Source: Mycobacterium branderi
GTDB lineage: Bacteria; Actinomycetota; Actinomycetes; Mycobacteriales; Mycobacteriaceae
DNA length: 64,000 bases
Assembly (NCBI RefSeq): GCF_010728725.1
Contig: NZ_AP022607.1
Location: forward strand, 434,001 to 498,000
Direction: 5' to 3'
Each line of letters opens with the position of its first letter. The first letter of the stretch is position 1. Below are positions 1 through 64,000 of this stretch, in pieces. Position numbers and translations under genes: made by a program. The notes under the pieces are model-generated. The model was not told the DNA's origin, made no database searches, and was given only the letters and a program-made list of their open reading frames with translations.

Positions 1-2
1 TC

Positions 3-575
3 GCCTGGGTGACCTCGCGCTGGTTGCTGGACGCGGCCACGGCGACCGGGCGCCGTGTCGCACTGCGGCAAATGAGCCTGGCTGTGCTCAACGAGGGTCG
101 CGATGTGCCGCCCGCCCAGCGGGCCAAACTCGACTCGTCGCGTCGGGTGGGGCGGGTGTTCGCCGCCGTCAGCGACCCGGGCGGGCCCGGCACGTTCGGC
201 GATCTCTACGAGGCCTGGGGTGCCCGGGCACACGACGGGGCGGCCGACGCCACCGACAGTCTGGTCAAGGAGGTGCTCGCGGCGACGAACTGCAGCCCGG
301 CCCTGCTCGATGCACTCGATGACCCGGGATGGGATGACCTCGTGCGCGCGGCGCACCAACGCAGCCAGGATGCGCTCGGCGGCAATGGCGGCAGCCCGAT
401 CCTCGCGGTGGACGGCAAAGGATTCTTCGGGCCGGTGCTGACCAGCCTGCCCGCTCCAGTGGCCGGCGCCGCGCTGCTCGACGCCGTGCTGAGCGCGGCG
501 TCGGTCCCCGGGTTCGCCGTCCTGCAACGCCCCTATAAGGGACCGCCATCGACCGCGACTGCAAAGAGCAGCTGA
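3..575 (+). CDS. DsbA-like mycothiol-dependent oxidoreductase (Rv2466c-like), 5' partial
   Basis: The open frame enters from the window edge, so the N-terminus is missing; 190 residues remain. The start AWVTSRWLLD and the following RQMSLAVLNE match my memory of Rv2466c, a mycobacterial DsbA-fold enzyme that reduces disulfides and nitro compounds with mycothiol. Later landmarks are GGSPILAVDGKGFFGPVL, equivalent to the cis-Pro loop and the FFGPVL strand. In Rv2466c the active site is CPWC. Here the residue at the second Cys position is Ala (codon GCC at 3-5), so this looks like a single-Cys variant, although the first Cys lies outside the window. A GTG at 9 opens the frame but is not the true start. 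The next gene on the same strand is a thiol-type CsoR/CstR regulator, which suggests a thiol-stress context. Confidence 0.85.
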   Translation, partial: AWVTSRWLLDAATATGRRVALRQMSLAVLNEGRDVPPAQRAKLDSSRRVGRVFAAVSDPGGPGTFGDLYEAWGARAHDGAADATDSLVKEVLAATNCSPALLDALDDPGWDDLVRAAHQRSQDALGGNGGSPILAVDGKGFFGPVLTSLPAPVAGAALLDAVLSAASVPGFAVLQRPYKGPPSTATAKSS

Positions 576-941
<366 letters not shown>

Positions 942-1029
942 GGCGATCCCCACGCCGCCAGGGAATGGGCCTCGGCGAAAACCGCTGTGCCGCAGTCGAT
1001 CCGCTGACCAAAGCCGTGCAGGCAACCAA

Positions 1030-1050
1030 CCCCCCACATAGCGAAGGGGG
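1030..1050 (+). promoter_or_regulatory. Candidate CsoR/CstR-type operator overlapping the mmpS ribosome binding site
   Basis: A run of six C (1030-1035), ten bases, then five G (1046-1050) forms a pseudo-palindrome just before the mmpS ATG at 1057. CsoR-family operators typically have flanking C-tracts and G-tracts. The G-tract also sits where the Shine-Dalgarno should be, so it may simply be the ribosome binding site. Confidence 0.35.
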
Positions 1051-1056
1051 ACTTCG

Positions 1057-1485
1057 ATGTTCAGCATCCTCAAGCGAGTCTGGGTACCGCTGGTCGTGAT
1101 CGCGGCAATCACCGGCGGCGGCCTTGCTGTCGATCGGCTCCGCGGCGTTTTCGGCTCCGATGAAATATTTTCGACATCGCCCAGCGCGCAGACGCTGGTG
1201 TCGCTGCACGAAAAGCGGGTTACCTACCAGGTTTTCGGGCCGCGCGACACCGCGGGACGGGTGAGCTATCTGAATGAGGATGCCCAGCCGGAGAAGGCGG
1301 ATTTCACCAGCCTGCCCTGGACATTCACCGTCACCACGACGACGCCGGCCGTCATCGCCGACGTCGTCGCACAGGGTGACAGCGACACCATCGGATGCCG
1401 CATCATGGTCAACGGTGAGCTCAAGGATGAGCAGACCTCCACCGGGCACCATGCCCAGACTTTTTGTCTGGTGAAGGCGGCATGA
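1057..1485 (+). CDS. mmpS: MmpS-family membrane protein
   Basis: 142 residues. One N-terminal membrane segment (about 8-28, VWVPLVVIAAITGGGLAV) is followed by a periplasmic beta domain with the MmpS hallmarks VTYQVFG, PWTFTVTTT and CRIMVNGELKDE...CLVKAA. MmpS proteins are the small partners of MmpL RND-type exporters of lipids, siderophores or drugs. The stop overlaps the start of mmpL by four bases (ATGA, 1482-1485), so the two are translationally coupled. The CsoR/CstR-type gene directly upstream is the obvious candidate regulator. Confidence 0.95.
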   Translation: MFSILKRVWVPLVVIAAITGGGLAVDRLRGVFGSDEIFSTSPSAQTLVSLHEKRVTYQVFGPRDTAGRVSYLNEDAQPEKADFTSLPWTFTVTTTTPAVIADVVAQGDSDTIGCRIMVNGELKDEQTSTGHHAQTFCLVKAA

Positions 1486-4367
1486 ACGGCCCCGACGAGC
1501 CGCGCCCGTTGCTGATGCGGGCGGTTCACCGGTTCGCGGTGCCGATCATCCTGGCGTGGCTGGGCCTGGCGGTCGCGGTGAACGTTCTCGTCCCGCCGAT
1601 CGAGGCAGTGGCGAGAACCCATGCGATCACGATGTCGCCGCGCGATGCGCCGTCAATGATCGCCGCGAAGCGGATCGGCGCGAAGTTCCAGGAATTCGAC
1701 TCCGACAGCATCGTGATGGTCGTCCTGGAAAGCAACCACGGACTCGGCACTGACGCGCACCGCTATTACGCCGGGCTGGTGAAAACACTCGAGGCGGACA
1801 CCAGGCACGTGCAGCACGTGCACGACTTGTGGGGCGACCCGATCACCGCCGGTGGCGCTCAGAGCGGCGACGGCAAGGCCGCATACGTGCAAATCCACAC
1901 GGCCGGCAACCAGGGCAGCACGTTGGGAAACGAGTCCGTCGACGCGGTCGAGAAGATCGTCGACGAGTCATCGCCGCCGGTTGGAATCACGGCCTACGTC
2001 ACCGGCCCGGCAGCACTGTCCACCGACATGACCGAAAGCGCCGACAAAAGCATGTTCAAGATGATGGGCGTGACCGGCATGGTCATCATGATCATGCTCT
2101 TTGTCGTCTATCGCCGCGTCAGCACCGTACTTCTGGTGCTCTTCGTGGTCTTCATCGAGATGGGCACCGCCCGCGGGGTCGTCGCAGTTCTGGGCTACCA
2201 CAACCTTTTAGGATTTTCGACATTCGTCGTCGCGATGCTGTCGTCGTTGGCGATCGCATCGGGAACAGATTACGCAATATTCCTGATCGGACGTTATCAA
2301 GAGGCACGCCAGGCCGGCGAAAATCGCGACGCCGCCTATTACGCGATGTTCGCCGGAACCTATCACGTCATCTTGGGCTCCGGCCTGACGATTGCCGGAG
2401 CGACGTTTTGTCTGCATTTCGCGCGGCTGGCCTATTTCCGGGCGCTGGGCATTCCGTCCGCGCTGGGATTGCTCATCGTGATCGCCGGGGCGCTCACCGT
2501 CGGGCCGGCCGTCGTCGCCGTGGCCGGCCGGTTTGGCCTTCTCGACCCGAAACGAATGATCAAAGTACACGGATGGAGGCGCATCGGCACCGCCACCGTC
2601 CGCTGGCCCGGACCGATCTTTGTGGCATCACTGCTGAGCGTTGTTGTCGGCATGCTCATCGTGCCGAGCATGAAGATCAGCTACAACGATCGCTTCTATA
2701 TCCCCCACCATCGCGCATCCAACATCGGATACGCCGCCGCAGAGCGCCATTTCAGCCCGGCGAGAATGAATCCCGACATCCTCATGATCGACGGCGATCA
2801 CGATATGCGCAATCCCGGCGACATGATCATCCTGGATCGAATAGCCAAACACATCTTCCGCACACCCGGTGTCGAGAGGATACAGGGCATCACCCGGCCA
2901 TTGGGCAGTCCCATCGAGCACACGTCGATCCCTTTTCAGGTCAGCACGCAATCGATTCCGGTACAAGAAAATCTGCAGTTCATGAAGGACCGGATGGCCG
3001 ACCTGCTCACGATGAGCGACGACCTCGGCGCGATGATCGCGTCGATGCAGCGGTTGCATCAACAGCTGGGACAGCTGGCCGGCACCACTCATCACATGGC
3101 CGGCGACATGGTGAACACCCAAGCCACCCTGGACGACATCAGGGACCATCTGGCGGATTTCGACGATTTCGCACGTCCGGTTCGCAGCTATTTGTACTCC
3201 GAACAGCACTGCTTCAACATCCCGGCCTGCTGGTCAGTGCGATCACTGTTCGAGGCCATCGACGGCATCGACCACTTCAGCGACAACATGAACGCACTGC
3301 TGAGCGACATCGACAACATCGACCGAGTGCTGCCGCACATGCTCGCGCAGTTTCCGCCGATCATCGAGGTTTCCAGGTCAATGCGGGCCACCCTTCTGAC
3401 CCTGCACAGCAGCTTTTCGGGGCTGGTGACTCAGATGTCGCGGATGACCGAGACAGCCGGCGCGATGGGCCAGGCGTTCGACTCGTCCAAGAGCGACGAC
3501 TACTTCTATCTGCCCCCGGAAGCATTCGACAATCCGGACTTCCGCCGGGGGCTGAAGCTGTTCTTATCGCCGGACGGCAAGGCCGCGCGGTTCATCATCA
3601 CCCACGACGCAGACCCGGCAACTCCGAAGGGCATTGCGGCCGTCAAGCCGGCACTGTGGGCCGCGCACGAGGCGGTGAAAGGCACACCGCTGGCCAACGC
3701 CAAGTTCTACCTCACCGGTACGGCCGCGGTGTACAACGACATCCAAAGCGGCGCGAAATACGACATCATGATCGTCGGAGTAGCGGCACTGACGCTGATA
3801 TTCGTTGTGATGCTTATCATCACACGAGCCCTGGTCGCCTCGGTGGTGATCGTGGGCACCGTGCTGCTGTCGCTTGCGGCGGCCTTCGGGTTGTCCGTGT
3901 TGGTGTGGCAACACATTTTCGGCCTGGAGCTGAACTGGATCGCGCCGGTGTTCGGGGTGATCATCTTGTTGGCGGTCGGCTCCGACTACAACCTGCTGCT
4001 CGTCTCGCGGTTCCAGGAGGAAATCGGCGCCGGGCTGAAGACCGGCATCATCCGCTCGATGGGTGAAACGGGCGCCGTCGTCACCGCGGCGGGCCTGGTG
4101 TTCGCCTTCACCATGATGTCCATGGTCGCCAGCGATGTGCGTTCGATCGGCCAGGCCGGCAGCACGATTGGCCTGGGACTGCTCTTCGACACCCTGGTGG
4201 TGCGTTCGCTGATGACACCGGCGGTCGCCGCGCTGCTGGGACGATGGTTCTGGTGGCCGCGAATCATCCGCTCGCGCCCCGCCAGTCATCCGCGTCGGGT
4301 AACGCGACTGCGCCCAGCTTCACCCGCGGCACTAGCCTCGGCACGCAATCGTCAAGGGAGAGGGTGA
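1482..4367 (+). CDS. mmpL: MmpL-family RND transporter
   Basis: 961 residues from ATG 1482, which overlaps the mmpS stop. The layout is typical: TM1 at about 17-38, a large periplasmic porter loop, a TM2-TM6 block with the proton-relay motif ASGTDYAIFL (about 261-265), a second periplasmic domain (about 390-740), then TM7-TM12 with AVGSDYNLLL (about 831-836). The second loop holds a helical stretch (QRLHQQLGQLAG, DFARPVRSYLYSEQHCF...C) like the coiled-coil extension of MmpL4/5 types. MmpL proteins use proton flow to move lipids, glycolipids, siderophores or drugs across the inner membrane. The substrate cannot be read from the sequence. The thiol-type regulator and DUF2892 neighbours suggest induction by sulfur or oxidative stress. 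A decayed fragment of a different mmpL lies at 37738-37952. Confidence 0.95.
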   Translation: MNGPDEPRPLLMRAVHRFAVPIILAWLGLAVAVNVLVPPIEAVARTHAITMSPRDAPSMIAAKRIGAKFQEFDSDSIVMVVLESNHGLGTDAHRYYAGLVKTLEADTRHVQHVHDLWGDPITAGGAQSGDGKAAYVQIHTAGNQGSTLGNESVDAVEKIVDESSPPVGITAYVTGPAALSTDMTESADKSMFKMMGVTGMVIMIMLFVVYRRVSTVLLVLFVVFIEMGTARGVVAVLGYHNLLGFSTFVVAMLSSLAIASGTDYAIFLIGRYQEARQAGENRDAAYYAMFAGTYHVILGSGLTIAGATFCLHFARLAYFRALGIPSALGLLIVIAGALTVGPAVVAVAGRFGLLDPKRMIKVHGWRRIGTATVRWPGPIFVASLLSVVVGMLIVPSMKISYNDRFYIPHHRASNIGYAAAERHFSPARMNPDILMIDGDHDMRNPGDMIILDRIAKHIFRTPGVERIQGITRPLGSPIEHTSIPFQVSTQSIPVQENLQFMKDRMADLLTMSDDLGAMIASMQRLHQQLGQLAGTTHHMAGDMVNTQATLDDIRDHLADFDDFARPVRSYLYSEQHCFNIPACWSVRSLFEAIDGIDHFSDNMNALLSDIDNIDRVLPHMLAQFPPIIEVSRSMRATLLTLHSSFSGLVTQMSRMTETAGAMGQAFDSSKSDDYFYLPPEAFDNPDFRRGLKLFLSPDGKAARFIITHDADPATPKGIAAVKPALWAAHEAVKGTPLANAKFYLTGTAAVYNDIQSGAKYDIMIVGVAALTLIFVVMLIITRALVASVVIVGTVLLSLAAAFGLSVLVWQHIFGLELNWIAPVFGVIILLAVGSDYNLLLVSRFQEEIGAGLKTGIIRSMGETGAVVTAAGLVFAFTMMSMVASDVRSIGQAGSTIGLGLLFDTLVVRSLMTPAVAALLGRWFWWPRIIRSRPASHPRRVTRLRPASPAALASARNRQGRG

Positions 4368-4373
4368 AATTCG

Positions 4374-4658
4374 ATGAATACCGACCAAGGCCAAGCCACA
4401 CTCGAGACTGCAGCGTTCGGCATGCCCCGACCGCAAGGCTGGCCGCTTGAGCGCGTCGTAGGGCTGATGGCCGGAACGGTGGTGCTGGCGAGCCTGGCCC
4501 TGGGCCGCCGGCACAGCGCCCGCTGGCGCATCTTGACCGCTCTGGTGGGAGCGAACCTGCTGCTCAACGCCGCAGCGGGCTGGTGCCCGATGAGCGTTGT
4601 GCTGCATCGGGTCGGTGTTCCCACAGCGGCCGAACGCGCCGCCGACACAGACCGGTAA
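4374..4658 (+). CDS. DUF2892 inner-membrane protein
   Basis: 94 residues starting at ATG 4374 with GGGAGAGG about ten bases upstream, six bases after mmpL. Two hydrophobic hairpin segments (about 26-43 and 53-68) and the end motif NAAAGWCPMSVVLHRVGV match the DUF2892 / YgaP-type membrane module. In other bacteria this module is often joined to or neighbours rhodanese domains and is linked to sulfide handling. Its place in a possible CstR-like operon fits that theme. No rhodanese is visible inside the window; one could lie upstream of base 1. Confidence 0.75.
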   Translation: MNTDQGQATLETAAFGMPRPQGWPLERVVGLMAGTVVLASLALGRRHSARWRILTALVGANLLLNAAAGWCPMSVVLHRVGVPTAAERAADTDR

Positions 4659-4790
4659 GCGAGTCCTGGACCCCGAACGGCGATCGGCGCCGCCCCAGGG
4701 GCACCTGCCAATTCGCGATGTTCTGCCCGCTCAGCCGGGGCGGGATCGCACCGCCGCACCGGCTGTTTCAACGTGATTCACACCGTGATC

Positions 4791-4813
4791 GCCGCCGGCG
4801 CCGAGCCGGCGGC
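4791..4813 (+). terminator. GC-rich hairpin, possible terminator
   Basis: A perfect nine-base stem (GCCGCCGGC / GCCGGCGGC) with loop GCCGA lies between the DUF2892 gene and the acyl-CoA dehydrogenase gene. It has no T-tract, like many proposed mycobacterial terminators. Confidence 0.35.
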
Positions 4814-4903
4814 GTTTGACGCAGCGGTAAACCGGCAACTGCACTGTCGGAAACCAGGCGATCGGCGACTTGGAGCCACCGCCGTGACTGCGAGGGCGCA
4901 TTC

Positions 4904-6283
4904 ATGAGTTTCGACCTGACACCGACGCAAGCACAGCACGACCTGGCGCGGCGCACCCACGAGTTCGCCGAAACGGTGATCCGGCCGGTCGCGCTCGACT
5001 ACGACCAGCGCCAGGAGTTCCCCTGGCCGGTGCTCGAGGAGGCCGCCCAGCGCGGTTTCTACAGTCCGCTGTTCTACCGCGATCTGATCGGGGATTCGAC
5101 CGGGCTGTCGCTACCGATGTTCATGGAGGAGCTGTTTTGGGGTTGCGCCGGAATCGGTTTGGCGATCGTCATGCCAGCGCTGGCGCTCTCGGCCATCGGC
5201 CAGGCCGCCTCGCCTGAGCAGATGCTGCAGTGGGCGCCGGAGTGCTTCGGCACACCGGGCGACCTCAAACTGGCCGCACTGGCGATCTCCGAGCCCGAGG
5301 GCGGCAGCGACGTACGCAACCTGCGCACCCGGGCCCGCCGCGACGGAAGCGACTGGATCATCGACGGGCACAAGATGTGGATCGGCAACGGCGGCATCGC
5401 CAACGTGCACGTGGTCAACGCGGTTGTCGACGAAGAGCTCGGCCACCGCGGCCAGGCGCTGTTCGTCATTCCCGGCGGCACCGCCGGCCTTCAGTTGGTG
5501 CGCAAGCTCGACAAGCTGGGCTGCCGGGCCAGCCACACCGCCGAGCTGCGCTTCGAGGGGGTCAGGGTGCCCGAAGCCAATCTACTTGGCGGACAAGACA
5601 AACTCGAACACAAGCTCGCCAAGGCCCGCGAGGCCGTCGCCGGCGGTAAGCATTCCGGCTCGGCCACACTGGGCACCTTCGAGCAGACCCGCCCGATGGT
5701 GGCCGCGCAGGCGATCGGCATCGCCCGCGCCGCCCTGGAATACGCCACCAGCTACGCCACCCAGCGCGAAGCGTTCGGCGGGCCGATCCTGGACAATCAG
5801 GGTATCGCGTTTCCGCTGGCCGAACTGGCCACCCAGATCGATGCCGCCCGGCTGCTGACCTGGCGGGCCTCCTGGATGGCCGCCAACGGCATCGCATTCG
5901 ACCGCGGCGAGGGTTCGATGTCGAAGATGGCCGCCAGCGAGGTCGCGGTCAAAGCCACCGAGCGCGCCATCCAGACACTGGGCGGGTGGGGCTACATCAC
6001 CGACCACCCGGTGGAGAAGTGGTATCGAGATGCCAAGCTGTACACCATCTTCGAGGGCACCAGCGAAATCCAGCGCATCGTCATCTCCCAGGCACTGGGC
6101 GCCTCCGAAGGTGCTCCCCCGCTGCACATCGAGATCGAGCCGACCGGCGGGCCGCTGAACCGGATATTCGGCCGGGGCACCCCGCTGCGTTCCCGGGCGG
6201 CCACCGCCGCGCTGTCGGTGCAGGACCGCATCCCCCAGCCACTCATGCGGGCCGCCATGAAAGTATTGCGGCCACCGCGATGA
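4904..6283 (+). CDS. Acyl-CoA dehydrogenase
   Basis: 459 residues with the three domains of the FAD-dependent family: N-terminal helical (1-125), middle beta-barrel (about 126-235, with ALAISEPEGGSDV and DGHKMWIGNGG) and C-terminal helical (about 260-415, QREAFGGPILDNQ). The catalytic base Glu lies in YTIFEGTSEIQR at about residue 384, the usual medium/short-chain position. It should oxidise an acyl-CoA to the 2-enoyl-CoA; the chain is not identifiable. A tail of about 45 residues follows the usual family end. The stop overlaps the pirin start by four bases. Confidence 0.93.
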   Translation: MSFDLTPTQAQHDLARRTHEFAETVIRPVALDYDQRQEFPWPVLEEAAQRGFYSPLFYRDLIGDSTGLSLPMFMEELFWGCAGIGLAIVMPALALSAIGQAASPEQMLQWAPECFGTPGDLKLAALAISEPEGGSDVRNLRTRARRDGSDWIIDGHKMWIGNGGIANVHVVNAVVDEELGHRGQALFVIPGGTAGLQLVRKLDKLGCRASHTAELRFEGVRVPEANLLGGQDKLEHKLAKAREAVAGGKHSGSATLGTFEQTRPMVAAQAIGIARAALEYATSYATQREAFGGPILDNQGIAFPLAELATQIDAARLLTWRASWMAANGIAFDRGEGSMSKMAASEVAVKATERAIQTLGGWGYITDHPVEKWYRDAKLYTIFEGTSEIQRIVISQALGASEGAPPLHIEIEPTGGPLNRIFGRGTPLRSRAATAALSVQDRIPQPLMRAAMKVLRPPR

Positions 6284-7269
6284 GCAACCTGGAGACCGCG
6301 CCGGCCGAAGTCGCCTGCGCCACTGCACATGTCGCGGGCACAGAGGTGCTGCGCCCACGCGACGTGCCACTGGGCGGGCCACGCGCGATCCGGGTCCGGC
6401 GCACACTGCCCCAGCGGCAACGCTCGCTGATCGGCGCGTGGTGCTTCGCCGACCACTACGGCCCGCACGATCTGCGCACCTCACCCGGGATGGTGGTGCC
6501 GCCGCATCCGCACACCGGGCTGCAAACCGTCAGCTGGCTGTTCAGCGGCCAGATTGAGCACCGCGACAGCGCCGGCGTGCACGCCACGGTTCGCCCGGGC
6601 GAGCTGAACCTGATGACCGCCGGCGCCGGGATCTGCCACTCCGAGGTGTCGATCCATGCCGATGTGGCACCGATTCTGCACGGCGCGCAGCTGTGGGTGG
6701 CGCTGCCTGACTCCGACCGTGACACCGGCCGCGACTTCACTCACTATGTGCCCGAACCGGTTTCGCTGCCCGGCGCGCAGCTGCGGGTGTTCTTGGGCGA
6801 GCTGGCCGGTGCCCACTCCCCTGTGCACACCTTCACCCCGCTGCTCGGGGCACAGATCGACCTGGACGCCGGCGCTCAGCTGGTGCTCGACGTCGACCCG
6901 GCGTTCGAACACGGCGTGCTGTGCGATCAGGGCCCGCTGAGCATCGCCGGGATGGCACTCGACGCCGGCGAGCTGGCCTACCAGGGCCCGGGCAGCTCGT
7001 CACTGCAGCTGCACAACACCGATAAGCGACCGGCCCGGGCGCTGCTGCTGGGCGGCGCCCCGTTCACCGAACAGCTAGTGATGTGGTGGAACTTCGTCGG
7101 GCGAAGCCACGACGACATCGTCGAATACCGTCGACTGTGGGGCGACGCCGATGCACGCTTCGGCGCCGTCGAGGGCTACCGCGGCTCGCCCGCACGCTTG
7201 CCCGCTCCCCCGCTACCGACCGCCACGCTGCGGCCCCGCCCGCAGCCCAGCCGAAAGGACCCCCGATGA
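6280..7269 (+). CDS. Pirin-family bicupin protein
   Basis: 329 residues from ATG 6280, overlapping the dehydrogenase stop (ATGA). The N-terminal cupin carries the pirin metal ligands: PPHPHTGLQT (His76, His78) and GAGICHSE (His120, Glu122), with 44-46 residue spacing as in human pirin. The C-terminal cupin (about 175-280) includes GGAPFTEQLVMWWNFVGRS, a conserved pirin stretch. Pirins bind iron; some act as quercetinases, redox regulators or enzyme partners. The role with the acyl-CoA dehydrogenase and GNAT neighbours is unknown. The C-terminus is proline-rich and overlaps the next start by four bases. Confidence 0.93.
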   Translation: MSNLETAPAEVACATAHVAGTEVLRPRDVPLGGPRAIRVRRTLPQRQRSLIGAWCFADHYGPHDLRTSPGMVVPPHPHTGLQTVSWLFSGQIEHRDSAGVHATVRPGELNLMTAGAGICHSEVSIHADVAPILHGAQLWVALPDSDRDTGRDFTHYVPEPVSLPGAQLRVFLGELAGAHSPVHTFTPLLGAQIDLDAGAQLVLDVDPAFEHGVLCDQGPLSIAGMALDAGELAYQGPGSSSLQLHNTDKRPARALLLGGAPFTEQLVMWWNFVGRSHDDIVEYRRLWGDADARFGAVEGYRGSPARLPAPPLPTATLRPRPQPSRKDPR

Positions 7270-7607
7270 CCACCGACAAGACCGGCGCCCCCACCACCGT
7301 CAGCCCCGCAGACGGCAAATACACCATTGCGGTCGAGGGCAAGACGGTCGGGCACGCCGCCGTCGCCGACCGCGGCGACCAGCGCGTCTTCTACCACACC
7401 GAGGTCAGCGACGAGTTCGGTGGACGCGGCCTGGCCACCATCCTGGTACGCGAAGCGCTCGAGGCCACCCGCGCCGACGGCAAGCGGATCGTCGCGGTGT
7501 GCCCGATGGTGGCCGGTGTGCTGGAGAAGAACCCCGAATTCAACGACATCGCTGACCCGGTTACCCCCGAGATCCGCAGCTGGGCGCAAACACTGCCCAT
7601 GGGCTAA
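7266..7607 (+). CDS. Small GNAT-family N-acetyltransferase
   Basis: 113 residues from ATG 7266, coupled to pirin by ATGA. The short YjdJ/Gtn-like GNAT fold is visible: KYTIAVEGKTVGHAAV, FYHTEVSDEFGGRGLATIL (acetyl-CoA loop with the RGLA variant of Q/RxxGxG/A) and VCPMVAGVLEKNPEF. This subfamily is small and mostly uncharacterised; members acetylate small molecules or protein termini. It is probably the last gene of the dehydrogenase-pirin-GNAT operon. Confidence 0.9.
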   Translation: MTTDKTGAPTTVSPADGKYTIAVEGKTVGHAAVADRGDQRVFYHTEVSDEFGGRGLATILVREALEATRADGKRIVAVCPMVAGVLEKNPEFNDIADPVTPEIRSWAQTLPMG

Positions 7608-7634
7608 CCATGCCCGGGCGCAAACCGAGCAGCC

Positions 7635-8663
7635 TTAGTGCCGGCAGGTGTCGAACCGTGACCGTAGTCGTTGCTGCAGAGCAACTGTCTGTGCGGACAG
7701 GAACTTTTCAGGATGGTTTTCTTTTTCACTGTCGGTGTAGCCACTGTTGGCGTAGCTGCAGCCACCCACGTCGACGCTGCCCGGCCAGTCGGTGGGTTTT
7801 TGCGCATCGCTGAGATGGAACATCAGCCACATCGGATGGGCGGGGCCCGCACGGGTCGCCTCGATGGTGGCCGCGAGGTCGGCGTCAGCGTTTGCAGGGT
7901 TGCTCACCTCGACAACCAGTTTGGTGAATACCGCGCCGGGGCCAACCTCAATGTCGGTGACACCCAACGGAATTGCGGATAGCTGTTGGTCGATGCGGCG
8001 TTGATCGTCGGCGCTGAACGGAAACATCACCGTCCATTTGGGTGCGCCGACGGTGCCGAAGCCGCCGGAGGGCGGCTGGATGTCGACCTTCGGGATCGAA
8101 TCGCCGAACTCGGCGCGCACCGCGGCCAGGGTGTCATCGATCGGGGTGGAGACGCCCCCAAGTCCCAGATAGGTTCCCGTCTTGTCGCCGCGGGCGAGGC
8201 TGACTGTGCCGGTCACCGCCGAAGCCAGCCGTCGCACCTGCGTGGTGTCGGCGGCGATGCTGTCCGGGTCGAGCTCGGCGTCGCGGCGGATCGTGCCACG
8301 CTTGTCGGCCATGACCTCGAATTCGGCGCTCTGGTCGTATCCGTTGAACGCGTCGCCGCGGATTGTGTTGATGCGCTTGACCACATCGGCGATTTGTTGC
8401 GGTGTCGCGTCGGGAACCGACACGTCGATGTCGAGCAGGGCACTGTCCCAGCTGTGGGCGTAGTTGACGTGCGCGACTTTCACACCGGGCATGGCGTCGA
8501 TGGCCGTTTGCAGCCGGTCGGCTTCGGCCCGGCGGTCGGGGGGACCACCGCAGCCGACCAGACCGGCCACCAGCACCGCAGCCGCTACGCCCGCGATCAG
8601 GCGCGCGGCGCTGCGACGCAGTGCTGCGGGACTACCCGCAGCACGCGGGATCAGAGTGCGCAT
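7635..8663 (-). CDS. Secreted lipoprotein of unknown function
   Basis: 342 residues from ATG 8663. That start was chosen because it gives a lipoprotein signal peptide: an Arg-rich n-region, hydrophobic VAAAVLVAGLVG, and lipobox LVGC. Upstream in-frame starts would place the signal internally. The mature part has two similar-looking alpha/beta segments (VKVAHVNYAHSWDSALLDID and VTDIEVGPGAVFTKLVVEVS) but no motif I recognise, and four late Cys/Trp-containing turns. It lies 85 bases downstream of, and codirectional with, a membrane beta-propeller gene. Confidence 0.75.
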   Translation of the reverse strand: MRTLIPRAAGSPAALRRSAARLIAGVAAAVLVAGLVGCGGPPDRRAEADRLQTAIDAMPGVKVAHVNYAHSWDSALLDIDVSVPDATPQQIADVVKRINTIRGDAFNGYDQSAEFEVMADKRGTIRRDAELDPDSIAADTTQVRRLASAVTGTVSLARGDKTGTYLGLGGVSTPIDDTLAAVRAEFGDSIPKVDIQPPSGGFGTVGAPKWTVMFPFSADDQRRIDQQLSAIPLGVTDIEVGPGAVFTKLVVEVSNPANADADLAATIEATRAGPAHPMWLMFHLSDAQKPTDWPGSVDVGGCSYANSGYTDSEKENHPEKFLSAQTVALQQRLRSRFDTCRH

Positions 8664-8748
8664 TCGGTGATCGGCAGACCCAGCTTGATATCCAGTTCCG
8701 TTCTCGCAATACATCGGCAAGTCGGCTTTCTCGCGGGTCCCCGAATGG

Positions 8749-10548
8749 CTATGCACCGTAGCCCACAATCGCCGTCTGGTGACTTTCATCGGTGAGCACC
8801 ATCAGCGTCGCTCCCGCCACGACCCGCAAGAACTCGAAGCGCTGGCCGGGAAGGAGGGGCGTCGGCTGCCGCCCGAGTTCTTGGCAGGTGGTGCGGTCGA
8901 ACGCGTGGATCACCGGCTGTTGCGGTTTGGGGACGTCCCACATGAGGATCTCATCGCTCAGAAACGCCAGGGGAACGCCGTAGCGGCCCGGCAGCCTGAA
9001 GGTGCAGCGCGGCGACCCGTCGGGAGCGCGGACTGTGACTGTGACCCCGTCGGCGGCGGATCGGGTCAGGAAATCGCCCGAGGTGACGGTGTACTCAGGT
9101 TCGTCTTTGCCGAGGTCCACCTGGCGCCCGGTGTCGTAGTTGAGGTACACCAGAGCCCAGCCCGGTGCGTCCCGCAGAGCGAATTGGACGGCAACACCAA
9201 GCTGTCCGACCGGGCTCGCCATCCAGGCGCGGATGTCGCGGCGGGTGAACCCGTTGGCGATGTCGACGGGCCGGTCGGTAACGACCGCACCGGTGGTCGG
9301 GTCGACGGCGAACAGCCGAAGATTCACCTGTTGTGCGGTCGAGCAGTCGACAACGGTGGCCAGCCGCGTATCGGTGTCCACGCGCCATCGCAATTTCGGC
9401 TCGCCGCGCATCCGGAGTTGATCCAGCGGCTCCCGCGCGCCAGGGCCGCAGTGCGCGGGATCGGGGATCTGCCAGCTTTGTTGGCCGGTGTGGGCGTTGA
9501 ATGCCGTCCAGTGCTGGTCGTCTCGAGCGACGAGAAAAAGGGAGCGTCCTTTGTCATGGGTACCGAAGGCGGCCCGCACCGTTGGGTCGCTCGATGTCCA
9601 CAGCTGTGCGCCGGTGAGCGCGTCGAGGCCGACCAGCATCGTGTTGGGGGCCTCGATGGCCGCCACGACGACGCGGCCGTGGTCGTAGACCGCCATGTCG
9701 GTGACGCGTGTGCGACCCGGACCGGCTCGGCGGAAGTGCCAGCGCTCATGGCCTACCGCGTCATAGGCCACCACGGCCAGCGTTGAAGTGTCGTGATAGG
9801 GCTGCAGGACAACGTATCCCGCGCCGGCACTCTCAAAGGGCCGGTTCCACGCCGATCCGTCCAGCTGTTTCGCGAAGCGCTGCGGGCCCAGCCGCGCCGG
9901 TGTAGCGGGGACGGGTGCGGGGGCCGCGGTGGTCGCGTCGAGGTAGGTGCTGTCGCGTCCTTTAGGCAGCGCCGGTCCCATCAGCGTGACCGCGATGCCT
10001 GCGGTGATCACCACACCGACGATGATTCCGACGGCGCCGAGGCGATCGGGCCGGCGCACACCCGGGCTGAGCGCCACCGCGACGCCGAGCGATCCGAGCA
10101 CGCCCAGACACACCGCGGGGGGAAGCGTCCACATCTGCATCGACACCGGCAGGTAGCCCGCCGCCTCGGATCGGCGCGCCGGGAAGTCGCTCCACCAGTA
10201 GCCGGCCCACAGCGCCGCGCCGGAAGCGGCCGCCGCGACGCGAACCGCCCACCTGCCCGCGACGCGGACCGGCCCGCGAGTTCGTGACGTTCCCGCCAGC
10301 CCGATCAGGACCACGGCGCTGCCCGCGACCACCACCCAGGCCAGCGTTGTCGCCAGATGTGTGATCCTGGTGCAGGCGGAGTCGGCGCAGGCGGACCGGG
10401 TGGCGACCGCCGCGGTGTACAGCGCGACGGCCAGCGCGGCGATCAGAGAGCCGATGCCGAATCCCAGGACCGCCCAACGGATGCCGCGCCCCACGGCACG
10501 CGCGGCCTCACTCGGCGCTTCGTCCGGCGGTGCCTCCACCTGGGTCAT
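8749..10548 (-). CDS. Membrane protein with PQQ-like beta-propeller domain
   Basis: 599 residues. About five membrane segments lie in the first 200 residues (for example ALGFGIGSLIAALAVALYTA-type stretches at about 24-46 and 68-88, and VGIIVGVVITAGIAVTLMG at about 172-193). A large extracytoplasmic domain (about 215-599) shows WD/PQQ-like blades: GYVVLQPYHDTSTLAVVAYD, VGLDALTGAQLWTS, AFNAHTGQQSWQIPD and VDPTTGAVV. The motif D-x-x-T-G-x-x-x-W is typical of BamB/PQQ propellers. Function unknown; a binding or scaffold role at the envelope is likely. Two similar proteins occur at 10746 and 20016. The gene diverges from the 10746 gene over a 197-base spacer. Confidence 0.8.
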   Translation of the reverse strand: MTQVEAPPDEAPSEAARAVGRGIRWAVLGFGIGSLIAALAVALYTAAVATRSACADSACTRITHLATTLAWVVVAGSAVVLIGLAGTSRTRGPVRVAGRWAVRVAAAASGAALWAGYWWSDFPARRSEAAGYLPVSMQMWTLPPAVCLGVLGSLGVAVALSPGVRRPDRLGAVGIIVGVVITAGIAVTLMGPALPKGRDSTYLDATTAAPAPVPATPARLGPQRFAKQLDGSAWNRPFESAGAGYVVLQPYHDTSTLAVVAYDAVGHERWHFRRAGPGRTRVTDMAVYDHGRVVVAAIEAPNTMLVGLDALTGAQLWTSSDPTVRAAFGTHDKGRSLFLVARDDQHWTAFNAHTGQQSWQIPDPAHCGPGAREPLDQLRMRGEPKLRWRVDTDTRLATVVDCSTAQQVNLRLFAVDPTTGAVVTDRPVDIANGFTRRDIRAWMASPVGQLGVAVQFALRDAPGWALVYLNYDTGRQVDLGKDEPEYTVTSGDFLTRSAADGVTVTVRAPDGSPRCTFRLPGRYGVPLAFLSDEILMWDVPKPQQPVIHAFDRTTCQELGRQPTPLLPGQRFEFLRVVAGATLMVLTDESHQTAIVGYGA

Positions 10549-10745
10549 TGCGAAAGCCTAACCGCGGTTCGGCACCGTCACCGGCACCAATTGCCCACGC
10601 ACCGGCCCAGTGACAGCGCCGTGGCCGCCCGGTTTGCCACCGCTTCGGCCCTGGGCCGCTTCGGATTTGGCCGGAGGCTTGCCCCGCTCCTTCATCAGCA
10701 GCGCTGACTTGCTGGTTTACTGTTCGAGATTTTGTCGCAACGGCA

Positions 10746-12272
10746 ATGGGCCAAGGGGGCAGCGTGTACACAAGCGGCGGGCCGGGCGGGTACGGCTGGG
10801 GCCCGCCACCCGGATACGGCTGGGCGCCCCCACCCGGGGTCGATCCGCGTCAGCGCCGGCGACGCCGGTGGTACTGGGTGCTTGGGGTGAGCGCCGCGTC
10901 TGTGGTGGTGCTGCTCATGGTCGGGGTCGTGGTGTTCGGGATTCAGCCCGGCTTCTTGCCCCGAATCGCAGGGGTGCACCTGCCGCCGGTCAACTATGCT
11001 GGCCGGCCCGGCGTGCCCGGCCAGGTATTGCTGCCGCCGCTGCGATCACAGCCCGTGCGGGGTTGGCGCGTCGACGTGAAATCGATGCTGCCTGCGGACG
11101 CGGTCGTATCGAGCATCGAGTATTTCGGCAATGTCGCTGAGAAGGCTTACTTCACCATCGAAGCAATCGAGCGCGCTGACCTGCCGACCAGGACATGGGT
11201 GCTGGGAGTCGATGTCTCCAGCGGCGCAACAGTATTCGCGCCTGTGGAGATCGGCGGCGATTACGCCGACTGCTACGTCAACGGCCCGCATCGTGTCGTC
11301 TGCCTGACTAAGATCGGCGACATCGATTCGGGCGCCGACTTGGGCGATGTGTGGGTAATCGACGCCGATGCGGGCAAGGTCATCGCGCACGGGCCCACCG
11401 ATCTGCGTCCTAACAAGGGAGAGCCGCCCCATTTCGAGGTGACGCAGGCAGGCGACTACGCAATAGCGTCCCAATACGACGTGGGCACCTACGGGATCGG
11501 TGATCAGGGCCAGCGGAGCTGGTTCGTCGCCGGGCAAGGTACGGGCCTGTACCTGTTCCCGAAGAAGGATTTCCCCGGCGACCCGCCGTCCAACCTCGCG
11601 ATGACCAGCAAGGGGCACCGACCGCCAAGCGTGTTCTCCGTGGCCGACGGCACCGTGGTGGCCGAGGCGATCGACGGATGGGTCAAGCTGTTCATGGGCG
11701 GCTATGTTGTGAACCGCAAGGAAGACCCGGAGCTGTTCGAGTTCTACGACCAGCGCGGGGCGAAGGCCGGCCAATACCGGACACCGGGCCATGCGATCGC
11801 CACGGCATCAGATGTGGGTGAACTACCCGTGCTGACCTTCAACCTGAATCGCCGCGATGAGACGCAGCTGGTGTTCGACCACCGCGGCGCACCAATGGCC
11901 GTGGTGCAAACGCGGTTAACCGGTCACGCTGCCAGATTCCTGGGCCCGTACCTGTACGCGCGGACCACCGGCGACCCCGACAGTCCGGATGCTGTCTGGG
12001 ACAAATTCGACCTCAAGACCGGATCGCGGGTCTCGTCGTGTCATGGGCTGCCGCTGGACGATACGACTTTCGTGGGTTCCGACGGAACCATCGTGATCGG
12101 CCGGTTCTACCATTCCGCCGGCTCCGATCCGCTGATCGCGGTCGACACCAACACCTGCGATGTCGTCTGGCAGATCCCCCACTCGCCGCCGATGTGGACG
12201 ATCGGCAAAACCCTGGTGCAGGCATCGCCCGACAACGCCGAAATCACCTCCCTGGTGCCGCCCGCGAGATAA
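10746..12272 (+). CDS. Gly/Pro-rich N-terminus, one membrane anchor, beta-propeller-like ectodomain
   Basis: 508 residues. The N-terminus is a short YGWGPPPGYGWAPPPG proline/glycine region ending in a basic patch (RQRRRRRWYW), then one membrane helix (about 44-66, VLGVSAASVVVLLMVGVVV). The rest is outside the membrane with propeller-like repeats (VLGVDVSSGATVFAPVEIGG, VWVIDADAGKVIAHG, AVDTNTCDVVWQIP). ATG 10746 lies 198 bases from the divergent 8749-10548 gene. A GTG at 10762 is in another frame. No enzyme motif is seen. Possibly a sensor or scaffold of the cell envelope. Confidence 0.75.
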   Translation: MGQGGSVYTSGGPGGYGWGPPPGYGWAPPPGVDPRQRRRRRWYWVLGVSAASVVVLLMVGVVVFGIQPGFLPRIAGVHLPPVNYAGRPGVPGQVLLPPLRSQPVRGWRVDVKSMLPADAVVSSIEYFGNVAEKAYFTIEAIERADLPTRTWVLGVDVSSGATVFAPVEIGGDYADCYVNGPHRVVCLTKIGDIDSGADLGDVWVIDADAGKVIAHGPTDLRPNKGEPPHFEVTQAGDYAIASQYDVGTYGIGDQGQRSWFVAGQGTGLYLFPKKDFPGDPPSNLAMTSKGHRPPSVFSVADGTVVAEAIDGWVKLFMGGYVVNRKEDPELFEFYDQRGAKAGQYRTPGHAIATASDVGELPVLTFNLNRRDETQLVFDHRGAPMAVVQTRLTGHAARFLGPYLYARTTGDPDSPDAVWDKFDLKTGSRVSSCHGLPLDDTTFVGSDGTIVIGRFYHSAGSDPLIAVDTNTCDVVWQIPHSPPMWTIGKTLVQASPDNAEITSLVPPAR

Positions 12273-12300
12273 GCGGCAAGCCAAGCGCATCACGTAGCAG

Positions 12301-12512
12301 CGCAACAGTAACGCAACAAAAGCTGTGACCAGCTGCGCAGCGGCATTCACCCGGGCCTTTGCTCCCCAGCTCGGGCACAACCAGGCACGGAGCAGTAGGC
12401 CCCCCATGCGCTGGGAACATCTCGCCCTCAGGAAACCGAAATATAAGTGTTGCAACGCTACGGTTAGGCATGGTATGGTCGGCCCATCCTGAAGCAGTTA
12501 GCGCAACAGTTA
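12301..12512. repeat. GCAACAGT-type short repeats in the intergenic region
   Basis: CGCAACAGTAACGCAACA (12301-12318) and GCGCAACAGTTA (12501-12512) share a GCAACAGTwA core; a TTGCAACGCTACGG variant occurs at about 12449. A related copy, TGCAACGGTTACGCAGCAAC, is in the 35.6-kb intergenic region. These may be binding sites for one regulator; the match is short and could be chance. Confidence 0.25.
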
Positions 12513-12524
12513 AGAGGTTCCACC

Positions 12525-13310
12525 ATGGCTATCGCTTCGATGAAGGGCACACCGCTTAGCGGTGAGCCCCGGCGCTCCGCCGGCCACAAAACGACACGCG
12601 GCGCCGCGGCGCGCGGCATCGCGCTGGTAACAGTCGGCATGTCGGTGCTGCTGGCGGGCTGCACGGTCACCGCCCCGGGACATCCGGTGGCGGCCCCCGA
12701 CATCGGTCATTGGCAGCCGCCGCCCATCCCCACCACCCGCCTGGACGATCTGCTGTTGAGCGGCGCCGACGTCAACGCGATCGGCGGCGAAACGAAGCTG
12801 GTGCTGCGTAAGTCGACCTCCCAGATGATGGGCGACGACGACGTCATCACCGACGTCAACTGCCTCGACGCGTACGCGCCGATCGAAGACGCCGTCTATG
12901 AGGGCAGCAACTGGAATGCGGTGCGAGGCCAGCTTCTCAACGACGCCCCCGCCGATGACACCCCCGCCCAGCACACTCTCCTGCAGGCCGTGGTCGGCTT
13001 CCGCGACGCTGATTCGGCCCAGCAGTACTTCGGGCAGGCCAAGCAGCGCTGGTCGCAGTGCGCCAACAGGCCGCTCACCGTGACCCGCCCCGACCGCGAC
13101 CCGGTCACCTGGGATTTCGCCGACGTCGCGAGCACTCCCACCACGCTCACCATGATGCAAACCGAAGAAGACACCGGCGGCTGGGGATGCCAGCGGGCGA
13201 TGGGATCACGCAACAACGTGATCATCGACGCGATGTGGTGCGGATTCGACGTGACCAACCAGGCAGCCGCGGTGGTCACCAAGATCGCCGACGAAGTGTC
13301 TCGAGCATGA
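12525..13310 (+). CDS. Lipoprotein with PknH-extracellular-like sensor domain
   Basis: 261 residues. An n-region with twin Arg residues (TRGAAARG) is followed by a hydrophobic core and lipobox LLAGC (Cys at about 46). The mature part begins with a Pro-rich linker and then resembles the PknH_C-like extracellular domain shared by mycobacterial lipoproteins LppH/LppR/LprH and the kinase PknH: DLLLSGADVNAIGG, CLDAYAPIEDAVYEGSNW, LLQAVVGFRDADSAQQYF, GGWGCQRAMGSRNNVIIDA. Conserved Cys pairs fit the two disulfides of that fold. ATG 12525 has AAGAGG upstream; ATG 12540 is an alternative. The ligand is unknown. Confidence 0.82.
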   Translation: MAIASMKGTPLSGEPRRSAGHKTTRGAAARGIALVTVGMSVLLAGCTVTAPGHPVAAPDIGHWQPPPIPTTRLDDLLLSGADVNAIGGETKLVLRKSTSQMMGDDDVITDVNCLDAYAPIEDAVYEGSNWNAVRGQLLNDAPADDTPAQHTLLQAVVGFRDADSAQQYFGQAKQRWSQCANRPLTVTRPDRDPVTWDFADVASTPTTLTMMQTEEDTGGWGCQRAMGSRNNVIIDAMWCGFDVTNQAAAVVTKIADEVSRA

Positions 13311-13344
13311 CCGGCCCGGCCACCGCCCTTGGGAAAGACCGGCA

Positions 13345-13956
13345 ATGAACGGGCTGTACGGGCTCAAGCCCTGGTACACCCGCCGGCTGTCCTCGATCGT
13401 GACAATGGCGGTCGCCCACCGACTTTCGCCCGACCTGTTCACCGCGGTGGGGGTGGCGGCCGCCGGCGCCGCGGCCGCCGCGATCGGCGCGGGCTGGTGG
13501 GTGCTCGCCGCCGTCTTTTTGGCGATCCGCCTGGCCGGCGCCAACCTTGACGGCGCGGTCGCCCGGGCCCGCAACGTGAGCCGGCCGTGGGGCTTCGTCG
13601 TCAACGAAATCGGTGACCGCAGCGCCGATCTGCTGGCATTCGCCGGTTTGGCGGTGTGGGCGGCACGCCAGGGCGGCGCCGGACTGCACTGGCTTTCGTG
13701 GCCGGTGCTGGGCACGTTGCTCGCCGCGCTGGCGGCGAGCTTGCCGACTTTCGCCGCGCTGGCCGGCGCGGCGGCCGGCGCGACCCGGCCCAACGGCGGC
13801 CCGCTGGGCAAGACTGAGCGCTGCCTGGCGATCGTGGTTGCCACCGCGGTCCCGGCCGGTATCGGCTGGATCTCGGCGCTGATCGTCACCGGATCGCTAC
13901 TCACCGCCGGCACCCGGCTGGCGGGCGCACACCGCGCACTGTCCGAAGAGCAGTAG
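13345..13956 (+). CDS. CDP-alcohol phosphatidyltransferase, YnbA-like
   Basis: 203 residues, polytopic. The CDP-alcohol signature region reads GANLDGAVARARN, then GFVVNEIGDRSAD. Compared with the consensus DxxDGxxARx8GxxxDxxxD, the second and fourth Asp are kept, the first is Ala and the third is Asn. As I remember it, E. coli YnbA and relatives also have Asn at the third position (LNE.GD), so this looks like a subfamily trait rather than decay. N-terminal LYGLKPWYTRRL also resembles YnbA. It should join a CDP-diacylglycerol-type donor to an unknown alcohol. It heads a three-gene operon with a CdsA-like and a PlsC-like gene. Confidence 0.85.
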   Translation: MNGLYGLKPWYTRRLSSIVTMAVAHRLSPDLFTAVGVAAAGAAAAAIGAGWWVLAAVFLAIRLAGANLDGAVARARNVSRPWGFVVNEIGDRSADLLAFAGLAVWAARQGGAGLHWLSWPVLGTLLAALAASLPTFAALAGAAAGATRPNGGPLGKTERCLAIVVATAVPAGIGWISALIVTGSLLTAGTRLAGAHRALSEEQ

Positions 13957-13958
13957 CG

Positions 13959-14864
13959 ATGCTGGTCGACGAGTATCTGCGCCTGCTGCACCGCAACCGC
14001 AACCTGCCGATGCACATCGACTGGGGCCCACTGCATTTCCACATCGTCGGCCGCTCGGTGTTCTTCTTCTGGGTGACCCTGATCATTTTGGCCGCAGCCG
14101 GCATCGTGGTGCTGGCCTCCCGGCGGCGAGAGCTCATCGAAAAGTGGACCACCTGGGTACTCATCGTGCCGGTGGTCGGGATCCCGATCTGGTGGGGCCG
14201 CGGCTTAACCACCGTGCTCGCCGCCGCATTGGCGGTGATCGCCGTCGTGGAATATGCCCGACTGACCAAACTGGGTCGCACCGACACCGCGGTACTGCTG
14301 GGGCTGGCGTTGCTGTATCCGGTTGCGGCGCTGTGGCGCCCGCAGCTGCTGGGGCTCGCCGCGATCGTGGTGCTGGCCTGCGCGCTGCCGGCCGTGCTGG
14401 CCGGCGACGCGGCCGAGGGCGGGCGGCGCAGCGCATTCACCGCTTTCGGGTCGGTGTGGATCTGCTGGTCGCTGGCACATCTGGTGGTGCTGTGGGAGAA
14501 CGCATTTCTGGTCTGCTTCGCCGCCGCGGCCACCGACGTGGCCGCGTGGTGCGGCGGGAAAGGCCTGCGGCGCTTCGCCTGGGCCCGCCGCCCGCTGTCG
14601 CCGCTGAGCCCCAACAAGACCGTGGGCGGGCTGGCCGGCGCCGTGATCGGGGCATTTCTTGTGCTGACGCTGCTGGGCACCATCTCGGTCGGCTGGCTGA
14701 TCGCGGTGGCGTTCGGCGGCGTGCTGGGCGATTTGCTGGAGTCGATGGTCAAACGCCAGGCGCAGGTCAAAGACGTCGGAGACTGGCTGCCCGGTTTCGG
14801 CGGGCTGCTCGACCGCATCGACTCGCTGCTACTGGTACTTCCGCTGGCCCACCTACTGGCATGA
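13959..14864 (+). CDS. Phosphatidate cytidylyltransferase, CdsA/YnbB-like
   Basis: 301 residues with about seven membrane segments. The C-terminal CdsA signature is present: SPNKTVGG, then ESMVKRQAQVKDVGDWLPGF and GGLLDRIDSL. The usual His before GG is Phe here. CdsA makes CDP-diacylglycerol from phosphatidate and CTP. A second, dedicated copy beside a YnbA-like transferase and PlsC suggests a special phospholipid route rather than housekeeping synthesis. ATG 13959 is three bases after the previous stop. Its stop overlaps the acyltransferase start (ATGA, 14861-14864). Confidence 0.9.
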   Translation: MLVDEYLRLLHRNRNLPMHIDWGPLHFHIVGRSVFFFWVTLIILAAAGIVVLASRRRELIEKWTTWVLIVPVVGIPIWWGRGLTTVLAAALAVIAVVEYARLTKLGRTDTAVLLGLALLYPVAALWRPQLLGLAAIVVLACALPAVLAGDAAEGGRRSAFTAFGSVWICWSLAHLVVLWENAFLVCFAAAATDVAAWCGGKGLRRFAWARRPLSPLSPNKTVGGLAGAVIGAFLVLTLLGTISVGWLIAVAFGGVLGDLLESMVKRQAQVKDVGDWLPGFGGLLDRIDSLLLVLPLAHLLA

Positions 14865-15460
14865 AGACCACCATGATCATCGGTTGCCTACTACGCCACT
14901 GTCTTTGGCGAGTGATATGCACACTGTCCGGTGGCCTGCGCATCAGCGGGCGCCCGCCGGCCCCCGGCGGATGCGTGCTGATCGCTAACCACAGCTCACA
15001 CGCCGACACCGCGGTCCTGCTGGCGGCGCTGCCGCCCAGTACGCGGCCGGTGTTCGCTGCCGCCGCCGACTACTGGTTCGACGTGCCGATCCGGCGGGCT
15101 CTGGCAACCACCCTCGCCGGTACCCTGCCCGTGCACCGCAGCACCGGCGGCGCCTACGCCGCACTGCTGGCTGCCGCCAAACCCGCCCTGGCCGCCGGAC
15201 GCGCCGTGGTCATCTATCCGGAAGGCACCCGCAGCCGTGACGGAAGCATCGGCGACTTTCGAACCGGGGCACTGCGGTTGGCCCGCGACTGCAACGTCCC
15301 GCTGATCCCGGTCGGGCTGCGGGGCACCGCAGCGGTGCTGCCCAAGAACGGCCATTTCCGCCGGGGAGCCATGCTGGCCCACTTCGGTGACCCCATCGAC
15401 CCGCGCAGCATCGACGCCTGCGCGCTGCGACAGCGGGTAATCGCCCTGCGCGACAAGTGA
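14861..15460 (+). CDS. PlsC-family 1-acylglycerol-phosphate acyltransferase
   Basis: 199 residues from ATG 14861, coupled to the CdsA-like gene. Acyltransferase motif I is NHSSHAD (HX4D), and motif III is YPEGTRSRDG; VPLIPVGLRGT matches motif IV. The N-terminal segment (MIIGCLLRHCLW) may be a membrane anchor. It would add an acyl chain to a lysophosphatidate-type acceptor on the inner membrane. Together with the two genes before it, it could acylate, activate and transfer a lipid headgroup. Confidence 0.92.
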   Translation: MKTTMIIGCLLRHCLWRVICTLSGGLRISGRPPAPGGCVLIANHSSHADTAVLLAALPPSTRPVFAAAADYWFDVPIRRALATTLAGTLPVHRSTGGAYAALLAAAKPALAAGRAVVIYPEGTRSRDGSIGDFRTGALRLARDCNVPLIPVGLRGTAAVLPKNGHFRRGAMLAHFGDPIDPRSIDACALRQRVIALRDK

Positions 15461-15529
15461 TCCCAGCCTCGCGACGCGACCGGCTTGCCGACTGCAAAGT
15501 TCCTACGGATGATCACTGCCCGCCCGCTG

Positions 15530-17440
15530 TTAACGCTCTCTGAGCGTGCGTGCAGCCTCCCACCAGCGGCGCAACACACCGCCGTCGCCGGCATACACCG
15601 TCGCCAGATGCTCGGCGACATGGGTCGCGCGCCCGCCGGACAGGTAAGGCTCCGGGTGGTAACTGCGTTCGAAAGACCAGCGCGACCCGTCAGGATCGTG
15701 GCGGCGTAACACTTCGCCGAAATACCATGCCGCGCCTTCGACGAAGTCGGCGTTGACCTTGTCTTCGAGTAACTCTTCGGGACCCGAGGCGCGCCGCCTG
15801 ATGAGCGCTTCTAACGCGTCGAGGCTATCGACGCTGAAATCCCAGTCCTGTGCCGACCCGAACCGCTCGACCCAGCCGGGAAACCCGTCGGTGCGGGCAG
15901 TCAGCCACCGCGACAACGTTTCCTCGTCGGAGCGCCTGCGGCCGGCGCGCCGCCTGGCTTGCTCACGGCGCTTCTGCGATTGCGAGATTCGTTCGCGGAT
16001 CAACGCGGTGACCCACAGATCGTAGGTGTCGCGCAACCGTTTCGGGTTCGTCTGCGGCACGTCGGGCTCCCAGAGCAACGTGGGCCGCACGACACCGTCG
16101 AGCTCCTCCAGCAGATACACCGCGAGGGGAAAGCCGGCCGGGTAGCCGTCGAACGGCACGTTGGCGCAGATATTGAGGCCCGTCGGCGCGCGGCCGGTAA
16201 CCTCGGCGACTTCAGCGCTGAACGACCACCGCGACGGCTTGGCCCGGTGCAGGGTCTCACCGAGGTACCAGATGGCGCCGTCCACGAAATCCTGCCCGGT
16301 CGCGGCGTCGAGCAGCGAGGTGCCGGCCGGGCAGTGCTCGAGCACCACCTCGGCAAGCGCATCGAGGGAATCGGTGGTGAAGTCCCACGCCTGTCCGGCG
16401 CCGTAGCGAGCGATCCAGTCCGCAAACCGGTTACGCCTTTGGCTGGCCCATTGTTCGGCGGGAGTGGGCTGCTCTGAACTCTGATCAAGCCCCGGCGTCG
16501 GCTCACGCTGCAGCGCGTGCTGATCGCCGCGCCGGCGGTTGTCCTCGGTGTCGGCGATCCAGGCGCGGTGCACGCGGGCGAAGGTTTGGCCGTCGCGGCG
16601 GGCCCGGGCGTATTCGATGAGGTGGGCCGGCGACACGGTCGTCAACGAACGCTGCGCCACCGGGAACCCGTTGGTGAGGTGCTCGGGGTGCTCATCCCAG
16701 ATCCATCTGCCGCCACCCGAACGCAACAGGCACTCGCCCACGTAGGCGATGACGGCGTCGCGCACGGTGGGTTCCTGGGCTGCGGCGTTGGCGACGGTGA
16801 AGATCTCGACGGCTTGCAGCGAGACCGTCGAATAGTCCAGGGCGATATCCGGTAGCTGCGCAGCCAGCACCGTGAGCAGACCCGCGATGCTATGACGCCA
16901 CCGGTCACGCTGCGATACCCACCGCTGCGCTGTCTCATCCCACGACCACGCACCGGTCTCACTGGAGTGGATCCAGGCCGGCCACGGCTTACCCCACAGC
17001 GGCGCAACGTAATGGGTGTAATAGGAGCGCAACCACATCGGATCACCGCGGTAGGCCACCGACCGCAGGTGCCCTTGCGGGTTTTCCGCGGCCCACGCCT
17101 GTGTCCTGGCTGTTGGCTCCACCACGTAGTGACCGGCATCCAAGCCGAAGTCCCGGCGCGACCAACGCAGCTTTTTCGGATCACTGCGCCGCACGATTTC
17201 ACCGAGATACCAGGTGGCGGGCTCGCTGAATTCGGCGTTGCCCGGGTCGTCGATCGCCTCCCGGGTCGGAAATCGGTCAAAGACGATGTAAGACAGCACG
17301 TTTAGCGAATCCAGCCCGAAATCCCACCGATCCGGATCGCCTCCGCCGTGACGTGCGACCCACTGCGGGAACGCCTCCTGCTGCCGCAAGGCCCAGGCCT
17401 GCCCATCGGCCACCGGATCGGCTAACTGTTGTTGGCTCAT
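15530..17440 (-). CDS. Unknown protein with four copies of a WDF-SLDALE / AxWYxGE repeat
   Basis: 636 residues, no membrane segment or signal peptide. A domain of about 80 residues is repeated: residues 15-98, 329-408 and 508-592, each with an aromatic start (F-x-x-W-V/I-x-R-x-G), WDF...DSLxxL, then F-x-x-x-A-x-WYxGExxxR and RWSF or RWSR. A fourth, degenerate half copy lies at about 205-250 (VSLQAVEIF...YVGECLLRS...RWIWDE). Linkers between copies are charged. I recognise no named family, although actinobacterial hypothetical proteins with this domain exist to my memory. It sits alone between convergent and unrelated genes. Confidence 0.75.
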   Translation of the reverse strand: MSQQQLADPVADGQAWALRQQEAFPQWVARHGGGDPDRWDFGLDSLNVLSYIVFDRFPTREAIDDPGNAEFSEPATWYLGEIVRRSDPKKLRWSRRDFGLDAGHYVVEPTARTQAWAAENPQGHLRSVAYRGDPMWLRSYYTHYVAPLWGKPWPAWIHSSETGAWSWDETAQRWVSQRDRWRHSIAGLLTVLAAQLPDIALDYSTVSLQAVEIFTVANAAAQEPTVRDAVIAYVGECLLRSGGGRWIWDEHPEHLTNGFPVAQRSLTTVSPAHLIEYARARRDGQTFARVHRAWIADTEDNRRRGDQHALQREPTPGLDQSSEQPTPAEQWASQRRNRFADWIARYGAGQAWDFTTDSLDALAEVVLEHCPAGTSLLDAATGQDFVDGAIWYLGETLHRAKPSRWSFSAEVAEVTGRAPTGLNICANVPFDGYPAGFPLAVYLLEELDGVVRPTLLWEPDVPQTNPKRLRDTYDLWVTALIRERISQSQKRREQARRRAGRRRSDEETLSRWLTARTDGFPGWVERFGSAQDWDFSVDSLDALEALIRRRASGPEELLEDKVNADFVEGAAWYFGEVLRRHDPDGSRWSFERSYHPEPYLSGGRATHVAEHLATVYAGDGGVLRRWWEAARTLRER

Positions 17441-18007
17441 CGGTTTCCGATGCTGATCCGCCTACCCAACGCGACCATCCCCCCTGACTGCCGACGCGCA
17501 CGTCTTTGCCGTCGGCGTGGTCGGGTTGGCGGGAGCGCTCACCTGCCGGACTCTACCGCCGCCCACCCAGCGGTGCGGCGCATGCGCCAGCGGCTTCCCG
17601 CCCGCCCTCGCCGGCACTAAGCCGCCCCGGCGTGGCGGGTCTTTGGATTACCGTCGCGGCGGGGCACCATCGCCGGACTCCGGATCGGCGCTGCCCACGG
17701 GGTCGCGATTGTGTGGTTGCCGCCCTGTCCCCCACAGGATTCGCCGTAGCGGTGCCGGTGAATGCCGGCTCGCCGCAATAAGCCGGGCCGTTGCGGCCCG
17801 CAGCAGGGCGGTGGCCCAGGCGAGGGGTCCGCCGGGTGCGCCGGCAAGGACGGTGAGCAGTCGGCGCCGATGATCGGGCATCCGATCACCGTACCGGTGA
17901 TCGTCGGCGAACGATCCATGCGCGCTGCGCGACGGGAGATGCCAGTGCCGACCCCAGCCCAGTACCGTTGGCGCGCACCGTGATCGAGTTCGGCGCCCGA
18001 GCAGCCG
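17441..18007. other. 567-base stretch without a confident gene
   Basis: Several short open frames overlap here on both strands, none with a recognisable product. The least bad is a 77-codon minus-strand frame at 17648-17881 (start MPDHRRRLLTVLAGAPGG), very Arg/Pro-rich. A palindrome lies directly before that start (17884-17902). Confidence 0.4.
17884..17902. repeat. Perfect inverted repeat, possible operator
   Basis: GATCACCG-TAC-CGGTGATC, eight-base arms around a three-base centre. It could bind a dimeric regulator such as a TetR-type protein. No regulator gene is adjacent. Confidence 0.35.
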
Positions 18008-19231
18008 CTATTGCCAATCGATCGGCGGCGGGCTTTTCGAGATATCCGCTTTCGCGCTGACGAAACTGGTGGCCGAACCGGTCTTTGTTCCGCCTTTGTC
18101 ATCTTTGGCCGAAATCGGGTACGTGACCTTCCCGGCCACCGACGCGGTCAAGGCAAACGCGTCAACGTAATTGATCTTGAGTTCGCTGGTGTCGGGTTTA
18201 CCCCACTGCACAGTTCCGTCCACGATCGTCGGATCGTATACCCGTATCGGGCAATTCGGCGGGTCCATCAAGTTCGACTTCGTGCACTGCTCGAGATCAG
18301 ACTCCACCGCCGACATCACCGCCTTATTGCCGGCGTCGCTGAGCTCGAACTTGAAGTCCGAGCTGAAAACCGGGACACCGTAGGAGCTAAGGCGGTCAAG
18401 CAACATCGGTTTGGTGGTGACAGCCAGATTGTCGTTGGATGAGCCGACGTCCTGCCAGCCGGGAAACACGTACACCGCCGACTGGGCGCCCGGCCGGCCG
18501 AAGAACGTCACGGTTTTCAGCGCCTTGTTGTCCGAGCCGACGTTGGTGGTGAGATCAACCTTGATGGCGCCATGCTCCAATTTCCACCCGTGCTCGGTTT
18601 TCTTGACGCTCAGCGTGGTATCGGAGGATTGGCTGCCGAAGCTGGCCGTCACATGGACCCTGCTGGTGCCGAAGCTGGAATCATCACCGAGGATCTTGAC
18701 GTTGCTGATCGGCCATTTGGCGATCTGCTTTTTCAATATCTCGTCGGTGAGCAGGTCCGTTGAGGCGGGCTGATCCTGGCTGTAGGACAGGGCGGCGGCG
18801 GCGTCGCCGCGGGCCAGCGCATCCAAATAGCCCTTTACCGCATCGCCGCCCGACCGCGCGCCCGAGCCTTCATCGCCCGACATGACCACCGCCACCACCG
18901 CGATCACGACGATAATCGCCGCGGCTACCGCACCCCCGATGATCCAGGGCTTGCGGCTGCGGCGATGCGGGCCAAAAGGTGGCGCCGCCCCGGGCGGCGG
19001 GCCGAACGTGCTCGGCGGCCCCTGCCACCAACCCGGCGGTGGTGTCGCAGCAGGCGGCGGCGCAGCCGGGGGTGGCGGCGCAGCCGGGGGCGGCGGCGGT
19101 GGCTGCTGCCATGGCCGTGTTGCCGCCTGGGTGGGAGCCTCGGGTTCGACCTGGCGACCGGGACCCGGCCAGCTACCGCCGCTCGGACCCGGGCCGCCGT
19201 AGCCACCGCGCGGATCGGACCAACCTGTCAC
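18008..19231 (-). CDS. Proline-rich single-pass membrane protein of unknown function
   Basis: 407 residues from GTG 19231. This start is set by a perfect AGGAGG at 19237-19242, five bases upstream, and gives N-terminus VTGWSDPRGG; a longer in-frame ORF begins upstream without such a site. Residues about 10-95 are Gly/Pro-rich with runs of P and PPAA; a basic patch (HRRSRKP) precedes one membrane helix (about 97-118, WIIGGAVAAAIIVVIAVVAVVM). The ectodomain starts with a DUF4878-like segment (AVKGYLDALARGDAAAALSY) and has a second domain to the C-terminus. Pro-rich mycobacterial proteins of this layout are common at the cell pole and envelope; no role can be assigned. Confidence 0.8.
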   Translation of the reverse strand: MTGWSDPRGGYGGPGPSGGSWPGPGRQVEPEAPTQAATRPWQQPPPPPPAAPPPPAAPPPAATPPPGWWQGPPSTFGPPPGAAPPFGPHRRSRKPWIIGGAVAAAIIVVIAVVAVVMSGDEGSGARSGGDAVKGYLDALARGDAAAALSYSQDQPASTDLLTDEILKKQIAKWPISNVKILGDDSSFGTSRVHVTASFGSQSSDTTLSVKKTEHGWKLEHGAIKVDLTTNVGSDNKALKTVTFFGRPGAQSAVYVFPGWQDVGSSNDNLAVTTKPMLLDRLSSYGVPVFSSDFKFELSDAGNKAVMSAVESDLEQCTKSNLMDPPNCPIRVYDPTIVDGTVQWGKPDTSELKINYVDAFALTASVAGKVTYPISAKDDKGGTKTGSATSFVSAKADISKSPPPIDWQ

Positions 19232-20015
19232 ACCAACCTCCTGGGGGGCACGCGGCACATCATCGACGTGGCGGCGCCGCGCACCGCTATGTCGCCACCC
19301 TTTGCGGTGACGCATTGGCATCATAAGCCGCGGCAAACCGGCACCCCGGCACTATTTCTTGATCGCCAGCCGACGACGGCACCCGATCCCTGAGGCGCCG
19401 GCAGCGCAAACTGCCGTTGCGGCTGCTACACCGCCGGGGGCTGGCACAGGGAAGCACGGAACCGCATGTATACGGAGCAAGCCCGGGGCTGTTGGGGGCC
19501 ACCCCGGGTCGGCGGAGCGGTCGGCGGCGCTAACCCGCTTCCAGCCGCGTCACGTCGCGGCGGGCGCAGTGCGCAGCCTTCCAGCGGCCCGACGGTTTGA
19601 ACGGTCCACCGGCCGGCCGGGCCTCCGAGGCGCCAACGCATCGGGCAGCACCACCGCACTTCAAATGCATTGCCCGCATCGGTCGATAAGCGTTGATCGC
19701 GTAGCGCGGCGACATGGAAGTCACGTAGCAGATCTGCGTCAGATCCTTCGCCCAGTAAGCGAATCGATGCTTAATGTGTTCGATGCCTGAAATACGTTCT
19801 GTAACACCAGGGTCCGGCAATCCACTGGTAATTGGCCGGCATTGACGGCAGCAAAACAGCCGTGCATCAACCGTTCCGATCCCCTGTTTTTGCAATAGCC
19901 CGGCGCCGGCCATGTGGCGGCCGGTTGCGTCCAACCACGGTGAACTGAGCACACGGCGTGCACGGCCCGAATATTGCCGCCAATCGGTTGAGCTGGTGGC
20001 CAATACGATTAGCGC
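19232..20015. other. 784-base intergenic stretch without a confident gene
   Basis: It lies between divergent genes. Open frames here are short, frame-mixed and unlike known proteins. A small inverted repeat (CCGGCC...GGCCGG) lies at about 19901-19919 near the start of the plus-strand gene. Some of it may be decayed coding DNA, but I could not identify a parent. Confidence 0.4.
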
Positions 20016-21650
20016 ATGGCAGAGGAATCGCCCCCGACCAACTCGCGGCCCGGTCGAGTGCGTCGGGTGGTGGTCAGCGTCGGTGTCGGTGCGGCGATCG
20101 CGGCGGCAATGGCAGCGTTCATCGCGCCGATCGCCATGTGGGCTGTGCGGTCGCCGCACGACTTCATGTCGAAGCCCCTGACCCGTATGGGCGTTGCCGC
20201 CATCGTGACCGGAGTGTGTGTGCTTGTCTTGGTCGCCAGCCGGCTGGTGCGGCGATACCCGTCTGTGCAGCGTATGGGCGTAGCCGCTGGCTGTGTCGCC
20301 GTGGGGTTGGGCGGGTGGAGTGCCTGGAATGTCTTCGGCCTGTACAAGTCTCGTGACGCACTCGCCTTCGTGGATTCCACCGGGGCCACGGTGATCGCGG
20401 CTGCCGCAATGCTTGCCGCCGTCGCGGCGGCGACGTTGGGCGTGGCCACGGCCGCCTTCACCCGCTACCTGAGCAGTCGAACAGCGTTGTGCGCCTGCCT
20501 CGTCGTCGCCGTGGCCATTCCGGCGCTCACCTACCGGTCGGTCCGCCACTACAGGGCCGGCGTCTGGCGGCCCCAGCTCACCGCCGCCGCCACAACGCCG
20601 GCCGCAATTCCCGATGCCATTGGGCCCGTTCGTTACCGGATCCCCCTCGACCCCAATGACCACACCGCCGACATCTATGCCGCAGGCAACGGTTTCATCA
20701 TCGACACCCGCAAAGGGCTGACCGCCTACGACGGCTCAACCGGAGCCAAACGTTGGCACATCGGCGATTACGGGACCAGCGGACGGCTTCTGGTGGTGCG
20801 CCGTGATCGCGACGACGCATCAGGGATTGTCGTCGTGTTCCTGTACTACGGGCTGATTGCATTTGACGGCAGCTCCGGCGAGGTGCTGTGGCGCCGCCAG
20901 TACGGCGGTGGCGAAGTGACCGCAGCAACCGGATCAGTCGACGCGCTCGGCATGGCCGTATTCACGGCGGATTCCACCAGCGATGGCCCCGACCGGACTC
21001 GCCTTCACTCACTGGATCCAGCGACCGGCGAACTGCGCTGGAGCCGGCCCATCTCCTGCAGCAATCCGACTCTGAGCCCCGGGACGCCCGGCCAATTCGG
21101 GTTCAGCTGCGCAAAACCGTCGATCGTGGATGCTCACACCGGCAACACCATCGACGTGCCCGGTAACTACACCCCGAGAGCAGGCCCAGACGCGTACGTG
21201 ATCGAACAACAGCCACCAGAGGACGGCGCACCGGCGGATGCGACCCGCGTGATGGATCCGGCCGGAAAGATCATCGATGAAGTTCCCGGCGCCTACCCGG
21301 TGTCTGTCCCCCACAACGGTTTTCTACTGGTCTACGGTGGCGGTAGCACCTGGGTGTTGCGCGACTACCACCACCATCGATCGACACCGGTACTGATTCG
21401 CACCAACCCGGGCAGACTGCAGGATCTCGAAACGGTCTGGCTCAGAAACAGCCTGCTCATCACCAACCCATACGACCATCCGCGCCGTTTCGAACTCGTG
21501 GACCCGAATCGGCCCGGCGGCAGCCCGCGCATCATTGAATCACCGTGCGCCCACGACAAATACCTGGCGGACATTCAATCTGTCGCCGGTGCCGTTGTCG
21601 CGCAATGCAGCTCGAGCGATATGGTCGGAATGGTGCCCGAGCACCGTTGA
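20016..21650 (+). CDS. Membrane protein with PQQ-like beta-propeller domain
   Basis: 544 residues. Four to five membrane segments lie in the first 180 residues (about 18-45, 57-77, 87-103, 122-145 and 155-170). The extracytoplasmic part has propeller blades with the repeat pattern TAYDGSTGAKRWHIG, IAFDGSSGEVLWRRQ, HSLDPATGELRWSRP and IVDAHTGNTIDVPG. The layout is the same as the 8749-10548 protein, and both lie close to lipoprotein genes. Likely an envelope binding or scaffold protein; substrate unknown. The stop is 69 bases before the remnant of a disrupted lipoprotein gene on the other strand. Confidence 0.8.
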   Translation: MAEESPPTNSRPGRVRRVVVSVGVGAAIAAAMAAFIAPIAMWAVRSPHDFMSKPLTRMGVAAIVTGVCVLVLVASRLVRRYPSVQRMGVAAGCVAVGLGGWSAWNVFGLYKSRDALAFVDSTGATVIAAAAMLAAVAAATLGVATAAFTRYLSSRTALCACLVVAVAIPALTYRSVRHYRAGVWRPQLTAAATTPAAIPDAIGPVRYRIPLDPNDHTADIYAAGNGFIIDTRKGLTAYDGSTGAKRWHIGDYGTSGRLLVVRRDRDDASGIVVVFLYYGLIAFDGSSGEVLWRRQYGGGEVTAATGSVDALGMAVFTADSTSDGPDRTRLHSLDPATGELRWSRPISCSNPTLSPGTPGQFGFSCAKPSIVDAHTGNTIDVPGNYTPRAGPDAYVIEQQPPEDGAPADATRVMDPAGKIIDEVPGAYPVSVPHNGFLLVYGGGSTWVLRDYHHHRSTPVLIRTNPGRLQDLETVWLRNSLLITNPYDHPRRFELVDPNRPGGSPRIIESPCAHDKYLADIQSVAGAVVAQCSSSDMVGMVPEHR

Positions 21651-21947
21651 TCACGGCACTTGGCGGTGATCAAACTTCAGGATCGCTTCCGTCGTTTCAG
21701 ACCGCCGGGCCACCGGCGCTTAGGTCGCGTTGGTTCGGCGCACCGTCTCGGCGAGCAGCTCATCGAGAGTGGTCAGCGGCAGCGGCGGCGTCGGCAACCG
21801 ATAGACCCCACCGCCCTGAGTTGCCCTGCTGTTGACCGGAATGTTCTTCGGCGCAAGCCCTCGACTTCAGTCGGGGGGTAGCCGGTCCCGGTTTTTGGTC
21901 TGCGTAGCGGGCCGTTGTTGTCGTAGGTGTGGTTTAGCGTGAGGTTC

Positions 21948-22361
21948 ATGCGGTACCGGTCGAGGCGTATAGCGGTGTTTTCGGTGAAGTGCCATGTGAT
22001 TTGGTGTCCGAAGTATCGCCGCCGTGTGCTGGGCGGCGCAGGCGAACGGCGGTTGGAGCAGATCATCGACGAGGTGGTTTGTGAGTTCGGCGGCAGGGTG
22101 ATCGAGGTTGAAACGATGCCCGATCACGTGGCTCTGCTGGTCGAGTTGCCGCCGCGGGTAGCGGTATCGCAATTTGTGCAGATCCTGAAAGGCCGTTTCT
22201 CGCGGCGGCTGCGGCAGGAGTTGCCGTATCTGGCGCGGATGAGGTGCTTGTGGTCGCCGTCGTGGTTCGTCTGCACCGTGGGAGGGGCGCCGCTGGATGT
22301 GGTGCGCTGCTATGTGGAGAACCAGAAACTCGCCGGCGCCCGAAAGCCGACGGCGGCGTAG
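21948..22361 (+). CDS. tnpA: IS200/IS605 Y1 transposase TnpA, HUH motif altered
   Basis: 137 residues from ATG 21948 (GTGAGG upstream); ATG 21927 is an alternative. The family core is clear: FSVKCHVIWCPKYRRRVL, ETMPDHVALLVE, SRRLRQELPYL, LWSPSWFVCTVGG and VRCYVENQ. The catalytic Tyr (in CYVENQ) is present. The metal-binding His-U-His motif, normally DHVHLLV, reads DHVALLV: the second His is Ala (GCT). This probably weakens or abolishes single-strand cleavage, so the copy may be immobile unless helped in trans. Confidence 0.9.
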   Translation: MRYRSRRIAVFSVKCHVIWCPKYRRRVLGGAGERRLEQIIDEVVCEFGGRVIEVETMPDHVALLVELPPRVAVSQFVQILKGRFSRRLRQELPYLARMRCLWSPSWFVCTVGGAPLDVVRCYVENQKLAGARKPTAA

Positions 22362-22363
22362 CG

Positions 22364-23593
22364 ATGGCGCACCGCTACCGCATGTATCCGACTGCCCGGC
22401 AGGCGGTGTTCATGTTGGAGCGGCATTGCGCCGATGCCCGTTTTGTGTGGAATCTGGCGGTCGAGCAATTCAATTGCGGTGGGCGGGGGCGGCGCGGGCC
22501 GGGTCCGGCGGCCCGGCAGAAACAACTTGCTGAAGCCCGGCAGGAGTTCGGGTGGTTGGCGGCGGGATCCTCGGCGGTGCAGCAGCAAGCTTTGCGGGAT
22601 TTCGACCGCGCGGCGGCGGCGTTTTTCAATCACACCCACGATCGGCCGACATGGCGCCGTAAACATCTCGACGAGGGATTCTGCGTTCGCGACAGCCGTG
22701 TGGAGACGGTGAATCGTAAATGGGCGCAGGTGTTTGTCCCGAAACTGGGGCTGGTGAAGTTCCGGCTCTGCCGCCCGGTGCCGGATGGCAAGCTCGGCAT
22801 GGCCCGCATCACTTATAAGGCGGGCCGCTGGCATGTCAGCTTCCCGGCTGCTCAGCCACAGGTGCCGGGCACGCCGGGGCGTGAGGAACGCCTGGTCGGC
22901 ATCGACCGGGGCGTGAAGACAACGCTGGCGTTGTCGGACGCCACGATGCTGCGGGCGCCGGTCATGCGCCGCGGCGAGCAGAAGATGCTGGCGCGCCTAC
23001 AGCGTCAGCTGGCCAACTGCCGCAAAGGCAGTATGCGGCGTGGCAAGGTGAAAGCCCGTATCGCCAAACTGCACGCGAGGGTGGCGGATCGGCGTCGCGA
23101 CTGGGTCGAGAAGACCACGACGCGGATCACCGCGACCTATGGCGTGATCGCGGTGGAGAAACTGCCAACCCGCACTATGGTGCGCGCGCCGAAACCCAAA
23201 CCCGACCCGGACAACGAAGGCCGCTACCTGCCGAACGGGAAAGCCGCGAAAGCGGGTTTAAACAAAGGTATCTACGCCAACTGCTGGGGTGTGATCGCCC
23301 AGCGTTTGCAACACAAGACGTCCGCATCCGGCACCACCCTCATCGAGGTGCCGGCCGCGTACAGCAGTCTGGAGTGCCGCAACTGTGGCCACAGCGTGAA
23401 GGAAAACCGTAAGAGCCAAGCGGAATTCCGGTGCGTGCAATGTGGCCACCAAGACCACGCCGATATCCAGGCAGCCAGCACCATCCTCGCCCGGGCCACC
23501 CAGCCCGCGCACACCTCCGGGCCGGAGGCAACACCCGCCACCACGGGTGTGCTCGCGCAAGCGAGAAGACCCGATGACGCGCAAGCGGCATAG
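22364..23593 (+). CDS. tnpB: TnpB RNA-guided nuclease (IS605-type)
   Basis: 409 residues from ATG 22364, three bases after tnpA. N-terminal helical/WED part (HRYRMYPTARQAVFMLERHC, RFVWNLAVEQFN), then a split RuvC domain with all three acidic residues: Asp in GIDRGVKTTLAL, Glu in VIAVEKLPTRTM, Asp in DHADIQAAS. The zinc ribbon CRNCGH...CVQCGH is intact. TnpB proteins use an RNA from the element's right end to cut DNA beside the element's target motif (TAM). Here the predicted TAM is TTGAC. Full length, no frameshift. Confidence 0.93.
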   Translation: MAHRYRMYPTARQAVFMLERHCADARFVWNLAVEQFNCGGRGRRGPGPAARQKQLAEARQEFGWLAAGSSAVQQQALRDFDRAAAAFFNHTHDRPTWRRKHLDEGFCVRDSRVETVNRKWAQVFVPKLGLVKFRLCRPVPDGKLGMARITYKAGRWHVSFPAAQPQVPGTPGREERLVGIDRGVKTTLALSDATMLRAPVMRRGEQKMLARLQRQLANCRKGSMRRGKVKARIAKLHARVADRRRDWVEKTTTRITATYGVIAVEKLPTRTMVRAPKPKPDPDNEGRYLPNGKAAKAGLNKGIYANCWGVIAQRLQHKTSASGTTLIEVPAAYSSLECRNCGHSVKENRKSQAEFRCVQCGHQDHADIQAASTILARATQPAHTSGPEATPATTGVLAQARRPDDAQAA

Positions 23594-23645
23594 GGAATCC
23601 CGCGATCTTCACTCGCGGGAGAAGGTCAATCTCATCGCCTCGACA
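23450..23645 (+). ncRNA. Predicted omega/right-end RNA of TnpB with guide
   Basis: TnpB elements transcribe a guide RNA from the 3' end of tnpB through the right end. By analogy the scaffold would cover roughly the last 180 bases of the element, including the hairpin at 23599-23619. The guide would be the first ~16 bases past 23629 (TCTCATCGCCTCGACA). The 5' limit is a guess. Confidence 0.45.
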
Positions 23646-24082
23646 CCTTCTGGGCTGTCCTTGGCTCCGAACCTCGGCAGATACCGGCACTGCTGGGGGG
23701 CAGCCTCCCGGGCCGCCGACGGTGGCAGCGCGTCGAAGCCGGCAAAGGGTTTGTACACGGTGACCTCACCGAAGAGGTTCTCGTCGACGTTTGCCAACCC
23801 GGGTACGCAGCGCGCCAACCGATCTGGCGCGCACCCCGAGCTCAGCCGGGGCCGCAGTAAGGGTGACCGGCGCAGCACCCGGTTGCTGGTGGTGCGCTGT
23901 GCACCCACCGCCGGTGAAAACAACCGCTGCGACAAGGCCCAGCCGCGCCAGCGCATGACCGTAACCGTGCCGGGCCGACACCACCCGCCCGACTCTACGT
24001 GGAGCGGCCCCACCCACGATCCGAACGCGTCGAGGAAGGTTGATCCGCTGCACGACATCTGCACCGAAGCGCCGCGGGCCGG

Positions 24083-25510
24083 CTATGGCTCGATCAGAAA
24101 CGCCGCCTCGTGGCGGCGCGCCCACGCGGAGTGGGTGATGGCGGTATGTCCGTCGCATTCGACGGTCACCAGGTGGGCGCGCTCGAATTGGCCGGCGAGT
24201 GCGACCGCCCATTGGATCGGGGTGGCCGGGTCGTGTGTGCAATCGATGACCAGCACCGGTGAGGTGTTTCGGATATGTTGCGGTGCAGGCGGATTGGCCG
24301 ACGGGATCGGCCAGCCCAGACATGACGTGGACCACGCCCAGGTCTCCGAGTAGCGCCACGTCAGCGGTGCCAGCTGTTGAAGTGTGCGCACTTTGGTTTG
24401 CAGGTCGCCAAGTCCGCTGATCTCCGAAGGCAGGTCGTGGCAGCCGATCGCGGTGTTGGCGGCCTCCCCCGGATCGGGCGAAAGATGGCCGGCGGCCAAC
24501 GCGATCAGGTTCGGTTCGCCGGGCGCGAAGGCGAGTCGCAGCCGCCGGGCCAGTTCGGGCCAGTCGTTGCGGAACAGCAGTTCGTAAACGGCCTGGGTGA
24601 TCAGGCGCCCGTCGACGCGCGTCCCGTTGACGGTGCGGGGACTCTCATCGGCTCGCGCGAGGATGTCGCCGAAGCGGCCGGCGATGTCGACACCGCCCAG
24701 GGGGCAGGTCGGCTCGTGGGTGCACCACGCGGTGAAGCGATGAAATTGCTCTTCGGTCGCGATCGCCTCGTCTTGAGCGTCCTGCCAGGTGGATCGGGTG
24801 TGGTCGACGGCACCGTCGAGGACTGCTGCGCGCACCCGTTGCCCGAACAATGCGAGGTAGGTGCTGAACAGTTCGGTGCCGTAGGACTCCCCCAGTAGCG
24901 ACACGGTCGATTCACCAAGGGCGACCCGCACCGCGTCGATGTCGCGGGCGGCGCTGATGGTGTCGACGTGGCCGATCAACGGGCCGGTGCGCTGCGAGCA
25001 CTGTTGGCCCGCCCGGCGATTCGCCGCGACCAGCAGTGCGTAGGTCTGCTCGGAGTCCGGGAACGTATTGAGGCCGGGGTCGTGTATCGGGCTGGGGCAG
25101 CGCACGGGTGTGCTGTGTGCGACCCCGCGTGGATCAAGTCCGATGATGTCGAAGCGCTGGCTCACGATGTCGAGTTCCGGTCCGGGACCGGCTCCTTCTT
25201 GGGCGACGTCGTCGACTCCGGAGTTGCCCGGACCGCCCGGGTTGGTGATCAGGACGCCGATGCGGTGCGCCGGGTCAGCTGCCGGAATCCGGTTGAGCGC
25301 CAGGGTGATTGCGCCTGAGGTAGGGTCCGCCCAGTCCAGCGGGACGAGGATCGTCGCGCACTGCAGCCGCGGCGACGTCTTGTCGGTGTGGCAGTCGCGC
25401 CACGCCAGCGCCGGTGTCGAGGCGTGCTCGGCGCTGATCGGCACCGCGCACAGCGCCGCCGCGGTGAGCACCGCGGCGGCGCGGCTCAGGAAGCGCACCA
25501 GCTTAGCCAT
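24083..25510 (-). CDS. Secreted TAP-like alpha/beta-hydrolase peptidase
   Basis: 475 residues with a Sec signal peptide (VRFLSRAAAVLTAAALCAVP). It is related to the mycobacterial Rv2223c/Rv2224c (CaeA-type) and Streptomyces tripeptidyl aminopeptidase families. Features: oxyanion region NPGGPGNSGVDD, nucleophile elbow GESYGTELFS (Ser at about 204), Asp in VLVIDCTHDPATP and His in ECDGHTAI. TAP-like C-terminal domain ends the protein. It would cleave short peptides or esters outside the membrane. It overlaps the GNAT gene by eight bases (25503-25510), so it is the last gene of the long minus-strand operon and may process or release the exported product; that is inference. Confidence 0.9.
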   Translation of the reverse strand: MAKLVRFLSRAAAVLTAAALCAVPISAEHASTPALAWRDCHTDKTSPRLQCATILVPLDWADPTSGAITLALNRIPAADPAHRIGVLITNPGGPGNSGVDDVAQEGAGPGPELDIVSQRFDIIGLDPRGVAHSTPVRCPSPIHDPGLNTFPDSEQTYALLVAANRRAGQQCSQRTGPLIGHVDTISAARDIDAVRVALGESTVSLLGESYGTELFSTYLALFGQRVRAAVLDGAVDHTRSTWQDAQDEAIATEEQFHRFTAWCTHEPTCPLGGVDIAGRFGDILARADESPRTVNGTRVDGRLITQAVYELLFRNDWPELARRLRLAFAPGEPNLIALAAGHLSPDPGEAANTAIGCHDLPSEISGLGDLQTKVRTLQQLAPLTWRYSETWAWSTSCLGWPIPSANPPAPQHIRNTSPVLVIDCTHDPATPIQWAVALAGQFERAHLVTVECDGHTAITHSAWARRHEAAFLIEP

Positions 25511-26042
25511 CGCAGGTGTCGACGGGGCGGTGCATCGCGACCCGCGGCGCGATCGCGATCCCTGCCGCTTGTTCCTCGGCCCAGATCGCGCGCAGTTGCT
25601 CGCCCCACTGCGACTCGGGGAAATCGGTGAAACCCCGTTTGCGGTACCAGGGCCCGTTCCACGGCACGTCGCGGAATGTGGTCAGCGTCAGCGCGGGCAC
25701 GCCGCGCTCGGCCGCGTAGTCGACGGCGCGTTGCAGCAGCCGCGCGCCCAGACCCTGCCTGCCGTGGCCTGGGTGCACGGAAAGCTGGGCGACGTGAATG
25801 TTGCCGTCGACCCATTCGACTGCGACAAACCCGACCAGCGGGTCACCGGCCACGAAGATGCGCTCGGCCTGGCGGGTCAGCACGGTCGGCTCGTCGGGCG
25901 GCAGCACCATCCCCGCGTCGGCATAGAGCTGGTCGGCCGCGCGGCTCACCGCGACGAAGTCGTCGAAATCGGTTGCGCGGTAGGCGCGGATGCTGTGAGT
26001 GATGGTGTGCTCCTTTCCCTCCGGGCGGACATCGCCCAGCAC
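25503..26042 (-). CDS. GNAT-family N-acetyltransferase with uncertain start
   Basis: GNAT fold: IRAYRATDFDDFVAVSRAAD, VGFVAVEWVDGNIHVAQLSV, HPGHGRQGLGARLLQRAVDY (acetyl-CoA motif) and ALTLTTFRDVPWNGPWYRKRG. About 166-179 residues. The nearest legal start is GTG 26042, inside the end of the MFS gene. However AGGAG at 26010-26014 sits six bases before an in-frame ATC (26001-26003) exactly where homologous starts would be expected. Either an ATG was lost to ATC or a rare start is used. It probably acetylates an amine of the pathway product, or protects the host from it. Confidence 0.85.
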   Translation of the reverse strand: MLGDVRPEGKEHTITHSIRAYRATDFDDFVAVSRAADQLYADAGMVLPPDEPTVLTRQAERIFVAGDPLVGFVAVEWVDGNIHVAQLSVHPGHGRQGLGARLLQRAVDYAAERGVPALTLTTFRDVPWNGPWYRKRGFTDFPESQWGEQLRAIWAEEQAAGIAIAPRVAMHRPVDTCDG

Positions 26043-27499
26043 ATCAGCAGTAAACACCCGCTCAGCGCCACGCAGATGTGCGTCGCGGAGCCGAACGCGT
26101 GCCGAGCGGCATCGATCACGGCGGTGTGCTGCGCGGCCGGGAGACCGGCCGCGTAGTCGAACGCTGCGGCGATGGAGCGGTGCGCGTGCGCTTTGAGCGC
26201 CGGTGAAAGGCCGGCGTTCGCGTCGACGCCGGCTGTGTAGTAGGCGGCGGCCAGCACGCCGGGGATCGCGACGCCTAATCCGCTGCCCAATTCGAATGCG
26301 GTGGAGTCCAGGGCGCCTGCGGCCCCGGCACGGGTCGCGGGAGCGATTGACAGGACTCGTGCCGAGCAGATGTTGGCGGCGACCTGGACGCCTGCGCCCA
26401 GGCACAGCAGACTCGCGCCAACCAGCGCCGGGTTGGCGAGCTCACCGGTGGCGGCGAGCACCGCGGCCGCGGTGCTCGCGACGCCGAGTCCGATGCGCAG
26501 CGCGGCGCGCGGCCCGCACGTGCCCGCCAGAGGGGCGCCGGCCAGGCCGCCGGCGACGGTGCCGATCGCCAGCGGGGCCACCCGCAGGCCGGCCGCGAAT
26601 GGTCCCAGGCCCAGCACGTATTGAAAGTATTGGGCCAACAGCACTTCGACACCGGTGACGGCGATGACGCTGCCCAGCACGATGACGATCGAGGTGGCCA
26701 ACCCCGGTATGCGGAAGAGGCTGAGGTCGAGCAGCGGCTCGCGCAGATGGTGCTGTCGTCGCACGAACCAGACCATTGCGGTCAGCGAGGTCACCACGGC
26801 GGCGCACAACGCCGGCGAGAAGTGCAGGTGGGTGGCCGATTTGAGGCAGTACACCAGCCCGAACATCGCCGGCACCCCCACCACGACGCTGGCCAGATCG
26901 ACCCGGCGCTGCTGCCGGCCCACGCCCGGACCGGCTGTGTCGGCGCGGACCAGTCGCAGCGCGGCCGGCAGCAGCACCGCGAACAGCGGCAGGTTGATGA
27001 CGAAAACCGCGCCCCACCAATAGTGTTCGAGCAGTGCACCGCTGAGCACCGGTCCGGCCATCGAGCCGATCGACCCGGCGGCGGTCCATATTCCCAGCGC
27101 GGCAATCCGCTGTTTGGGCTCCCCGAAGCTACGACGGATCAGCCTCAGCGAGGAGGGCAGCAGCAGCGCGGCGCCCGCACCGGTGATCATCCGGGCGGCG
27201 ATGAGCGCACCGGCCGTGGCCGCCAGCGCGCCGGTCGCCGAGCCGGCGGCGAAAAGCGCCACGCCGGTGGCGAACATGGCCCGGTGGCCGAACCGGTCGG
27301 CGCACGCCCCGGCGGGCACCAGCAGCGCGGCCAGGGTCAGCGCGTAGCTGTCCAGGATCCACAAGGTGGCGTTCGGGCCGGGCGCCAGGTCGTGGGCGAG
27401 GGCCGGGACGGCGATCTGCAGCACGGTGGTGTCCAGCCCGACCGCAAACAGCGCCGACGCGCAAATGAGCAGCACCGGCCAGCGGCGCCAAGCGCTCAC
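25946..27499 (-). CDS. MFS exporter, DHA2 (14-TM) type
   Basis: 517 residues from GTG 27499, which overlaps the PIG-L stop (GTGA). Fourteen predicted membrane segments. Motifs: GLDTTVLQIAVPALAHDL (motif D1), DRFGHRAMFATG (motif A), GAALLLPSSLRLIRRSF, and GSIGSMAGPVLSGALLEHYW, the antiporter motif C. DHA2 proteins are drug/proton antiporters and are common as self-resistance or product exporters of biosynthetic clusters. The translated region upstream of 27499 is out-of-frame PIG-L sequence, so the longer open frame is rejected. The end overlaps the following GNAT gene. Confidence 0.92.
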   Translation of the reverse strand: MSAWRRWPVLLICASALFAVGLDTTVLQIAVPALAHDLAPGPNATLWILDSYALTLAALLVPAGACADRFGHRAMFATGVALFAAGSATGALAATAGALIAARMITGAGAALLLPSSLRLIRRSFGEPKQRIAALGIWTAAGSIGSMAGPVLSGALLEHYWWGAVFVINLPLFAVLLPAALRLVRADTAGPGVGRQQRRVDLASVVVGVPAMFGLVYCLKSATHLHFSPALCAAVVTSLTAMVWFVRRQHHLREPLLDLSLFRIPGLATSIVIVLGSVIAVTGVEVLLAQYFQYVLGLGPFAAGLRVAPLAIGTVAGGLAGAPLAGTCGPRAALRIGLGVASTAAAVLAATGELANPALVGASLLCLGAGVQVAANICSARVLSIAPATRAGAAGALDSTAFELGSGLGVAIPGVLAAAYYTAGVDANAGLSPALKAHAHRSIAAAFDYAAGLPAAQHTAVIDAARHAFGSATHICVALSGCLLLMCWAMSARRERSTPSLTASAPTAQPISTTSSR

Positions 27500-28188
27500 G
27501 GTGTCTGCCCCCCGGCACTCCAGGTGCCGCGGATGACGCTGAAGGCTTCGGCGGCGGCCACGCCCGCGGCGGCGCCGAACAGTTCGGCCTGGCTGCGCAG
27601 AGCCTGCAGCGAGCGGGGATGCGGGAAGTCGCGCAGTTCGGACGAATAGTGGCTCATCGCCGCGAGTTTCGTGTCCAGGGTGTCGCTGATGTCGCTGTAC
27701 ACCGATGGCTGAAACACCGGCCGCCCGGCGTAGCCGGCCTCGGTCGCCGACAAGGTGGAAAACGACAGCAGCCAACGCACCGGGCTCACGTGCGGGCGGC
27801 AGGCGATCATGGTGGCCCGCGCGGTCAATTCGTGATCGATGTTGAGGTCGCCGCTGTGATGGGTGTACACCACCTGCGGGCTGAATTCCTCGACCGCGTC
27901 GCTGACGTGACGGGCCAGCGTCAACAACGGATAGCTGTCGAGTTGGTTGTCGCGCAGATCGAGTCGTCGCCACGACGCGACGCCCAGCTCGCTCAGGGCA
28001 GCGCTGGTCTCGTCGAGCGAGCGCCGCATGCTCTCGGGCAGGCAGGCGTCGTCGGCGCGCGACGTTTTGCCTTCGGCCAAGATCAACGCCGCCACCGTGT
28101 CGCCGGCGCGCACGTGTTTGGCCAGGGTTCCACCCGGCCCGATCACCTCGTCGTCGGGGTGCGCGGCGACCACCAGGACCCGGGTCAC
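27496..28188 (-). CDS. PIG-L (LmbE) family N-deacetylase
   Basis: 230 residues from GTG 28188, coupled by GTGA to the WbqC gene. The zinc motif AAHPDDE (8-14) is followed by HHSGDLNIDHE with the third ligand His. This is the family of MshB (GlcNAc-inositol deacetylase of mycothiol synthesis) and of antibiotic N-deacetylases. It should remove an acyl group from an N-acylated sugar, exposing an amine that the FemAB-like or GNAT enzymes could then modify. It is not MshB itself: the context differs. Confidence 0.92.
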   Translation of the reverse strand: MTRVLVVAAHPDDEVIGPGGTLAKHVRAGDTVAALILAEGKTSRADDACLPESMRRSLDETSAALSELGVASWRRLDLRDNQLDSYPLLTLARHVSDAVEEFSPQVVYTHHSGDLNIDHELTARATMIACRPHVSPVRWLLSFSTLSATEAGYAGRPVFQPSVYSDISDTLDTKLAAMSHYSSELRDFPHPRSLQALRSQAELFGAAAGVAAAEAFSVIRGTWSAGGQTP

Positions 28189-28889
28189 GGCGAAACCTGC
28201 TGTGCGAGCGCGGTTGCGGTCAAGATGGCGCGACTGTGCGGTCCGCAGTTCATCAGCAGATCCAGCACCGACAGGTGCGACACGAAACCGGCATGACGCT
28301 GCGGGTAGCTGGGATGGTGGTACTCGAACACCTGCACGCGCACATCGCCCAGGCGCTCCCACTGCAGGTAGTCGCGGGCGTGAATGCCGGTGACGAAGGT
28401 GTCCGCGCCGAACTTCGCGCTCAGCGCCGCAATGATGGAGGTGCGGTCGAAGTCGCCCAGTGCCAGCTGGGAGCTGCGGTAGAGCGGCATCGTCAGGCCG
28501 AGCTGGCCCCGGCAGTATTCGATGAACGGCAGGCACAGTTCGGTGATCGTGGGGTAGGGCCGCGAGTAGTAGTCGGCCAGGAATTCGGCGTGCTCCGCGA
28601 AGTGCGGGGCGCGCCGATACGCCATCTGGATGGCCTTCCAGTGCCGGCGGCGCCAACCGTCGTCGAGGACCGCGATCGTGTCAAGGGTGTGCTCGTCGCG
28701 GACGTCGGCGTGGCGGATCGGCACCGTCAGCCACTGTTCGCCGGCGGCGGTGCGAATCTTGTTGCGGTTCACCATTCCGCCGCGGTCGAATCGGCTCAGG
28801 TCGTGCACCACGAACGCATCAGCGGTGGCCATCTTCGCGAAGTAGCCCAGCCACGGCAGATAGGCGGGCTGGTGCGCGGTCAAGATCAT
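28185..28889 (-). CDS. WbqC-like family protein
   Basis: 234 residues from ATG 28889, which overlaps the upstream stop by four bases. The start MILTAHQPAYLPWLGYFAKM and the segments MVNRNKIRTAAG, WLTVPI, FIEYCRGQLGL and TGIHARDYLQWERLGDVRVQ match the WbqC-like family. Members occur in O-antigen and natural-product sugar clusters; the chemistry is still poorly defined, with acyl or amino-acid transfer to sugar amines proposed. It has a conserved His (AHQP) and Lys/Arg positions. In this operon it is a candidate for the step that makes the product unusual. Confidence 0.88.
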   Translation of the reverse strand: MILTAHQPAYLPWLGYFAKMATADAFVVHDLSRFDRGGMVNRNKIRTAAGEQWLTVPIRHADVRDEHTLDTIAVLDDGWRRRHWKAIQMAYRRAPHFAEHAEFLADYYSRPYPTITELCLPFIEYCRGQLGLTMPLYRSSQLALGDFDRTSIIAALSAKFGADTFVTGIHARDYLQWERLGDVRVQVFEYHHPSYPQRHAGFVSHLSVLDLLMNCGPHSRAILTATALAQQVSP

Positions 28890-29818
28890 GCGGACTCTCC
28901 TTTGCGCCAGGCCACCCGGCGGGTGGCGTGTGCTGTTGCGCCCCAATCGGTTTTGAATCGGGCCTGGCCGTCGTTGCCGGCCGCGCCCAGATCCGCCAGC
29001 TGCACTCCGCGCGCGGTCAGGGCGCCGAGGGCTGAGAAGAACGACAGGTAGCCGGCGTTGGTGCGTCGCCCGTCATCGGAGGTCAGCTGCATCACGTGGT
29101 AGGCGAGGCGACCGCCGACGGCGAAGACGCTGGCCGCTTCGACGCCGCGGCCGCTGCGGGCGAGCACCGCGAGCACCGCATCGTCGTGCTGAGCCAACAG
29201 TGCGCGCAGCTGTTCGGCGCGCTCACCTCGGGTGATGTCGTGGCGGGCCATTGTCACCGCGTGCAGCGTGTCGATGGCTTCGGCGTCGGCGATCGTCGCT
29301 ACGGTGACCGACAAGCCCCAGGTCTGGGCGCGGCGCACCGCGGTACGCATCCGGCCCTTGGCCGCCGCCCACACGGCGTCGGGGCCTGCTGAGAGGTCCA
29401 GCAGGTAGGTGTCGCGGCCCGGTGAGCTGGGCCAGGTGTCCAGCCAGGTGGGCAGGCCGGGCAGCGGCGGCGGCAGCAGGGTGTGGATCTCGCGTAGTCC
29501 GAGCGTGTCGCCCAGTGCGGCGGCCAGCGCCGAAAACGGCAGCGGTTGCCCGGCGGGCCGGCCGGCGGCGGGATACACCATGCCGTAGCCGTAGGCGCCG
29601 ATCTGCGCCTCATCGCCGTTGCGGCACAACGGGATCAGCAGCGGCCCGTCCCCCGGCCCGTCGATCTGGACGGGGGTGAAGCGCAGCTGCGGCGAGTCGA
29701 TCAGGCCCACAGCGATCCAGGGCGCCCGGCCGAACGGGACGGGTTGGGCCGCGGCCTGCAGGCGCTCGGCCCACTGGGCGTTCGACAGCGTCTGCACACC
29801 GGTGTGGTGCGCCACCAT
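28886..29818 (-). CDS. FemAB-like GNAT (acetyltransferase_6) protein
   Basis: 310 residues. ATG 29818 shares one base with the previous stop and has AGGAGG ten bases upstream. Two tandem GNAT-like halves typical of FemAB/Lif proteins: GAYGYGMVYPAAG, then KGRMRTAVRRAQTWGLSVTV (central), and AASVFAVGGRLAYHVMQLTS with NAGYLSFFSALGALTARGVQ and FKTDWGA. FemAB-type proteins transfer amino acids from tRNA to peptidoglycan or other amines; others use acyl-CoA. Here it may attach an amino acid or acyl group to the amino sugar. Confidence 0.85.
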   Translation of the reverse strand: MVAHHTGVQTLSNAQWAERLQAAAQPVPFGRAPWIAVGLIDSPQLRFTPVQIDGPGDGPLLIPLCRNGDEAQIGAYGYGMVYPAAGRPAGQPLPFSALAAALGDTLGLREIHTLLPPPLPGLPTWLDTWPSSPGRDTYLLDLSAGPDAVWAAAKGRMRTAVRRAQTWGLSVTVATIADAEAIDTLHAVTMARHDITRGERAEQLRALLAQHDDAVLAVLARSGRGVEAASVFAVGGRLAYHVMQLTSDDGRRTNAGYLSFFSALGALTARGVQLADLGAAGNDGQARFKTDWGATAHATRRVAWRKGESA

Positions 29819-31059
29819 CACCGCACCTCCTGCGCCAGCGCCGCATCGGCGGTCAACAAAGCGTCGACGAGTCGGTCGACAGGGCGGCGTTGCGGCAGTT
29901 TGGGAATCGTGAGGACCCGGGTCCACAGCTGCTCGGCACGCTGCATCTGGCCGCTCGCGAACCGCTGATACTGCGCCAGTTTGTGCAACGGGTAGTGATT
30001 CCAACCGGTTTGGATGCCCAGCGCAGCCAGCCGGGCGGCGAACAGGTGCCGGTGGCCGCGCTCGGTGAACAGCAGCTCCACACCCCCGCTGAGGCACGGC
30101 TGTGCCCCCGGGACGAACCGGGCGCAGCGCAGCCGCGGGCCGAGTTCTGCCAGTAGCGTTCGGTGGGTGTGCCGCGCGGACGCGCTGAGCCGCTCGGCGT
30201 CGCGCAGCAGCACCGCCGCCGCCGCGGTCTGCCAGCGACCCGGCCCACGAAGCGGGACGTCGCCGCAGCGTTGCGGCAAATGCGCGGCCTTGCTGGGTGA
30301 CCAGCCGGGCCGGCGTTGCGAGCGGCGCGCCACGGCGGCGCGCACCGGGCCGGGACTGGATTCGATCCAGCGTTGGGTGACGGCGGCCAAAAGCTGTGCG
30401 CCGCCGGTTGTTTCAGCCGGGCCGAGGTCGTCGGCCGGGTCGGCGGCGCATAACAGCGCCGCACCGCCACCGACGCCGCCGAGTGGCTTACCCACCCCGA
30501 AGCTCAGCACGATCGGCACACCTGCGGGCAGGTATTGGCTGATCAGCGTCGTTGACGGGATCGCCTGAGCCAAGTCCAGGATCGGCGTGGCGCCGCGCCG
30601 GGAAAGCCACCGGCCATGCTGCGCCCACTCGTCGCGGCTAAGCCCGTTGGTGAGCACCACGAGGGTGTCCTCGACATCGACGTCGCCGAACGCCGGACCA
30701 CTGTCGGGATCGAAGTCCACCAGCACCGGGGTGGCGCCGGTGGCCAGGACCGCGTCGGCGACGGCCGGGCAGTTGAACGTCGACAGCACCACCCGGGCGC
30801 CGGGGCCGGCACCGCAGCGCTGCAACGCATACCGCAGCGCCGCGCGCCCGGACTGCGTCAAAACAGCGCTGCCGTTGGGTGTTTCGGCCAGCAGGGTCGC
30901 GCACAGCCGGCGGCGCGCCGACGTGGTCGGCCCCCACCCGGCCACGGCTGTCGCGGCCAGCGCGCCCAGGGTGAGCCGGCTGGGATGCAGCACCAGCTGC
31001 GGGCAGCCCGGCGGCGGTGGGTAGCGCAGATCGGCGGTTTCCGGCGCCAGCTCGGTCAT
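29818..31059 (-). CDS. Divergent DegT/DnrJ-type PLP aminotransferase
   Basis: 413 residues from ATG 31059 (ATGA overlap with the epimerase gene). Type I PLP fold: SGRAALRYALQRCG, VVLSTFNCPAVADAVLATGA, an Asp in PILDLAQAIPST (D162) and the candidate Schiff-base Lys191 in LSFGVGKPLGGVGGG. It is clearly more distant from DegT than the 32042 gene. It lacks the usual SF-x-x-x-K-x-x-x-x-GEGG arrangement but keeps the Lys. The C-terminal TGWNHYPLHKL resembles the substrate loop of sugar aminotransferases. Two aminotransferases in one operon suggest two amine introductions, or one with another PLP reaction. Confidence 0.8.
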   Translation of the reverse strand: MTELAPETADLRYPPPPGCPQLVLHPSRLTLGALAATAVAGWGPTTSARRRLCATLLAETPNGSAVLTQSGRAALRYALQRCGAGPGARVVLSTFNCPAVADAVLATGATPVLVDFDPDSGPAFGDVDVEDTLVVLTNGLSRDEWAQHGRWLSRRGATPILDLAQAIPSTTLISQYLPAGVPIVLSFGVGKPLGGVGGGAALLCAADPADDLGPAETTGGAQLLAAVTQRWIESSPGPVRAAVARRSQRRPGWSPSKAAHLPQRCGDVPLRGPGRWQTAAAAVLLRDAERLSASARHTHRTLLAELGPRLRCARFVPGAQPCLSGGVELLFTERGHRHLFAARLAALGIQTGWNHYPLHKLAQYQRFASGQMQRAEQLWTRVLTIPKLPQRRPVDRLVDALLTADAALAQEVR

Positions 31060-32045
31060 CGGGACGGCGCTGCGATCTGCTTGCTGTGCAGGGCCCAGCT
31101 GTCGTGGTCGTTGATCCACCCCACGGTTTCGCGCAGCCGAGCGTCGAAGTCGCTTCGCGGGTCGTAGCCCAGCAGCGCGCGGGCTTTGCTGATGTCGGGG
31201 CGGCGCCGGGCGATGTCCGGACCGCTGCGGGTGTGGTGGCACACGCTGCTGCCCGAACCGCTGTAGCGCACGATCCGCTCGGCGAGCTCGTTGACGGTGA
31301 GTTCGGCGCGGTCGTCGCCGATGTTGAATGCCTGCCCCTCGGCGGCCGGGTCGAGCAGGCAGCGGATCAGCCCGTCGGCGAAATCACCGGCGTAGCACCA
31401 GGCCCGGGTCTGCGAACCGTCGCCGTGCACGGTGACCGGCTCTGCGGTGAGAGCCTGCTGCGCGAACGCGCTGACCGCGTAGCCGCCGGTACGCAGCGGC
31501 CCGAATACGTTGAAGGGCCGCACGATCGAGAACGGCAGCCCGTGTTCGGCGTGGTAGGCGTACACCCACGACTCGGCGGCGATTTTGCTGACCGCATATG
31601 ACCAGCGCGGGTCGTCGGTGCGCACCGACAGCCAGGACTGTTCGGTGGCGTGCGCGGCGTCGTCGCCGTACACCTCGCTGGTGCTCAGCAGCAGGAAGCG
31701 CCGGCAGTTCGCCACCCGCGCCGCGTAGTCCAGCGCCACCCGGGTGCCGTCGATGTTGACTTGCAGGGTGCGCGCCGGCAGGTCGCGCACCGTGCTGACA
31801 CCGAGGACGGCGGCCGCATGCACGACGTAATCCACCGGCCCGAATCGGTCGAGCGCGCCGAACTCGGTGATGTCGGCGCGGCCCGCGGTGATCCCCGGTG
31901 CGCACAGCAGCCCGGACATTTGCAGCGACGAGCCCTCCAGGGGGCGGTTGTCGACCAGCACGACATCGTGGCCCGCGTCGTGCAGCGCCTTGGCGGTCCA
32001 GGTCGCCAGGAAGCCGAAGCCGCCGGTAATCAGGGTGGTAGTCAA
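31056..32045 (-). CDS. NAD-dependent sugar epimerase/dehydratase (extended SDR)
   Basis: 329 residues from TTG 32045. The start is fixed by AGGAGG at 32053-32058, seven bases upstream, and by a TTGA overlap with the preceding stop. Rossmann motif ITGGFGFLATW, LVDNRPLEGSS, catalytic YAVSK with upstream Ser in STSEVYG, and RPFNVFGPLRTGG. It acts on a nucleotide-linked sugar (epimerisation, dehydration or decarboxylation). With the dehydrogenase upstream it could convert a UDP-uronic acid, like ArnA or UXS-type enzymes, but the sequence alone does not tell which. Confidence 0.92.
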   Translation of the reverse strand: MTTTLITGGFGFLATWTAKALHDAGHDVVLVDNRPLEGSSLQMSGLLCAPGITAGRADITEFGALDRFGPVDYVVHAAAVLGVSTVRDLPARTLQVNIDGTRVALDYAARVANCRRFLLLSTSEVYGDDAAHATEQSWLSVRTDDPRWSYAVSKIAAESWVYAYHAEHGLPFSIVRPFNVFGPLRTGGYAVSAFAQQALTAEPVTVHGDGSQTRAWCYAGDFADGLIRCLLDPAAEGQAFNIGDDRAELTVNELAERIVRYSGSGSSVCHHTRSGPDIARRRPDISKARALLGYDPRSDFDARLRETVGWINDHDSWALHSKQIAAPSR

Positions 32046-33241
32046 CGCTTTTCCTCCTGTCGATGACTGGCGCCGGGTCGGCTCACCAGCTCTTTGACCG
32101 CGGCGATCACCCGGTCCTGGTCGAGTTCGGACATGCCGTACCACAGCGGCAGCGACAGCAGCCCGGGATACATCGCATCCATCACCGCAAAGCCGGTGGG
32201 CGGCGCCAGCGAGCGCCGGAAGGCGCCCAGCCGGTGCAACGGTGTGTAGTGGACCTGGCAGCCGATGCCCGCCGCGCGCAGGAACGCGATCACGTCGCGC
32301 TTGGCCATGCCCAGTTCGTCGAGGTCGAACACCACCGGGAACAGGTGGTGCGCCGAACGAGCGCGCCCGATGGTGGCCAGTGTGCGCAGCGCGGGCAGTC
32401 CCTCAAAGGCGGCGCGGTAGCGCTGCGCCTGAACAGCTCTCGCTTGCCGGGCCGTCTCGAGCCGGCGCGCCTGCACCACTCCGAGGGCGGCGTGGAACTC
32501 CGACAGACGGAAGTTGGCCCCCGGGGTGTCGATGTCGTAGGGCCAGGGCGCGAGGTCGTCGTCGCTGGGTGCGACCGGCGTCATGGCGTGGTTGCGAAAC
32601 GCGCGCAGCCTGTCGCGCAGCGCTTCGTCATGGGTGGCGACGGCGCCGCCTTCGCCCGCGCCGATCGGTTTGACCGGGTGAAAGCTGAAGTAGGCTGCCC
32701 GCGACGCGCGCGACGAGCCGACCGGCGTCCCGTCGCCGTAGCCGGCGCCGATCGCGTGGCACGCGTCCTCGACCAGGTCGGCGCCGTGGCGAGCGCACAC
32801 TTCGGCCAGCGACTCCACATCGACCGGGTTGCCGGCGTAGTGCACCGGTACGACCACAATATGGGCGTATCGCCCGTCGACGGATTCCAGCAGTGTCGCA
32901 AGGCTTTCCGGACAGATGTTGAGATCCTCGCGCCGCACGTCGCACAGCCCGACATCCCAGCCGAGCAGCCGGGCGGCGGCGGCGGCTGCGGCGAAGTTCA
33001 GGGTGGGAGTCACCAACAGCCTCGGTCCGGCGGAGTTCACGCCGAGCGCGTGCAACAACGCGAAGATCGCCGTGGTGCCGCTGGACAGGCTGATCACCGG
33101 CGCGGCGGTGATCTCGCTCAGCAGGCGCTCGAATTCGGCGACCTGGCTGCCGTTCGTCCACATCCCGGAATCCAGCACCGATCGCAGCGCCTGTGCTTCC
33201 TCGCCGTCCCAGTAGGGCTTGGCATAGGGCAGTTCAGACAT
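32042..33241 (-). CDS. DegT/DnrJ/EryC1/StrS-family sugar aminotransferase
   Basis: 399 residues, full length. PLP-binding features: SLSSGTTAIFALLHALG (phosphate site), Asp159 in DLVEDACHAIG and Lys191 in FSFHPVKPIGAGEGG, then FRNHAMTP, NFRLSEFHAALG, and QVHYTPLHRLGAFRR. Close in style to PseC/ArnB-type nucleotide-sugar 4-aminotransferases. It would put an amino group on a keto sugar made by the epimerase/dehydrogenase partners. The start overlaps the previous stop by eight bases. Confidence 0.93.
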   Translation of the reverse strand: MSELPYAKPYWDGEEAQALRSVLDSGMWTNGSQVAEFERLLSEITAAPVISLSSGTTAIFALLHALGVNSAGPRLLVTPTLNFAAAAAAARLLGWDVGLCDVRREDLNICPESLATLLESVDGRYAHIVVVPVHYAGNPVDVESLAEVCARHGADLVEDACHAIGAGYGDGTPVGSSRASRAAYFSFHPVKPIGAGEGGAVATHDEALRDRLRAFRNHAMTPVAPSDDDLAPWPYDIDTPGANFRLSEFHAALGVVQARRLETARQARAVQAQRYRAAFEGLPALRTLATIGRARSAHHLFPVVFDLDELGMAKRDVIAFLRAAGIGCQVHYTPLHRLGAFRRSLAPPTGFAVMDAMYPGLLSLPLWYGMSELDQDRVIAAVKELVSRPGASHRQEEKR

Positions 33242-34178
33242 GGGTTTTCCTTGCGCTGGTCAAATCGGCAAGCGGCGGTGTGCTGTGCACCCAGGCCACG
33301 GTTTCCCAGCAGCTGGAGCGGGCCTGGTAGTCGGCTTCTTGTACTTCGAAGACGACACCGAGCGCACCGTCGGTGGGCTCGGCGGTGTCGATCGCGTGGC
33401 GCAGGGCCGCGGCCAGCAGCTGCGCGTCGGCTTCGCCGCGCTGCGGGGTGGCACCTTCGAAGCAGTGTCCGGCCCAAAACGGCATCGCATGTCCGTAGTA
33501 CGAGCCGAAGTGCAGGTGACGGATGGGTAGCGCGGGCAGGTCCATCAGGGTCGAATCGCTGGGGCGGCGCTGCAGTTGGGCGATCGAGGCCGCCGTGGAG
33601 TGGGTGACCGCCCAGTGGCACAGGTCCCAGGTGACGCCCAGCAGCGGTGACCCCAGCTCGGCGAGCGGATCGAAGTCGCCGGGATAGACGAAGATCGGGT
33701 CATAGTCGATGCCCTCGGATCCGATCACCGGCAGGTTCTCGACGCCGATCCACAGCGGGTAGCCGCGCAGGCGTTCGGTGAGCTCCCCGAGCCGGTCGAC
33801 GACTCTGCGGCGCGCACCGGCCAGGTCGTAGGTCAGCCAATCGCGTTCGGCGACAAACTGGTTGGCGTGCAGCACCACCCCGTCGGCGTGATGAGCGGCG
33901 GCCAGCTCGCAGAACCGCAGCAGCGCCGCGAACATCGCCGGGTCGCCGACCCAGTCGGCGTGGTCGGTGGGAAAATGCGTGCTCAGCGTTGTCACCCCGA
34001 GCCTGCGCGCTTGGCGCAGACTGGCGTGCAGGGCTTGCCAATGCTGCTCGTCGGCAAGGTCGTGCCCGTCGAAAACATAGGCTTCCAGCCCCCAGCCATC
34101 AGCGACCCACCGCTCGTCGATCTGCTCGGGACGCAATCCGTCGAAGGAGTGCTGCCAGGTGATCTTCGGTGTGTTCAC
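33234..34178 (-). CDS. TIM-barrel sugar-phosphate isomerase/epimerase-like protein
   Basis: 314 residues of the AP-endonuclease-2/xylose isomerase-like TIM barrel. Metal-binding residues can be seen at strand ends: THFPTDHADW, VVLHANQF, WIGVENLPV (Glu), GVTWDLCHWAV (Asp, His), RHLHFGSYYGH (His), VVFEVQEAD (Glu). It likely isomerises or epimerises a sugar or keto-acid intermediate. Overlaps the dehydrogenase stop by four bases. The substrate is unknown; in sugar clusters such enzymes can also make inosose-type compounds. Confidence 0.85.
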   Translation of the reverse strand: MNTPKITWQHSFDGLRPEQIDERWVADGWGLEAYVFDGHDLADEQHWQALHASLRQARRLGVTTLSTHFPTDHADWVGDPAMFAALLRFCELAAAHHADGVVLHANQFVAERDWLTYDLAGARRRVVDRLGELTERLRGYPLWIGVENLPVIGSEGIDYDPIFVYPGDFDPLAELGSPLLGVTWDLCHWAVTHSTAASIAQLQRRPSDSTLMDLPALPIRHLHFGSYYGHAMPFWAGHCFEGATPQRGEADAQLLAAALRHAIDTAEPTDGALGVVFEVQEADYQARSSCWETVAWVHSTPPLADLTSARKTHV

Positions 34179-35425
34179 AGCTGCTCGACCCGCTGCGAGT
34201 CGAACCGGCCCCGGCAGTCGAAGATCAGCGGCGCGTGGTCAAGCACCAGGCCGTAGTCGAAGTCTTTGTGGTCGGTGGCGATCACCACGATGTCGGCGGC
34301 GGCCGCCTGGGCGGCGGTCAGCTCGACGCGGGTGAAGTGCTCACCGGCCACGGCGGCAGGCACATGCGGGTCAGCGACCTTCACGTGGGCGCCGCGGCCG
34401 GCCAGTTCGGCGCTGATCGCATAGGTCGGCGCCAGCCGGTCATCGGCGATGCCCGGCTTGTAGGCCAGCCCCAGGATCAGCACGCTGGCCGTGGCCACGG
34501 ACTTGCCGGCCGCCTGCAGAGCCTGCTCGATCCGATCGGCGACATAGTTTGCGACACCGTTGTTGACCTGGGTGCACGCGGTCAGGATTGAGCTTGAACG
34601 CCCGGCGCCGCGCAGCGCGTGGTTGAGGTAGTGAATGTTGTTGGGCAGGCAGTGTCCGCCAACACCGGGGCCATGCGAGAACGGCATGAAGCCGTAGGGT
34701 TTGGACGATGCGGCGGCCACCACTTCGCGCAGGTCGATGTTCATCGCCCGGGCGCTTTGGCTGAGCTCGTTGACGAACGCGATGTTGACGTAGCGGAAGA
34801 TGTTCTCGAAAAGCTTGACGTATTCCGCGATTTCGGCGCTGGAGACCGTTATCACCTTCTTGAACACGGTTTCATAGAACGACGACGCCAGCAGTGCGCC
34901 CTGGGTATCGATGCCGCCGACGATCTTGGGTATTTCGACATAGCTGTCGTCGCGGCCCGGGTCGATGCGTTCGGGGCTGTAGGCGAAGTGCACATCGATG
35001 CCCGAGCGCAGCCGTGAGCGTGCCTCGAACCGGGGCACCGCATGGCCGCGGGTGGCGCCCGGGTAGAGCGTCGACTCGACGATGACCAGTGCACCGGGTT
35101 GTGCGGTCTGCGCGGCGGTGTCCAGCGCGCCGTCGAGATAGCGCAGGTCGGGTTCGTCGTCGGCGTTGACCGGGGTGGGCACGGTGATCAAATAGACATC
35201 CGAGTGCTGCTGGCCCTGCAGGTCGGGGACCGGTGTGAACCGTCGGGTGGCCAGCGCCTGCGACAACGCCTCGTCAGACACGTCGACGATGTAGGACTGG
35301 GCGCGGCGCAGCGCGGCTAACCGGTTCGGGTCGGACTCGACGGCCAGCACGGTGTGCCCGGCCTCGACCAGCGCCATGGTCAGGGGCAGACCCACATACC
35401 CTTGGCCGATCACGGAAACTCGCAT
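34175..35425 (-). CDS. UDP-glucose/UDP-ManNAc-type nucleotide-sugar 6-dehydrogenase
   Basis: 416 residues, first gene of the long minus-strand operon. NAD motif VIGQGYVGLP (5-14), TVPTP, AYSPERIDPGR (as in the WbpA/WbpO/WecC group), Lys204 in EYVKLFEN and catalytic Cys259 in GPGVGGHCLPNN, then LGLAYKPGIADDR. It oxidises a nucleotide hexose at C6 to the uronic acid, making two NADH. The SPERIDPG motif points to N-acetylhexosamine substrates rather than UDP-glucose. That indicates an amino-uronic acid product. Confidence 0.93.
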   Translation of the reverse strand: MRVSVIGQGYVGLPLTMALVEAGHTVLAVESDPNRLAALRRAQSYIVDVSDEALSQALATRRFTPVPDLQGQQHSDVYLITVPTPVNADDEPDLRYLDGALDTAAQTAQPGALVIVESTLYPGATRGHAVPRFEARSRLRSGIDVHFAYSPERIDPGRDDSYVEIPKIVGGIDTQGALLASSFYETVFKKVITVSSAEIAEYVKLFENIFRYVNIAFVNELSQSARAMNIDLREVVAAASSKPYGFMPFSHGPGVGGHCLPNNIHYLNHALRGAGRSSSILTACTQVNNGVANYVADRIEQALQAAGKSVATASVLILGLAYKPGIADDRLAPTYAISAELAGRGAHVKVADPHVPAAVAGEHFTRVELTAAQAAAADIVVIATDHKDFDYGLVLDHAPLIFDCRGRFDSQRVEQL

Positions 35426-35850
35426 GGAATGACTCCTTAAAGCTGTTGCAAGGCGCCGGTTCGGCGTTTAGACCCATTCGGGTGCTCGGCGCCGACGGGC
35501 ACATCGGCGAGAAGCTGAATCGCAGAGGTCACGGTTGAGCCTTTCGCTGATCGCCCGCATCGTCCGCGGCGCGCTGCTACAGATTCAAACACACAGTGCA
35601 ACGGTTACGCAGCAACTTATTGTTGCAGCTGAACGGTCCGAGACTGCGGTACGATCCGCGGCTTGTTGCCGATCAAAGGCAGAAAAGTGCAGGTAGTGCG
35701 CCTGTACTTTCACACGCGGGACCCCGTGAGCGGCCAGGGGTGAGGCTAGACAAACCGTTTCACCGTTCGGGATAAGCGCAAGCAAAAGCGAAGCGGTCGA
35801 CTAAACCGAACGATGGCACAAAGCAGCATGCGCGTGCTAGGATGTGCGTT
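35426..35850. other. Divergent intergenic region before the sugar operon
   Basis: About 425 bases with no supported gene. It must hold the promoter of the eleven-gene minus-strand operon and that of the toxin-antitoxin pair. A short repeat TGCAACGGTTACGCAGCAAC (35598-35617) resembles the repeat near 12301. The DNA is richer in A/T than its surroundings. Confidence 0.5.
35836..35841 (+). promoter_or_regulatory. Likely -10 element of the Xre/RES pair, leaderless start
   Basis: TAGGAT fits the mycobacterial TANNNT -10 hexamer and lies ten bases before ATG 35851, so transcription could begin at or just before that codon. Leaderless antitoxin mRNAs are common in mycobacteria. Confidence 0.4.
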
Positions 35851-36444
35851 ATGAGTGGATCGGGTTTCCGGGGGCTGGATGCGCTGCTGGAAAGGCATCA
35901 GGTGGATATGACCAGCGAAGAGGTCTTAGACCAGCTGGACTCCGCGTTCGCGACAATCCCCGGTGCCGGGGCAGCGCCTCTCTCCACCGATGAAGTGCGA
36001 TTTCTTCGCGCCCACGCCGGCGCCGGCGCCACCGCGGTGATCGACAACTGGTCTGGCGAACAGGAACGCCAGGCTCACGCGCGCTCGGCCGTACAGGAGC
36101 TCGGTGATGCCCTCTCTGGGTCGATGAGCATCAAGGAGGCCGCCGCCCTGCTGGGGATCGACCGGTCCCGGGTGTCTCGGCGCATCATCGGAAAAGGATT
36201 GTGGGCGTTCGACATCAATGGAAGCCGCCGCATACCTCGCTGGCAGTTCCTCGGCCAGCGGCTGCTTCCTGGTCTAGACGTGATCGTGCCTGCGATACCG
36301 CGCGACGTAACACCCGCGGCGGTGGAAGGTTTCATGAATACACCGCAGCCAGATTTCGGCGATCGCACACCGATCGAACATCTCGCCGCCGGCGGTGATC
36401 CCACGCTGATCGCCGACTTCGTAGCAGATCTCGCCCGCTGGTGA
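35851..36444 (+). CDS. MbcA/Xre-type antitoxin with HTH and DUF2384-like tail
   Basis: 197 residues from ATG 35851; ATG 35842 is in frame but overlaps the predicted -10. A helix-turn-helix lies at about 90-118 (SGSMSIKEAAALLGIDRSRVSRRI, shown in part), and the C-terminus (TPIEHLAAGGDPTLIADFVADL) matches the end of the MbcA/ParS/Xre antitoxin toxin-binding domain. The stop overlaps the RES toxin start (GTGA). By analogy with M. tuberculosis MbcTA it should block the toxin and repress the operon. The N-terminal 80 residues are longer than in MbcA and unrecognised. Confidence 0.83.
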   Translation: MSGSGFRGLDALLERHQVDMTSEEVLDQLDSAFATIPGAGAAPLSTDEVRFLRAHAGAGATAVIDNWSGEQERQAHARSAVQELGDALSGSMSIKEAAALLGIDRSRVSRRIIGKGLWAFDINGSRRIPRWQFLGQRLLPGLDVIVPAIPRDVTPAAVEGFMNTPQPDFGDRTPIEHLAAGGDPTLIADFVADLARW

Positions 36445-37070
36445 ATCGGCCCAAGCCGAAAGTCCCGCGAACACCGCCTGACCGCCTCACCAAAGAACCG
36501 GACGACGTCGTCGACTACACGGGCATATTGTGGCGAGTCCACCGCAGCACGGGCGAACACGTCCGGCCGTGGAACGAGTTACGCACCTACGGCCCACTGC
36601 CGTCGATGCGCTGGGACCCCCAACCAGGCCCACCACCCGCCGACCATCACGACAGCGTGCTCTACGCCGCGTGCGACGTCGCCACCGCCCTTGCCGAGGT
36701 TTACCAATCGACGCGCGTCATCGACACGCGCGCCGGCGCACCGAGGCTCACCGCGTGGGAGCCCACGCGGGCTCTGCAGTTGCTGGACTTGTCCGGGACC
36801 TGGCTGCTGCGCAACGCAGCGTCGGCGGCACTGCTCGGCGCACCGCGATCCACTTGCCGACGCTGGGCCCGCGCGATTTACCTAACCTGGCCTGAACTCG
36901 ACGGTCTGCAAGCGCCCTCCACCATGACAGGGCGCCTCAACGTAGTTCTGTGGACCGCTTCGGCCGACGCCATGCCCGCGGCGCCATCGTTTTCCCGCCC
37001 CCTCGCCCAACCACTGGTCTGGACGCTCGCACAAGCCGCAGCCGCCGAAATCGGCTACCAGATCATCTGA
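36441..37070 (+). CDS. RES-domain toxin (NAD+ phosphorylase/glycohydrolase type)
   Basis: 209 residues from GTG 36441, coupled to the antitoxin. RES-domain landmarks: Arg in GILWRVHRST, the YAACDVATALAEVYQ helix with its Glu, and the Ser in GLQAPSTM, giving the R-E-S triad. RES toxins such as MbcT destroy NAD+ when free of the antitoxin. The gene is complete with no frameshift, so the pair is likely functional. Confidence 0.88.
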   Translation: MNRPKPKVPRTPPDRLTKEPDDVVDYTGILWRVHRSTGEHVRPWNELRTYGPLPSMRWDPQPGPPPADHHDSVLYAACDVATALAEVYQSTRVIDTRAGAPRLTAWEPTRALQLLDLSGTWLLRNAASAALLGAPRSTCRRWARAIYLTWPELDGLQAPSTMTGRLNVVLWTASADAMPAAPSFSRPLAQPLVWTLAQAAAAEIGYQII

Positions 37071-37208
37071 GCGGCGCCGTGAGGAACCAAGAGGCGGGCC
37101 ACTAACGGGACTGAACCGAGGCCGAGCCCTGCGCTAATCAGCTACGACAAATGCCAATTACGGTCGCGAACCGCTAATTTTGACCTGCAGGGTATATGGA
37201 TCAAGTGA

Positions 37209-37688
37209 TCAGGACGGGTTGGAGCCGGTGTTCGGCCAGTCCTTACCGATTTCTTGGAGCATTTTGGCGGTTTCGCGTTCCAGTTCTTCCACGTTGCGGG
37301 GCCGCCCGCGGCCCGGGAAGAGCAGTTGAGCGCGCTGGCGATTGCTGATCTTGCGTTGCAGCGCCCGCAGCAGCTTGACTGCCTCTTCGTCGGCGAAGCG
37401 GACGATCGAAAAATCTAGACCAGAGCCGACCAGATCGCTGGCCCAGCCGACCTCGGTGAGGAACAGGGCACGCGCCCAGTCCAGATTGGTTAGCGGCTCG
37501 CCACGGGTTATGGCACCGCGGAGCCGGTCCGTGAGCGCGTCGAACTCGTCCCACGTCGACAGTCCCAACACTTCGATTGGCATCGGTGCCGAGCCTGCCG
37601 AACCACCCCATTCGCGCAGAACCGCGTCGATGAAGCCGCGTTCGCGCTCGCTCAGGTCGACCGCCACTAATTCAGAAGGACTTGCCAT
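37209..37688 (-). CDS. Hypothetical protein
   Basis: 159 residues from ATG 37688 (an upstream in-frame ATG would extend it by 17). Acidic and helical, no membrane segment. Sequence such as ELVAVDLSERERGFIDAVLR, GLSTWDEFDALTDRLRGAIT and RALFLTEVGWASDLVGSGLD suggests a small alpha-helical protein; WARALFLTEVGWASDLVGSG could be a binding surface. Not recognised. It lies in accessory DNA between a TA pair and an mmpL fragment, so it may be an orphan of an immunity or defence locus. Confidence 0.6.
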   Translation of the reverse strand: MASPSELVAVDLSERERGFIDAVLREWGGSAGSAPMPIEVLGLSTWDEFDALTDRLRGAITRGEPLTNLDWARALFLTEVGWASDLVGSGLDFSIVRFADEEAVKLLRALQRKISNRQRAQLLFPGRGRPRNVEELERETAKMLQEIGKDWPNTGSNPS

Positions 37689-37737
37689 CCAGTCGATCGT
37701 ACGGCCAGCACCCGACATGGTTTCCCGGCAATCGCAC

Positions 37738-37952
37738 ACAGACCAGCATAAGGTTGTAATCAGACCCGACAGCCAAGAGGATGATTAACGCGAATTCCAT
37801 TGCAACCCAGTTTATTTGGAGTTGAATAACGTGCTGTCTAAATAAGGTTGGAGAATCCGAAACGTGGGCGGACAGTGACGATACGATCGTCCCGACAATC
37901 ACCGCGCGGGGACCAGCGCTCGGTTAATGAGAACCATGAGAGCAGTTCTTTC
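37738..37952 (-). pseudogene. Decayed mmpL fragment
   Basis: Minus-strand translation gives ALMVLINRALVPA, then after a frame change at about 37900 VIVGTIVSSL, INWVAMEF and ALIILLAVGSDYNLMLV. These align in order with TM8-TM10 of MmpL (compare MLIITRALVASVVIVGTVLL and NWIAPVFGVIILLAVGSDYN in the intact gene at 1482). Only about 70 residues remain and there is no start, no end and a frameshift. It marks an old deletion or insertion boundary. Confidence 0.85.
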
Positions 37953-38266
37953 AACCACGCCAGCCGCTGTTTTTGGGTGCGTACACGGGTCGACTTGGCT
38001 CGGCGGTGATCGATGCGTACCTCGATATCGATCCTGCTCTTTTTGGCCCAGACGACGAAGGTGCGAATCGAGTGGTGGATGCTCGGCCCAAAAGCCAGGT
38101 GTTCGTCCGCGTCTTGCTGTGTGCAGGTGGGCGCGCACCCGGCTGTATGTATCGTGCAGCCACGAAAGAAAACGGCTCTCACCAGTTCAAACAGTCGCGA
38201 CCCCGAGGGCGAAAAGCAAGAAATCGCGTGGTGTCGAAAGTACTACGGTTCCGTTATACTTTTGCC
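37953..38266. other. Stretch without a supported gene, promoter of the AbiE pair
   Basis: About 310 bases between the mmpL remnant and abiEi. Open frames run through it on both strands but none resembles a protein. The downstream end carries the abiEi promoter. Confidence 0.45.
38255..38260 (+). promoter_or_regulatory. -10 element of the AbiEi/AbiEii operon, leaderless start
   Basis: TATACT matches the -10 consensus and lies six bases before ATG 38267, so the transcript would start on the first codon. The -35 side (TGTCGA at 38232-38237, 17-base spacer) is weak. Confidence 0.5.
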
Positions 38267-38836
38267 ATGACCAAGACGCCCTTAGCGCGGGATGAGCTGT
38301 GGGATATTGCGAGCACGCAGCTCGGGTTTGTGACTGCTCAGCAGGCCGTGGCTCTGGGCGTGGACAAGTTTGCGCTGCAGATGCTCGTTCACCGGGGCAC
38401 ACTGACCCGTGTCGCGCACGGGGTCTACCGATTCCCACGGTTCCCCGTCAGTCAGTACGACCCCTACATGCTTGCAGTGCTGTGGACGCGCGCACCTGAG
38501 GCGTGCCTCAGCCACGAAACCGCGCTCGACGCCTACGAAATCAGCGACGTCAACCCGAATCGGATCCATGTGACCATCGCCAAGCGCCGCCGCCTGCGCC
38601 GCACCGGCGGTGATGATTATGTCATTCACCGACAGGACCTCGCGCCAACGCAGATCGGCTGGTGGCAGGAGATTCCCACCGTCACACCGGCAACGGCTAT
38701 TGCCCAGTGCATCGCATACGGCACTCCTACCTACCTACTGCGGCAGGCCATCGAACGGGGTCACGCCCAGGGTTACCTGAAGGCCGCCGAACGTGATGAG
38801 CTGGCAAAGCAATTGGAGGCACGCCATGAGTCGTGA
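38267..38836 (+). CDS. abiEi: AbiEi-type antitoxin/transcriptional regulator (type IV TA)
   Basis: 189 residues. N-terminal winged-helix part (ELWDIASTQLGFVTAQQAVA, LVHRGTLTRVAHGVYRFPRF) and a C-terminal AbiEi domain with CLSHETALDAYEISDVNPNR and IHVTIAKRRRLRRTGG. Long upstream frames exist but the ATG at 38267 is where family homology and the -10 box fit. AbiEi represses the operon and antagonises the AbiEii toxin without binding it, the type IV scheme. The end overlaps abiEii by eleven bases. Confidence 0.88.
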   Translation: MTKTPLARDELWDIASTQLGFVTAQQAVALGVDKFALQMLVHRGTLTRVAHGVYRFPRFPVSQYDPYMLAVLWTRAPEACLSHETALDAYEISDVNPNRIHVTIAKRRRLRRTGGDDYVIHRQDLAPTQIGWWQEIPTVTPATAIAQCIAYGTPTYLLRQAIERGHAQGYLKAAERDELAKQLEARHES

Positions 38837-39776
38837 GCGCCTCGATTCTCGGCTTGCCGCCCTGTTGAGCACGCTGAAGCCCAAGACCAAGCAGCCGGCC
38901 TCGGCGGCCATTTTGAACCAATGGATTGTTCAAGCCGAGGGCAAGCTCGGCCAGGAGGCCAGGGGCGGCAGACTCGGCTGGCTCGTTGCGTCGTCGGTCG
39001 CTATCGCTTGCGTCCAACGTGCGATCGACGCCGACGGAAGGCAGCTGTTCCTCCTGAAGGGCGGCACTTTATTGCAGCATCGGTTGTCCGCGACCGCCCG
39101 CCCCACCAAGGACGTCGACGGACTCGTCCGGGGCGATCTAGACGCCTTTTTTCTGGCGTTGGAGGACGCGCTGGCGGAGCCCTGGGGACCTCTCACGCTG
39201 CGCCGGGGTGAGGTCGAGGTCGTCAATACTCCTACGAAGATCGTCAAGCCGCGCCGGTTCGACATCGTCATCGCGCTCCGAGGCGTCACCTGGAGACGGA
39301 TCCAATTCGAAGTCTCAGCCGACGAGTCAGGCATCGGCCAAGACTTCGAAGTCATCGAGCCGCCACCACTGAGTGGGTTCGGACTGCCGGACCCCGAAAC
39401 CCTCGTTGGGATCGCCATGCGCTTTCAGATTGCGCAGAAGCTCCACGCGGTCTCTGACCCCCACAAACCGCCAGATTCTCTTAACGATCGTGCCCGCGAC
39501 GTAGTCGACCTGCTCCTGCTGCGCGACCTCGCAGCCGAGACCGGAAGCCCCACGCTGGCCGAAATCCATGCAGCCGGAGCGGCTCTGTTTCGCGCCCGAG
39601 CCGCCGAAGCCCAGCAACTCGGTTTGCCGGCCAGGACCTGGCCGCCAACCGTAATCGGACACGCCCACTGGGGGGACGACTACAAGCGGGCCGCGGAATC
39701 GGCGAGCATCCAACTCTCACTCGACGCCGCGGTCGCTGAGATCAATACCTGGATCGGCCAGATCGACAAGGCCTGA
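38826..39776 (+). CDS. abiEii: AbiEii-type nucleotidyltransferase toxin
   Basis: 316 residues from ATG 38826. The DNA polymerase beta-like nucleotidyltransferase core is intact: LLKGGTLLQHRL (G-G motif), RPTKDVDGLV (D-x-D), then IAMRFQIAQKLHAVSDP (Lys) and RARDVVDLLLLRDL (Asp). AbiEii/MenT-type toxins add nucleotides, for MenT proteins to tRNA 3' ends, and block growth or phage replication. Lies beside a second TA pair and recombinases, a defence-island type setting. Confidence 0.9.
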   Translation: MSRERLDSRLAALLSTLKPKTKQPASAAILNQWIVQAEGKLGQEARGGRLGWLVASSVAIACVQRAIDADGRQLFLLKGGTLLQHRLSATARPTKDVDGLVRGDLDAFFLALEDALAEPWGPLTLRRGEVEVVNTPTKIVKPRRFDIVIALRGVTWRRIQFEVSADESGIGQDFEVIEPPPLSGFGLPDPETLVGIAMRFQIAQKLHAVSDPHKPPDSLNDRARDVVDLLLLRDLAAETGSPTLAEIHAAGAALFRARAAEAQQLGLPARTWPPTVIGHAHWGDDYKRAAESASIQLSLDAAVAEINTWIGQIDKA

Positions 39777-39830
39777 CGCGCGCCGCATGCCACGCCGGCG
39801 CGACCGAGCGCCTGACGACAAAACCCCCGT

Positions 39831-39851
39831 TGTGCCAAGAGTGTGCCAAGA
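39831..39851. repeat. Tandem decamer TGTGCCAAGA
   Basis: TGTGCCAAGA occurs at 39831-39840 and again at 39842-39851, an eleven-base period, which places both copies on one face of the helix. Such tandem sites are typical of arm-type binding sites of tyrosine integrases. Confidence 0.45.
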
Positions 39852-40121
39852 CGGGCAAAAACAGTCCGACCCTACGTGGACACAGTGAACACGAACGAGC
39901 CGCTGACCTGCGCATTTGAAGACGGAATGGCACCGCGCGCAACGCAGCGAACCGTCCGGTTCCGATTTCCTTTCAGAACGCCATTCGCGTGCCCCAACAG
40001 CATTGGCCCGGTCCGCCGGACCGGGGCCCCGTACCGGTTTGCCTTCTGGCCCACCGATTGTGGCCGGCGGTCCGCTGCGCGCAAGGCCGCGGCCTTCGCC
40101 CCGCTTCGGGCCCAAGGGCTC

Positions 40122-40172
40122 GCGAAGTTTTCCCCGAGCCGCTCCCCTGCCGGGTAGCTGGGAAAACTGCGC
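40122..40172. repeat. Long inverted repeat (13-base arms, one mismatch)
   Basis: GCGAAGTTTTCCC (40122-40134) and GGGAAAACTGCGC (40160-40172) are complementary with one mismatch around a 25-base spacer. It could form a hairpin or serve as a protein binding or attachment site. Confidence 0.5.
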
Positions 40173-40729
40173 GCCCGAACCTTGCGCTGTCGCGGCCGCT
40201 GGCGGCCGAGATCTCCAGTGCCAGAAGGCAAAAAGAACGGGCGGCTACATGCCCACTGACCGGAAGGGAACACCACCTGGCTCATGAAGTCGATATCACC
40301 AGCGGTCACGTCGATCAGCCCCACATTATCCACCGGTGGTCCCATCTCCACAGGACCAAAGAATCTGTTTGCCGAGTGCTTCAGCATCGGCATCAATACG
40401 CTGGCGCCGGACTAACCGTTTGATAACCGCATCCAGAAAATCCGAGAAAGAGCAGTATTTGAGCTGCCAGGCAGTCTTTGCCACATACTCAGGACGGATA
40501 CCCGTGGCGCTGTGGCGATTAAGGCCACATCAGCCGCGCCGTGCCCCAAGGCTCACACCGGTAAAAGGCCGGAACAGAGAAATTCTTACGGTCGCTCACC
40601 AAACCATGGATAAATGACACCAACCCCACTCATGGCGCAGAAAAAGCGTTGCTGGGTGTCAGAACCCCACGATAAAATTAAAGGAACTAATCCCGGCCAT
40701 TTCCACAGTCCCCCGAAAGGACCTTTCTA

Positions 40730-40795
40730 GTGGATGTAATCGTTTACACAAAGCCCGGCTGCATGCAATTCCCTATTGAATCGTACGTGTTATGA
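40730..40795 (+). pseudogene. Truncated nrdH-like glutaredoxin start
   Basis: GTG 40730 with AAAGGA upstream begins VDVIVYTKPGCMQF, the N-terminus of NrdH redoxin (compare TVYTKPxCxQC). The second active-site Cys is replaced by Phe and the frame ends at TGA 40793-40795 after 21 codons. The rest of nrdH is not found after the recombinase genes. The reading therefore breaks at about 40768, close to the recombinase start at 40792, which suggests the module inserted into an nrdH gene. Confidence 0.65.
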
Positions 40796-42330
40796 CTGAC
40801 CGTGTTGCATATGAGCGAGGTGAGATGACACAACTGTGGAGAGTGCACTGGGTATCAGAGACAGTGCCGACCGCGACATCTACTCATCCCATCTTGGAGA
40901 AGTGGGCCGACCTTCCTGCGCGCGAAGACCGACTGCGCATCAAGCCGGGCGACCCATTCATGGTTGACCCGAATCATCACGTGGACGCGCGATTGACGCA
41001 GTTTTTCAGCCGGTCTGGGTTCGTCCAGCTGGCCAAGTCGACGAAGTTGTCCTACACCAATGACTACCGTGTGTTCTTTGATTTTTTGTGGCTGCGCGGA
41101 AAGTACTGGGACGCCGCGGAACCGGACGACCTGTTCGACTTCGAGGATTGGCGGCGCCGATCGCCTCGAAACCCGGCCCGGATCAGCGGCGCCAAGTGGA
41201 ACCGAGAACTGGCTGCCCTGCAACGGCTCTACGGCTGGGCAACCGCGCAGAGATTGTTGAAACTGAATCCGTTGGCAATCAAGACGATTCGAAATCGACA
41301 GGGCCAGCTCGTGGAGACGGCGGATGCCTGGGCGAAGGATGTGCGCTCAAGTAACGTGCGCTGGCTGACACCAGGGGCGTATCGGCTGTGGCGTGACGTC
41401 GGGTTGCGCGGCTACACCCCCGAAGGCCGCCGGGATCGCTCGTGGCAGGGACGTCATGATGACCGCAACGCCGCTTACGCCGATCTGCTGTTTTCTAGCG
41501 GATTGCGCCGAACCGAGGCCGGGTCGCTGCTGACGTGGGAACTGCCGGCGTCCGCGGCGTCGCCGCCGCAGCGCTACTTTGCGGCGCGAGTGGCCGCGGC
41601 GGTAACCAAAAGTAAGCGGGCACGCGCGTTTTACGTGTCTGCCCCCGCGCTGCGAGAGATCGAGGCATACGTTGGCACAACGCGGCGCGCCGCGATCCGA
41701 CGAGCCCAACTACAGGGCCGGTATGACGACCTCGATGGCATGCGGATCGTGTTCGATCGGACAGGACGCAGCCGAGAGATTCTGCATTGGCGTGACCGAC
41801 ACCGCCGCACCGGACAGGACAATTTGGGCAGCCTGGATCCCGACGAGCGGAGATTGTTGTTCATCGAGGGTCCAGGTGGCCCCGAGCCCTTGTGGTTGTG
41901 GCTGGCAGAAGACGGAACACCGTTCGATACCCACTCCTGGGAGGCCGTATTTCGTGCCGGGTCCGACCGATGCCGGGTTGTTCTAGACGGCGTAGTGCCG
42001 GATCCGCCGTTTTGCACACCGCACATGTGCCGGCACTCGTTCGCCTTGCACATGCTGGTGGCGTTGCATCATGCGATGGATCAGCGGTTCGATCTCACAC
42101 CAGACGATCGCCGCGATTATCGGCTGCTCTATGGCGACCCCTGGCGCATGGTCAAAGACCTGCTCGGGCACGCCAGCGAACAGACCACCCGCGACATTTA
42201 TCTCGCGCCTGTCGCCGATCTGCAGGTCCGCTCCCTGCTGCTTGAGGAGAGCCAGCCCGGCGTCGCTGAACTGCTGTCCCGCATCGCCGCGGCATCCGAG
42301 CGCGTCATCGACGGCGACGGTGCCCAGTGA
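40792..42330 (+). CDS. Tyrosine recombinase (first of a three-recombinase module)
   Basis: 512 residues. N-terminal SAM-like core-binding domain (about 60-170, LSYTNDYRVFFDFLW), then the catalytic domain with Arg239 (SSGLRRTEAGSLL), Lys in VTKSKRARAF, H411-x-x-R414 (CTPHMCRHSFALHM), His460 (LLGHASEQTT) and Tyr470 (RDIYLAP). All catalytic residues are present, so it is probably active. ATG 40792 was chosen; ATG 40825 is an alternative. Its stop overlaps the next recombinase by GTGA, as in Tn554 tnpA-tnpB and RIT elements. Confidence 0.9.
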   Translation: MTDRVAYERGEMTQLWRVHWVSETVPTATSTHPILEKWADLPAREDRLRIKPGDPFMVDPNHHVDARLTQFFSRSGFVQLAKSTKLSYTNDYRVFFDFLWLRGKYWDAAEPDDLFDFEDWRRRSPRNPARISGAKWNRELAALQRLYGWATAQRLLKLNPLAIKTIRNRQGQLVETADAWAKDVRSSNVRWLTPGAYRLWRDVGLRGYTPEGRRDRSWQGRHDDRNAAYADLLFSSGLRRTEAGSLLTWELPASAASPPQRYFAARVAAAVTKSKRARAFYVSAPALREIEAYVGTTRRAAIRRAQLQGRYDDLDGMRIVFDRTGRSREILHWRDRHRRTGQDNLGSLDPDERRLLFIEGPGGPEPLWLWLAEDGTPFDTHSWEAVFRAGSDRCRVVLDGVVPDPPFCTPHMCRHSFALHMLVALHHAMDQRFDLTPDDRRDYRLLYGDPWRMVKDLLGHASEQTTRDIYLAPVADLQVRSLLLEESQPGVAELLSRIAAASERVIDGDGAQ

Positions 42331-44069
42331 CCGCGACCGGATCGCGGGCACCGCTGCCAGCAGGTGAATACCGACGCCCCGCAAGGCTTGATGACACCGG
42401 CCTGATCGTCACCCACACGGACGAAAAGGGTGAGCGACTCGTGATCTACGACTTCGACGAGCTGTGCGGGTACCTGCCGCTGAAGCGCTCACTGGCACTT
42501 GCATTCGCTCGGCATGTTTGCGTCGGCGGCCCCTGGCGGTCGGTTGCCACAAGTAAAGAGATGTGGTCTTTGATCGGCACCTTCGCCCGATTCCTCGTCA
42601 CCCAGGAGCGGCCCCCTCACGATCTGTGCGACATCACCCCGGCGATGTGGCACCAATGGCGCGTCAGCCGCCCCACCGGGGAGATCGGGCGCCGCCAAAT
42701 CCTAAAAGTCGGTGCGTTCTTGCGCACCGACCCCCGGCTGCCGACAGCCACGCGGCAAGCAACCCTCAAACGCGTCACTAAAACCCCCAGGACCGAGACC
42801 GCCTACACCCCGGAACAATTCGCGGCCATCAAGACCGCCGCAACGCAGAACATCCGCAAAGCCTGGCAGCGTATCCGCGCCAACCGCCAACACCTAGCTG
42901 ATTGGCGCAACGGTCGCTTCACAGACAACAGCCCAGAAGACCTCCTCGGGCAGGCGTTGAACCACCTCGCCAGCACGGGCGACGTCCCGCTCGATCCCCA
43001 AAAGGCGGCCGCCGGCTATCGAGTGGTACAGCCCCAATACTTGGCCATTCTGGGCGGCAAAGATCCCGAATCCAGCTGGCGCAGGCTCTATCTGACCAAC
43101 GTTGAAGTGGTCTCACTGGCTGCACTGATGGTGATCAGTTACGGCTGGAACTCCACGCCGATCACCGAGCTCAACGTTCCCGAGGCCATGTCCGACCTGG
43201 AAACCGGGCACGTGATCTACCGCGTAGAGTTGGCGAAACGACGCCGCAAGCTGCCACTGCGCTACGAAACCCGCAACCTCACCGATTGGGGCCCGACCTC
43301 TCCCGGCCGCCTCATTGCGCAGGCCATTGAGGCCACCGCCCCGGCACGTGATCTGCTGAAGGAACACGACGCTCCCACCTCTCGCCTGCTGCTGTGGCAC
43401 CTTCAGCGGCCGGTACTGGTCAGCGATCGAACCGCATTGATCCGAGCGGGTTTCGGCGCCGAGGACATCCGACACTGGCATACCGTCACAGGCATCACCG
43501 CAATGAACATGCGTCGCCTGCGCCGCACGGTAACGGCCTTGCACCGACGCACACCCACCCAGCACAGCCAGGACGTCCACGACAGCATCTACGTTCTGCC
43601 CGAGCCCGCAACGCGCGACACTGCGGCCCCAGTCATCGCCGACGGCGTCAACCACGCACTCGCCCACGCCAAAGCGGTGGTGACGGCACGCATCAGCACC
43701 CACAATAGCGACGCCCCACCAAACGCGGACACTGCCACCGTCAGCTGCAGTGATCATCTGCACAGCCCATTCAGCGCACATGGAACGCCTTGTCGCGCTT
43801 CGTTTCTGCTGTGCCTCGCCTGCACCAACGCGGTCGTCACTCCACGTCACCTGCCACGATTAGCGTATCTGCACCGAGCGCTCGACGAGTTACGCGCCGC
43901 TTTGCCGGCGAAGGTCTGGGATCACGACTGGCGCGAACACTTCGCCCGCCTGTGCACCCTCAAAGAGTCCGTATTCACGACCGCTGAATGGATCGACGCG
44001 CTCACCGCTGCCGGCGCCGAGGACCGTGCCGTCATCGAGGCACTTCTGCACCGGGAATTCGACCAATGA
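42327..44069 (+). CDS. Degenerate tyrosine-recombinase-like protein (second of module)
   Basis: 580 residues from GTG 42327. Position in the module and overall shape fit the middle recombinase of Tn554/RIT-type sets. The catalytic region is altered: the first Arg box reads SYGWNSTPITELNV (Asn where Arg is expected), the H-x-x-R box reads MNMRRLRRTVTAL, and a Tyr remains in HDSIYVLPEP. The C-terminal part has a Cys/His cluster (CSDHLHSPFSAHG...C...CLAC), a likely zinc site. It may be a structural partner of the active recombinases. The stop overlaps the next gene (ATGA). Confidence 0.75.
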   Translation: MTATGSRAPLPAGEYRRPARLDDTGLIVTHTDEKGERLVIYDFDELCGYLPLKRSLALAFARHVCVGGPWRSVATSKEMWSLIGTFARFLVTQERPPHDLCDITPAMWHQWRVSRPTGEIGRRQILKVGAFLRTDPRLPTATRQATLKRVTKTPRTETAYTPEQFAAIKTAATQNIRKAWQRIRANRQHLADWRNGRFTDNSPEDLLGQALNHLASTGDVPLDPQKAAAGYRVVQPQYLAILGGKDPESSWRRLYLTNVEVVSLAALMVISYGWNSTPITELNVPEAMSDLETGHVIYRVELAKRRRKLPLRYETRNLTDWGPTSPGRLIAQAIEATAPARDLLKEHDAPTSRLLLWHLQRPVLVSDRTALIRAGFGAEDIRHWHTVTGITAMNMRRLRRTVTALHRRTPTQHSQDVHDSIYVLPEPATRDTAAPVIADGVNHALAHAKAVVTARISTHNSDAPPNADTATVSCSDHLHSPFSAHGTPCRASFLLCLACTNAVVTPRHLPRLAYLHRALDELRAALPAKVWDHDWREHFARLCTLKESVFTTAEWIDALTAAGAEDRAVIEALLHREFDQ

Positions 44070-46192
44070 CAACGCCTTTGACCCGAGACGTCCTGCCTGG
44101 CCCGCGGCCCAGCGACCCAATCGTTGATCCGTCGGCTGTTAATGCTGATCGCCGCGCCTTGATTCCCCGCTATGGCGCCGAGTCCTGGTTGATGACGTTC
44201 TCCAGTACCAGTCCTTCCGTCGGAACGGCACGCATCCACTGGTCAGCCTTCCCGGCCAGCCTGCGAGAACAATTCCGGCTCGCGGCTTGGGTACTGCTGA
44301 ACTTTCCAGTACCCGACACGCTGCTGGCCCGCAAGACCCGGATGCGCAGCCATCTGAGCGCACAACGCAACTACGTAACCATCTGGAGTTGGCGATCCTT
44401 CGCCGTCTGGCTCGACGAGCGGGGCATCACCGAACTCGCCGCAGTCACCACCGAAATACTGGCGGACTACAGCATCCATCTAACGACAATCCGCAAGCTC
44501 GCTCGCAACACGGTCGTCAGCCACCTCGGCGCCCTGACTCGATTACACGCCCACGCTCCGTTGCTTCCTGCCACCGCGCGCATCGATACCCCACCGTGGG
44601 AAACGGGCGATGCCAACGAGTACCTGTCTTCAGCCACACCGACCGGCGAAAACGCCACCGAACCTATCAGCCCTGCCACGATGGGGCCGCTGCTGAGCTG
44701 GGCACTACGGTTCGTCGAGGACTTCTCCACCGACATCCTGGCCGGCCACGTCGAGAATCAACGTCTACGCACCATCGCCACCGCCGCCGAACAGCGCCAC
44801 TCATCAGGTGGCGCGACCGCGCTGCGCGCCTACCTTGACTATCTGGAGTCCACCGGCAAACCACTGCCCGCGGGAAGCCGAGAAGGCAAGCCCACCGTGG
44901 CAAGGAACTACATCGCTGGCATCACCGGCTGCCCCGCGACCACGGTGGAAAGCGTCCTCCGGCAGCCGAAGTGGCAACGCTACCTGACCCAAAACCCAGG
45001 ACCGTGTCCGCTCGATGTCGCCATTACCGCAACCATCGATGAGCAGCCCTGGACCCACGACATCGACCACTTCCAGATCGGATCCCTTCTCGCACACCTC
45101 AATACCGCTTGCTTCATTGTGATCGCCTATCTCACCGGCATGCGACCAAGCGAAGTCCTCGCGCTGCGCGCCGGCTGCTGCCCTGAACCGGCCCCCGCCA
45201 CCGACCGTGACGGCTCAGCTACGCGGCGACACCTGATCCGGGCACGGCACTACAAGACCGCCTACGACGAGGATGGCAACCACCTATCCGATGGCCTCCT
45301 ACGCCCGGCGCCGTGGGTCGCCGTCCCCCAAGTCGTGGCCGCGATACGCATCCTCGAGAGGCAGGCCGCACCGACCGGGCTTCTGTTTCCCACCAACGAC
45401 ACCGGCCGGCCGGGTCGGTCAGTCACCTACGCGACGATGGGCAGACGCATCGACGAGTTCGTGACATGGGTCAACAGCCGAACTGGCGAAGCCACCATCC
45501 CGCCAGACCCGCACGGCCGGATCGGCACCCGGCGATTCCGACGCACCCTGGCGTGGCATATCGCCCGCCAACCAGGCGGGCTTGTCGCCCTGGCAGTCCA
45601 ATATGGCCACATGCGAACGCTCATCAGCGAAAGCTACGCAGCCCGCCAACGCGAGGGCATCCACGAACTTCTGGATCTAGAGACCGCGCGTGCTGTCGCC
45701 GACCACTTGGCCGACGTGCATGACTCCTTGCAGGCCGGGCATGGAGTTTCAGGTCCAGCAGCCCGCCGACTAATCGATGCCGCGCACCAACAGCATCAGC
45801 GATTCGCCGGAGCAATCCTGACCCGACGTCAAGCCAAAGCCCTGCTGGCAGATCCCACATTGACGGTGTTCGGAAATGCGGCCGCTTACCTGACCTGCAG
45901 TTACGACCCAGTCAAAGCCCTCTGCAACCCCGACAACGGGTCAACGAGCCGACCCGGTGCGCCCAGCCTGGACCGCTGCCAATCATGCTGTCCCAACATC
46001 GCCCGCACGGACCGCGACGCAATCCAGCTACGGGCCAAAGCCAAACACCTGCAGCAGCAGGCGGATTCACCCATCACACCAGGACCACTCGCACAACGTC
46101 TGCGTCACCGCGCGCTGACGCTGAGCGAACTAGCGGACACCCACGACCGCAGCAAGATAACGAGCCACCTAGAGGAAGAAGATTTGGGATGA
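44066..46192 (+). CDS. Tyrosine recombinase (third of module) with C-terminal Cys cluster
   Basis: 708 residues from ATG 44066. Core-binding domain at about 90-170; catalytic domain with Arg at about 360 (LTGMRPSEVLALR), an Arg-rich box in place of H-x-x-R at about 487-495 (GTRRFRRTLAWH), His at about 514 (VQYGHMRTL) and Tyr at about 524 (ISESYAARQ). After it comes a Cys cluster (LTCSYDPVKALC...CQSCCPN), likely zinc-binding, and a helical tail. It overlaps the small coiled-coil gene (ATGA). Such proteins belong to the Tn554 TnpB-like group. Confidence 0.85.
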   Translation: MTTPLTRDVLPGPRPSDPIVDPSAVNADRRALIPRYGAESWLMTFSSTSPSVGTARIHWSAFPASLREQFRLAAWVLLNFPVPDTLLARKTRMRSHLSAQRNYVTIWSWRSFAVWLDERGITELAAVTTEILADYSIHLTTIRKLARNTVVSHLGALTRLHAHAPLLPATARIDTPPWETGDANEYLSSATPTGENATEPISPATMGPLLSWALRFVEDFSTDILAGHVENQRLRTIATAAEQRHSSGGATALRAYLDYLESTGKPLPAGSREGKPTVARNYIAGITGCPATTVESVLRQPKWQRYLTQNPGPCPLDVAITATIDEQPWTHDIDHFQIGSLLAHLNTACFIVIAYLTGMRPSEVLALRAGCCPEPAPATDRDGSATRRHLIRARHYKTAYDEDGNHLSDGLLRPAPWVAVPQVVAAIRILERQAAPTGLLFPTNDTGRPGRSVTYATMGRRIDEFVTWVNSRTGEATIPPDPHGRIGTRRFRRTLAWHIARQPGGLVALAVQYGHMRTLISESYAARQREGIHELLDLETARAVADHLADVHDSLQAGHGVSGPAARRLIDAAHQQHQRFAGAILTRRQAKALLADPTLTVFGNAAAYLTCSYDPVKALCNPDNGSTSRPGAPSLDRCQSCCPNIARTDRDAIQLRAKAKHLQQQADSPITPGPLAQRLRHRALTLSELADTHDRSKITSHLEEEDLG

Positions 46193-46605
46193 CGACCGAC
46201 CCAACACGCAACCAGATACGCGCCGCGATGGATCGCCTGCTGGCCGGCACACCGCTGCGGTCCGACGGTGCACTCAGCATTGTTGCGCTCGCAGCCGAAG
46301 CCGGAATCAAGCGGCACCTTCTCACCCACCGCCACACCGACCTCAAAGACGAGTTTTATGCCCGAGTCCGCGCTCAAAATCGAATACCCGAGAACGAGAA
46401 GCGGCTTCGCGATCAACTCAAGGCCACACAACGCCGCCTATCCGACCTCAACGAACACAGCCAACAGCAGCAGCAAACCATCGAAGCGCTTGCGCGCATC
46501 GTCAACGTGCTGACCGTCGAAAACGAAAAACTGACGACACAACTCAACCACCAGCAAACACCAGAACTCATCACACTCCCGCACCTAGTGTCTATGAGGA
46601 CATGA
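46189..46605 (+). CDS. TnpC-like coiled-coil accessory protein (DUF6262-type)
   Basis: 138 residues from ATG 46189. The N-terminal half has an HTH-like stretch (DGALSIVALAAEAGIKRHLL). The C-terminal half (about 65-125) is a Gln/Leu-rich coiled coil (RRLSDLNEHSQQQQQTIEAL). Tn554 TnpC is a small protein of the same size and position that sets insertion orientation. Here the gene closes a block of four fully overlapping genes. Confidence 0.8.
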   Translation: MTTDPTRNQIRAAMDRLLAGTPLRSDGALSIVALAAEAGIKRHLLTHRHTDLKDEFYARVRAQNRIPENEKRLRDQLKATQRRLSDLNEHSQQQQQTIEALARIVNVLTVENEKLTTQLNHQQTPELITLPHLVSMRT

Positions 46606-46664
46606 CGTTGGTGACGCGTTGATCGAGCATCGCGGCGGGCGGTTGTCCGCCAGCCGCACGGAGT

Positions 46665-46985
46665 ATGCGCGCAGAGGACATCGCCGAGGAATTCCCGGTC
46701 ATAGCCATCGATTCCAATGCACCAGACGCCGCCCGAATGCTTGCCGAACACCGGTTGCCCGGGATGGCCGACCGGGCCGCCGACAAGCTGGGTGGCAAGG
46801 CGGTGCGCGAAGTGCTTCCCGACCACTTGCTCAACGTGCGCTCAGCCGACGCGGACGACACCATCCTCGAAGTGGCCGCGATGATGGCGTGCTCGCGAAG
46901 TCCGTTTATCGCGGTGGTCAAGGACGGCGCGCCACACGGGGTGATCACCGCATCGCGCCTGCTGGCGGCGGTGCTGAAACCTTGA
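46665..46985 (+). CDS. CBS-domain protein with a shortened first CBS repeat
   Basis: 106 residues. MRAEDIAEEFPVIAIDSNAP...RMLAEHRLPG is the first half of CBS repeat 1. It jumps directly to MADRAADKLGGKAVREVLPD, the linker before CBS repeat 2 (SADADDTILEVAAMMACS...KDGAPHGVITASRLLAAV). In related mycobacterial proteins (Rv2683-type, from memory) about 45-50 residues lie between these points. So an in-frame deletion is likely. Paired CBS domains bind adenine nucleotides; with half a domain missing, binding may be lost. The next gene is an ArsB/NhaD transporter, as in M. tuberculosis. Confidence 0.75.
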   Translation: MRAEDIAEEFPVIAIDSNAPDAARMLAEHRLPGMADRAADKLGGKAVREVLPDHLLNVRSADADDTILEVAAMMACSRSPFIAVVKDGAPHGVITASRLLAAVLKP

Positions 46986-47078
46986 GCGCATCATGCCGGT
47001 ACCGGCGGCTGATAGCGTGACAATTCGGTGTGCCGGGAAGCCTGGTCGGCGACGTCGTCGTAGGACCAGGGAAGGGCT

Positions 47079-47186
47079 ATGGGCTACACCGTTGGCAGAA
47101 CCGCGCTCGGCCTGCTGGAGCAGTCGCCGCTCATCTCCGACGCTGTCCCGAAAAGGCGCGGCGGCGAACGGCGCTGTCGGCCGTGA
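47079..47186 (+). CDS. Possible 35-residue upstream ORF coupled to the transporter
   Basis: ATG 47079 has GGGAAGGG just upstream. The frame ends [20 protein letters not shown]...RRCRP and its TGA (47184-47186) overlaps the GTG start of the transporter (GTGA). The coupling and the good ribosome site are the only support. It could be a leader ORF or a remnant of the CBS-transporter spacer. Confidence 0.35.
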
Positions 47187-48472
47187 GCATCGTCGCGGTA
47201 GCAGTTTTCGTCGTCGCCTACGCATTGATCGCCAGTGATCGCCTCAACAAGACACTGGTGGCGCTGGCGGGCGCGGCGGTCGTGTCGATCTTGCCGGTTA
47301 TCCGCTCCGACGACGTCTTCTACTCGCATGCGACCGGAATCGACTGGGACGTCGTCTTTTTGCTGCTGGGCATGATGATCATCGTCAGCGTGCTGCGGCA
47401 TACCGGTGTCTTCGAATACGTCGCGATCTGGGCGGCCAAGCGCGCCAACGGTTCTCCGTTACGGATCATGGTCCTGCTGGTCGTGGTGACGGCGGTCGGA
47501 TCAGCGCTGCTGGACAACGTGACCACAGTGTTGTTGATCGCCCCGGTCACGCTGTTGGTGTGTGACAGGCTCGCGATCAACGCGGCGCCATTTCTGATGT
47601 CCGAGGTGTTCGCCTCCAACATCGGTGGTGCGGCAACGCTAGTCGGAGACCCGCCCAACATCATCATCGCCAGCCGGGCGGGGTTGACGTTCAACGACTT
47701 CCTTGTGCACGTGGCGCCGATCGTCGTCATCGTGTTGATCGTCTTTGTCGCACTGTTACCGCTGTTGTTCCGAGGCTCTTTCACTGTTGATGCCAAGCGA
47801 GTGGCCGGCGTCATGTCACTAGACGAACGCGAAGCCATCCGCGACCGCGGGTTGCTGGTCAAGTGCGCCGTGGTCCTGGCACTGGTCTTCGCCGCGTTCA
47901 TCGCCCATCCGCTGCTTCACGTCGAACCGTCGGTCGTGGCACTGCTGGGCGCCGGCATCCTGATCGTGATCTCCGGCCTGCAGCGATCTGACTACCTGTC
48001 CAACGTTGAATGGGACACGCTGCTGTTCTTCGCGGGCCTGTTCGTCATGGTCGGCGCGTTGGTGAAGACCGGTGTCATCGACGAGCTGGCGCGCGCAGCG
48101 ACCGAGCTGACCGGCGGCGACGAAGCGTTAACCACCATGCTGGTCCTCGGCCTCTCAGCGCCGGTATCGGGCATCATCGATAACATCCCCTACGTCGCCA
48201 CGATGACACCGATCGTCACTGAACTGGTCGCGGTCATGCCCGGCCCGGTCGACCCCGACACACTGTGGTGGGCGCTGGCACTCGGCGCGGACTTCGGCGG
48301 CAACCTGACTGCCGTCGGGGCCAGCGCCAATGTCGTGATGCTGGGAATCGCCCGGCGCGCAGGCTATCCCATCTCCTTTTGGGAATTCACCCGCAAAGGC
48401 GCACTGGTCACCGCGATATCCATTGCACTCTCGGCGATCTACCTATGGCTGCGGTACTTCGTGCTCGGTTGA
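47183..48472 (+). CDS. ArsB/NhaD-superfamily ion transporter (Rv2684-like)
   Basis: 429 residues from GTG 47183, with about eleven to twelve membrane segments. Strong likeness to M. tuberculosis ArsA/ArsB1 (Rv2684/Rv2685): [89 protein letters not shown] and [18 protein letters not shown]. The two GxGDPPN/GGNLTxxGASAN hairpins are the ion sites of the IT superfamily. Named arsenic pump by homology, but the true ion may be different; no arsenic regulator or ArsC is near. Confidence 0.92.
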
Positions 48473-48514
48473 GGTGCCGCAACATGTCGATTGCGTTGAC
48501 CGAGTGGGGTTGCC

Positions 48515-48997
48515 TTACGCCTCGGCATCGAGATATGCGGCAGGCTCTCCCCCGGCGGCGGTAAACGCGGTCAACGCGCGGACCAGCCCATGTCGTTCGG
48601 ACTGTGGCATTTTCTCGACGATGCGGGCGATTTCGGCGCGCCGGTGCGACGTGACCTGACCGACGACTTTTCGTCCGCGTGCCGTCAGGGCGGCCTGCAA
48701 TTCACGCCGTGAGGCCGGATGCGGTTTGCGGTCGATCAGTCCGGCGCTGACGAGCCGGTCGACCATCCGCCCGGCTGCCGACGGTTTCACGCCGAGCAGA
48801 CCAGCCAGCGTGGCGAGGTTGATCGGCCCGCGGTTGGACAAGATCACCAGGGTCCGGAACTGCGGGATGGTGATGGACTCGTCGACCAAGGCGATCGAGT
48901 GAGCCGAGATCGCCACCAGCAACCGCGACGCGGTCAGCAATGCGTCGGTGATCGCATCCACTGACTCCTCGGATGCCGTCGCGCTTTTGGTGGCCAT
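48515..48997 (-). CDS. MarR-family transcriptional regulator
   Basis: 160 residues. Winged-helix core: ITIPQFRTLVILSNRGPINL, ATLAGLLGVKPSAAGRMVDR (recognition helix), LVSAGLIDRKPHPASRRELQ (wing). Diverges from a methyltransferase gene over a 235-base spacer with an imperfect inverted repeat that could be its operator. MarR proteins respond to phenolic or oxidising compounds. The target is probably the adjacent methyltransferase and itself. Confidence 0.92.
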   Translation of the reverse strand: MATKSATASEESVDAITDALLTASRLLVAISAHSIALVDESITIPQFRTLVILSNRGPINLATLAGLLGVKPSAAGRMVDRLVSAGLIDRKPHPASRRELQAALTARGRKVVGQVTSHRRAEIARIVEKMPQSERHGLVRALTAFTAAGGEPAAYLDAEA

Positions 48998-49098
48998 TGG
49001 TCCGCTTATCCAGTCCCCTTGGTGGTCCCGGTTTGCCTCGTTGTGGGACCTGGCTCCGGGATGTTCACAGGCACGTCCAGCAGTTTAGCAGGCAACTA

Positions 49099-49136
49099 CT
49101 ATGGTAAAGACAAACTATTTCCTAGTATTACTATAG
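49099..49136. promoter_or_regulatory. Candidate MarR operator between divergent genes
   Basis: CTATGGTAA (49099-49107) and TTACTATAG (49128-49136) form an imperfect inverted repeat in an AT-rich patch of the MarR/methyltransferase spacer. The decamer at 49130-49139 (ACTATAGCTG) recurs inverted at 63623-63632, before a FAD monooxygenase gene. Confidence 0.4.
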
Positions 49137-49232
49137 CTGTAGGCAACGATTGGCTCGGGTTGCGATATTTCGCTGCCGTGCCACCGACGACGGTGTCGGA
49201 GCAGCCACCCCTTGTTTAGGCAGGAGATTTTG

Positions 49233-50054
49233 ATGAGCATCGACATCCTTGGCGACGGAGCGCCTGTGGCAACGACGAACCAGGCAGTGTGGGCGATGGG
49301 CGACTACGCGCTGATGGCCGAGCAGGTGATGTCCCCACTCGGACCGGTGCTGGTCGGCGCCACCGACATCGGTCCGGGTGACCGCGTGCTGGATGTCGCC
49401 GCCGGTTCCGGAAACATCTCGATACCCGCCGCCAAGACGGGCGCCACCGTCGTTTCCAGCGACCTGACACCGGAGCTGCTTCAGCGCTCCCGGGCACGGG
49501 CGGCGGAACAGGGTGTGGCGCTTGAATGGTATGAAGCCAATGCCGAATGGCTGCCGTTCGCAGACGGTGAATTCGACGCGGTCCTCTCCGCGATCGGCGT
49601 GATGTTTGCCCCACATCATCAGCAGGCGGCCAACGAGCTGGTGAGGGTCTGCCGGTCCGGCGGCACGATTGGCCTGATCAGCTGGACGCCAGAAGGATTC
49701 TTCGGCCAGATGCTGGCAGCCATCAGGCCGTACCGGCCAACGCTTCCGCCAGGTGTGCCGCCGGCGGCGCTGTGGGGGCGTGAGGACTATGTCGCTGGGC
49801 TGCTGGGTGACCACGTCGGTGATATCCGCGCCAGGCGCGCCATGTTGAGGGTGGACCGCTTCGACGGCGCCGAGGCGGTGCATGAGTATTTCAAGAACCA
49901 GTACGGCCCGACAATCAACGCCTACCGCCAGATCGGCACAAACGCCGTGCTGGCCGCGACGCTCGACAAGCAACTCACCGAACTCGCGCAGCGACACATG
50001 ACTGACGGCGTGATGGACTGGGAATATTTGATTCTCACCGCTCGGAAACGATGA
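49233..50054 (+). CDS. Class I SAM-dependent methyltransferase
   Basis: 273 residues from ATG 49233 with AGGAGA upstream. SAM motifs: VLDVAAGSGNISIPAAKTGA (I), SSDLTPELLQRSRARA (II), YEANAEWLPFADGEFDAVLS (post-II/III) and RVCRSGGTIGLISWTPEGF. UbiE/MenG-like style; the substrate is unknown, a small molecule is likely. Divergent from the MarR gene, so probably induced by the same ligand; it may detoxify a phenolic compound by methylation. Confidence 0.92.
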   Translation: MSIDILGDGAPVATTNQAVWAMGDYALMAEQVMSPLGPVLVGATDIGPGDRVLDVAAGSGNISIPAAKTGATVVSSDLTPELLQRSRARAAEQGVALEWYEANAEWLPFADGEFDAVLSAIGVMFAPHHQQAANELVRVCRSGGTIGLISWTPEGFFGQMLAAIRPYRPTLPPGVPPAALWGREDYVAGLLGDHVGDIRARRAMLRVDRFDGAEAVHEYFKNQYGPTINAYRQIGTNAVLAATLDKQLTELAQRHMTDGVMDWEYLILTARKR

Positions 50055-50163
50055 CCCAGGCTCTGTTGCAGCATGCACATGACTCATGCGATGCCGATAA
50101 AGCCCTTGTTTTACAAGATAATTCGCGTCATTGTCCGCTAACCCTCCTACAGGAAAGGTGTAA

Positions 50164-51564
50164 ATGACCCGCTCACATCGTATTTCGGAATGGAACCCCG
50201 AAGACACGGTCGCGTGGGAAGCGGGCAATAGTACGATCGCTCGTCGCAATCTGCTCTGGATGGTCGCCTGCGATCACCTCGCCTTCGGCATTTGGACGCT
50301 TTGGCCGGTGATGGTGCTGTTCATGCCGCAAAGCGTGTATGGATTTTCCGCAGCCGACAAGTTCCTGCTCGGCGCCACCGCCACTTTGGTCGCGGCATGC
50401 CTGCGGATCCCATATTCGTTGGGTATCGCGCACTTCGGTGGTCGTGACTGGACAGCGTTCTCAATCCTGATATTGCTGGTACCGACCGTTGCCACGATCG
50501 CGTTGTTAGCGCATCCCGGCCTACCGCTGTGGCCGTACCTCGTGTGCGCGGCGCTGACCGGCTGCGGCGGCGCCAACTATGCCGCGTCGATGACCAATAC
50601 CAATTCTTTTTACCCACACCGGCTCAAGGGTTCGGCATTGGGATTCAACGCTGGAGCCGGCAATCTCGGCGTCCCCGTGATCCAGTTAATCGGGCTGCTC
50701 GTGATCGCTCTTGTCGGCCATCGCCAACCGTACTGGATCTGTGGACTTTATCTCGTGCTGCTGACTGTTGCTGCGGTCGGGGCAGCGCATTTCATGGACA
50801 ACCTCGAGCATCCCACGGAGGTAAGCCATCTGCGCGAAATTCTTTCTGAGCGTGACACCTGGCTGCTCGCGCTGCTCTACCTCGGCACCTTCGGATCATG
50901 GATCGGGTTCTCGTTCGCCTTCGGCCTGGTACTGCAACTAAACTTTGCTGCGGCCGGTCAAACTCATGCGCAGGCAGCGCTGCATTCCGCTGAGTTTGCC
51001 TTTATCGGACCGGCTTTGGGCTCGCTGGCGCGAATCTATGGCGGCAGACTCGCCGACCGTCTCGGCGGCAGCCGCGTCGCGCTGGCTGTCTTCGCCGCCA
51101 TGGGGTTAACCACCTTATTGCTGGTCGGCATCAGCACGCTCGACGCTCATAATCCCGGTCGCACTACAGCACTGACGATCATCGGCTACATCGGTGGCTT
51201 CATGATCCTTTTCGTACTGTCCGGGTTCGGCAACGGCGCAGTGTACAAAATGATCCCGTCTGTTTTCGATGCGCGCAGCCATTTGCTAGCCGTCAGTGAA
51301 GCCGAACGCCGGCATTGGTCCGAAGCGACATCGGGCGCCGTCATCGGCTTTGTCGCGGCTTTCGGCGCGCTCGGCGGCGTGGCAATCAACCTGGCGCTAC
51401 GGCAGTCGTACCTCAGCACCGGCACAGAGACGCCCGCGTATTGGATTTTCTTGGCGTTCTATGCTTTTGCGGCCGTTTTGACCTGGTCTCGATACGTGCG
51501 CCGACCCGCGTCGACACGTTCTGAGCAACAGCAAGCGGCCATCGACAAAGCTATGTCTCGGTAG
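50164..51564 (+). CDS. narK: NarK-type nitrate/nitrite transporter (MFS)
   Basis: 466 residues, about twelve membrane segments. Nitrate-porter signatures: DHLAFGIWTLWPVMVLFMP, CGGANYAASMTNTNSFYPHR, KGSALGFNAGAGNLGVPVIQ and, in the second half, FGNGAVYKMIPSVF. Related to NarK2/NarU of M. tuberculosis; it brings in nitrate or expels nitrite. No nitrate reductase is in the window. The start ATG 50164 follows AGGAAAGG. Confidence 0.92.
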   Translation: MTRSHRISEWNPEDTVAWEAGNSTIARRNLLWMVACDHLAFGIWTLWPVMVLFMPQSVYGFSAADKFLLGATATLVAACLRIPYSLGIAHFGGRDWTAFSILILLVPTVATIALLAHPGLPLWPYLVCAALTGCGGANYAASMTNTNSFYPHRLKGSALGFNAGAGNLGVPVIQLIGLLVIALVGHRQPYWICGLYLVLLTVAAVGAAHFMDNLEHPTEVSHLREILSERDTWLLALLYLGTFGSWIGFSFAFGLVLQLNFAAAGQTHAQAALHSAEFAFIGPALGSLARIYGGRLADRLGGSRVALAVFAAMGLTTLLLVGISTLDAHNPGRTTALTIIGYIGGFMILFVLSGFGNGAVYKMIPSVFDARSHLLAVSEAERRHWSEATSGAVIGFVAAFGALGGVAINLALRQSYLSTGTETPAYWIFLAFYAFAAVLTWSRYVRRPASTRSEQQQAAIDKAMSR

Positions 51565-51575
51565 TAAGAAGTCGG

Positions 51576-53056
51576 CTAGCTTGGCTGTTCGCGCGCGGCT
51601 GCGCGTTCAGCGGCAGCCGCCTCGCGATCAAGACGCTGAGACCGGTAAATGCTTACGCCACTGCGGGACATCAGCAACGACGCGATGCCCACCGCGATTA
51701 TCGCTCCGGGTATCGCCGCAAAGGATCCCGTCATCTCGGCCACCATGATCATGATGGCGAGCGGCGCATGGGCCACGCTGCCGAAGCACGCCATCATGCC
51801 CACCACGACGAAGATGCCGGGGTCGTCTGGCACTCCAGGAAGGTCGAAGACGTCGGCCAGCCGCCAGATCGCTGCCCCGACGAACGCGCCGATCACGATG
51901 CCGGGGCCGAAGATCCCGCCCGATCCGCCAGTGCCGATCGATAGCGACGTGGCAACGATTTTGGCGATCGGCAGGACGATGACGATCCACAACGGAATCG
52001 TCATCAGCGTTTGCCGTGTGAGGGCTTCTTGAATCCACCCGTAGCCGCTGCTGAGGACCTGAGGTATCAGCAGTCCGAGCAGCCCGACTAGCAGTCCACC
52101 GATGGCGGGCTTTAGTACTCCGCGCGGAGTCGATCGGTCAGCGCCACCGTCCAATAGAAGACGCGGGCATACAGGTAGCCGATCGCGGCGGCGACTACAC
52201 CGATTACCGCGAACCACAGCAGCGGCCATGCTGCCTCGAATCGGTATTCGGCGTCGACAAAGCCGAACAACGGCTCGAAGCCCATGATCGAACCTAGTAC
52301 CGCATATGCCGTCGCCGACGCTATGAAACCGGGTACTAGTGAACGGTACTCAAGGTCTTCGCGATAGATGATCGCCGTGGCCAGCACGGCTCCGCCCAGC
52401 GGTGCGCCGAAAATAGCGCCGATGCCCGAGCCGATTCCCACGGCGACCGCGATCCTGGCGTCCTCGTCAGACAGATTCAGTTTCCGGGTCAGCAGCGATC
52501 CGAAACCTGCCGATATCTGGGCCGTAGGCCCCTCACGACCACCCGAACCGCCCGAGCCGATAGTTAGCGCGCTGGCCACCATCTTCACCAGCACCACCCG
52601 GCCGCGGATGCTGCCGGGGTAGGTGTGGACGGCCTCGATCGCCTCGTCTGTGCCGTGGCCTTCGGCTTCCGGGGCAAGCCAGGCGACGATGATCGCCGAC
52701 AACAACGCACCGGTTGTCGTGACCAACGGAATGGCCCACGGTCGGTCGATGCCTGAGGAGGCATGATTGCCGTCCTCACCGACTGGGGTCGGAATGTGGT
52801 AGCCCGCCAGATAACCGAGGAGAAACTCGCCGGCGTATTTCAGTAACAGGAAGAAGACCACCGCCCCGGCGCCCGCGATGACGCCGATCGCGATGCCCAG
52901 AACGAGCCACTTGCGCACGTAGTCAGCACTGCGGATGAATGCGCTCAACCGCCCGCCGGTGTTGTCGGGGTCAGTCTCTTTGGCCGCCGGCACCGTTGGG
53001 ATGCTATCAGCGCAGGTACCAGGTTCGTGACCAACCGCTAGGTAGCGCCGGCGCAT
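51576..53056 (-). pseudogene. ClC chloride channel/antiporter gene with one frameshift
   Basis: Frame one (53056-52112) gives the first 314 residues: transmembrane helices plus EGHGTDEAIEAVHTYP, SGGSGGREGPTAQISAGFGS and GIGAIFGAPLGGAVLATAI. It stops right after TDRLRAEY. Frame two continues RGVLKPAIGGLLVGLLGLLI, GTGGSGGIFGPGIVIGAF and ACFGSVAHAPLAIMIMVAEM to the end at 51576. The shift lies in CTCCGCGCGGAG (52118-52129). Removing one CG from the CGCGCG run restores TDRL-RGVLKPA and an uninterrupted protein of about 492 residues. Either a slipped-strand mutation, an assembly error or a phase switch. ClC proteins carry Cl-/H+ or F-. Confidence 0.85.
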
Positions 53057-53147
53057 CGAATACCCCGTTTACCGCACACGAAGCCGGGCGATCCGCTACA
53101 GCACCCCGTTAGCGGTGGCGCGGTCACAACAAGCAAGGAGGATGACA

Positions 53148-53228
53148 ATGGTTCAAGGCAAGGCGTGTTTCGCGGAAGCACCTACACACACTCAGGACGA
53201 GTCGATCCTCCGGGGCGGGTGGTTGTGA
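53148..53228 (+). CDS. Tiny ORF with strong ribosome site, coupled to DUF421 gene
   Basis: 26 codons. AAGGAGG precedes ATG 53148 by eight bases, the best ribosome site in this region. The TGA (53226-53228) shares its last base with the DUF421 ATG, so ribosomes could restart. It may be a leader peptide that lends the weakly primed membrane gene its ribosomes. Peptide MVQGKACFAEAPTHTQDESI... matches nothing known to me. Confidence 0.45.
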   Translation: MVQGKACFAEAPTHTQDESILRGGWL

Positions 53229-53731
53229 TGCGAGAGTTGCTGCTGCAGTTATTTGATGGATGGCGCCCTGCAGGCTACGCAGCGCTCAAGGCGCTTGCAT
53301 TCTTTGTCACCGCGGCAGGAGCTTTCCGGTTTACTCTGCGTCGCACCATCGCTGCTCTCACGCCGTTCGATTGGGTAACCGCCGTCGCGATCGGCGCCGT
53401 CATTGGCCGCACCGCAACCGCCGCGGATACGTCGTGGTTCACCGGGGCTGCGGCGCTGCTGACATTGGTCGCCGCGCACGACGTTGTGGCTCGCCTTCGC
53501 TTCATTCCGTGGATGCGCCGCGTGGTCGACAAACCGGTGCGGGTGCTGATCCGCGACGGGCAGTTGCACGAGCCCAACATGAAACGATGCGGCCTTACCC
53601 GCGTTGACCTCGATGCGATTCTGCGCGAGCACGGTCATCAAACGCCCGAGAACGTCCGCTTGGCTTTGTTCGAATCCAAAGGGGCCGTTTCGATCATGTC
53701 TAAATCCCAGGACTCGGGAAACTCGTCGTGA
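53228..53731 (+). CDS. DUF421 (YetF-like) membrane protein
   Basis: 167 residues from ATG 53228. Three membrane helices at about 18-35, 46-62 and 68-85 (TPFDWVTAVAIGAVIGRTAT is the conserved core), then the soluble DUF421 part: KPVRVLIRDGQLHEPNMKRC, GLTRVDLDAILREHGHQTPE, NVRLALFESKGAVSIMSK. The family is linked to stress and spore membrane functions in Bacillus; the biochemical role is unknown. The start has no own ribosome site but follows a well-primed tiny ORF. Confidence 0.88.
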   Translation: MRELLLQLFDGWRPAGYAALKALAFFVTAAGAFRFTLRRTIAALTPFDWVTAVAIGAVIGRTATAADTSWFTGAAALLTLVAAHDVVARLRFIPWMRRVVDKPVRVLIRDGQLHEPNMKRCGLTRVDLDAILREHGHQTPENVRLALFESKGAVSIMSKSQDSGNSS

Positions 53732-53889
53732 CAAGGTGCGGCCGACATGGACGCCGAATCGATCGGGTATGCGTGCGCGCTCGACTGGCGGCCACAGACA
53801 ACGAGATTCGGCAGCTCAGAACTAAAGTGCAAGAGCAAGAATCGACCATCGCGCTGCTCTACGGACAACCCGATTCGCGCGCCACTTGA
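53728..53889 (+). CDS. Possible 53-residue coiled-coil ORF coupled to DUF421
   Basis: GTG 53728 overlaps the DUF421 stop (GTGA). The product ends in a heptad-like helix (RLAATDNEIRQLRTKVQEQE) then STIALLYGQPDSRAT. The GTGA coupling and helical content support it; no homologue is known to me and the first 20 residues are very Arg-rich. Confidence 0.4.
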   Translation: MTRCGRHGRRIDRVCVRARLAATDNEIRQLRTKVQEQESTIALLYGQPDSRAT

Positions 53890-54048
53890 CATGCCGCACG
53901 CAGGCGCGGGCGGCAACGCCGTAGAACCAGTTTCGGCCAGTATCAACGTGGGTAAAGCTCTGCTCATGACGGTCATCGCGTCTGCGATAACCTTGGCTCA
54001 CATGAGGTCGGGATGCACCGGCGAAGCGGCCGATATGGCGGCTGGCCC

Positions 54049-55008
54049 ATGTCCGTGAGCTCAAACGGCGAGCGTCCACGCCCTACGCATTGCGCGCTGT
54101 TGTATCGCGACGAGCAGGAATACCTCGATGCGGTATTGCCCATCATCGCTGACGGGATCACCCTCGGTGAGCCTGTGCTGATCGGCGCCACCCCAGATAA
54201 ATTGGCGGTGCTGCGCGAGGCGTTGGGCGCCGTCGCCGCAGAGGTGACGCTGGCCGACATCACCGAGGTGGGCCGCAACCCGGGGCGGATCCTTGGGGTG
54301 CTCAGCGCGTTTGTCGCCATGCACTCCGGTCGGCCCGTACGGATGGTCGGTGAACCCGTGTGGCCTGCCCGCAGCGCCGAGGAATATCCCGCGTGCGTCG
54401 AACACGAGGTCCTAGTGAATCGGGCGTTCGCCGGCCGCCAAGTGTTAGCGGCGTGCCCCTATGACGCCGGCCAACTCGATGAGCGCGTGCTCGCCGACGC
54501 CCGCACAACCCACCCGTGGGTGTGCGACGGCGGATCGACCTACCCCAGCGACGACTACGCCCCGGACGAAGCATGGGCCCGCTACAACCAGCCACTGTCC
54601 ACCGACCCGACCGCGAGCACCTTCACGGTAACGGCACTGACAGAGCTCAGTGCTGCGCGCTTGTTTGTCGCCGAATACGGCCGTTCACTGGGGCTGCCGC
54701 CAGCACGTGTCGCCGACCTCAAGGTGATCGCTACCGAGCTGGCCACCAACAGCTTGCAACGCACCGGCGCCGCTTGCAAGCTGGCCCTGTGGCAGCACAA
54801 CGACCATGTCGTCTGCCAGGCCAGCGACAGTGGTCGACTCGACGATCCGCTAGCCGGGCACCGCCAGCCATTCGAGGACCCCAGTGGCCGCGGCCTGTTT
54901 CTGGTCAACGCCATAGCGGATCTGGTCCGCACTCACACCACCACCAGCAGTACGACGATCCAGGCGCACCTTCGGCTGCCCGCACCGGGCAACTCCGCCG
55001 CGCTTTAG
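54049..55008 (+). CDS. MEDS-domain + HATPase anti-sigma-type kinase
   Basis: 319 residues. Residues about 10-175 match the MEDS sensory domain (THCALLYRDEQEYLDAVLPI, GEPVLIGATPDKLAVLREAL, AFAGRQVLAACPYDAGQLDE). Residues about 195-312 form a GHKL ATPase of the RsbW type: VADLKVIATELATNSLQRTG (N-box with Glu and Asn), CQASDSGRLDDPL (G1) and GRGLFLVNAIADLV (G2). Such proteins act as switch kinases controlling sigma factors or antitermination in mycobacteria. ATG 54049 is preferred; ATG 54013 would add 12 residues. The ANTAR protein follows. Confidence 0.9.
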   Translation: MSVSSNGERPRPTHCALLYRDEQEYLDAVLPIIADGITLGEPVLIGATPDKLAVLREALGAVAAEVTLADITEVGRNPGRILGVLSAFVAMHSGRPVRMVGEPVWPARSAEEYPACVEHEVLVNRAFAGRQVLAACPYDAGQLDERVLADARTTHPWVCDGGSTYPSDDYAPDEAWARYNQPLSTDPTASTFTVTALTELSAARLFVAEYGRSLGLPPARVADLKVIATELATNSLQRTGAACKLALWQHNDHVVCQASDSGRLDDPLAGHRQPFEDPSGRGLFLVNAIADLVRTHTTTSSTTIQAHLRLPAPGNSAAL

Positions 55009-55091
55009 CACAGCCAGTACCTTGAAATTCCAGTTGATCAGACGGTGAAGATTTGCTTCTTCACCGACGACTTGTGAGAGACACTCGACCA

Positions 55092-55802
55092 GTGTCGAAT
55101 CCCGACGAACTGTCGACGACCCGGCAAGGCCAATTGCAACGGCTGGCGGAGCTGGTGCGTGATCTGCACCAACTCACGCCTCCCGAGGGGCTGCTCGACG
55201 AACTGACCGAAGGCGCAGTCCAATGGGTGCCTGGCGCCCAATACGCGGGCATCACCGTCACCAGGCGTCGCAGCGATATCGAGACCGCTGCTGCCACCGG
55301 TTCTTACCCACTCATCCTCGACGATATTCAACGCCGACACCGCGAGGGACCGTGTTTGTCGGCCGCCTGGGCTCACCAAACCATCCGCATCGACGACCTA
55401 GCCGTCGATGACCGCTGGCCGCGTTACTGTGCTGACGCCATCGCACAGACACCAATCCGATCGATGCTGTGTTTTCAGCTTTTCGGTCAAGATCAGGCAG
55501 TCGGCGCGCTCAACTTCTTCTCCGAGGGGATCAACGTCTTCGACAACGAATCGGTCGAACTGGGACTGGTTTTCGCCACCCACGCCGCACTGGTATGGAA
55601 CATGCAGCGCCGCGACGAACAATTCCGCAGTGCGCTAGCCTCCCGCGACATCATCGGCCAAGCCAAAGGCATGCTCATGGAACGCTACAGAATCGATGCG
55701 GTGGCCGCCTTCGACCTGTTGCGGCGCCTTTCGCAAGAATCCAACGTCCCCCTCGCCCAAATCGCCCAACAGGTCGTTCACGCCGACCATCCAAGCCACT
55801 AA
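55092..55802 (+). CDS. GAF-ANTAR transcription antitermination regulator
   Basis: 236 residues from GTG 55092. GAF domain at about 25-165 (YAGITVTRRRSDIETAAATG, REGPCLSAAWAHQTIRIDDL, LNFFSEGINVFDNESVELGL) and an ANTAR RNA-binding domain at about 178-228 (ASRDIIGQAKGMLMERYRID, AFDLLRRLSQESNVPLAQIA). Such proteins sense a ligand and bind paired hairpins in mRNA leaders to stop termination. The neighbouring MEDS-HATPase protein is a plausible partner or upstream switch. Confidence 0.93.
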   Translation: MSNPDELSTTRQGQLQRLAELVRDLHQLTPPEGLLDELTEGAVQWVPGAQYAGITVTRRRSDIETAAATGSYPLILDDIQRRHREGPCLSAAWAHQTIRIDDLAVDDRWPRYCADAIAQTPIRSMLCFQLFGQDQAVGALNFFSEGINVFDNESVELGLVFATHAALVWNMQRRDEQFRSALASRDIIGQAKGMLMERYRIDAVAAFDLLRRLSQESNVPLAQIAQQVVHADHPSH

Positions 55803-55807
55803 AGACC

Positions 55808-56044
55808 TTGGCCTACGGCACCTTTCACGCGACATCGGTCAAGACGGGCCCAGAGCCAGCGGGGACGCTCCAAGCGGCGCTAGCCACCGTGACTCGCGTG
55901 CTTGATCAGCACATCCGCGAGGCAGAAACCAACTTGGACAGTTTCCGCCTGGTGGGGATCAGCCATGCCCACACCATCACTCCCATCAGCAATGGCGCCG
56001 TCCGCGCCGAACTCACCGCGATCGCCAGCTACGAGTACGACTAG
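55808..56044 (+). CDS. Possible small hypothetical protein
   Basis: 78 residues from TTG 55808, five bases after the ANTAR stop. Contains GTLQAALATVTRVLDQHIRE and RAELTAIASYEYD, a helix with acidic tail. TTG start, no clear ribosome site. The frame is open upstream into the ANTAR gene, so it may be chance. Confidence 0.3.
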   Translation: MAYGTFHATSVKTGPEPAGTLQAALATVTRVLDQHIREAETNLDSFRLVGISHAHTITPISNGAVRAELTAIASYEYD

Positions 56045-56416
56045 CAGACACCGAAGTCCCCATGTGCGACTGCCCGTTCACGCCGTTACGTTTGTTTCCG
56101 ATTGCTCGAAACCGCCTCGATCCAACTAACCGGAAACAGTCCTACACAGTCGGATCGAGCCCCAGATGACTGTGCAGAGTCCGTGCGCGCAAACCCGCGA
56201 CACCAGTCAGCCGCCAACGAGGAGCAGCCCCAAGGTAAGGGTCCACACGCTGACCGATGCCAGCGGCAAGCTTATTCGGCGCATACTGTGGCGATCGGGC
56301 CGAGGCGGCTCGTCCGACCAACACAATTCGTGGTCTTCGGGGCTCAAATTCCTTACCCGCCAATGAAGTAGGCTGCGCCCAGGGAACTAGGGTCGAGGCC
56401 CGTCGGATCGTTGCAT
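56045..56416. other. Stretch without a supported gene
   Basis: About 370 bases before the convergent SpoIIAA-like gene. Only short, unlikely frames. Confidence 0.45.
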
Positions 56417-56800
56417 TCACGCCCGCAGCCACTCCCATGCTGTGATCAGTTGAAAGTTATCAAAGGTCTGCAAATCGCCGCGGATCAACAGTGCCGCGGC
56501 CGTTTTCACGCACCATTCCTCCCATTTGGGGGCGCCGACGATTGCGATCTTCTCAAAATTCCGCCGGTGCTTCACGTCGAAGACGGTGTTGGCCCAGGCG
56601 GCCCCCAAGCTCCAACCTTCAAACGCCTCGTCCATCAGAAACAACACCCGCAGCGTCCGAAATTGGCCGAGCAACAATCGGACACGCGGCGCGAGCACGT
56701 CGCGGTAGTCTGCCCGACTCAGCTTTCCACTTGCCCGTATGCCGAGAACATTGCCCCAACTTTCGTTCATGACCTCGAGCACGCCAACCAGCCACTCCAA
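56417..56800 (-). CDS. SpoIIAA-like (STAS/SEC14-type) protein
   Basis: 127 residues. The SpoIIAA-like/STAS_SEC14 fold is visible: VLGIRASGKLSRADYRDVLA, RVLFLMDEAFEGWSLGAAWA, NTVFDVKHRRNFEKIAIVGA and PKWEEWCVKTAAALLI. The family relates to lipid-binding or anti-anti-sigma domains. Near a MEDS-HATPase kinase and an ANTAR regulator, a role in partner switching is reasonable. A second member starts at 63701. Confidence 0.85.
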   Translation of the reverse strand: MEWLVGVLEVMNESWGNVLGIRASGKLSRADYRDVLAPRVRLLLGQFRTLRVLFLMDEAFEGWSLGAAWANTVFDVKHRRNFEKIAIVGAPKWEEWCVKTAAALLIRGDLQTFDNFQLITAWEWLRA

Positions 56801-56812
56801 AGATCCTGCGGT

Positions 56813-57142
56813 CTAGGGTCCACCGATGGGCCCTCTATCGACGTAGGCCGCGAATAGTTCGTCGGCGGCAGTACCGGTGTCTCCAGGCGCCTCGATTACG
56901 AGGATGCACGCCTCGTCTTCCTCCCGGATGGTGAAGCTCAGGAACGGGCAGCATTCCTTCTCGCGGTCAACGAGCTCTCGTACTCGGGGTGCCGACGAAG
57001 GGTCGTAGGCGAGTTCGATCCGTGAGCCATCGCGACGGTGGTCGCGTAGCGCGGCCGCGTTGAGCTCGTTGATCCATGCCAACCTACTTTTGCGGTCGGT
57101 TGCTGCCAGCGTGCAGGCAACCGCAGTCGAGTCAATGTCCAT
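56813..57142 (-). CDS. Hypothetical protein with CCPF motif, divergent from MerR
   Basis: 109 residues from ATG 57142. Acidic; helical start (STAVACTLAATDRKSRLAWI) and a CCPFLSFTIREEDEACILVI segment with a vicinal Cys pair. Similar small proteins occur next to MerR regulators and metal or mercury genes to my memory. The Cys pair suggests thiol or metal binding. It faces the MerR gene across a 120-base spacer with a MerR-type operator, so it is the probable target gene. Confidence 0.7.
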   Translation of the reverse strand: MDIDSTAVACTLAATDRKSRLAWINELNAAALRDHRRDGSRIELAYDPSSAPRVRELVDREKECCPFLSFTIREEDEACILVIEAPGDTGTAADELFAAYVDRGPIGGP

Positions 57143-57217
57143 CGTGATCTTGGCTCCTTAATCGCTTCCAGCGTATTGACATCCCTGCAGGCCAAGCCTC
57201 ACGCTTCCAGAATGCCC

Positions 57218-57234
57218 CTTCAAGTCGCTTGAAG
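57218..57234. promoter_or_regulatory. MerR-type operator
   Basis: CTTCAAG-TCG-CTTGAAG is a perfect inverted repeat with seven-base arms, followed by another TTCAAG. It lies in the spacer between the MerR gene and the divergent CCPF gene, the usual place for a MerR box between -35 and -10. Confidence 0.7.
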
Positions 57235-57262
57235 TTCAAGAGCGTAAGTGAGAGCAGTATTC

Positions 57263-57676
57263 ATGGACCTGAAGATTGGCGAACTGGCGCGTGCGACCGG
57301 CACAACCGCGTCCACTATCCGCTACTACGAGGATGCCGGCCTCCTGCCGCACCCCAGCCGCGCGGGAGGTCAGCGCCGCTATGGCGACGACGATGTGCGC
57401 CGATTGACATTTATCCGGCGTTGCCGAGACTTCGGGTTCCCTATCGAGCAGGTCCGCATCCTCGAAACGTTGATGCACGACAGCGAACGTTCCTGCACGC
57501 ACGCCCGAGATCTGGCGGATGCGCATCTCGCTGCGGTGCGTGAGAAGCTGCGGGAACTACGAGCGCTCGAGCACAGCATCGCTGAATTCATCAAAGTGGC
57601 CGATGCCACTTGCTGCGGTGGTTCCGGTGCGGATTGTGTTGTGCTGCAAGAACTCGCTGAGCCAACACACTCGTGA
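57263..57676 (+). CDS. MerR-family regulator with Cys-rich metal site
   Basis: 137 residues from ATG 57263. N-terminal winged HTH: MDLKIGELARATGTTASTIR, YYEDAGLLPHPSRAGGQRRY. Dimer helix at about 76-115. Cys in ERSCTHARDL, then VADATCCGGSGADCVVLQEL near the end, the arrangement found in Hg/Cd/Pb-type MerR proteins. It should activate the divergent CCPF gene and itself on metal or thiol stress. Confidence 0.92.
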   Translation: MDLKIGELARATGTTASTIRYYEDAGLLPHPSRAGGQRRYGDDDVRRLTFIRRCRDFGFPIEQVRILETLMHDSERSCTHARDLADAHLAAVREKLRELRALEHSIAEFIKVADATCCGGSGADCVVLQELAEPTHS

Positions 57677-57770
57677 GTCGCAAGCCCGCAACACACGATC
57701 GCCCATATCGACCCCTCGCGGACAACGCAGAGTAGCGAAGCCAAACGATATGGTACGAAAGCCTCTGCGG

Positions 57771-58055
57771 TTAGGCCCAGCTGGAGCCGACGGCGGAGTC
57801 AGTGGAGGCCATGTTGGAGCCGGCGGTTTGGACTTTTTGGCCGTGGGCGTTGGCCTGTTCGTAGATGACCTGGAAGTTGCGGCCCAGCTGGGTGATGAAC
57901 TCCTGGCAGGCCGTGGAGCCGGCGCCGCCCCAAAAGTCGCCGGCGGCAAGGACATCGCGGATGATGGCCTGGTGTTCGGCTTCCAACGAGGCGGCCTGGG
58001 CGCGGATCAGTGCGCCGTGGGCGTCGACGTCGCCGAATTGGTAGTTGATGGTCAT
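57771..58055 (-). CDS. ESAT-6-like EsxN/EsxL-family protein
   Basis: 94 residues: MTINYQFGDVDAHGALIRAQ, W-x-G at 42-44 (FWGGAGSTACQEF), MASTDSAVGSSWA at the end. This is the Mtb9.9/EsxN subfamily secreted by ESX-5. It pairs with the protein encoded just upstream. It lacks the YxxxD/E signal, which its partner carries. Confidence 0.95.
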   Translation of the reverse strand: MTINYQFGDVDAHGALIRAQAASLEAEHQAIIRDVLAAGDFWGGAGSTACQEFITQLGRNFQVIYEQANAHGQKVQTAGSNMASTDSAVGSSWA

Positions 58056-58122
58056 GGTGGTTTCTCCTCGTTGTCTGGTCGGCGACCCGCCGCGCCCGGC
58101 TGCGCCGCGCTTGCGATCGCCT

Positions 58123-58419
58123 CTAGCTGGACAGGATCTGCTGGGACGTTTGTTCTTGGGCCTCGTAGTTGCCCGCGTCGCGGATCAGTCCGTCGCGCAC
58201 ACCGTGGAGCATGTTGACGATGTTGCGGAATGCGGTGTTCATTTGGCCCATGGTGTCGTAGGAGGTGGCCTGGGCGGTTCCGCTCCAGCCGGCTCCGGCG
58301 ATGTTTTGGCTGGAGGCCCACATTTTGCGGGCTTCGTCTTCGACGGTTTGGGCGTGCACGTCAAAACGGCCCGCCATGTCCCGCATGGCGTGCGGGTCGG
58401 TCATAAACCGGGTAGGCAT
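58123..58419 (-). CDS. CFP-10-like EsxM/EsxK-family protein
   Basis: 98 residues. [20 protein letters not shown] start, W-x-G at 45-47 (AGWSGTAQA) and C-terminal secretion signal YEAQE (85-89, YxxxE). This is the ESX-5 partner (QILSS family) of the EsxN-like protein; together they form a four-helix heterodimer exported by ESX-5. Confidence 0.95.
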
Positions 58420-58483
58420 TCTTGTCTCTCCTTATCCTGGGTTATTCGGTCCGAGCCAAGCTCGGCGGCCCAACCGATCATGG

Positions 58484-59896
58484 TTAGCCCCACTTTGCTT
58501 TGAGCGCGGTGGTCTTGGGTGTGCCTGCTACGTGTACGGCATGAAGGCCGGGCTTTTTCGACAGTTGATCTAAAAGGTCGTCGAGGTGTTCTTTGTCGGT
58601 GTGCCAGTGCTGCACCGACTCTGGCTTCTGTGCGGCTTCGGCAAGGGCGCGTTTGAATTTGTCCGGCGTCTGGCTTTCGGAGTCCTTGTCCGAGAGGGCG
58701 CGGCCTATCCGCGTGGTGGTTTTACTGATGAAACAGGGGGCGCTACCGCCGAGGGCGGCGCCCGCCAAGCTGGCCAGGGCTAGCTGGCTACCGAGGACTC
58801 CGGCGGTCTGCGCACTGACGGCCGGTGCGGCGGCAGCGCTGGTGCCCTGCAACGCGGCGGCGGCCAGCCTGACCGTTGGGGTGGCCGCGGCCCAGCTTGG
58901 CGGCACCGCCAAGGCCCCCACCAAGCCGGCACGGCCCACGCCTGCTGATACGGCCGAGGCTGCGCCCAGTCCGTTGGCGCCCGCGCTGAGTCCTGTCAGG
59001 GACTCCCCGCAGCCGGCCCCGGATAGCAGTGCCGGCTCTAATGCGACCGCGCTGTCGTTGAGGGTTCGGGCGCCGATTGTCAGGCCCATGATGATGCTGA
59101 TGATGGTGTCGTTAGCCGGCAGGATGCCCTTGCCTACCGCCTCGAAAAGCAATGCGCCCGTTGACAACGGCGACGATGAGCTCAACAGGCTCAGTAGCGT
59201 TGAAATGGGCGACGGTGGGTCAACTGCGGCCGGAGCGGCGGCTGGCGCCGCGAGGCTCGTCAAGGCCTGTTGGGTGACCATCATCGCCTGTGACAACGTC
59301 GACTGGGTGTTCGTGCCGGCCGCGGTGGCGGTGGCTTGTCCCCCCGCTGCGGCCTGACGGGCGACCCCGCTCGGGTCGGTGGTTTTCGGCGGCGGGGTGA
59401 ACGGTGTCACCCGGCTGGCGGCCGCGGACTGACCGGCGTAGGCATACATCGCAGCGGCATCTTGGGCCCACATGCCGGCGTATTGAGCTTCGGTGGTCGC
59501 GATTGCCGCGGTGTTTTGCCCAAAGACGTTGGTCGCGACCAGCGACATCAACTGGCTGCGGTTCGCGGCGACCACTGGCGGGGGCACCGTCGCGGCAAAC
59601 GCGGTCTCATAGGCGGCCACTGCCGCCCTGGCCTGCGTGGCCGCCTGCTCGGCCTGCGCGGCGGTGGTATTCATCCACGCCGCATACGGTGCGACCGCTG
59701 CCGCCATCGCCGCCGAGGAGGGGCCCTGCCATGTCGCAGTCAAACCCGAGATCACCGAGGAGTAGGTCGCTGCCGTTGACCGCAATTCAACGGCCAACCC
59801 GTCCCAGCCGGCTGCAGCAGCCATCATCGAGCCCGATCCGGGACCGGCGTACATCCGAGCGGAGTTGACCTCCGGTGGCAGCAACCCGAAATCCAT
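58484..59896 (-). CDS. PPE protein, PPE-SVP type with unusual C-terminus
   Basis: 470 residues. PPE domain at 1-180 with Pro-Pro-Glu at 7-9, WxG in ATWQGPSSA and [23 protein letters not shown]-type linker reads [13 protein letters not shown]. After it come about 95 residues unlike PPE18/19: charged [19 protein letters not shown], then [20 protein letters not shown] and [23 protein letters not shown] proteins are secreted with a PE partner by ESX-5; the PE gene lies just upstream. Confidence 0.92.
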
Positions 59897-59907
59897 TGCA
59901 GCGCCCC

Positions 59908-60207
59908 TTAACCGGTAGCCAACGCGTTGGCGACCTCGGTGGCCGCATAGGATCCGGCACTGGCCCCCAACGTGTTCACGAACATCTCATGAACGGCCGC
60001 GGCCTGAGCGCTGACGGCCTGATACATCTGGGCGTGCGTGGAAAATTGAGCTGCGGTCAGAGCCGAAACCTCGTCAGCCGCAGCGGGAAGAATCCCTGTG
60101 GTAGGAGCCGCCGCAGCGGCGTTTTGGGCATTCATCGCCGAGCCGGCAGCGGTCAAATCGCCGGCGGCCGCCACTAATAGTTCGGGCTGTGTGGTGACAA
60201 AAGACAT
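59908..60207 (-). CDS. PE protein
   Basis: 99 residues from ATG 60207 (GAGGAG upstream). [20 protein letters not shown] start, helical hairpin, and C-terminal YAATE (87-91), the YxxxE ESX signal. A PE-only protein like PE13/PE18. The PPE gene follows 11 bases downstream, the typical PE-PPE pair. Confidence 0.95.
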
Positions 60208-60384
60208 TTTCTCCTCCGTTTCCTGGGTGTGGATCTCAAACGTTGCCGTGCCTTGGCTGGTGGATGCTGGGTCGACCACAGTACTGTTCGGGGCCAATCC
60301 GCGGTGGATCGAGGCGGAGTCGCAACTGAGCTAAAAGCCCGCGGCCACAGGGCTTTTCCGGATACCGTCCCCGTCGGTGCGCCA

Positions 60385-61635
60385 TCATTCGTCTGCCTCC
60401 TGTATCACGAAGATGTTGGCCGTCGTCGCTGCTGCAGCCGTGCCACCTGCGCCGGCTACGCTGACCGGGCGCGCAGCACCGCCGCCGGTACCAACCAGGG
60501 CACGCCCGGCCAAACTCGACAGGGCCATATTGCTGAACACCGTTCGTTGACCTTCTGCCGCCAATGCGGCAGGTGCAGCGGACAGGCTCGACTGAGGTAA
60601 AGCCGCGGCAACCTCCTTGATCGCTGGAGCGGCTGTCGCCCAACCCTGCGGCACCGACAAGCCGCCGACCGCACCGGCGCGCCCCATGCCTGCCGAAACC
60701 GCACTCCCCGGGGCGCTCATCATCCGCACCCCCGAACCCGGCTCGGCCGAAATGAGCCCCAACTTGGTCTGGTCGCGATGAAGCCGTTCGTTCGCCGACG
60801 TCAAATTCGCCGCGGCCTGAGGTAGCAGATAGCTCTGGATACCCAACAGATAACCGGTGCCCGGTGTGCCAAAAAGCGACAGCGGCGATAGCGACCCGAT
60901 GGTGAGGTTCTGCAACACCCCAAACAGCTGCGTTGGCGCCGGCGGATCCGCCGCCGCCGCGGGCGCTGCAGCAGAAACCGGTGTGGCCATGCTTTGCAGC
61001 GCGTGAGGCATCGCAGAAATCATTTGCGGCACGCTGTGCGCCTGCGTGCCGGCCGCCGTTGCAGTGGCTTGAGCGACCGCTGCTGATTGCGCACCCATGC
61101 CGCCTGGGTTGGTGGTCTGCGGTGGCGGCGTGAACGGCGTCACCTGCGAGGCGGTTGCCGAACCGGCGGCATAGCCATACATCGCGGCCGCATCCTGGGC
61201 CCACATTTCCGCGTAATGAAACTCGGTGGCCGCGATCGCCGGGGTGTTCTGCCCGAATATGTTGGTCGCAGTCAGCGACATCAGCAGGCTGCGATTGGCC
61301 GCAATCACCGGCGGCGGCACTGTGGCGGCGAACGCCGCCTCGTAGGCGGCCACCGCTGCCCTGGCCTGGTTAGCAGTCTGCTCAGCCTGCGCCGCAGTAG
61401 CGCTCATCCATCCCACATACGGTGCGCCCGCCGCTGCCATGGCCGCCGACGACGGACCCTGCCAGCCAGCAGTCAACCCCGAGATCACCGAGGTGTAAGA
61501 CGCTGCCGTGGAATGCAATTCGGCCGCCAACCCATCCCAGGCCGCCGCCGCAGCCAACAACGGCCCCGGCCCGGCACCGACATACATCCGACCAGAGTTG
61601 ATCTCCGGCGGTAACGCCCCGTAATCCAACGCCAC
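60385..61635 (-). CDS. PPE protein, PPE-SVP type
   Basis: 416 residues from GTG 61635 (GAGGGGG upstream); an upstream in-frame start would add seven residues. Pro-Pro-Glu at 9-11 ([16 protein letters not shown]), [18 protein letters not shown], and the SVP motif in [14 protein letters not shown]. Close paralogue of the 58484 PPE gene in its first 200 residues, but with a normal short C-terminus. It is first in the transcribed order PPE-PE-PPE-Esx-Esx. Confidence 0.93.
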
Positions 61636-62411
61636 ACCCCCTCGCCAGGACAGCATGTGATCTTGTCAACTTCGACCTTCGCGACCTACCCGCCCCTGTT
61701 GTTATCGAAACATGAATATTGTTGGGTTTCAAGATGTTTGGGTGCCGCTTTGGTCAGATACAAGCATTGGCAAGCGCATTTGATCGACGTCGTCACCAGC
61801 GGTGCGACGTAATCCTAACTCGTTGGGCGGCAACGTAAGTCGCATACGCAGGCAGTGCGTTGTCGGACCGAGTATCAGCTACCGTTTTGCCGCCCCGGAC
61901 TTTTCAGGATCAGCTTGCTTTCTGTCACCTCCGCCTCTTGGGACAGCCTCAACAGTCAACGCAGACCTTGAGGCCTTAAATGTGAACGACGCAGCCCGCC
62001 TCCGCGAGAGACTGGTCTACTACAGGCGATTTCGCTTACGTGCCAGTGCATGACTGGTCAGCAGCGGTTAACGGATATCCGACTGCTAACTGCTTTAGTG
62101 ACCGCAGCCGGCATGCACTGGCGCTAGATTGCTTTGCGTCAGGAGCCTCGGCTGCGCCATTGCCGGTGTCGTCGGCGTTGCAGATACGCCTCAATGCCAG
62201 GCCGTCGCGTGCGCGCCGTGATCGCCCTGTTTTCCGGCAGGGGCAGGCAGCAATATCCCGACGTCCTTGGGCGCCGTACTTCGGCTGCTACTCCGCGCAC
62301 TGCCGCCTCCATGCCTTACCGGTACCCGCATAGCGCTCGGGCGATGACGTACCCGCCGAAGTACCCCGATAAACCGCGCATTTCTGGACATAGGAATCGC
62401 CTCGCGGGCAT
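61636..62411. other. 776-base intergenic stretch without a supported gene
   Basis: Between the PPE promoter and the monooxygenase gene. Several short frames exist. One begins VPVHDWSAAVNGY (62040) but soon loses any coherent pattern. The region is richer in A/T near 61700-61780, where the PPE promoter must lie. Confidence 0.45.
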
Positions 62412-63596
62412 CTAGACGGCATATTCGGGCAACTCGATGTCGTCGCGAAACTCGCGTCGGACGGCCCAGTCGGCCACCTGCGGAACGTTCAGCAGTTTGG
62501 ACGCCTGATTGCGGACCCATACACCCATCGACGTCTTCGGCGCGAACATCGCAGCGAAGCCCCGAGCCGACCGCTGCCTGGCCTCAACTATCGGCCGCAG
62601 CCGGCGTTCATAGCGGCGAAATGCCTCCTGGTGATCGGTGCCTGCGAGATTGAGCTCGCCCGCCAATACGTAGGCCTGCACCATCGCAAGCCCCGCACCC
62701 TCGCCCGCAAGCAACGAGACCGCGGCCGCGGCATCGCCGATGAGGGCCACCCGCCCCTGCGACCAGCGGTCCATGACGATTTGGCTAACCCGGTCGAAAT
62801 ACACATCGGCGACACCGTCCAGCTCGCGCAAGATCTCGGGGCACTCCCAACCGGCGTCACCGAAGACGTCACGCAGTGTGTTGTTGACCTCAGCCGAGTT
62901 TTGCGGATCACGTCCGCTCATGTGATCGGCCGTGAAAACGAACAGAAACAGCGTCCGGTCGTCGCGCATCGCGAACCGCCCCACCATCCGCCCCGGTGCG
63001 TTGTACGCGAGGTAGACGAGTTCGTCGCGCGGCCGATAACCCTCGGCTTCGAACGCGGCGACTCGATAACCGAGATCGGCCTCGAATGCTGCTTTGGCCC
63101 CGAACACCAAATCGCGCACCGGCGAATGGATGCCTCCGGCGCCAACGACCAAGTCGAATATCCGTGGCCGGCCGCGTTCGAAAGTAAGCCGTACCCCCGA
63201 GTCATCTTGAGTGATGGCCGAGACCGATTCACCGAAGTGGGTTTCGACATGACCGTCAATGCAGCGGTAGATCATCGCCGCAAGATCACCACGCGACACA
63301 GTGACGAACCGGCCATCGACGTTGCGCCGAAATGCATCCACCGAGAAGCCCCCCACCTCCCGCGAGTTCCGGTCCACCAGACGCACGTCCTGAACCGCAT
63401 AACCGGTGCGATGCAATTCGGCGGTGAGCCCCATTCGTTCAGCGACGGCATATCCGCCACCCCAACAGTCGACGGCATACCCGCCCGTGCGGAGCCGCGG
63501 CGCCTTCTCGATCAGCGTCGGCTCGTGGCCGTAACGCCATAGCCAGTACGCGAGCGTCGGTCCGGCGATTCCGGCGCCGACAATGGCGACCCTCAT
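62412..63596 (-). CDS. FAD-dependent monooxygenase (PHBH/TetX-type)
   Basis: 394 residues from ATG 63596 with GGAGG eight bases upstream. FAD motifs: VAIVGAGIAGPTLAYWLWRY (GxGxxG), Arg in VSRGDLAAMIY, DLVVGAGGIHSPVR (DG-type) and GRVALIGDAAAAVSLLAGEG (GD box). Group A hydroxylase of the PHBH/TetX class; it hydroxylates an aromatic or antibiotic-like compound using NAD(P)H. It diverges from a SpoIIAA-like gene over a spacer with a perfect inverted repeat. Confidence 0.93.
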   Translation of the reverse strand: MRVAIVGAGIAGPTLAYWLWRYGHEPTLIEKAPRLRTGGYAVDCWGGGYAVAERMGLTAELHRTGYAVQDVRLVDRNSREVGGFSVDAFRRNVDGRFVTVSRGDLAAMIYRCIDGHVETHFGESVSAITQDDSGVRLTFERGRPRIFDLVVGAGGIHSPVRDLVFGAKAAFEADLGYRVAAFEAEGYRPRDELVYLAYNAPGRMVGRFAMRDDRTLFLFVFTADHMSGRDPQNSAEVNNTLRDVFGDAGWECPEILRELDGVADVYFDRVSQIVMDRWSQGRVALIGDAAAAVSLLAGEGAGLAMVQAYVLAGELNLAGTDHQEAFRRYERRLRPIVEARQRSARGFAAMFAPKTSMGVWVRNQASKLLNVPQVADWAVRREFRDDIELPEYAV

Positions 63597-63639
63597 AAGC
63601 CAACCTCCAAAGATGGAGTTATCAGCTATAGTAGCACTA

Positions 63640-63652
63640 TGCAATAGTTGCA
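63640..63652. promoter_or_regulatory. Inverted repeat in the monooxygenase promoter
   Basis: TGCAA-TAG-TTGCA lies in an AT-rich patch with CTATAGTAG just before it. It is probably an operator for a dimeric regulator; none is encoded within the visible region. Confidence 0.45.
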
Positions 63653-63700
63653 CTAGTAAGCTGTGTCTCCGCATTAATCCACATTGAAAGAAGAGCCGTT

Positions 63701-64000
63701 GTGCTGAAGGAACTTACGGACATGCCCCACGGCATCCAGGGCCTGGAGGCCGTCGGGACGGTGACGGCCGAAGATTACCGGCGGACCTTTGCACCGATGG
63801 TCGAACGGGCGCGACGAACGGGCAGCCGGTTGCGCCTGCTGTACCAGTTCGGACCGAGCTTCCAGCGCATCACGCCAGGTGCACTGTGGGCGGACGCCCG
63901 GCTGGGATTCGCTTACGTGCAGCTGCTCGACGGCTGCGCGGTTACGAGCGACATCGGCTGGATTCGGACGTCAACGCACGGCATTGGCGCCTGGCTGCCG
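63701..64000 (+). CDS. SpoIIAA-like protein, 3' partial
   Basis: GTG 63701 opens a frame that runs to the window end (100 codons). MPHGIQGLEAVGTVTAEDYR, RRTGSRLRLLYQFGPSFQRI, ADARLGFAYVQLLDGCAVTS and GWIRTSTHGIGAWLP match the SpoIIAA-like/STAS_SEC14 family, the same as the 56417 gene. The start has AAGAGCC upstream, a weak site; an in-frame ATG at 63722 is an alternative. It diverges from the monooxygenase gene. Confidence 0.8.
   Translation, partial: MLKELTDMPHGIQGLEAVGTVTAEDYRRTFAPMVERARRTGSRLRLLYQFGPSFQRITPGALWADARLGFAYVQLLDGCAVTSDIGWIRTSTHGIGAWLP

What the first reader, a model, noticed from the sequence alone, without database searches (positions are those of the whole stretch)
24083..35425. 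Eleven-gene coupled operon for an exported amino-uronic-sugar conjugate
Eleven minus-strand genes run without a gap, from a nucleotide-sugar dehydrogenase to a secreted peptidase. Overlaps (4-bp ATGA/GTGA/TTGA at 34175, 32042, 31056, 28886, 28185 and 27496; 8 bp at 33234 and 25503; 1 bp at 29818) are seen directly. Parts: C6 oxidation, isomerase, two PLP enzymes, epimerase, FemAB-like and WbqC-like transferases, PIG-L deacetylase, DHA2 exporter, GNAT, TAP-like peptidase. There is no glycosyltransferase and no nucleotidyltransferase, so a released small molecule rather than a polymer is more likely. The idea is an amino-uronic sugar bearing amino-acid or acyl groups. I know no described mycobacterial pathway with this set.
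Basis: partly seen in the sequence, partly recalled or inferred. Interest (0 to 1): 0.8.

Follow-up and report, generated by a model that had tools for sequence, protein, structure and literature searches.

The report
Predicted amino-sugar antibiotic gene cluster
Eleven tightly packed genes on a mycobacterial megaplasmid, found in the same order in one soil Streptomyces, probably build a small amino-sugar antibiotic that is exported in a masked form and unmasked outside the cell.

Summary
In detail: eleven minus-strand genes, 24083-35425, with the overlaps listed. All eleven, in the same order, occur in Streptomyces sp. CT34 at 48-77% identity between different flanks, so this is one conserved unit. 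It is rare: four sampled searches with gene E gave no third genome. The window lies on an 864-kb contig with none of the 45 tRNA genes found, so probably a megaplasmid of a mycobacterium.

The parts
34175..35425 (-). A: nucleotide-sugar 6-dehydrogenase, UDP-HexNAc type by best scores; GGHC catalytic motif; AAGGAG ribosome site just upstream (35426-35441)
   Evidence: TIGR03026 349 bits over its cut-off; equivalogs all under cut-off, best UDP-ManNAc dehydrogenase; PDB best 4r16 191 bits, UDP-glucose type 3vtf 111 bits; 65% to CT34
33234..34178 (-). B: xylose-isomerase-like TIM barrel, role unassigned
   Evidence: PF01261 34.6 bits, cut-off 31.1; no PDB sequence match; E147, D185, H188, H221, E278 shared with CT34 (that such residues bind metal in this family is recalled)
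32042..33241 (-). C: DegT aminotransferase, ArnB/PseC-like, PLP lysine motif SFHPVK
   Evidence: PF01041 273 bits; PseC 328 bits, under its cut-off 423.5; PDB best ArnB 160 bits; motif
31056..32045 (-). D: extended SDR, UXS/ArnA-like decarboxylase proposed; STSEVYG, YAVSK and QTRAW motifs
   Evidence: PDB 8vr2 (function not named) 191 bits, UXS1 145 bits; NCBIfam best is RmlB 135 bits, under cut-off
29818..31059 (-). E: divergent DegT-family PLP protein with the lysine kept (SFGVGK), role unassigned
28886..29818 (-). F: FemAB-like / Acetyltransf_6 N-acyl or aminoacyl transferase
   Evidence: PF13480 27.9 bits, cut-off 22; TIGR03019 35 bits, under cut-off 260; AlphaFold model unusable, pLDDT 43.5
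28185..28889 (-). G: WbqC-family protein, predicted BshC-like amide ligase
27496..28188 (-). H: PIG-L zinc deacetylase, BshB-like, AHPDDE motif
   Evidence: PF02585 89 bits; BshB1 65 bits, under cut-off 182.5; motif
25946..27499 (-). I: MFS efflux transporter of the DHA2/SmvA-LfrA kind
   Evidence: PF07690 146 bits; SmvA 310 and LfrA 283 bits, under cut-offs
25503..26042 (-). J: GNAT N-acetyltransferase (start uncertain)
   Evidence: PF00583 47 bits; PA2271 91 bits, puromycin N-acetyltransferase 22 bits
24083..25510 (-). K: TAP-like serine hydrolase with a signal-like N-terminus; S209, D427, H455
   Evidence: PDB Hip1 and related 164 bits, TnmK2 84 bits; residues shared with CT34; N-terminus read by eye

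Best explanation
The eleven genes are one biosynthetic operon for a small, exported, N-acylated diamino-sugar antibiotic. Proposed order (inferred): A oxidises C6 of UDP-GlcNAc; D oxidises C4 and decarboxylates the uronate to a UDP-4-keto-2-acetamido-pentose; C aminates C4, giving a UDP-2-acetamido-4-amino-2,4-dideoxy-pentose (L-arabino if C has ArnB stereochemistry). H removes the N2-acetyl group. G, a class-I-synthetase-like amide ligase with the BshC fold, and F, a FemAB-like transferase, put acyl or amino-acid groups on the amines. B and E make a further change that I cannot assign. J keeps the molecule N-acetylated and harmless inside, I exports it, and K, which looks secreted, removes the mask outside, as Pac, Pur8 and NapH do for puromycin. 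Shown: the genes, their coupling, their conservation as a block in CT34, the families, the predicted WbqC fold. Inferred: all substrates, the step order, secretion of K and the antibiotic activity.
Against: D's best NCBIfam model is dTDP-glucose 4,6-dehydratase (135 bits; no model passes its cut-off). J is only weakly like puromycin N-acetyltransferase; K is closest to Hip1-type hydrolases; NapH and Pur8 were not compared. WbqC and BshC profiles show no sequence similarity beyond decoys (29 of 60 decoys score as high). In 45 other loci WbqC lies in what look like glycan regions, two of them checked and next to a glycosyltransferase family 2 gene, so WbqC itself does not point to an antibiotic. 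B and E have no role in the scheme, and no gene obviously removes UDP. No regulator among the eleven, and no sigma-70-type promoter in 23500-36000.
Confidence: 0.5

Rival explanations
1. One reading: the carboxylate is kept and the product is an amino-uronic-sugar conjugate; D is a 4-epimerase or 4-oxidase rather than a decarboxylase.
For: A makes a uronate by family; D's NCBIfam scores are spread over dehydratases and epimerases, none over cut-off.
Against: D's closest functionally named structure is UDP-glucuronate decarboxylase, and C's is ArnB, which works on the decarboxylated keto-pentose (the ArnB substrate is recalled). The STSE motif is of the UXS/ArnA kind (recalled).
Confidence: 0.2
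2. The product is prumycin itself, 4-(D-alanylamino)-2-amino-2,4-dideoxy-L-arabinose (structure recalled).
For: A+D+C with ArnB stereochemistry, acylation of N4 and deacetylation of N2 would give it; it inhibits protein synthesis at amino-acid activation (PMC8772736, passage), which would need self-protection.
Against: B, E and WbqC are not needed for so small a molecule; no source of D-alanine is evident; CT34 is not reported as a producer in its genome paper (whole text). A subset of the best explanation.
Confidence: 0.15
3. The genes decorate a surface glycan or glycolipid with an N-acylated amino sugar.
For: WbqC, PIG-L, DegT and SDR genes group together in other genomes, in two checked cases beside a glycosyltransferase family 2 gene.
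Against: No glycosyltransferase or flippase-type gene in either operon; J and K had no match near WbqC in 45 loci; flanks of both operons hold none in the genes scanned, though not every flanking ORF was scanned.
Confidence: 0.15
4. The operon makes a low-molecular-weight thiol, a mycothiol or bacillithiol analogue.
For: BshB-like deacetylase and BshC-fold ligase; MshD in mycothiol is likewise an acetyltransferase (PMC4360819, passages).
Against: No MshA/BshA-like glycosyltransferase; an exporter and a secreted-looking hydrolase do not suit a cytosolic redox buffer; the family is very rare.
Confidence: 0.07

Closest known systems
Uncharacterised operon of Streptomyces sp. CT34 (NZ_KN708638.1; L003 3403-14846)
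   Same: All eleven genes, same order and strand, similar coupling, 48-77% identity
   Different: On an 8-Mb scaffold; flanked by a lipase-like gene and a cytochrome P450. The CT34 genome paper (whole text) counts 30 clusters and does not name this one
Puromycin self-resistance (Pac, Pur8, NapH)
   Same: GNAT, exporter and hydrolase beside the biosynthetic genes; masking inside and unmasking outside (PMC11641026, passages)
   Different: J has only 22 bits to puromycin N-acetyltransferase; Pur8 and NapH sequences were not compared
Incednine N-methylxylosamine genes IdnS1-IdnS3
   Same: UDP-GlcNAc 6'-dehydrogenase, UDP-XylNAc synthase and deacetylase (PMC11284099, passage) parallel A, D and H
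   Different: Sugar goes onto a macrolactam; that passage names no WbqC or FemAB; sequences not compared
Bacillithiol BshB/BshC and mycothiol MshB/MshC
   Same: A PIG-L deacetylase frees a glucosamine amine and a ligase adds cysteine (PMC4360819, passages); G has the BshC fold
   Different: No BshA/MshA-like glycosyltransferase; no profile similarity between WbqC and BshC
Prumycin
   Same: Diamino-pentose with an alanyl group (structure recalled), translation inhibitor (PMC8772736, passage)
   Different: No prumycin genes seen in print: one search listed 19 papers, two read in passages

Membership tests
Puromycin-type (Pac/Pur8/NapH) self-resistance | Exporter, GNAT and hydrolase together in the cluster | tested here: met
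   I, J, K adjacent and kept in CT34
Puromycin-type (Pac/Pur8/NapH) self-resistance | GNAT is a close relative of puromycin N-acetyltransferase | tested here: not met
   22 bits, E 1e-3, against 91 bits to PA2271
Puromycin-type (Pac/Pur8/NapH) self-resistance | Hydrolase is exported | tested here: inconclusive
   Signal-like N-terminus read by eye; no signal-peptide program was run
Puromycin-type (Pac/Pur8/NapH) self-resistance | Hydrolase removes the N-acetyl group outside the cell | not testable with these tools
   needs an enzyme assay
BshC-like ligase (gene G) | Same fold as BshC over most of the protein | tested here: met
BshC-like ligase (gene G) | Detectable sequence-profile homology to BshC (PF10079) | tested here: not met
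   hhalign score 16.8 with 23 BshC proteins; 29 of 60 block-shuffled decoys as high; profile search of PDB sequences empty
BshC-like ligase (gene G) | Works with a PIG-L deacetylase (genomic pairing as proxy) | tested here: met
   16 of 45 loci within 1.5 kb; adjacent in the window and CT34. None of the eight other mycobacterial loci has it
UDP-HexNAc uronate decarboxylation route (UDP-XylNAc synthase type) | UDP-HexNAc-type 6-dehydrogenase | tested here: inconclusive
   Best scores are to UDP-HexNAc models and structures, but equivalog cut-offs are missed
UDP-HexNAc uronate decarboxylation route (UDP-XylNAc synthase type) | UXS/ArnA-type SDR | tested here: inconclusive
   UXS1 is the closest functionally named PDB match; NCBIfam top is RmlB, under cut-off
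Prumycin biosynthesis | Product is 4-(D-alanylamino)-2-amino-2,4-dideoxy-L-arabinose | not testable with these tools
   needs metabolite analysis; no reference gene cluster found

The most novel reading that the evidence does not exclude
WbqC (PF08889) proteins are ATP-dependent, class-I-synthetase-like ligases that put amino acids or other acids on sugar amines exposed by PIG-L deacetylases, a bacillithiol-like two-step reused in glycans and, here, in an antibiotic. The operon makes a prumycin-class aminoacyl diamino-pentose, held as an N-acetyl prodrug and unmasked outside the cell, on a mycobacterial megaplasmid.
Probability: 0.25. Interest if true: 0.82.

Novelty: new variant of a known kind. 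Interest (0 to 1): 0.62.

Why it matters
If right, it gives a testable function to WbqC, a family met in genomes from Actinomycetes to Woesebacteria in the loci fetched here, and links it to PIG-L deacetylases in a two-step amine-unmask-and-ligate module. It also describes an uncharacterised antibiotic-like pathway complete in a soil Streptomyces that can be studied in the laboratory, and shows that a mycobacterial megaplasmid carries the same pathway. It would suggest genes for prumycin-like molecules, for which no gene cluster was seen in the papers searched.

Tried and rejected
Amino-uronic end product: kept as a rival, judged less likely. Plasmid relatives: no megablast match of 24000-35500 and no tblastn match of F in 72,556 plasmid records. 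WbqC-BshC sequence homology: hhalign gave nothing above decoys; one search used only 13 BshC proteins because loci on the minus strand had not been turned, one search used 23 of 34. PDB profile search with the WbqC alignment: no hit up to E 10. FemAB-like F: the structure model was too poor to use, so whether it is tRNA-dependent is open. Transmembrane count of I: a crude hydropathy scan gave overlapping segments and no usable number. In one search the frame chosen for the CT34 exporter was wrong (0 families); one search used the right one. Promoter/terminator scan: 0 promoter-like sites (0.9 expected), 7 terminator-like (5.1 expected), so nothing. Papers: of all searches only listings were seen, except for passages of PMC11641026, PMC9854587, PMC11284099, PMC4360819, PMC8772736, PMC10458361 and the whole text of PMC4319589.

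Rows dropped: WbqC alignment A1 holds the window and 43 of 46 loci found (L071, L073, L074 left out as near-duplicates). In one search one of 46 loci (L029) had no WbqC match at 1e-5 and was left out, hence 45. Gene-E searches are samples with a loose first look that scores few candidates per genome, so a missed relative is possible.

Full report
Observation. The junction not listed is I/J, where the GNAT start is uncertain (GTG 26042 gives a 97-bp overlap). The operon has 69.6% G+C against 64.5% in the rest of the window, and the richest 11.3-kb stretch of the window starts at 23500.

Where it sits. The window is part of contig C2, 864,257 bases, beside a 5,115,366-base contig C1. All 45 tRNA matches are on C1. 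The genome has 43 PPE-domain matches, 7 of them on C2, while 14 control genomes have none, so the host is a mycobacterium and C2 most likely a megaplasmid. The operon lies between an IS605-type transposase/TnpB gene (22244-23593) and an HTH/RES gene pair (35842-37070), with an AbiEii-type gene and a phage-integrase-like gene further on.

Conservation. A scan of 84,980 species genomes with WbqC patterns gave 27 loci; one, Streptomyces sp. CT34 (L003), is 76% identical, the next 39% or less. In L003 all eleven proteins match in the same order on one strand, 48-77% identical, with families as expected. Its flanks, a lipase-like gene and a P450, differ from those of the window. Eleven intact frames kept in order at this divergence argue for one selected unit. 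Searches with gene E: own genome only, 1 of 61 relatives and 1 of 394 in the class; CT34 only, 1 of 392 in its genus and 1 of 276 in its phylum. These are samples and overlap is not known. WbqC at E 1e-10 or better: 9 of 396 in the host genus including the host, the other eight 24-34% identical; 39 of 394 in the class including the host.

Sugar steps. A passes TIGR03026 (349 bits); among equivalogs, all under cut-off, UDP-ManNAc and UDP-GlcNAc dehydrogenases score above UDP-glucose ones, and PDB ranks 4r16 (UDP-ManNAc type, 191 bits) above CalS8 (138), Cap5O (137) and UDP-glucose enzymes (111 and below). D matches 8vr2, an NAD-dependent epimerase/dehydratase of unnamed function, at 191 bits and human-type UDP-glucuronate decarboxylase at 145 bits; against this, its best NCBIfam model is dTDP-glucose 4,6-dehydratase (135 bits, cut-off 365), a reaction not possible on a uronate. 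C matches ArnB best (160 bits) and PseC in NCBIfam (328, cut-off 423.5). Together they suggest UDP-GlcNAc to UDP-GlcNAc-uronate to a 4-keto-pentose to a 2-acetamido-4-amino-pentose. A printed precedent for A, D and H is incednine: IdnS2, IdnS3, IdnS1, presented there as likely (PMC11284099, one passage).

Exit and protection. I is an MFS efflux pump, J a GNAT, K a TAP-like serine hydrolase with a signal-like start and a conserved S209, D427, H455. In puromycin producers the drug is N-acetylated inside, exported, and deacetylated outside by NapH (PMC11641026, passages); a review calls this kind of arrangement temporal-spatial shielding (PMC9854587, passages). The parallel is in logic; J is not close to puromycin N-acetyltransferase, and NapH and Pur8 were not compared.

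Product. A 2,4-diamino-2,4-dideoxy-L-arabinose with an amino acid on nitrogen is the core of prumycin (structure recalled), a Streptomyces and Bacillus antibiotic that blocks amino-acid activation (PMC8772736, passage). It is the best-fitting known compound but B, E and G are more than it needs, so a larger relative is more likely than prumycin itself.

Verdict. A real, rare, conserved biosynthetic operon, most likely for an exported amino-sugar antibiotic held as a prodrug, plus a structural lead on the function of WbqC. No enzyme activity or product has been shown.

Noticed in passing
L078-L086 (family f31 actinobacteria): WbqC, PIG-L and an SDR lie together in nine of nine of these loci; two were checked and have a glycosyltransferase family 2 gene alongside
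   Followed up: partly
window 22244-23593 +: IS605-family OrfB/TnpB-like gene with a Cas12f1-like TNB domain beside the end of the operon
   Followed up: no
window 35842-37070 + and 38793-39776 +: HTH/RES pair and an AbiEii-type gene, toxin-antitoxin-like
   Followed up: no
G000 contig C2, 864,257 bases: Probable mycobacterial megaplasmid with 7 of the genome's 43 PPE-domain matches and no tRNA match
   Followed up: partly
window 1464-6283 +: MMPL transporter followed by an acyl-CoA dehydrogenase
   Followed up: no
L026 1108-1755: PIG-L 43% identical to H in an alphaproteobacterial locus that also holds a WbqC at 10001-10645
   Followed up: no
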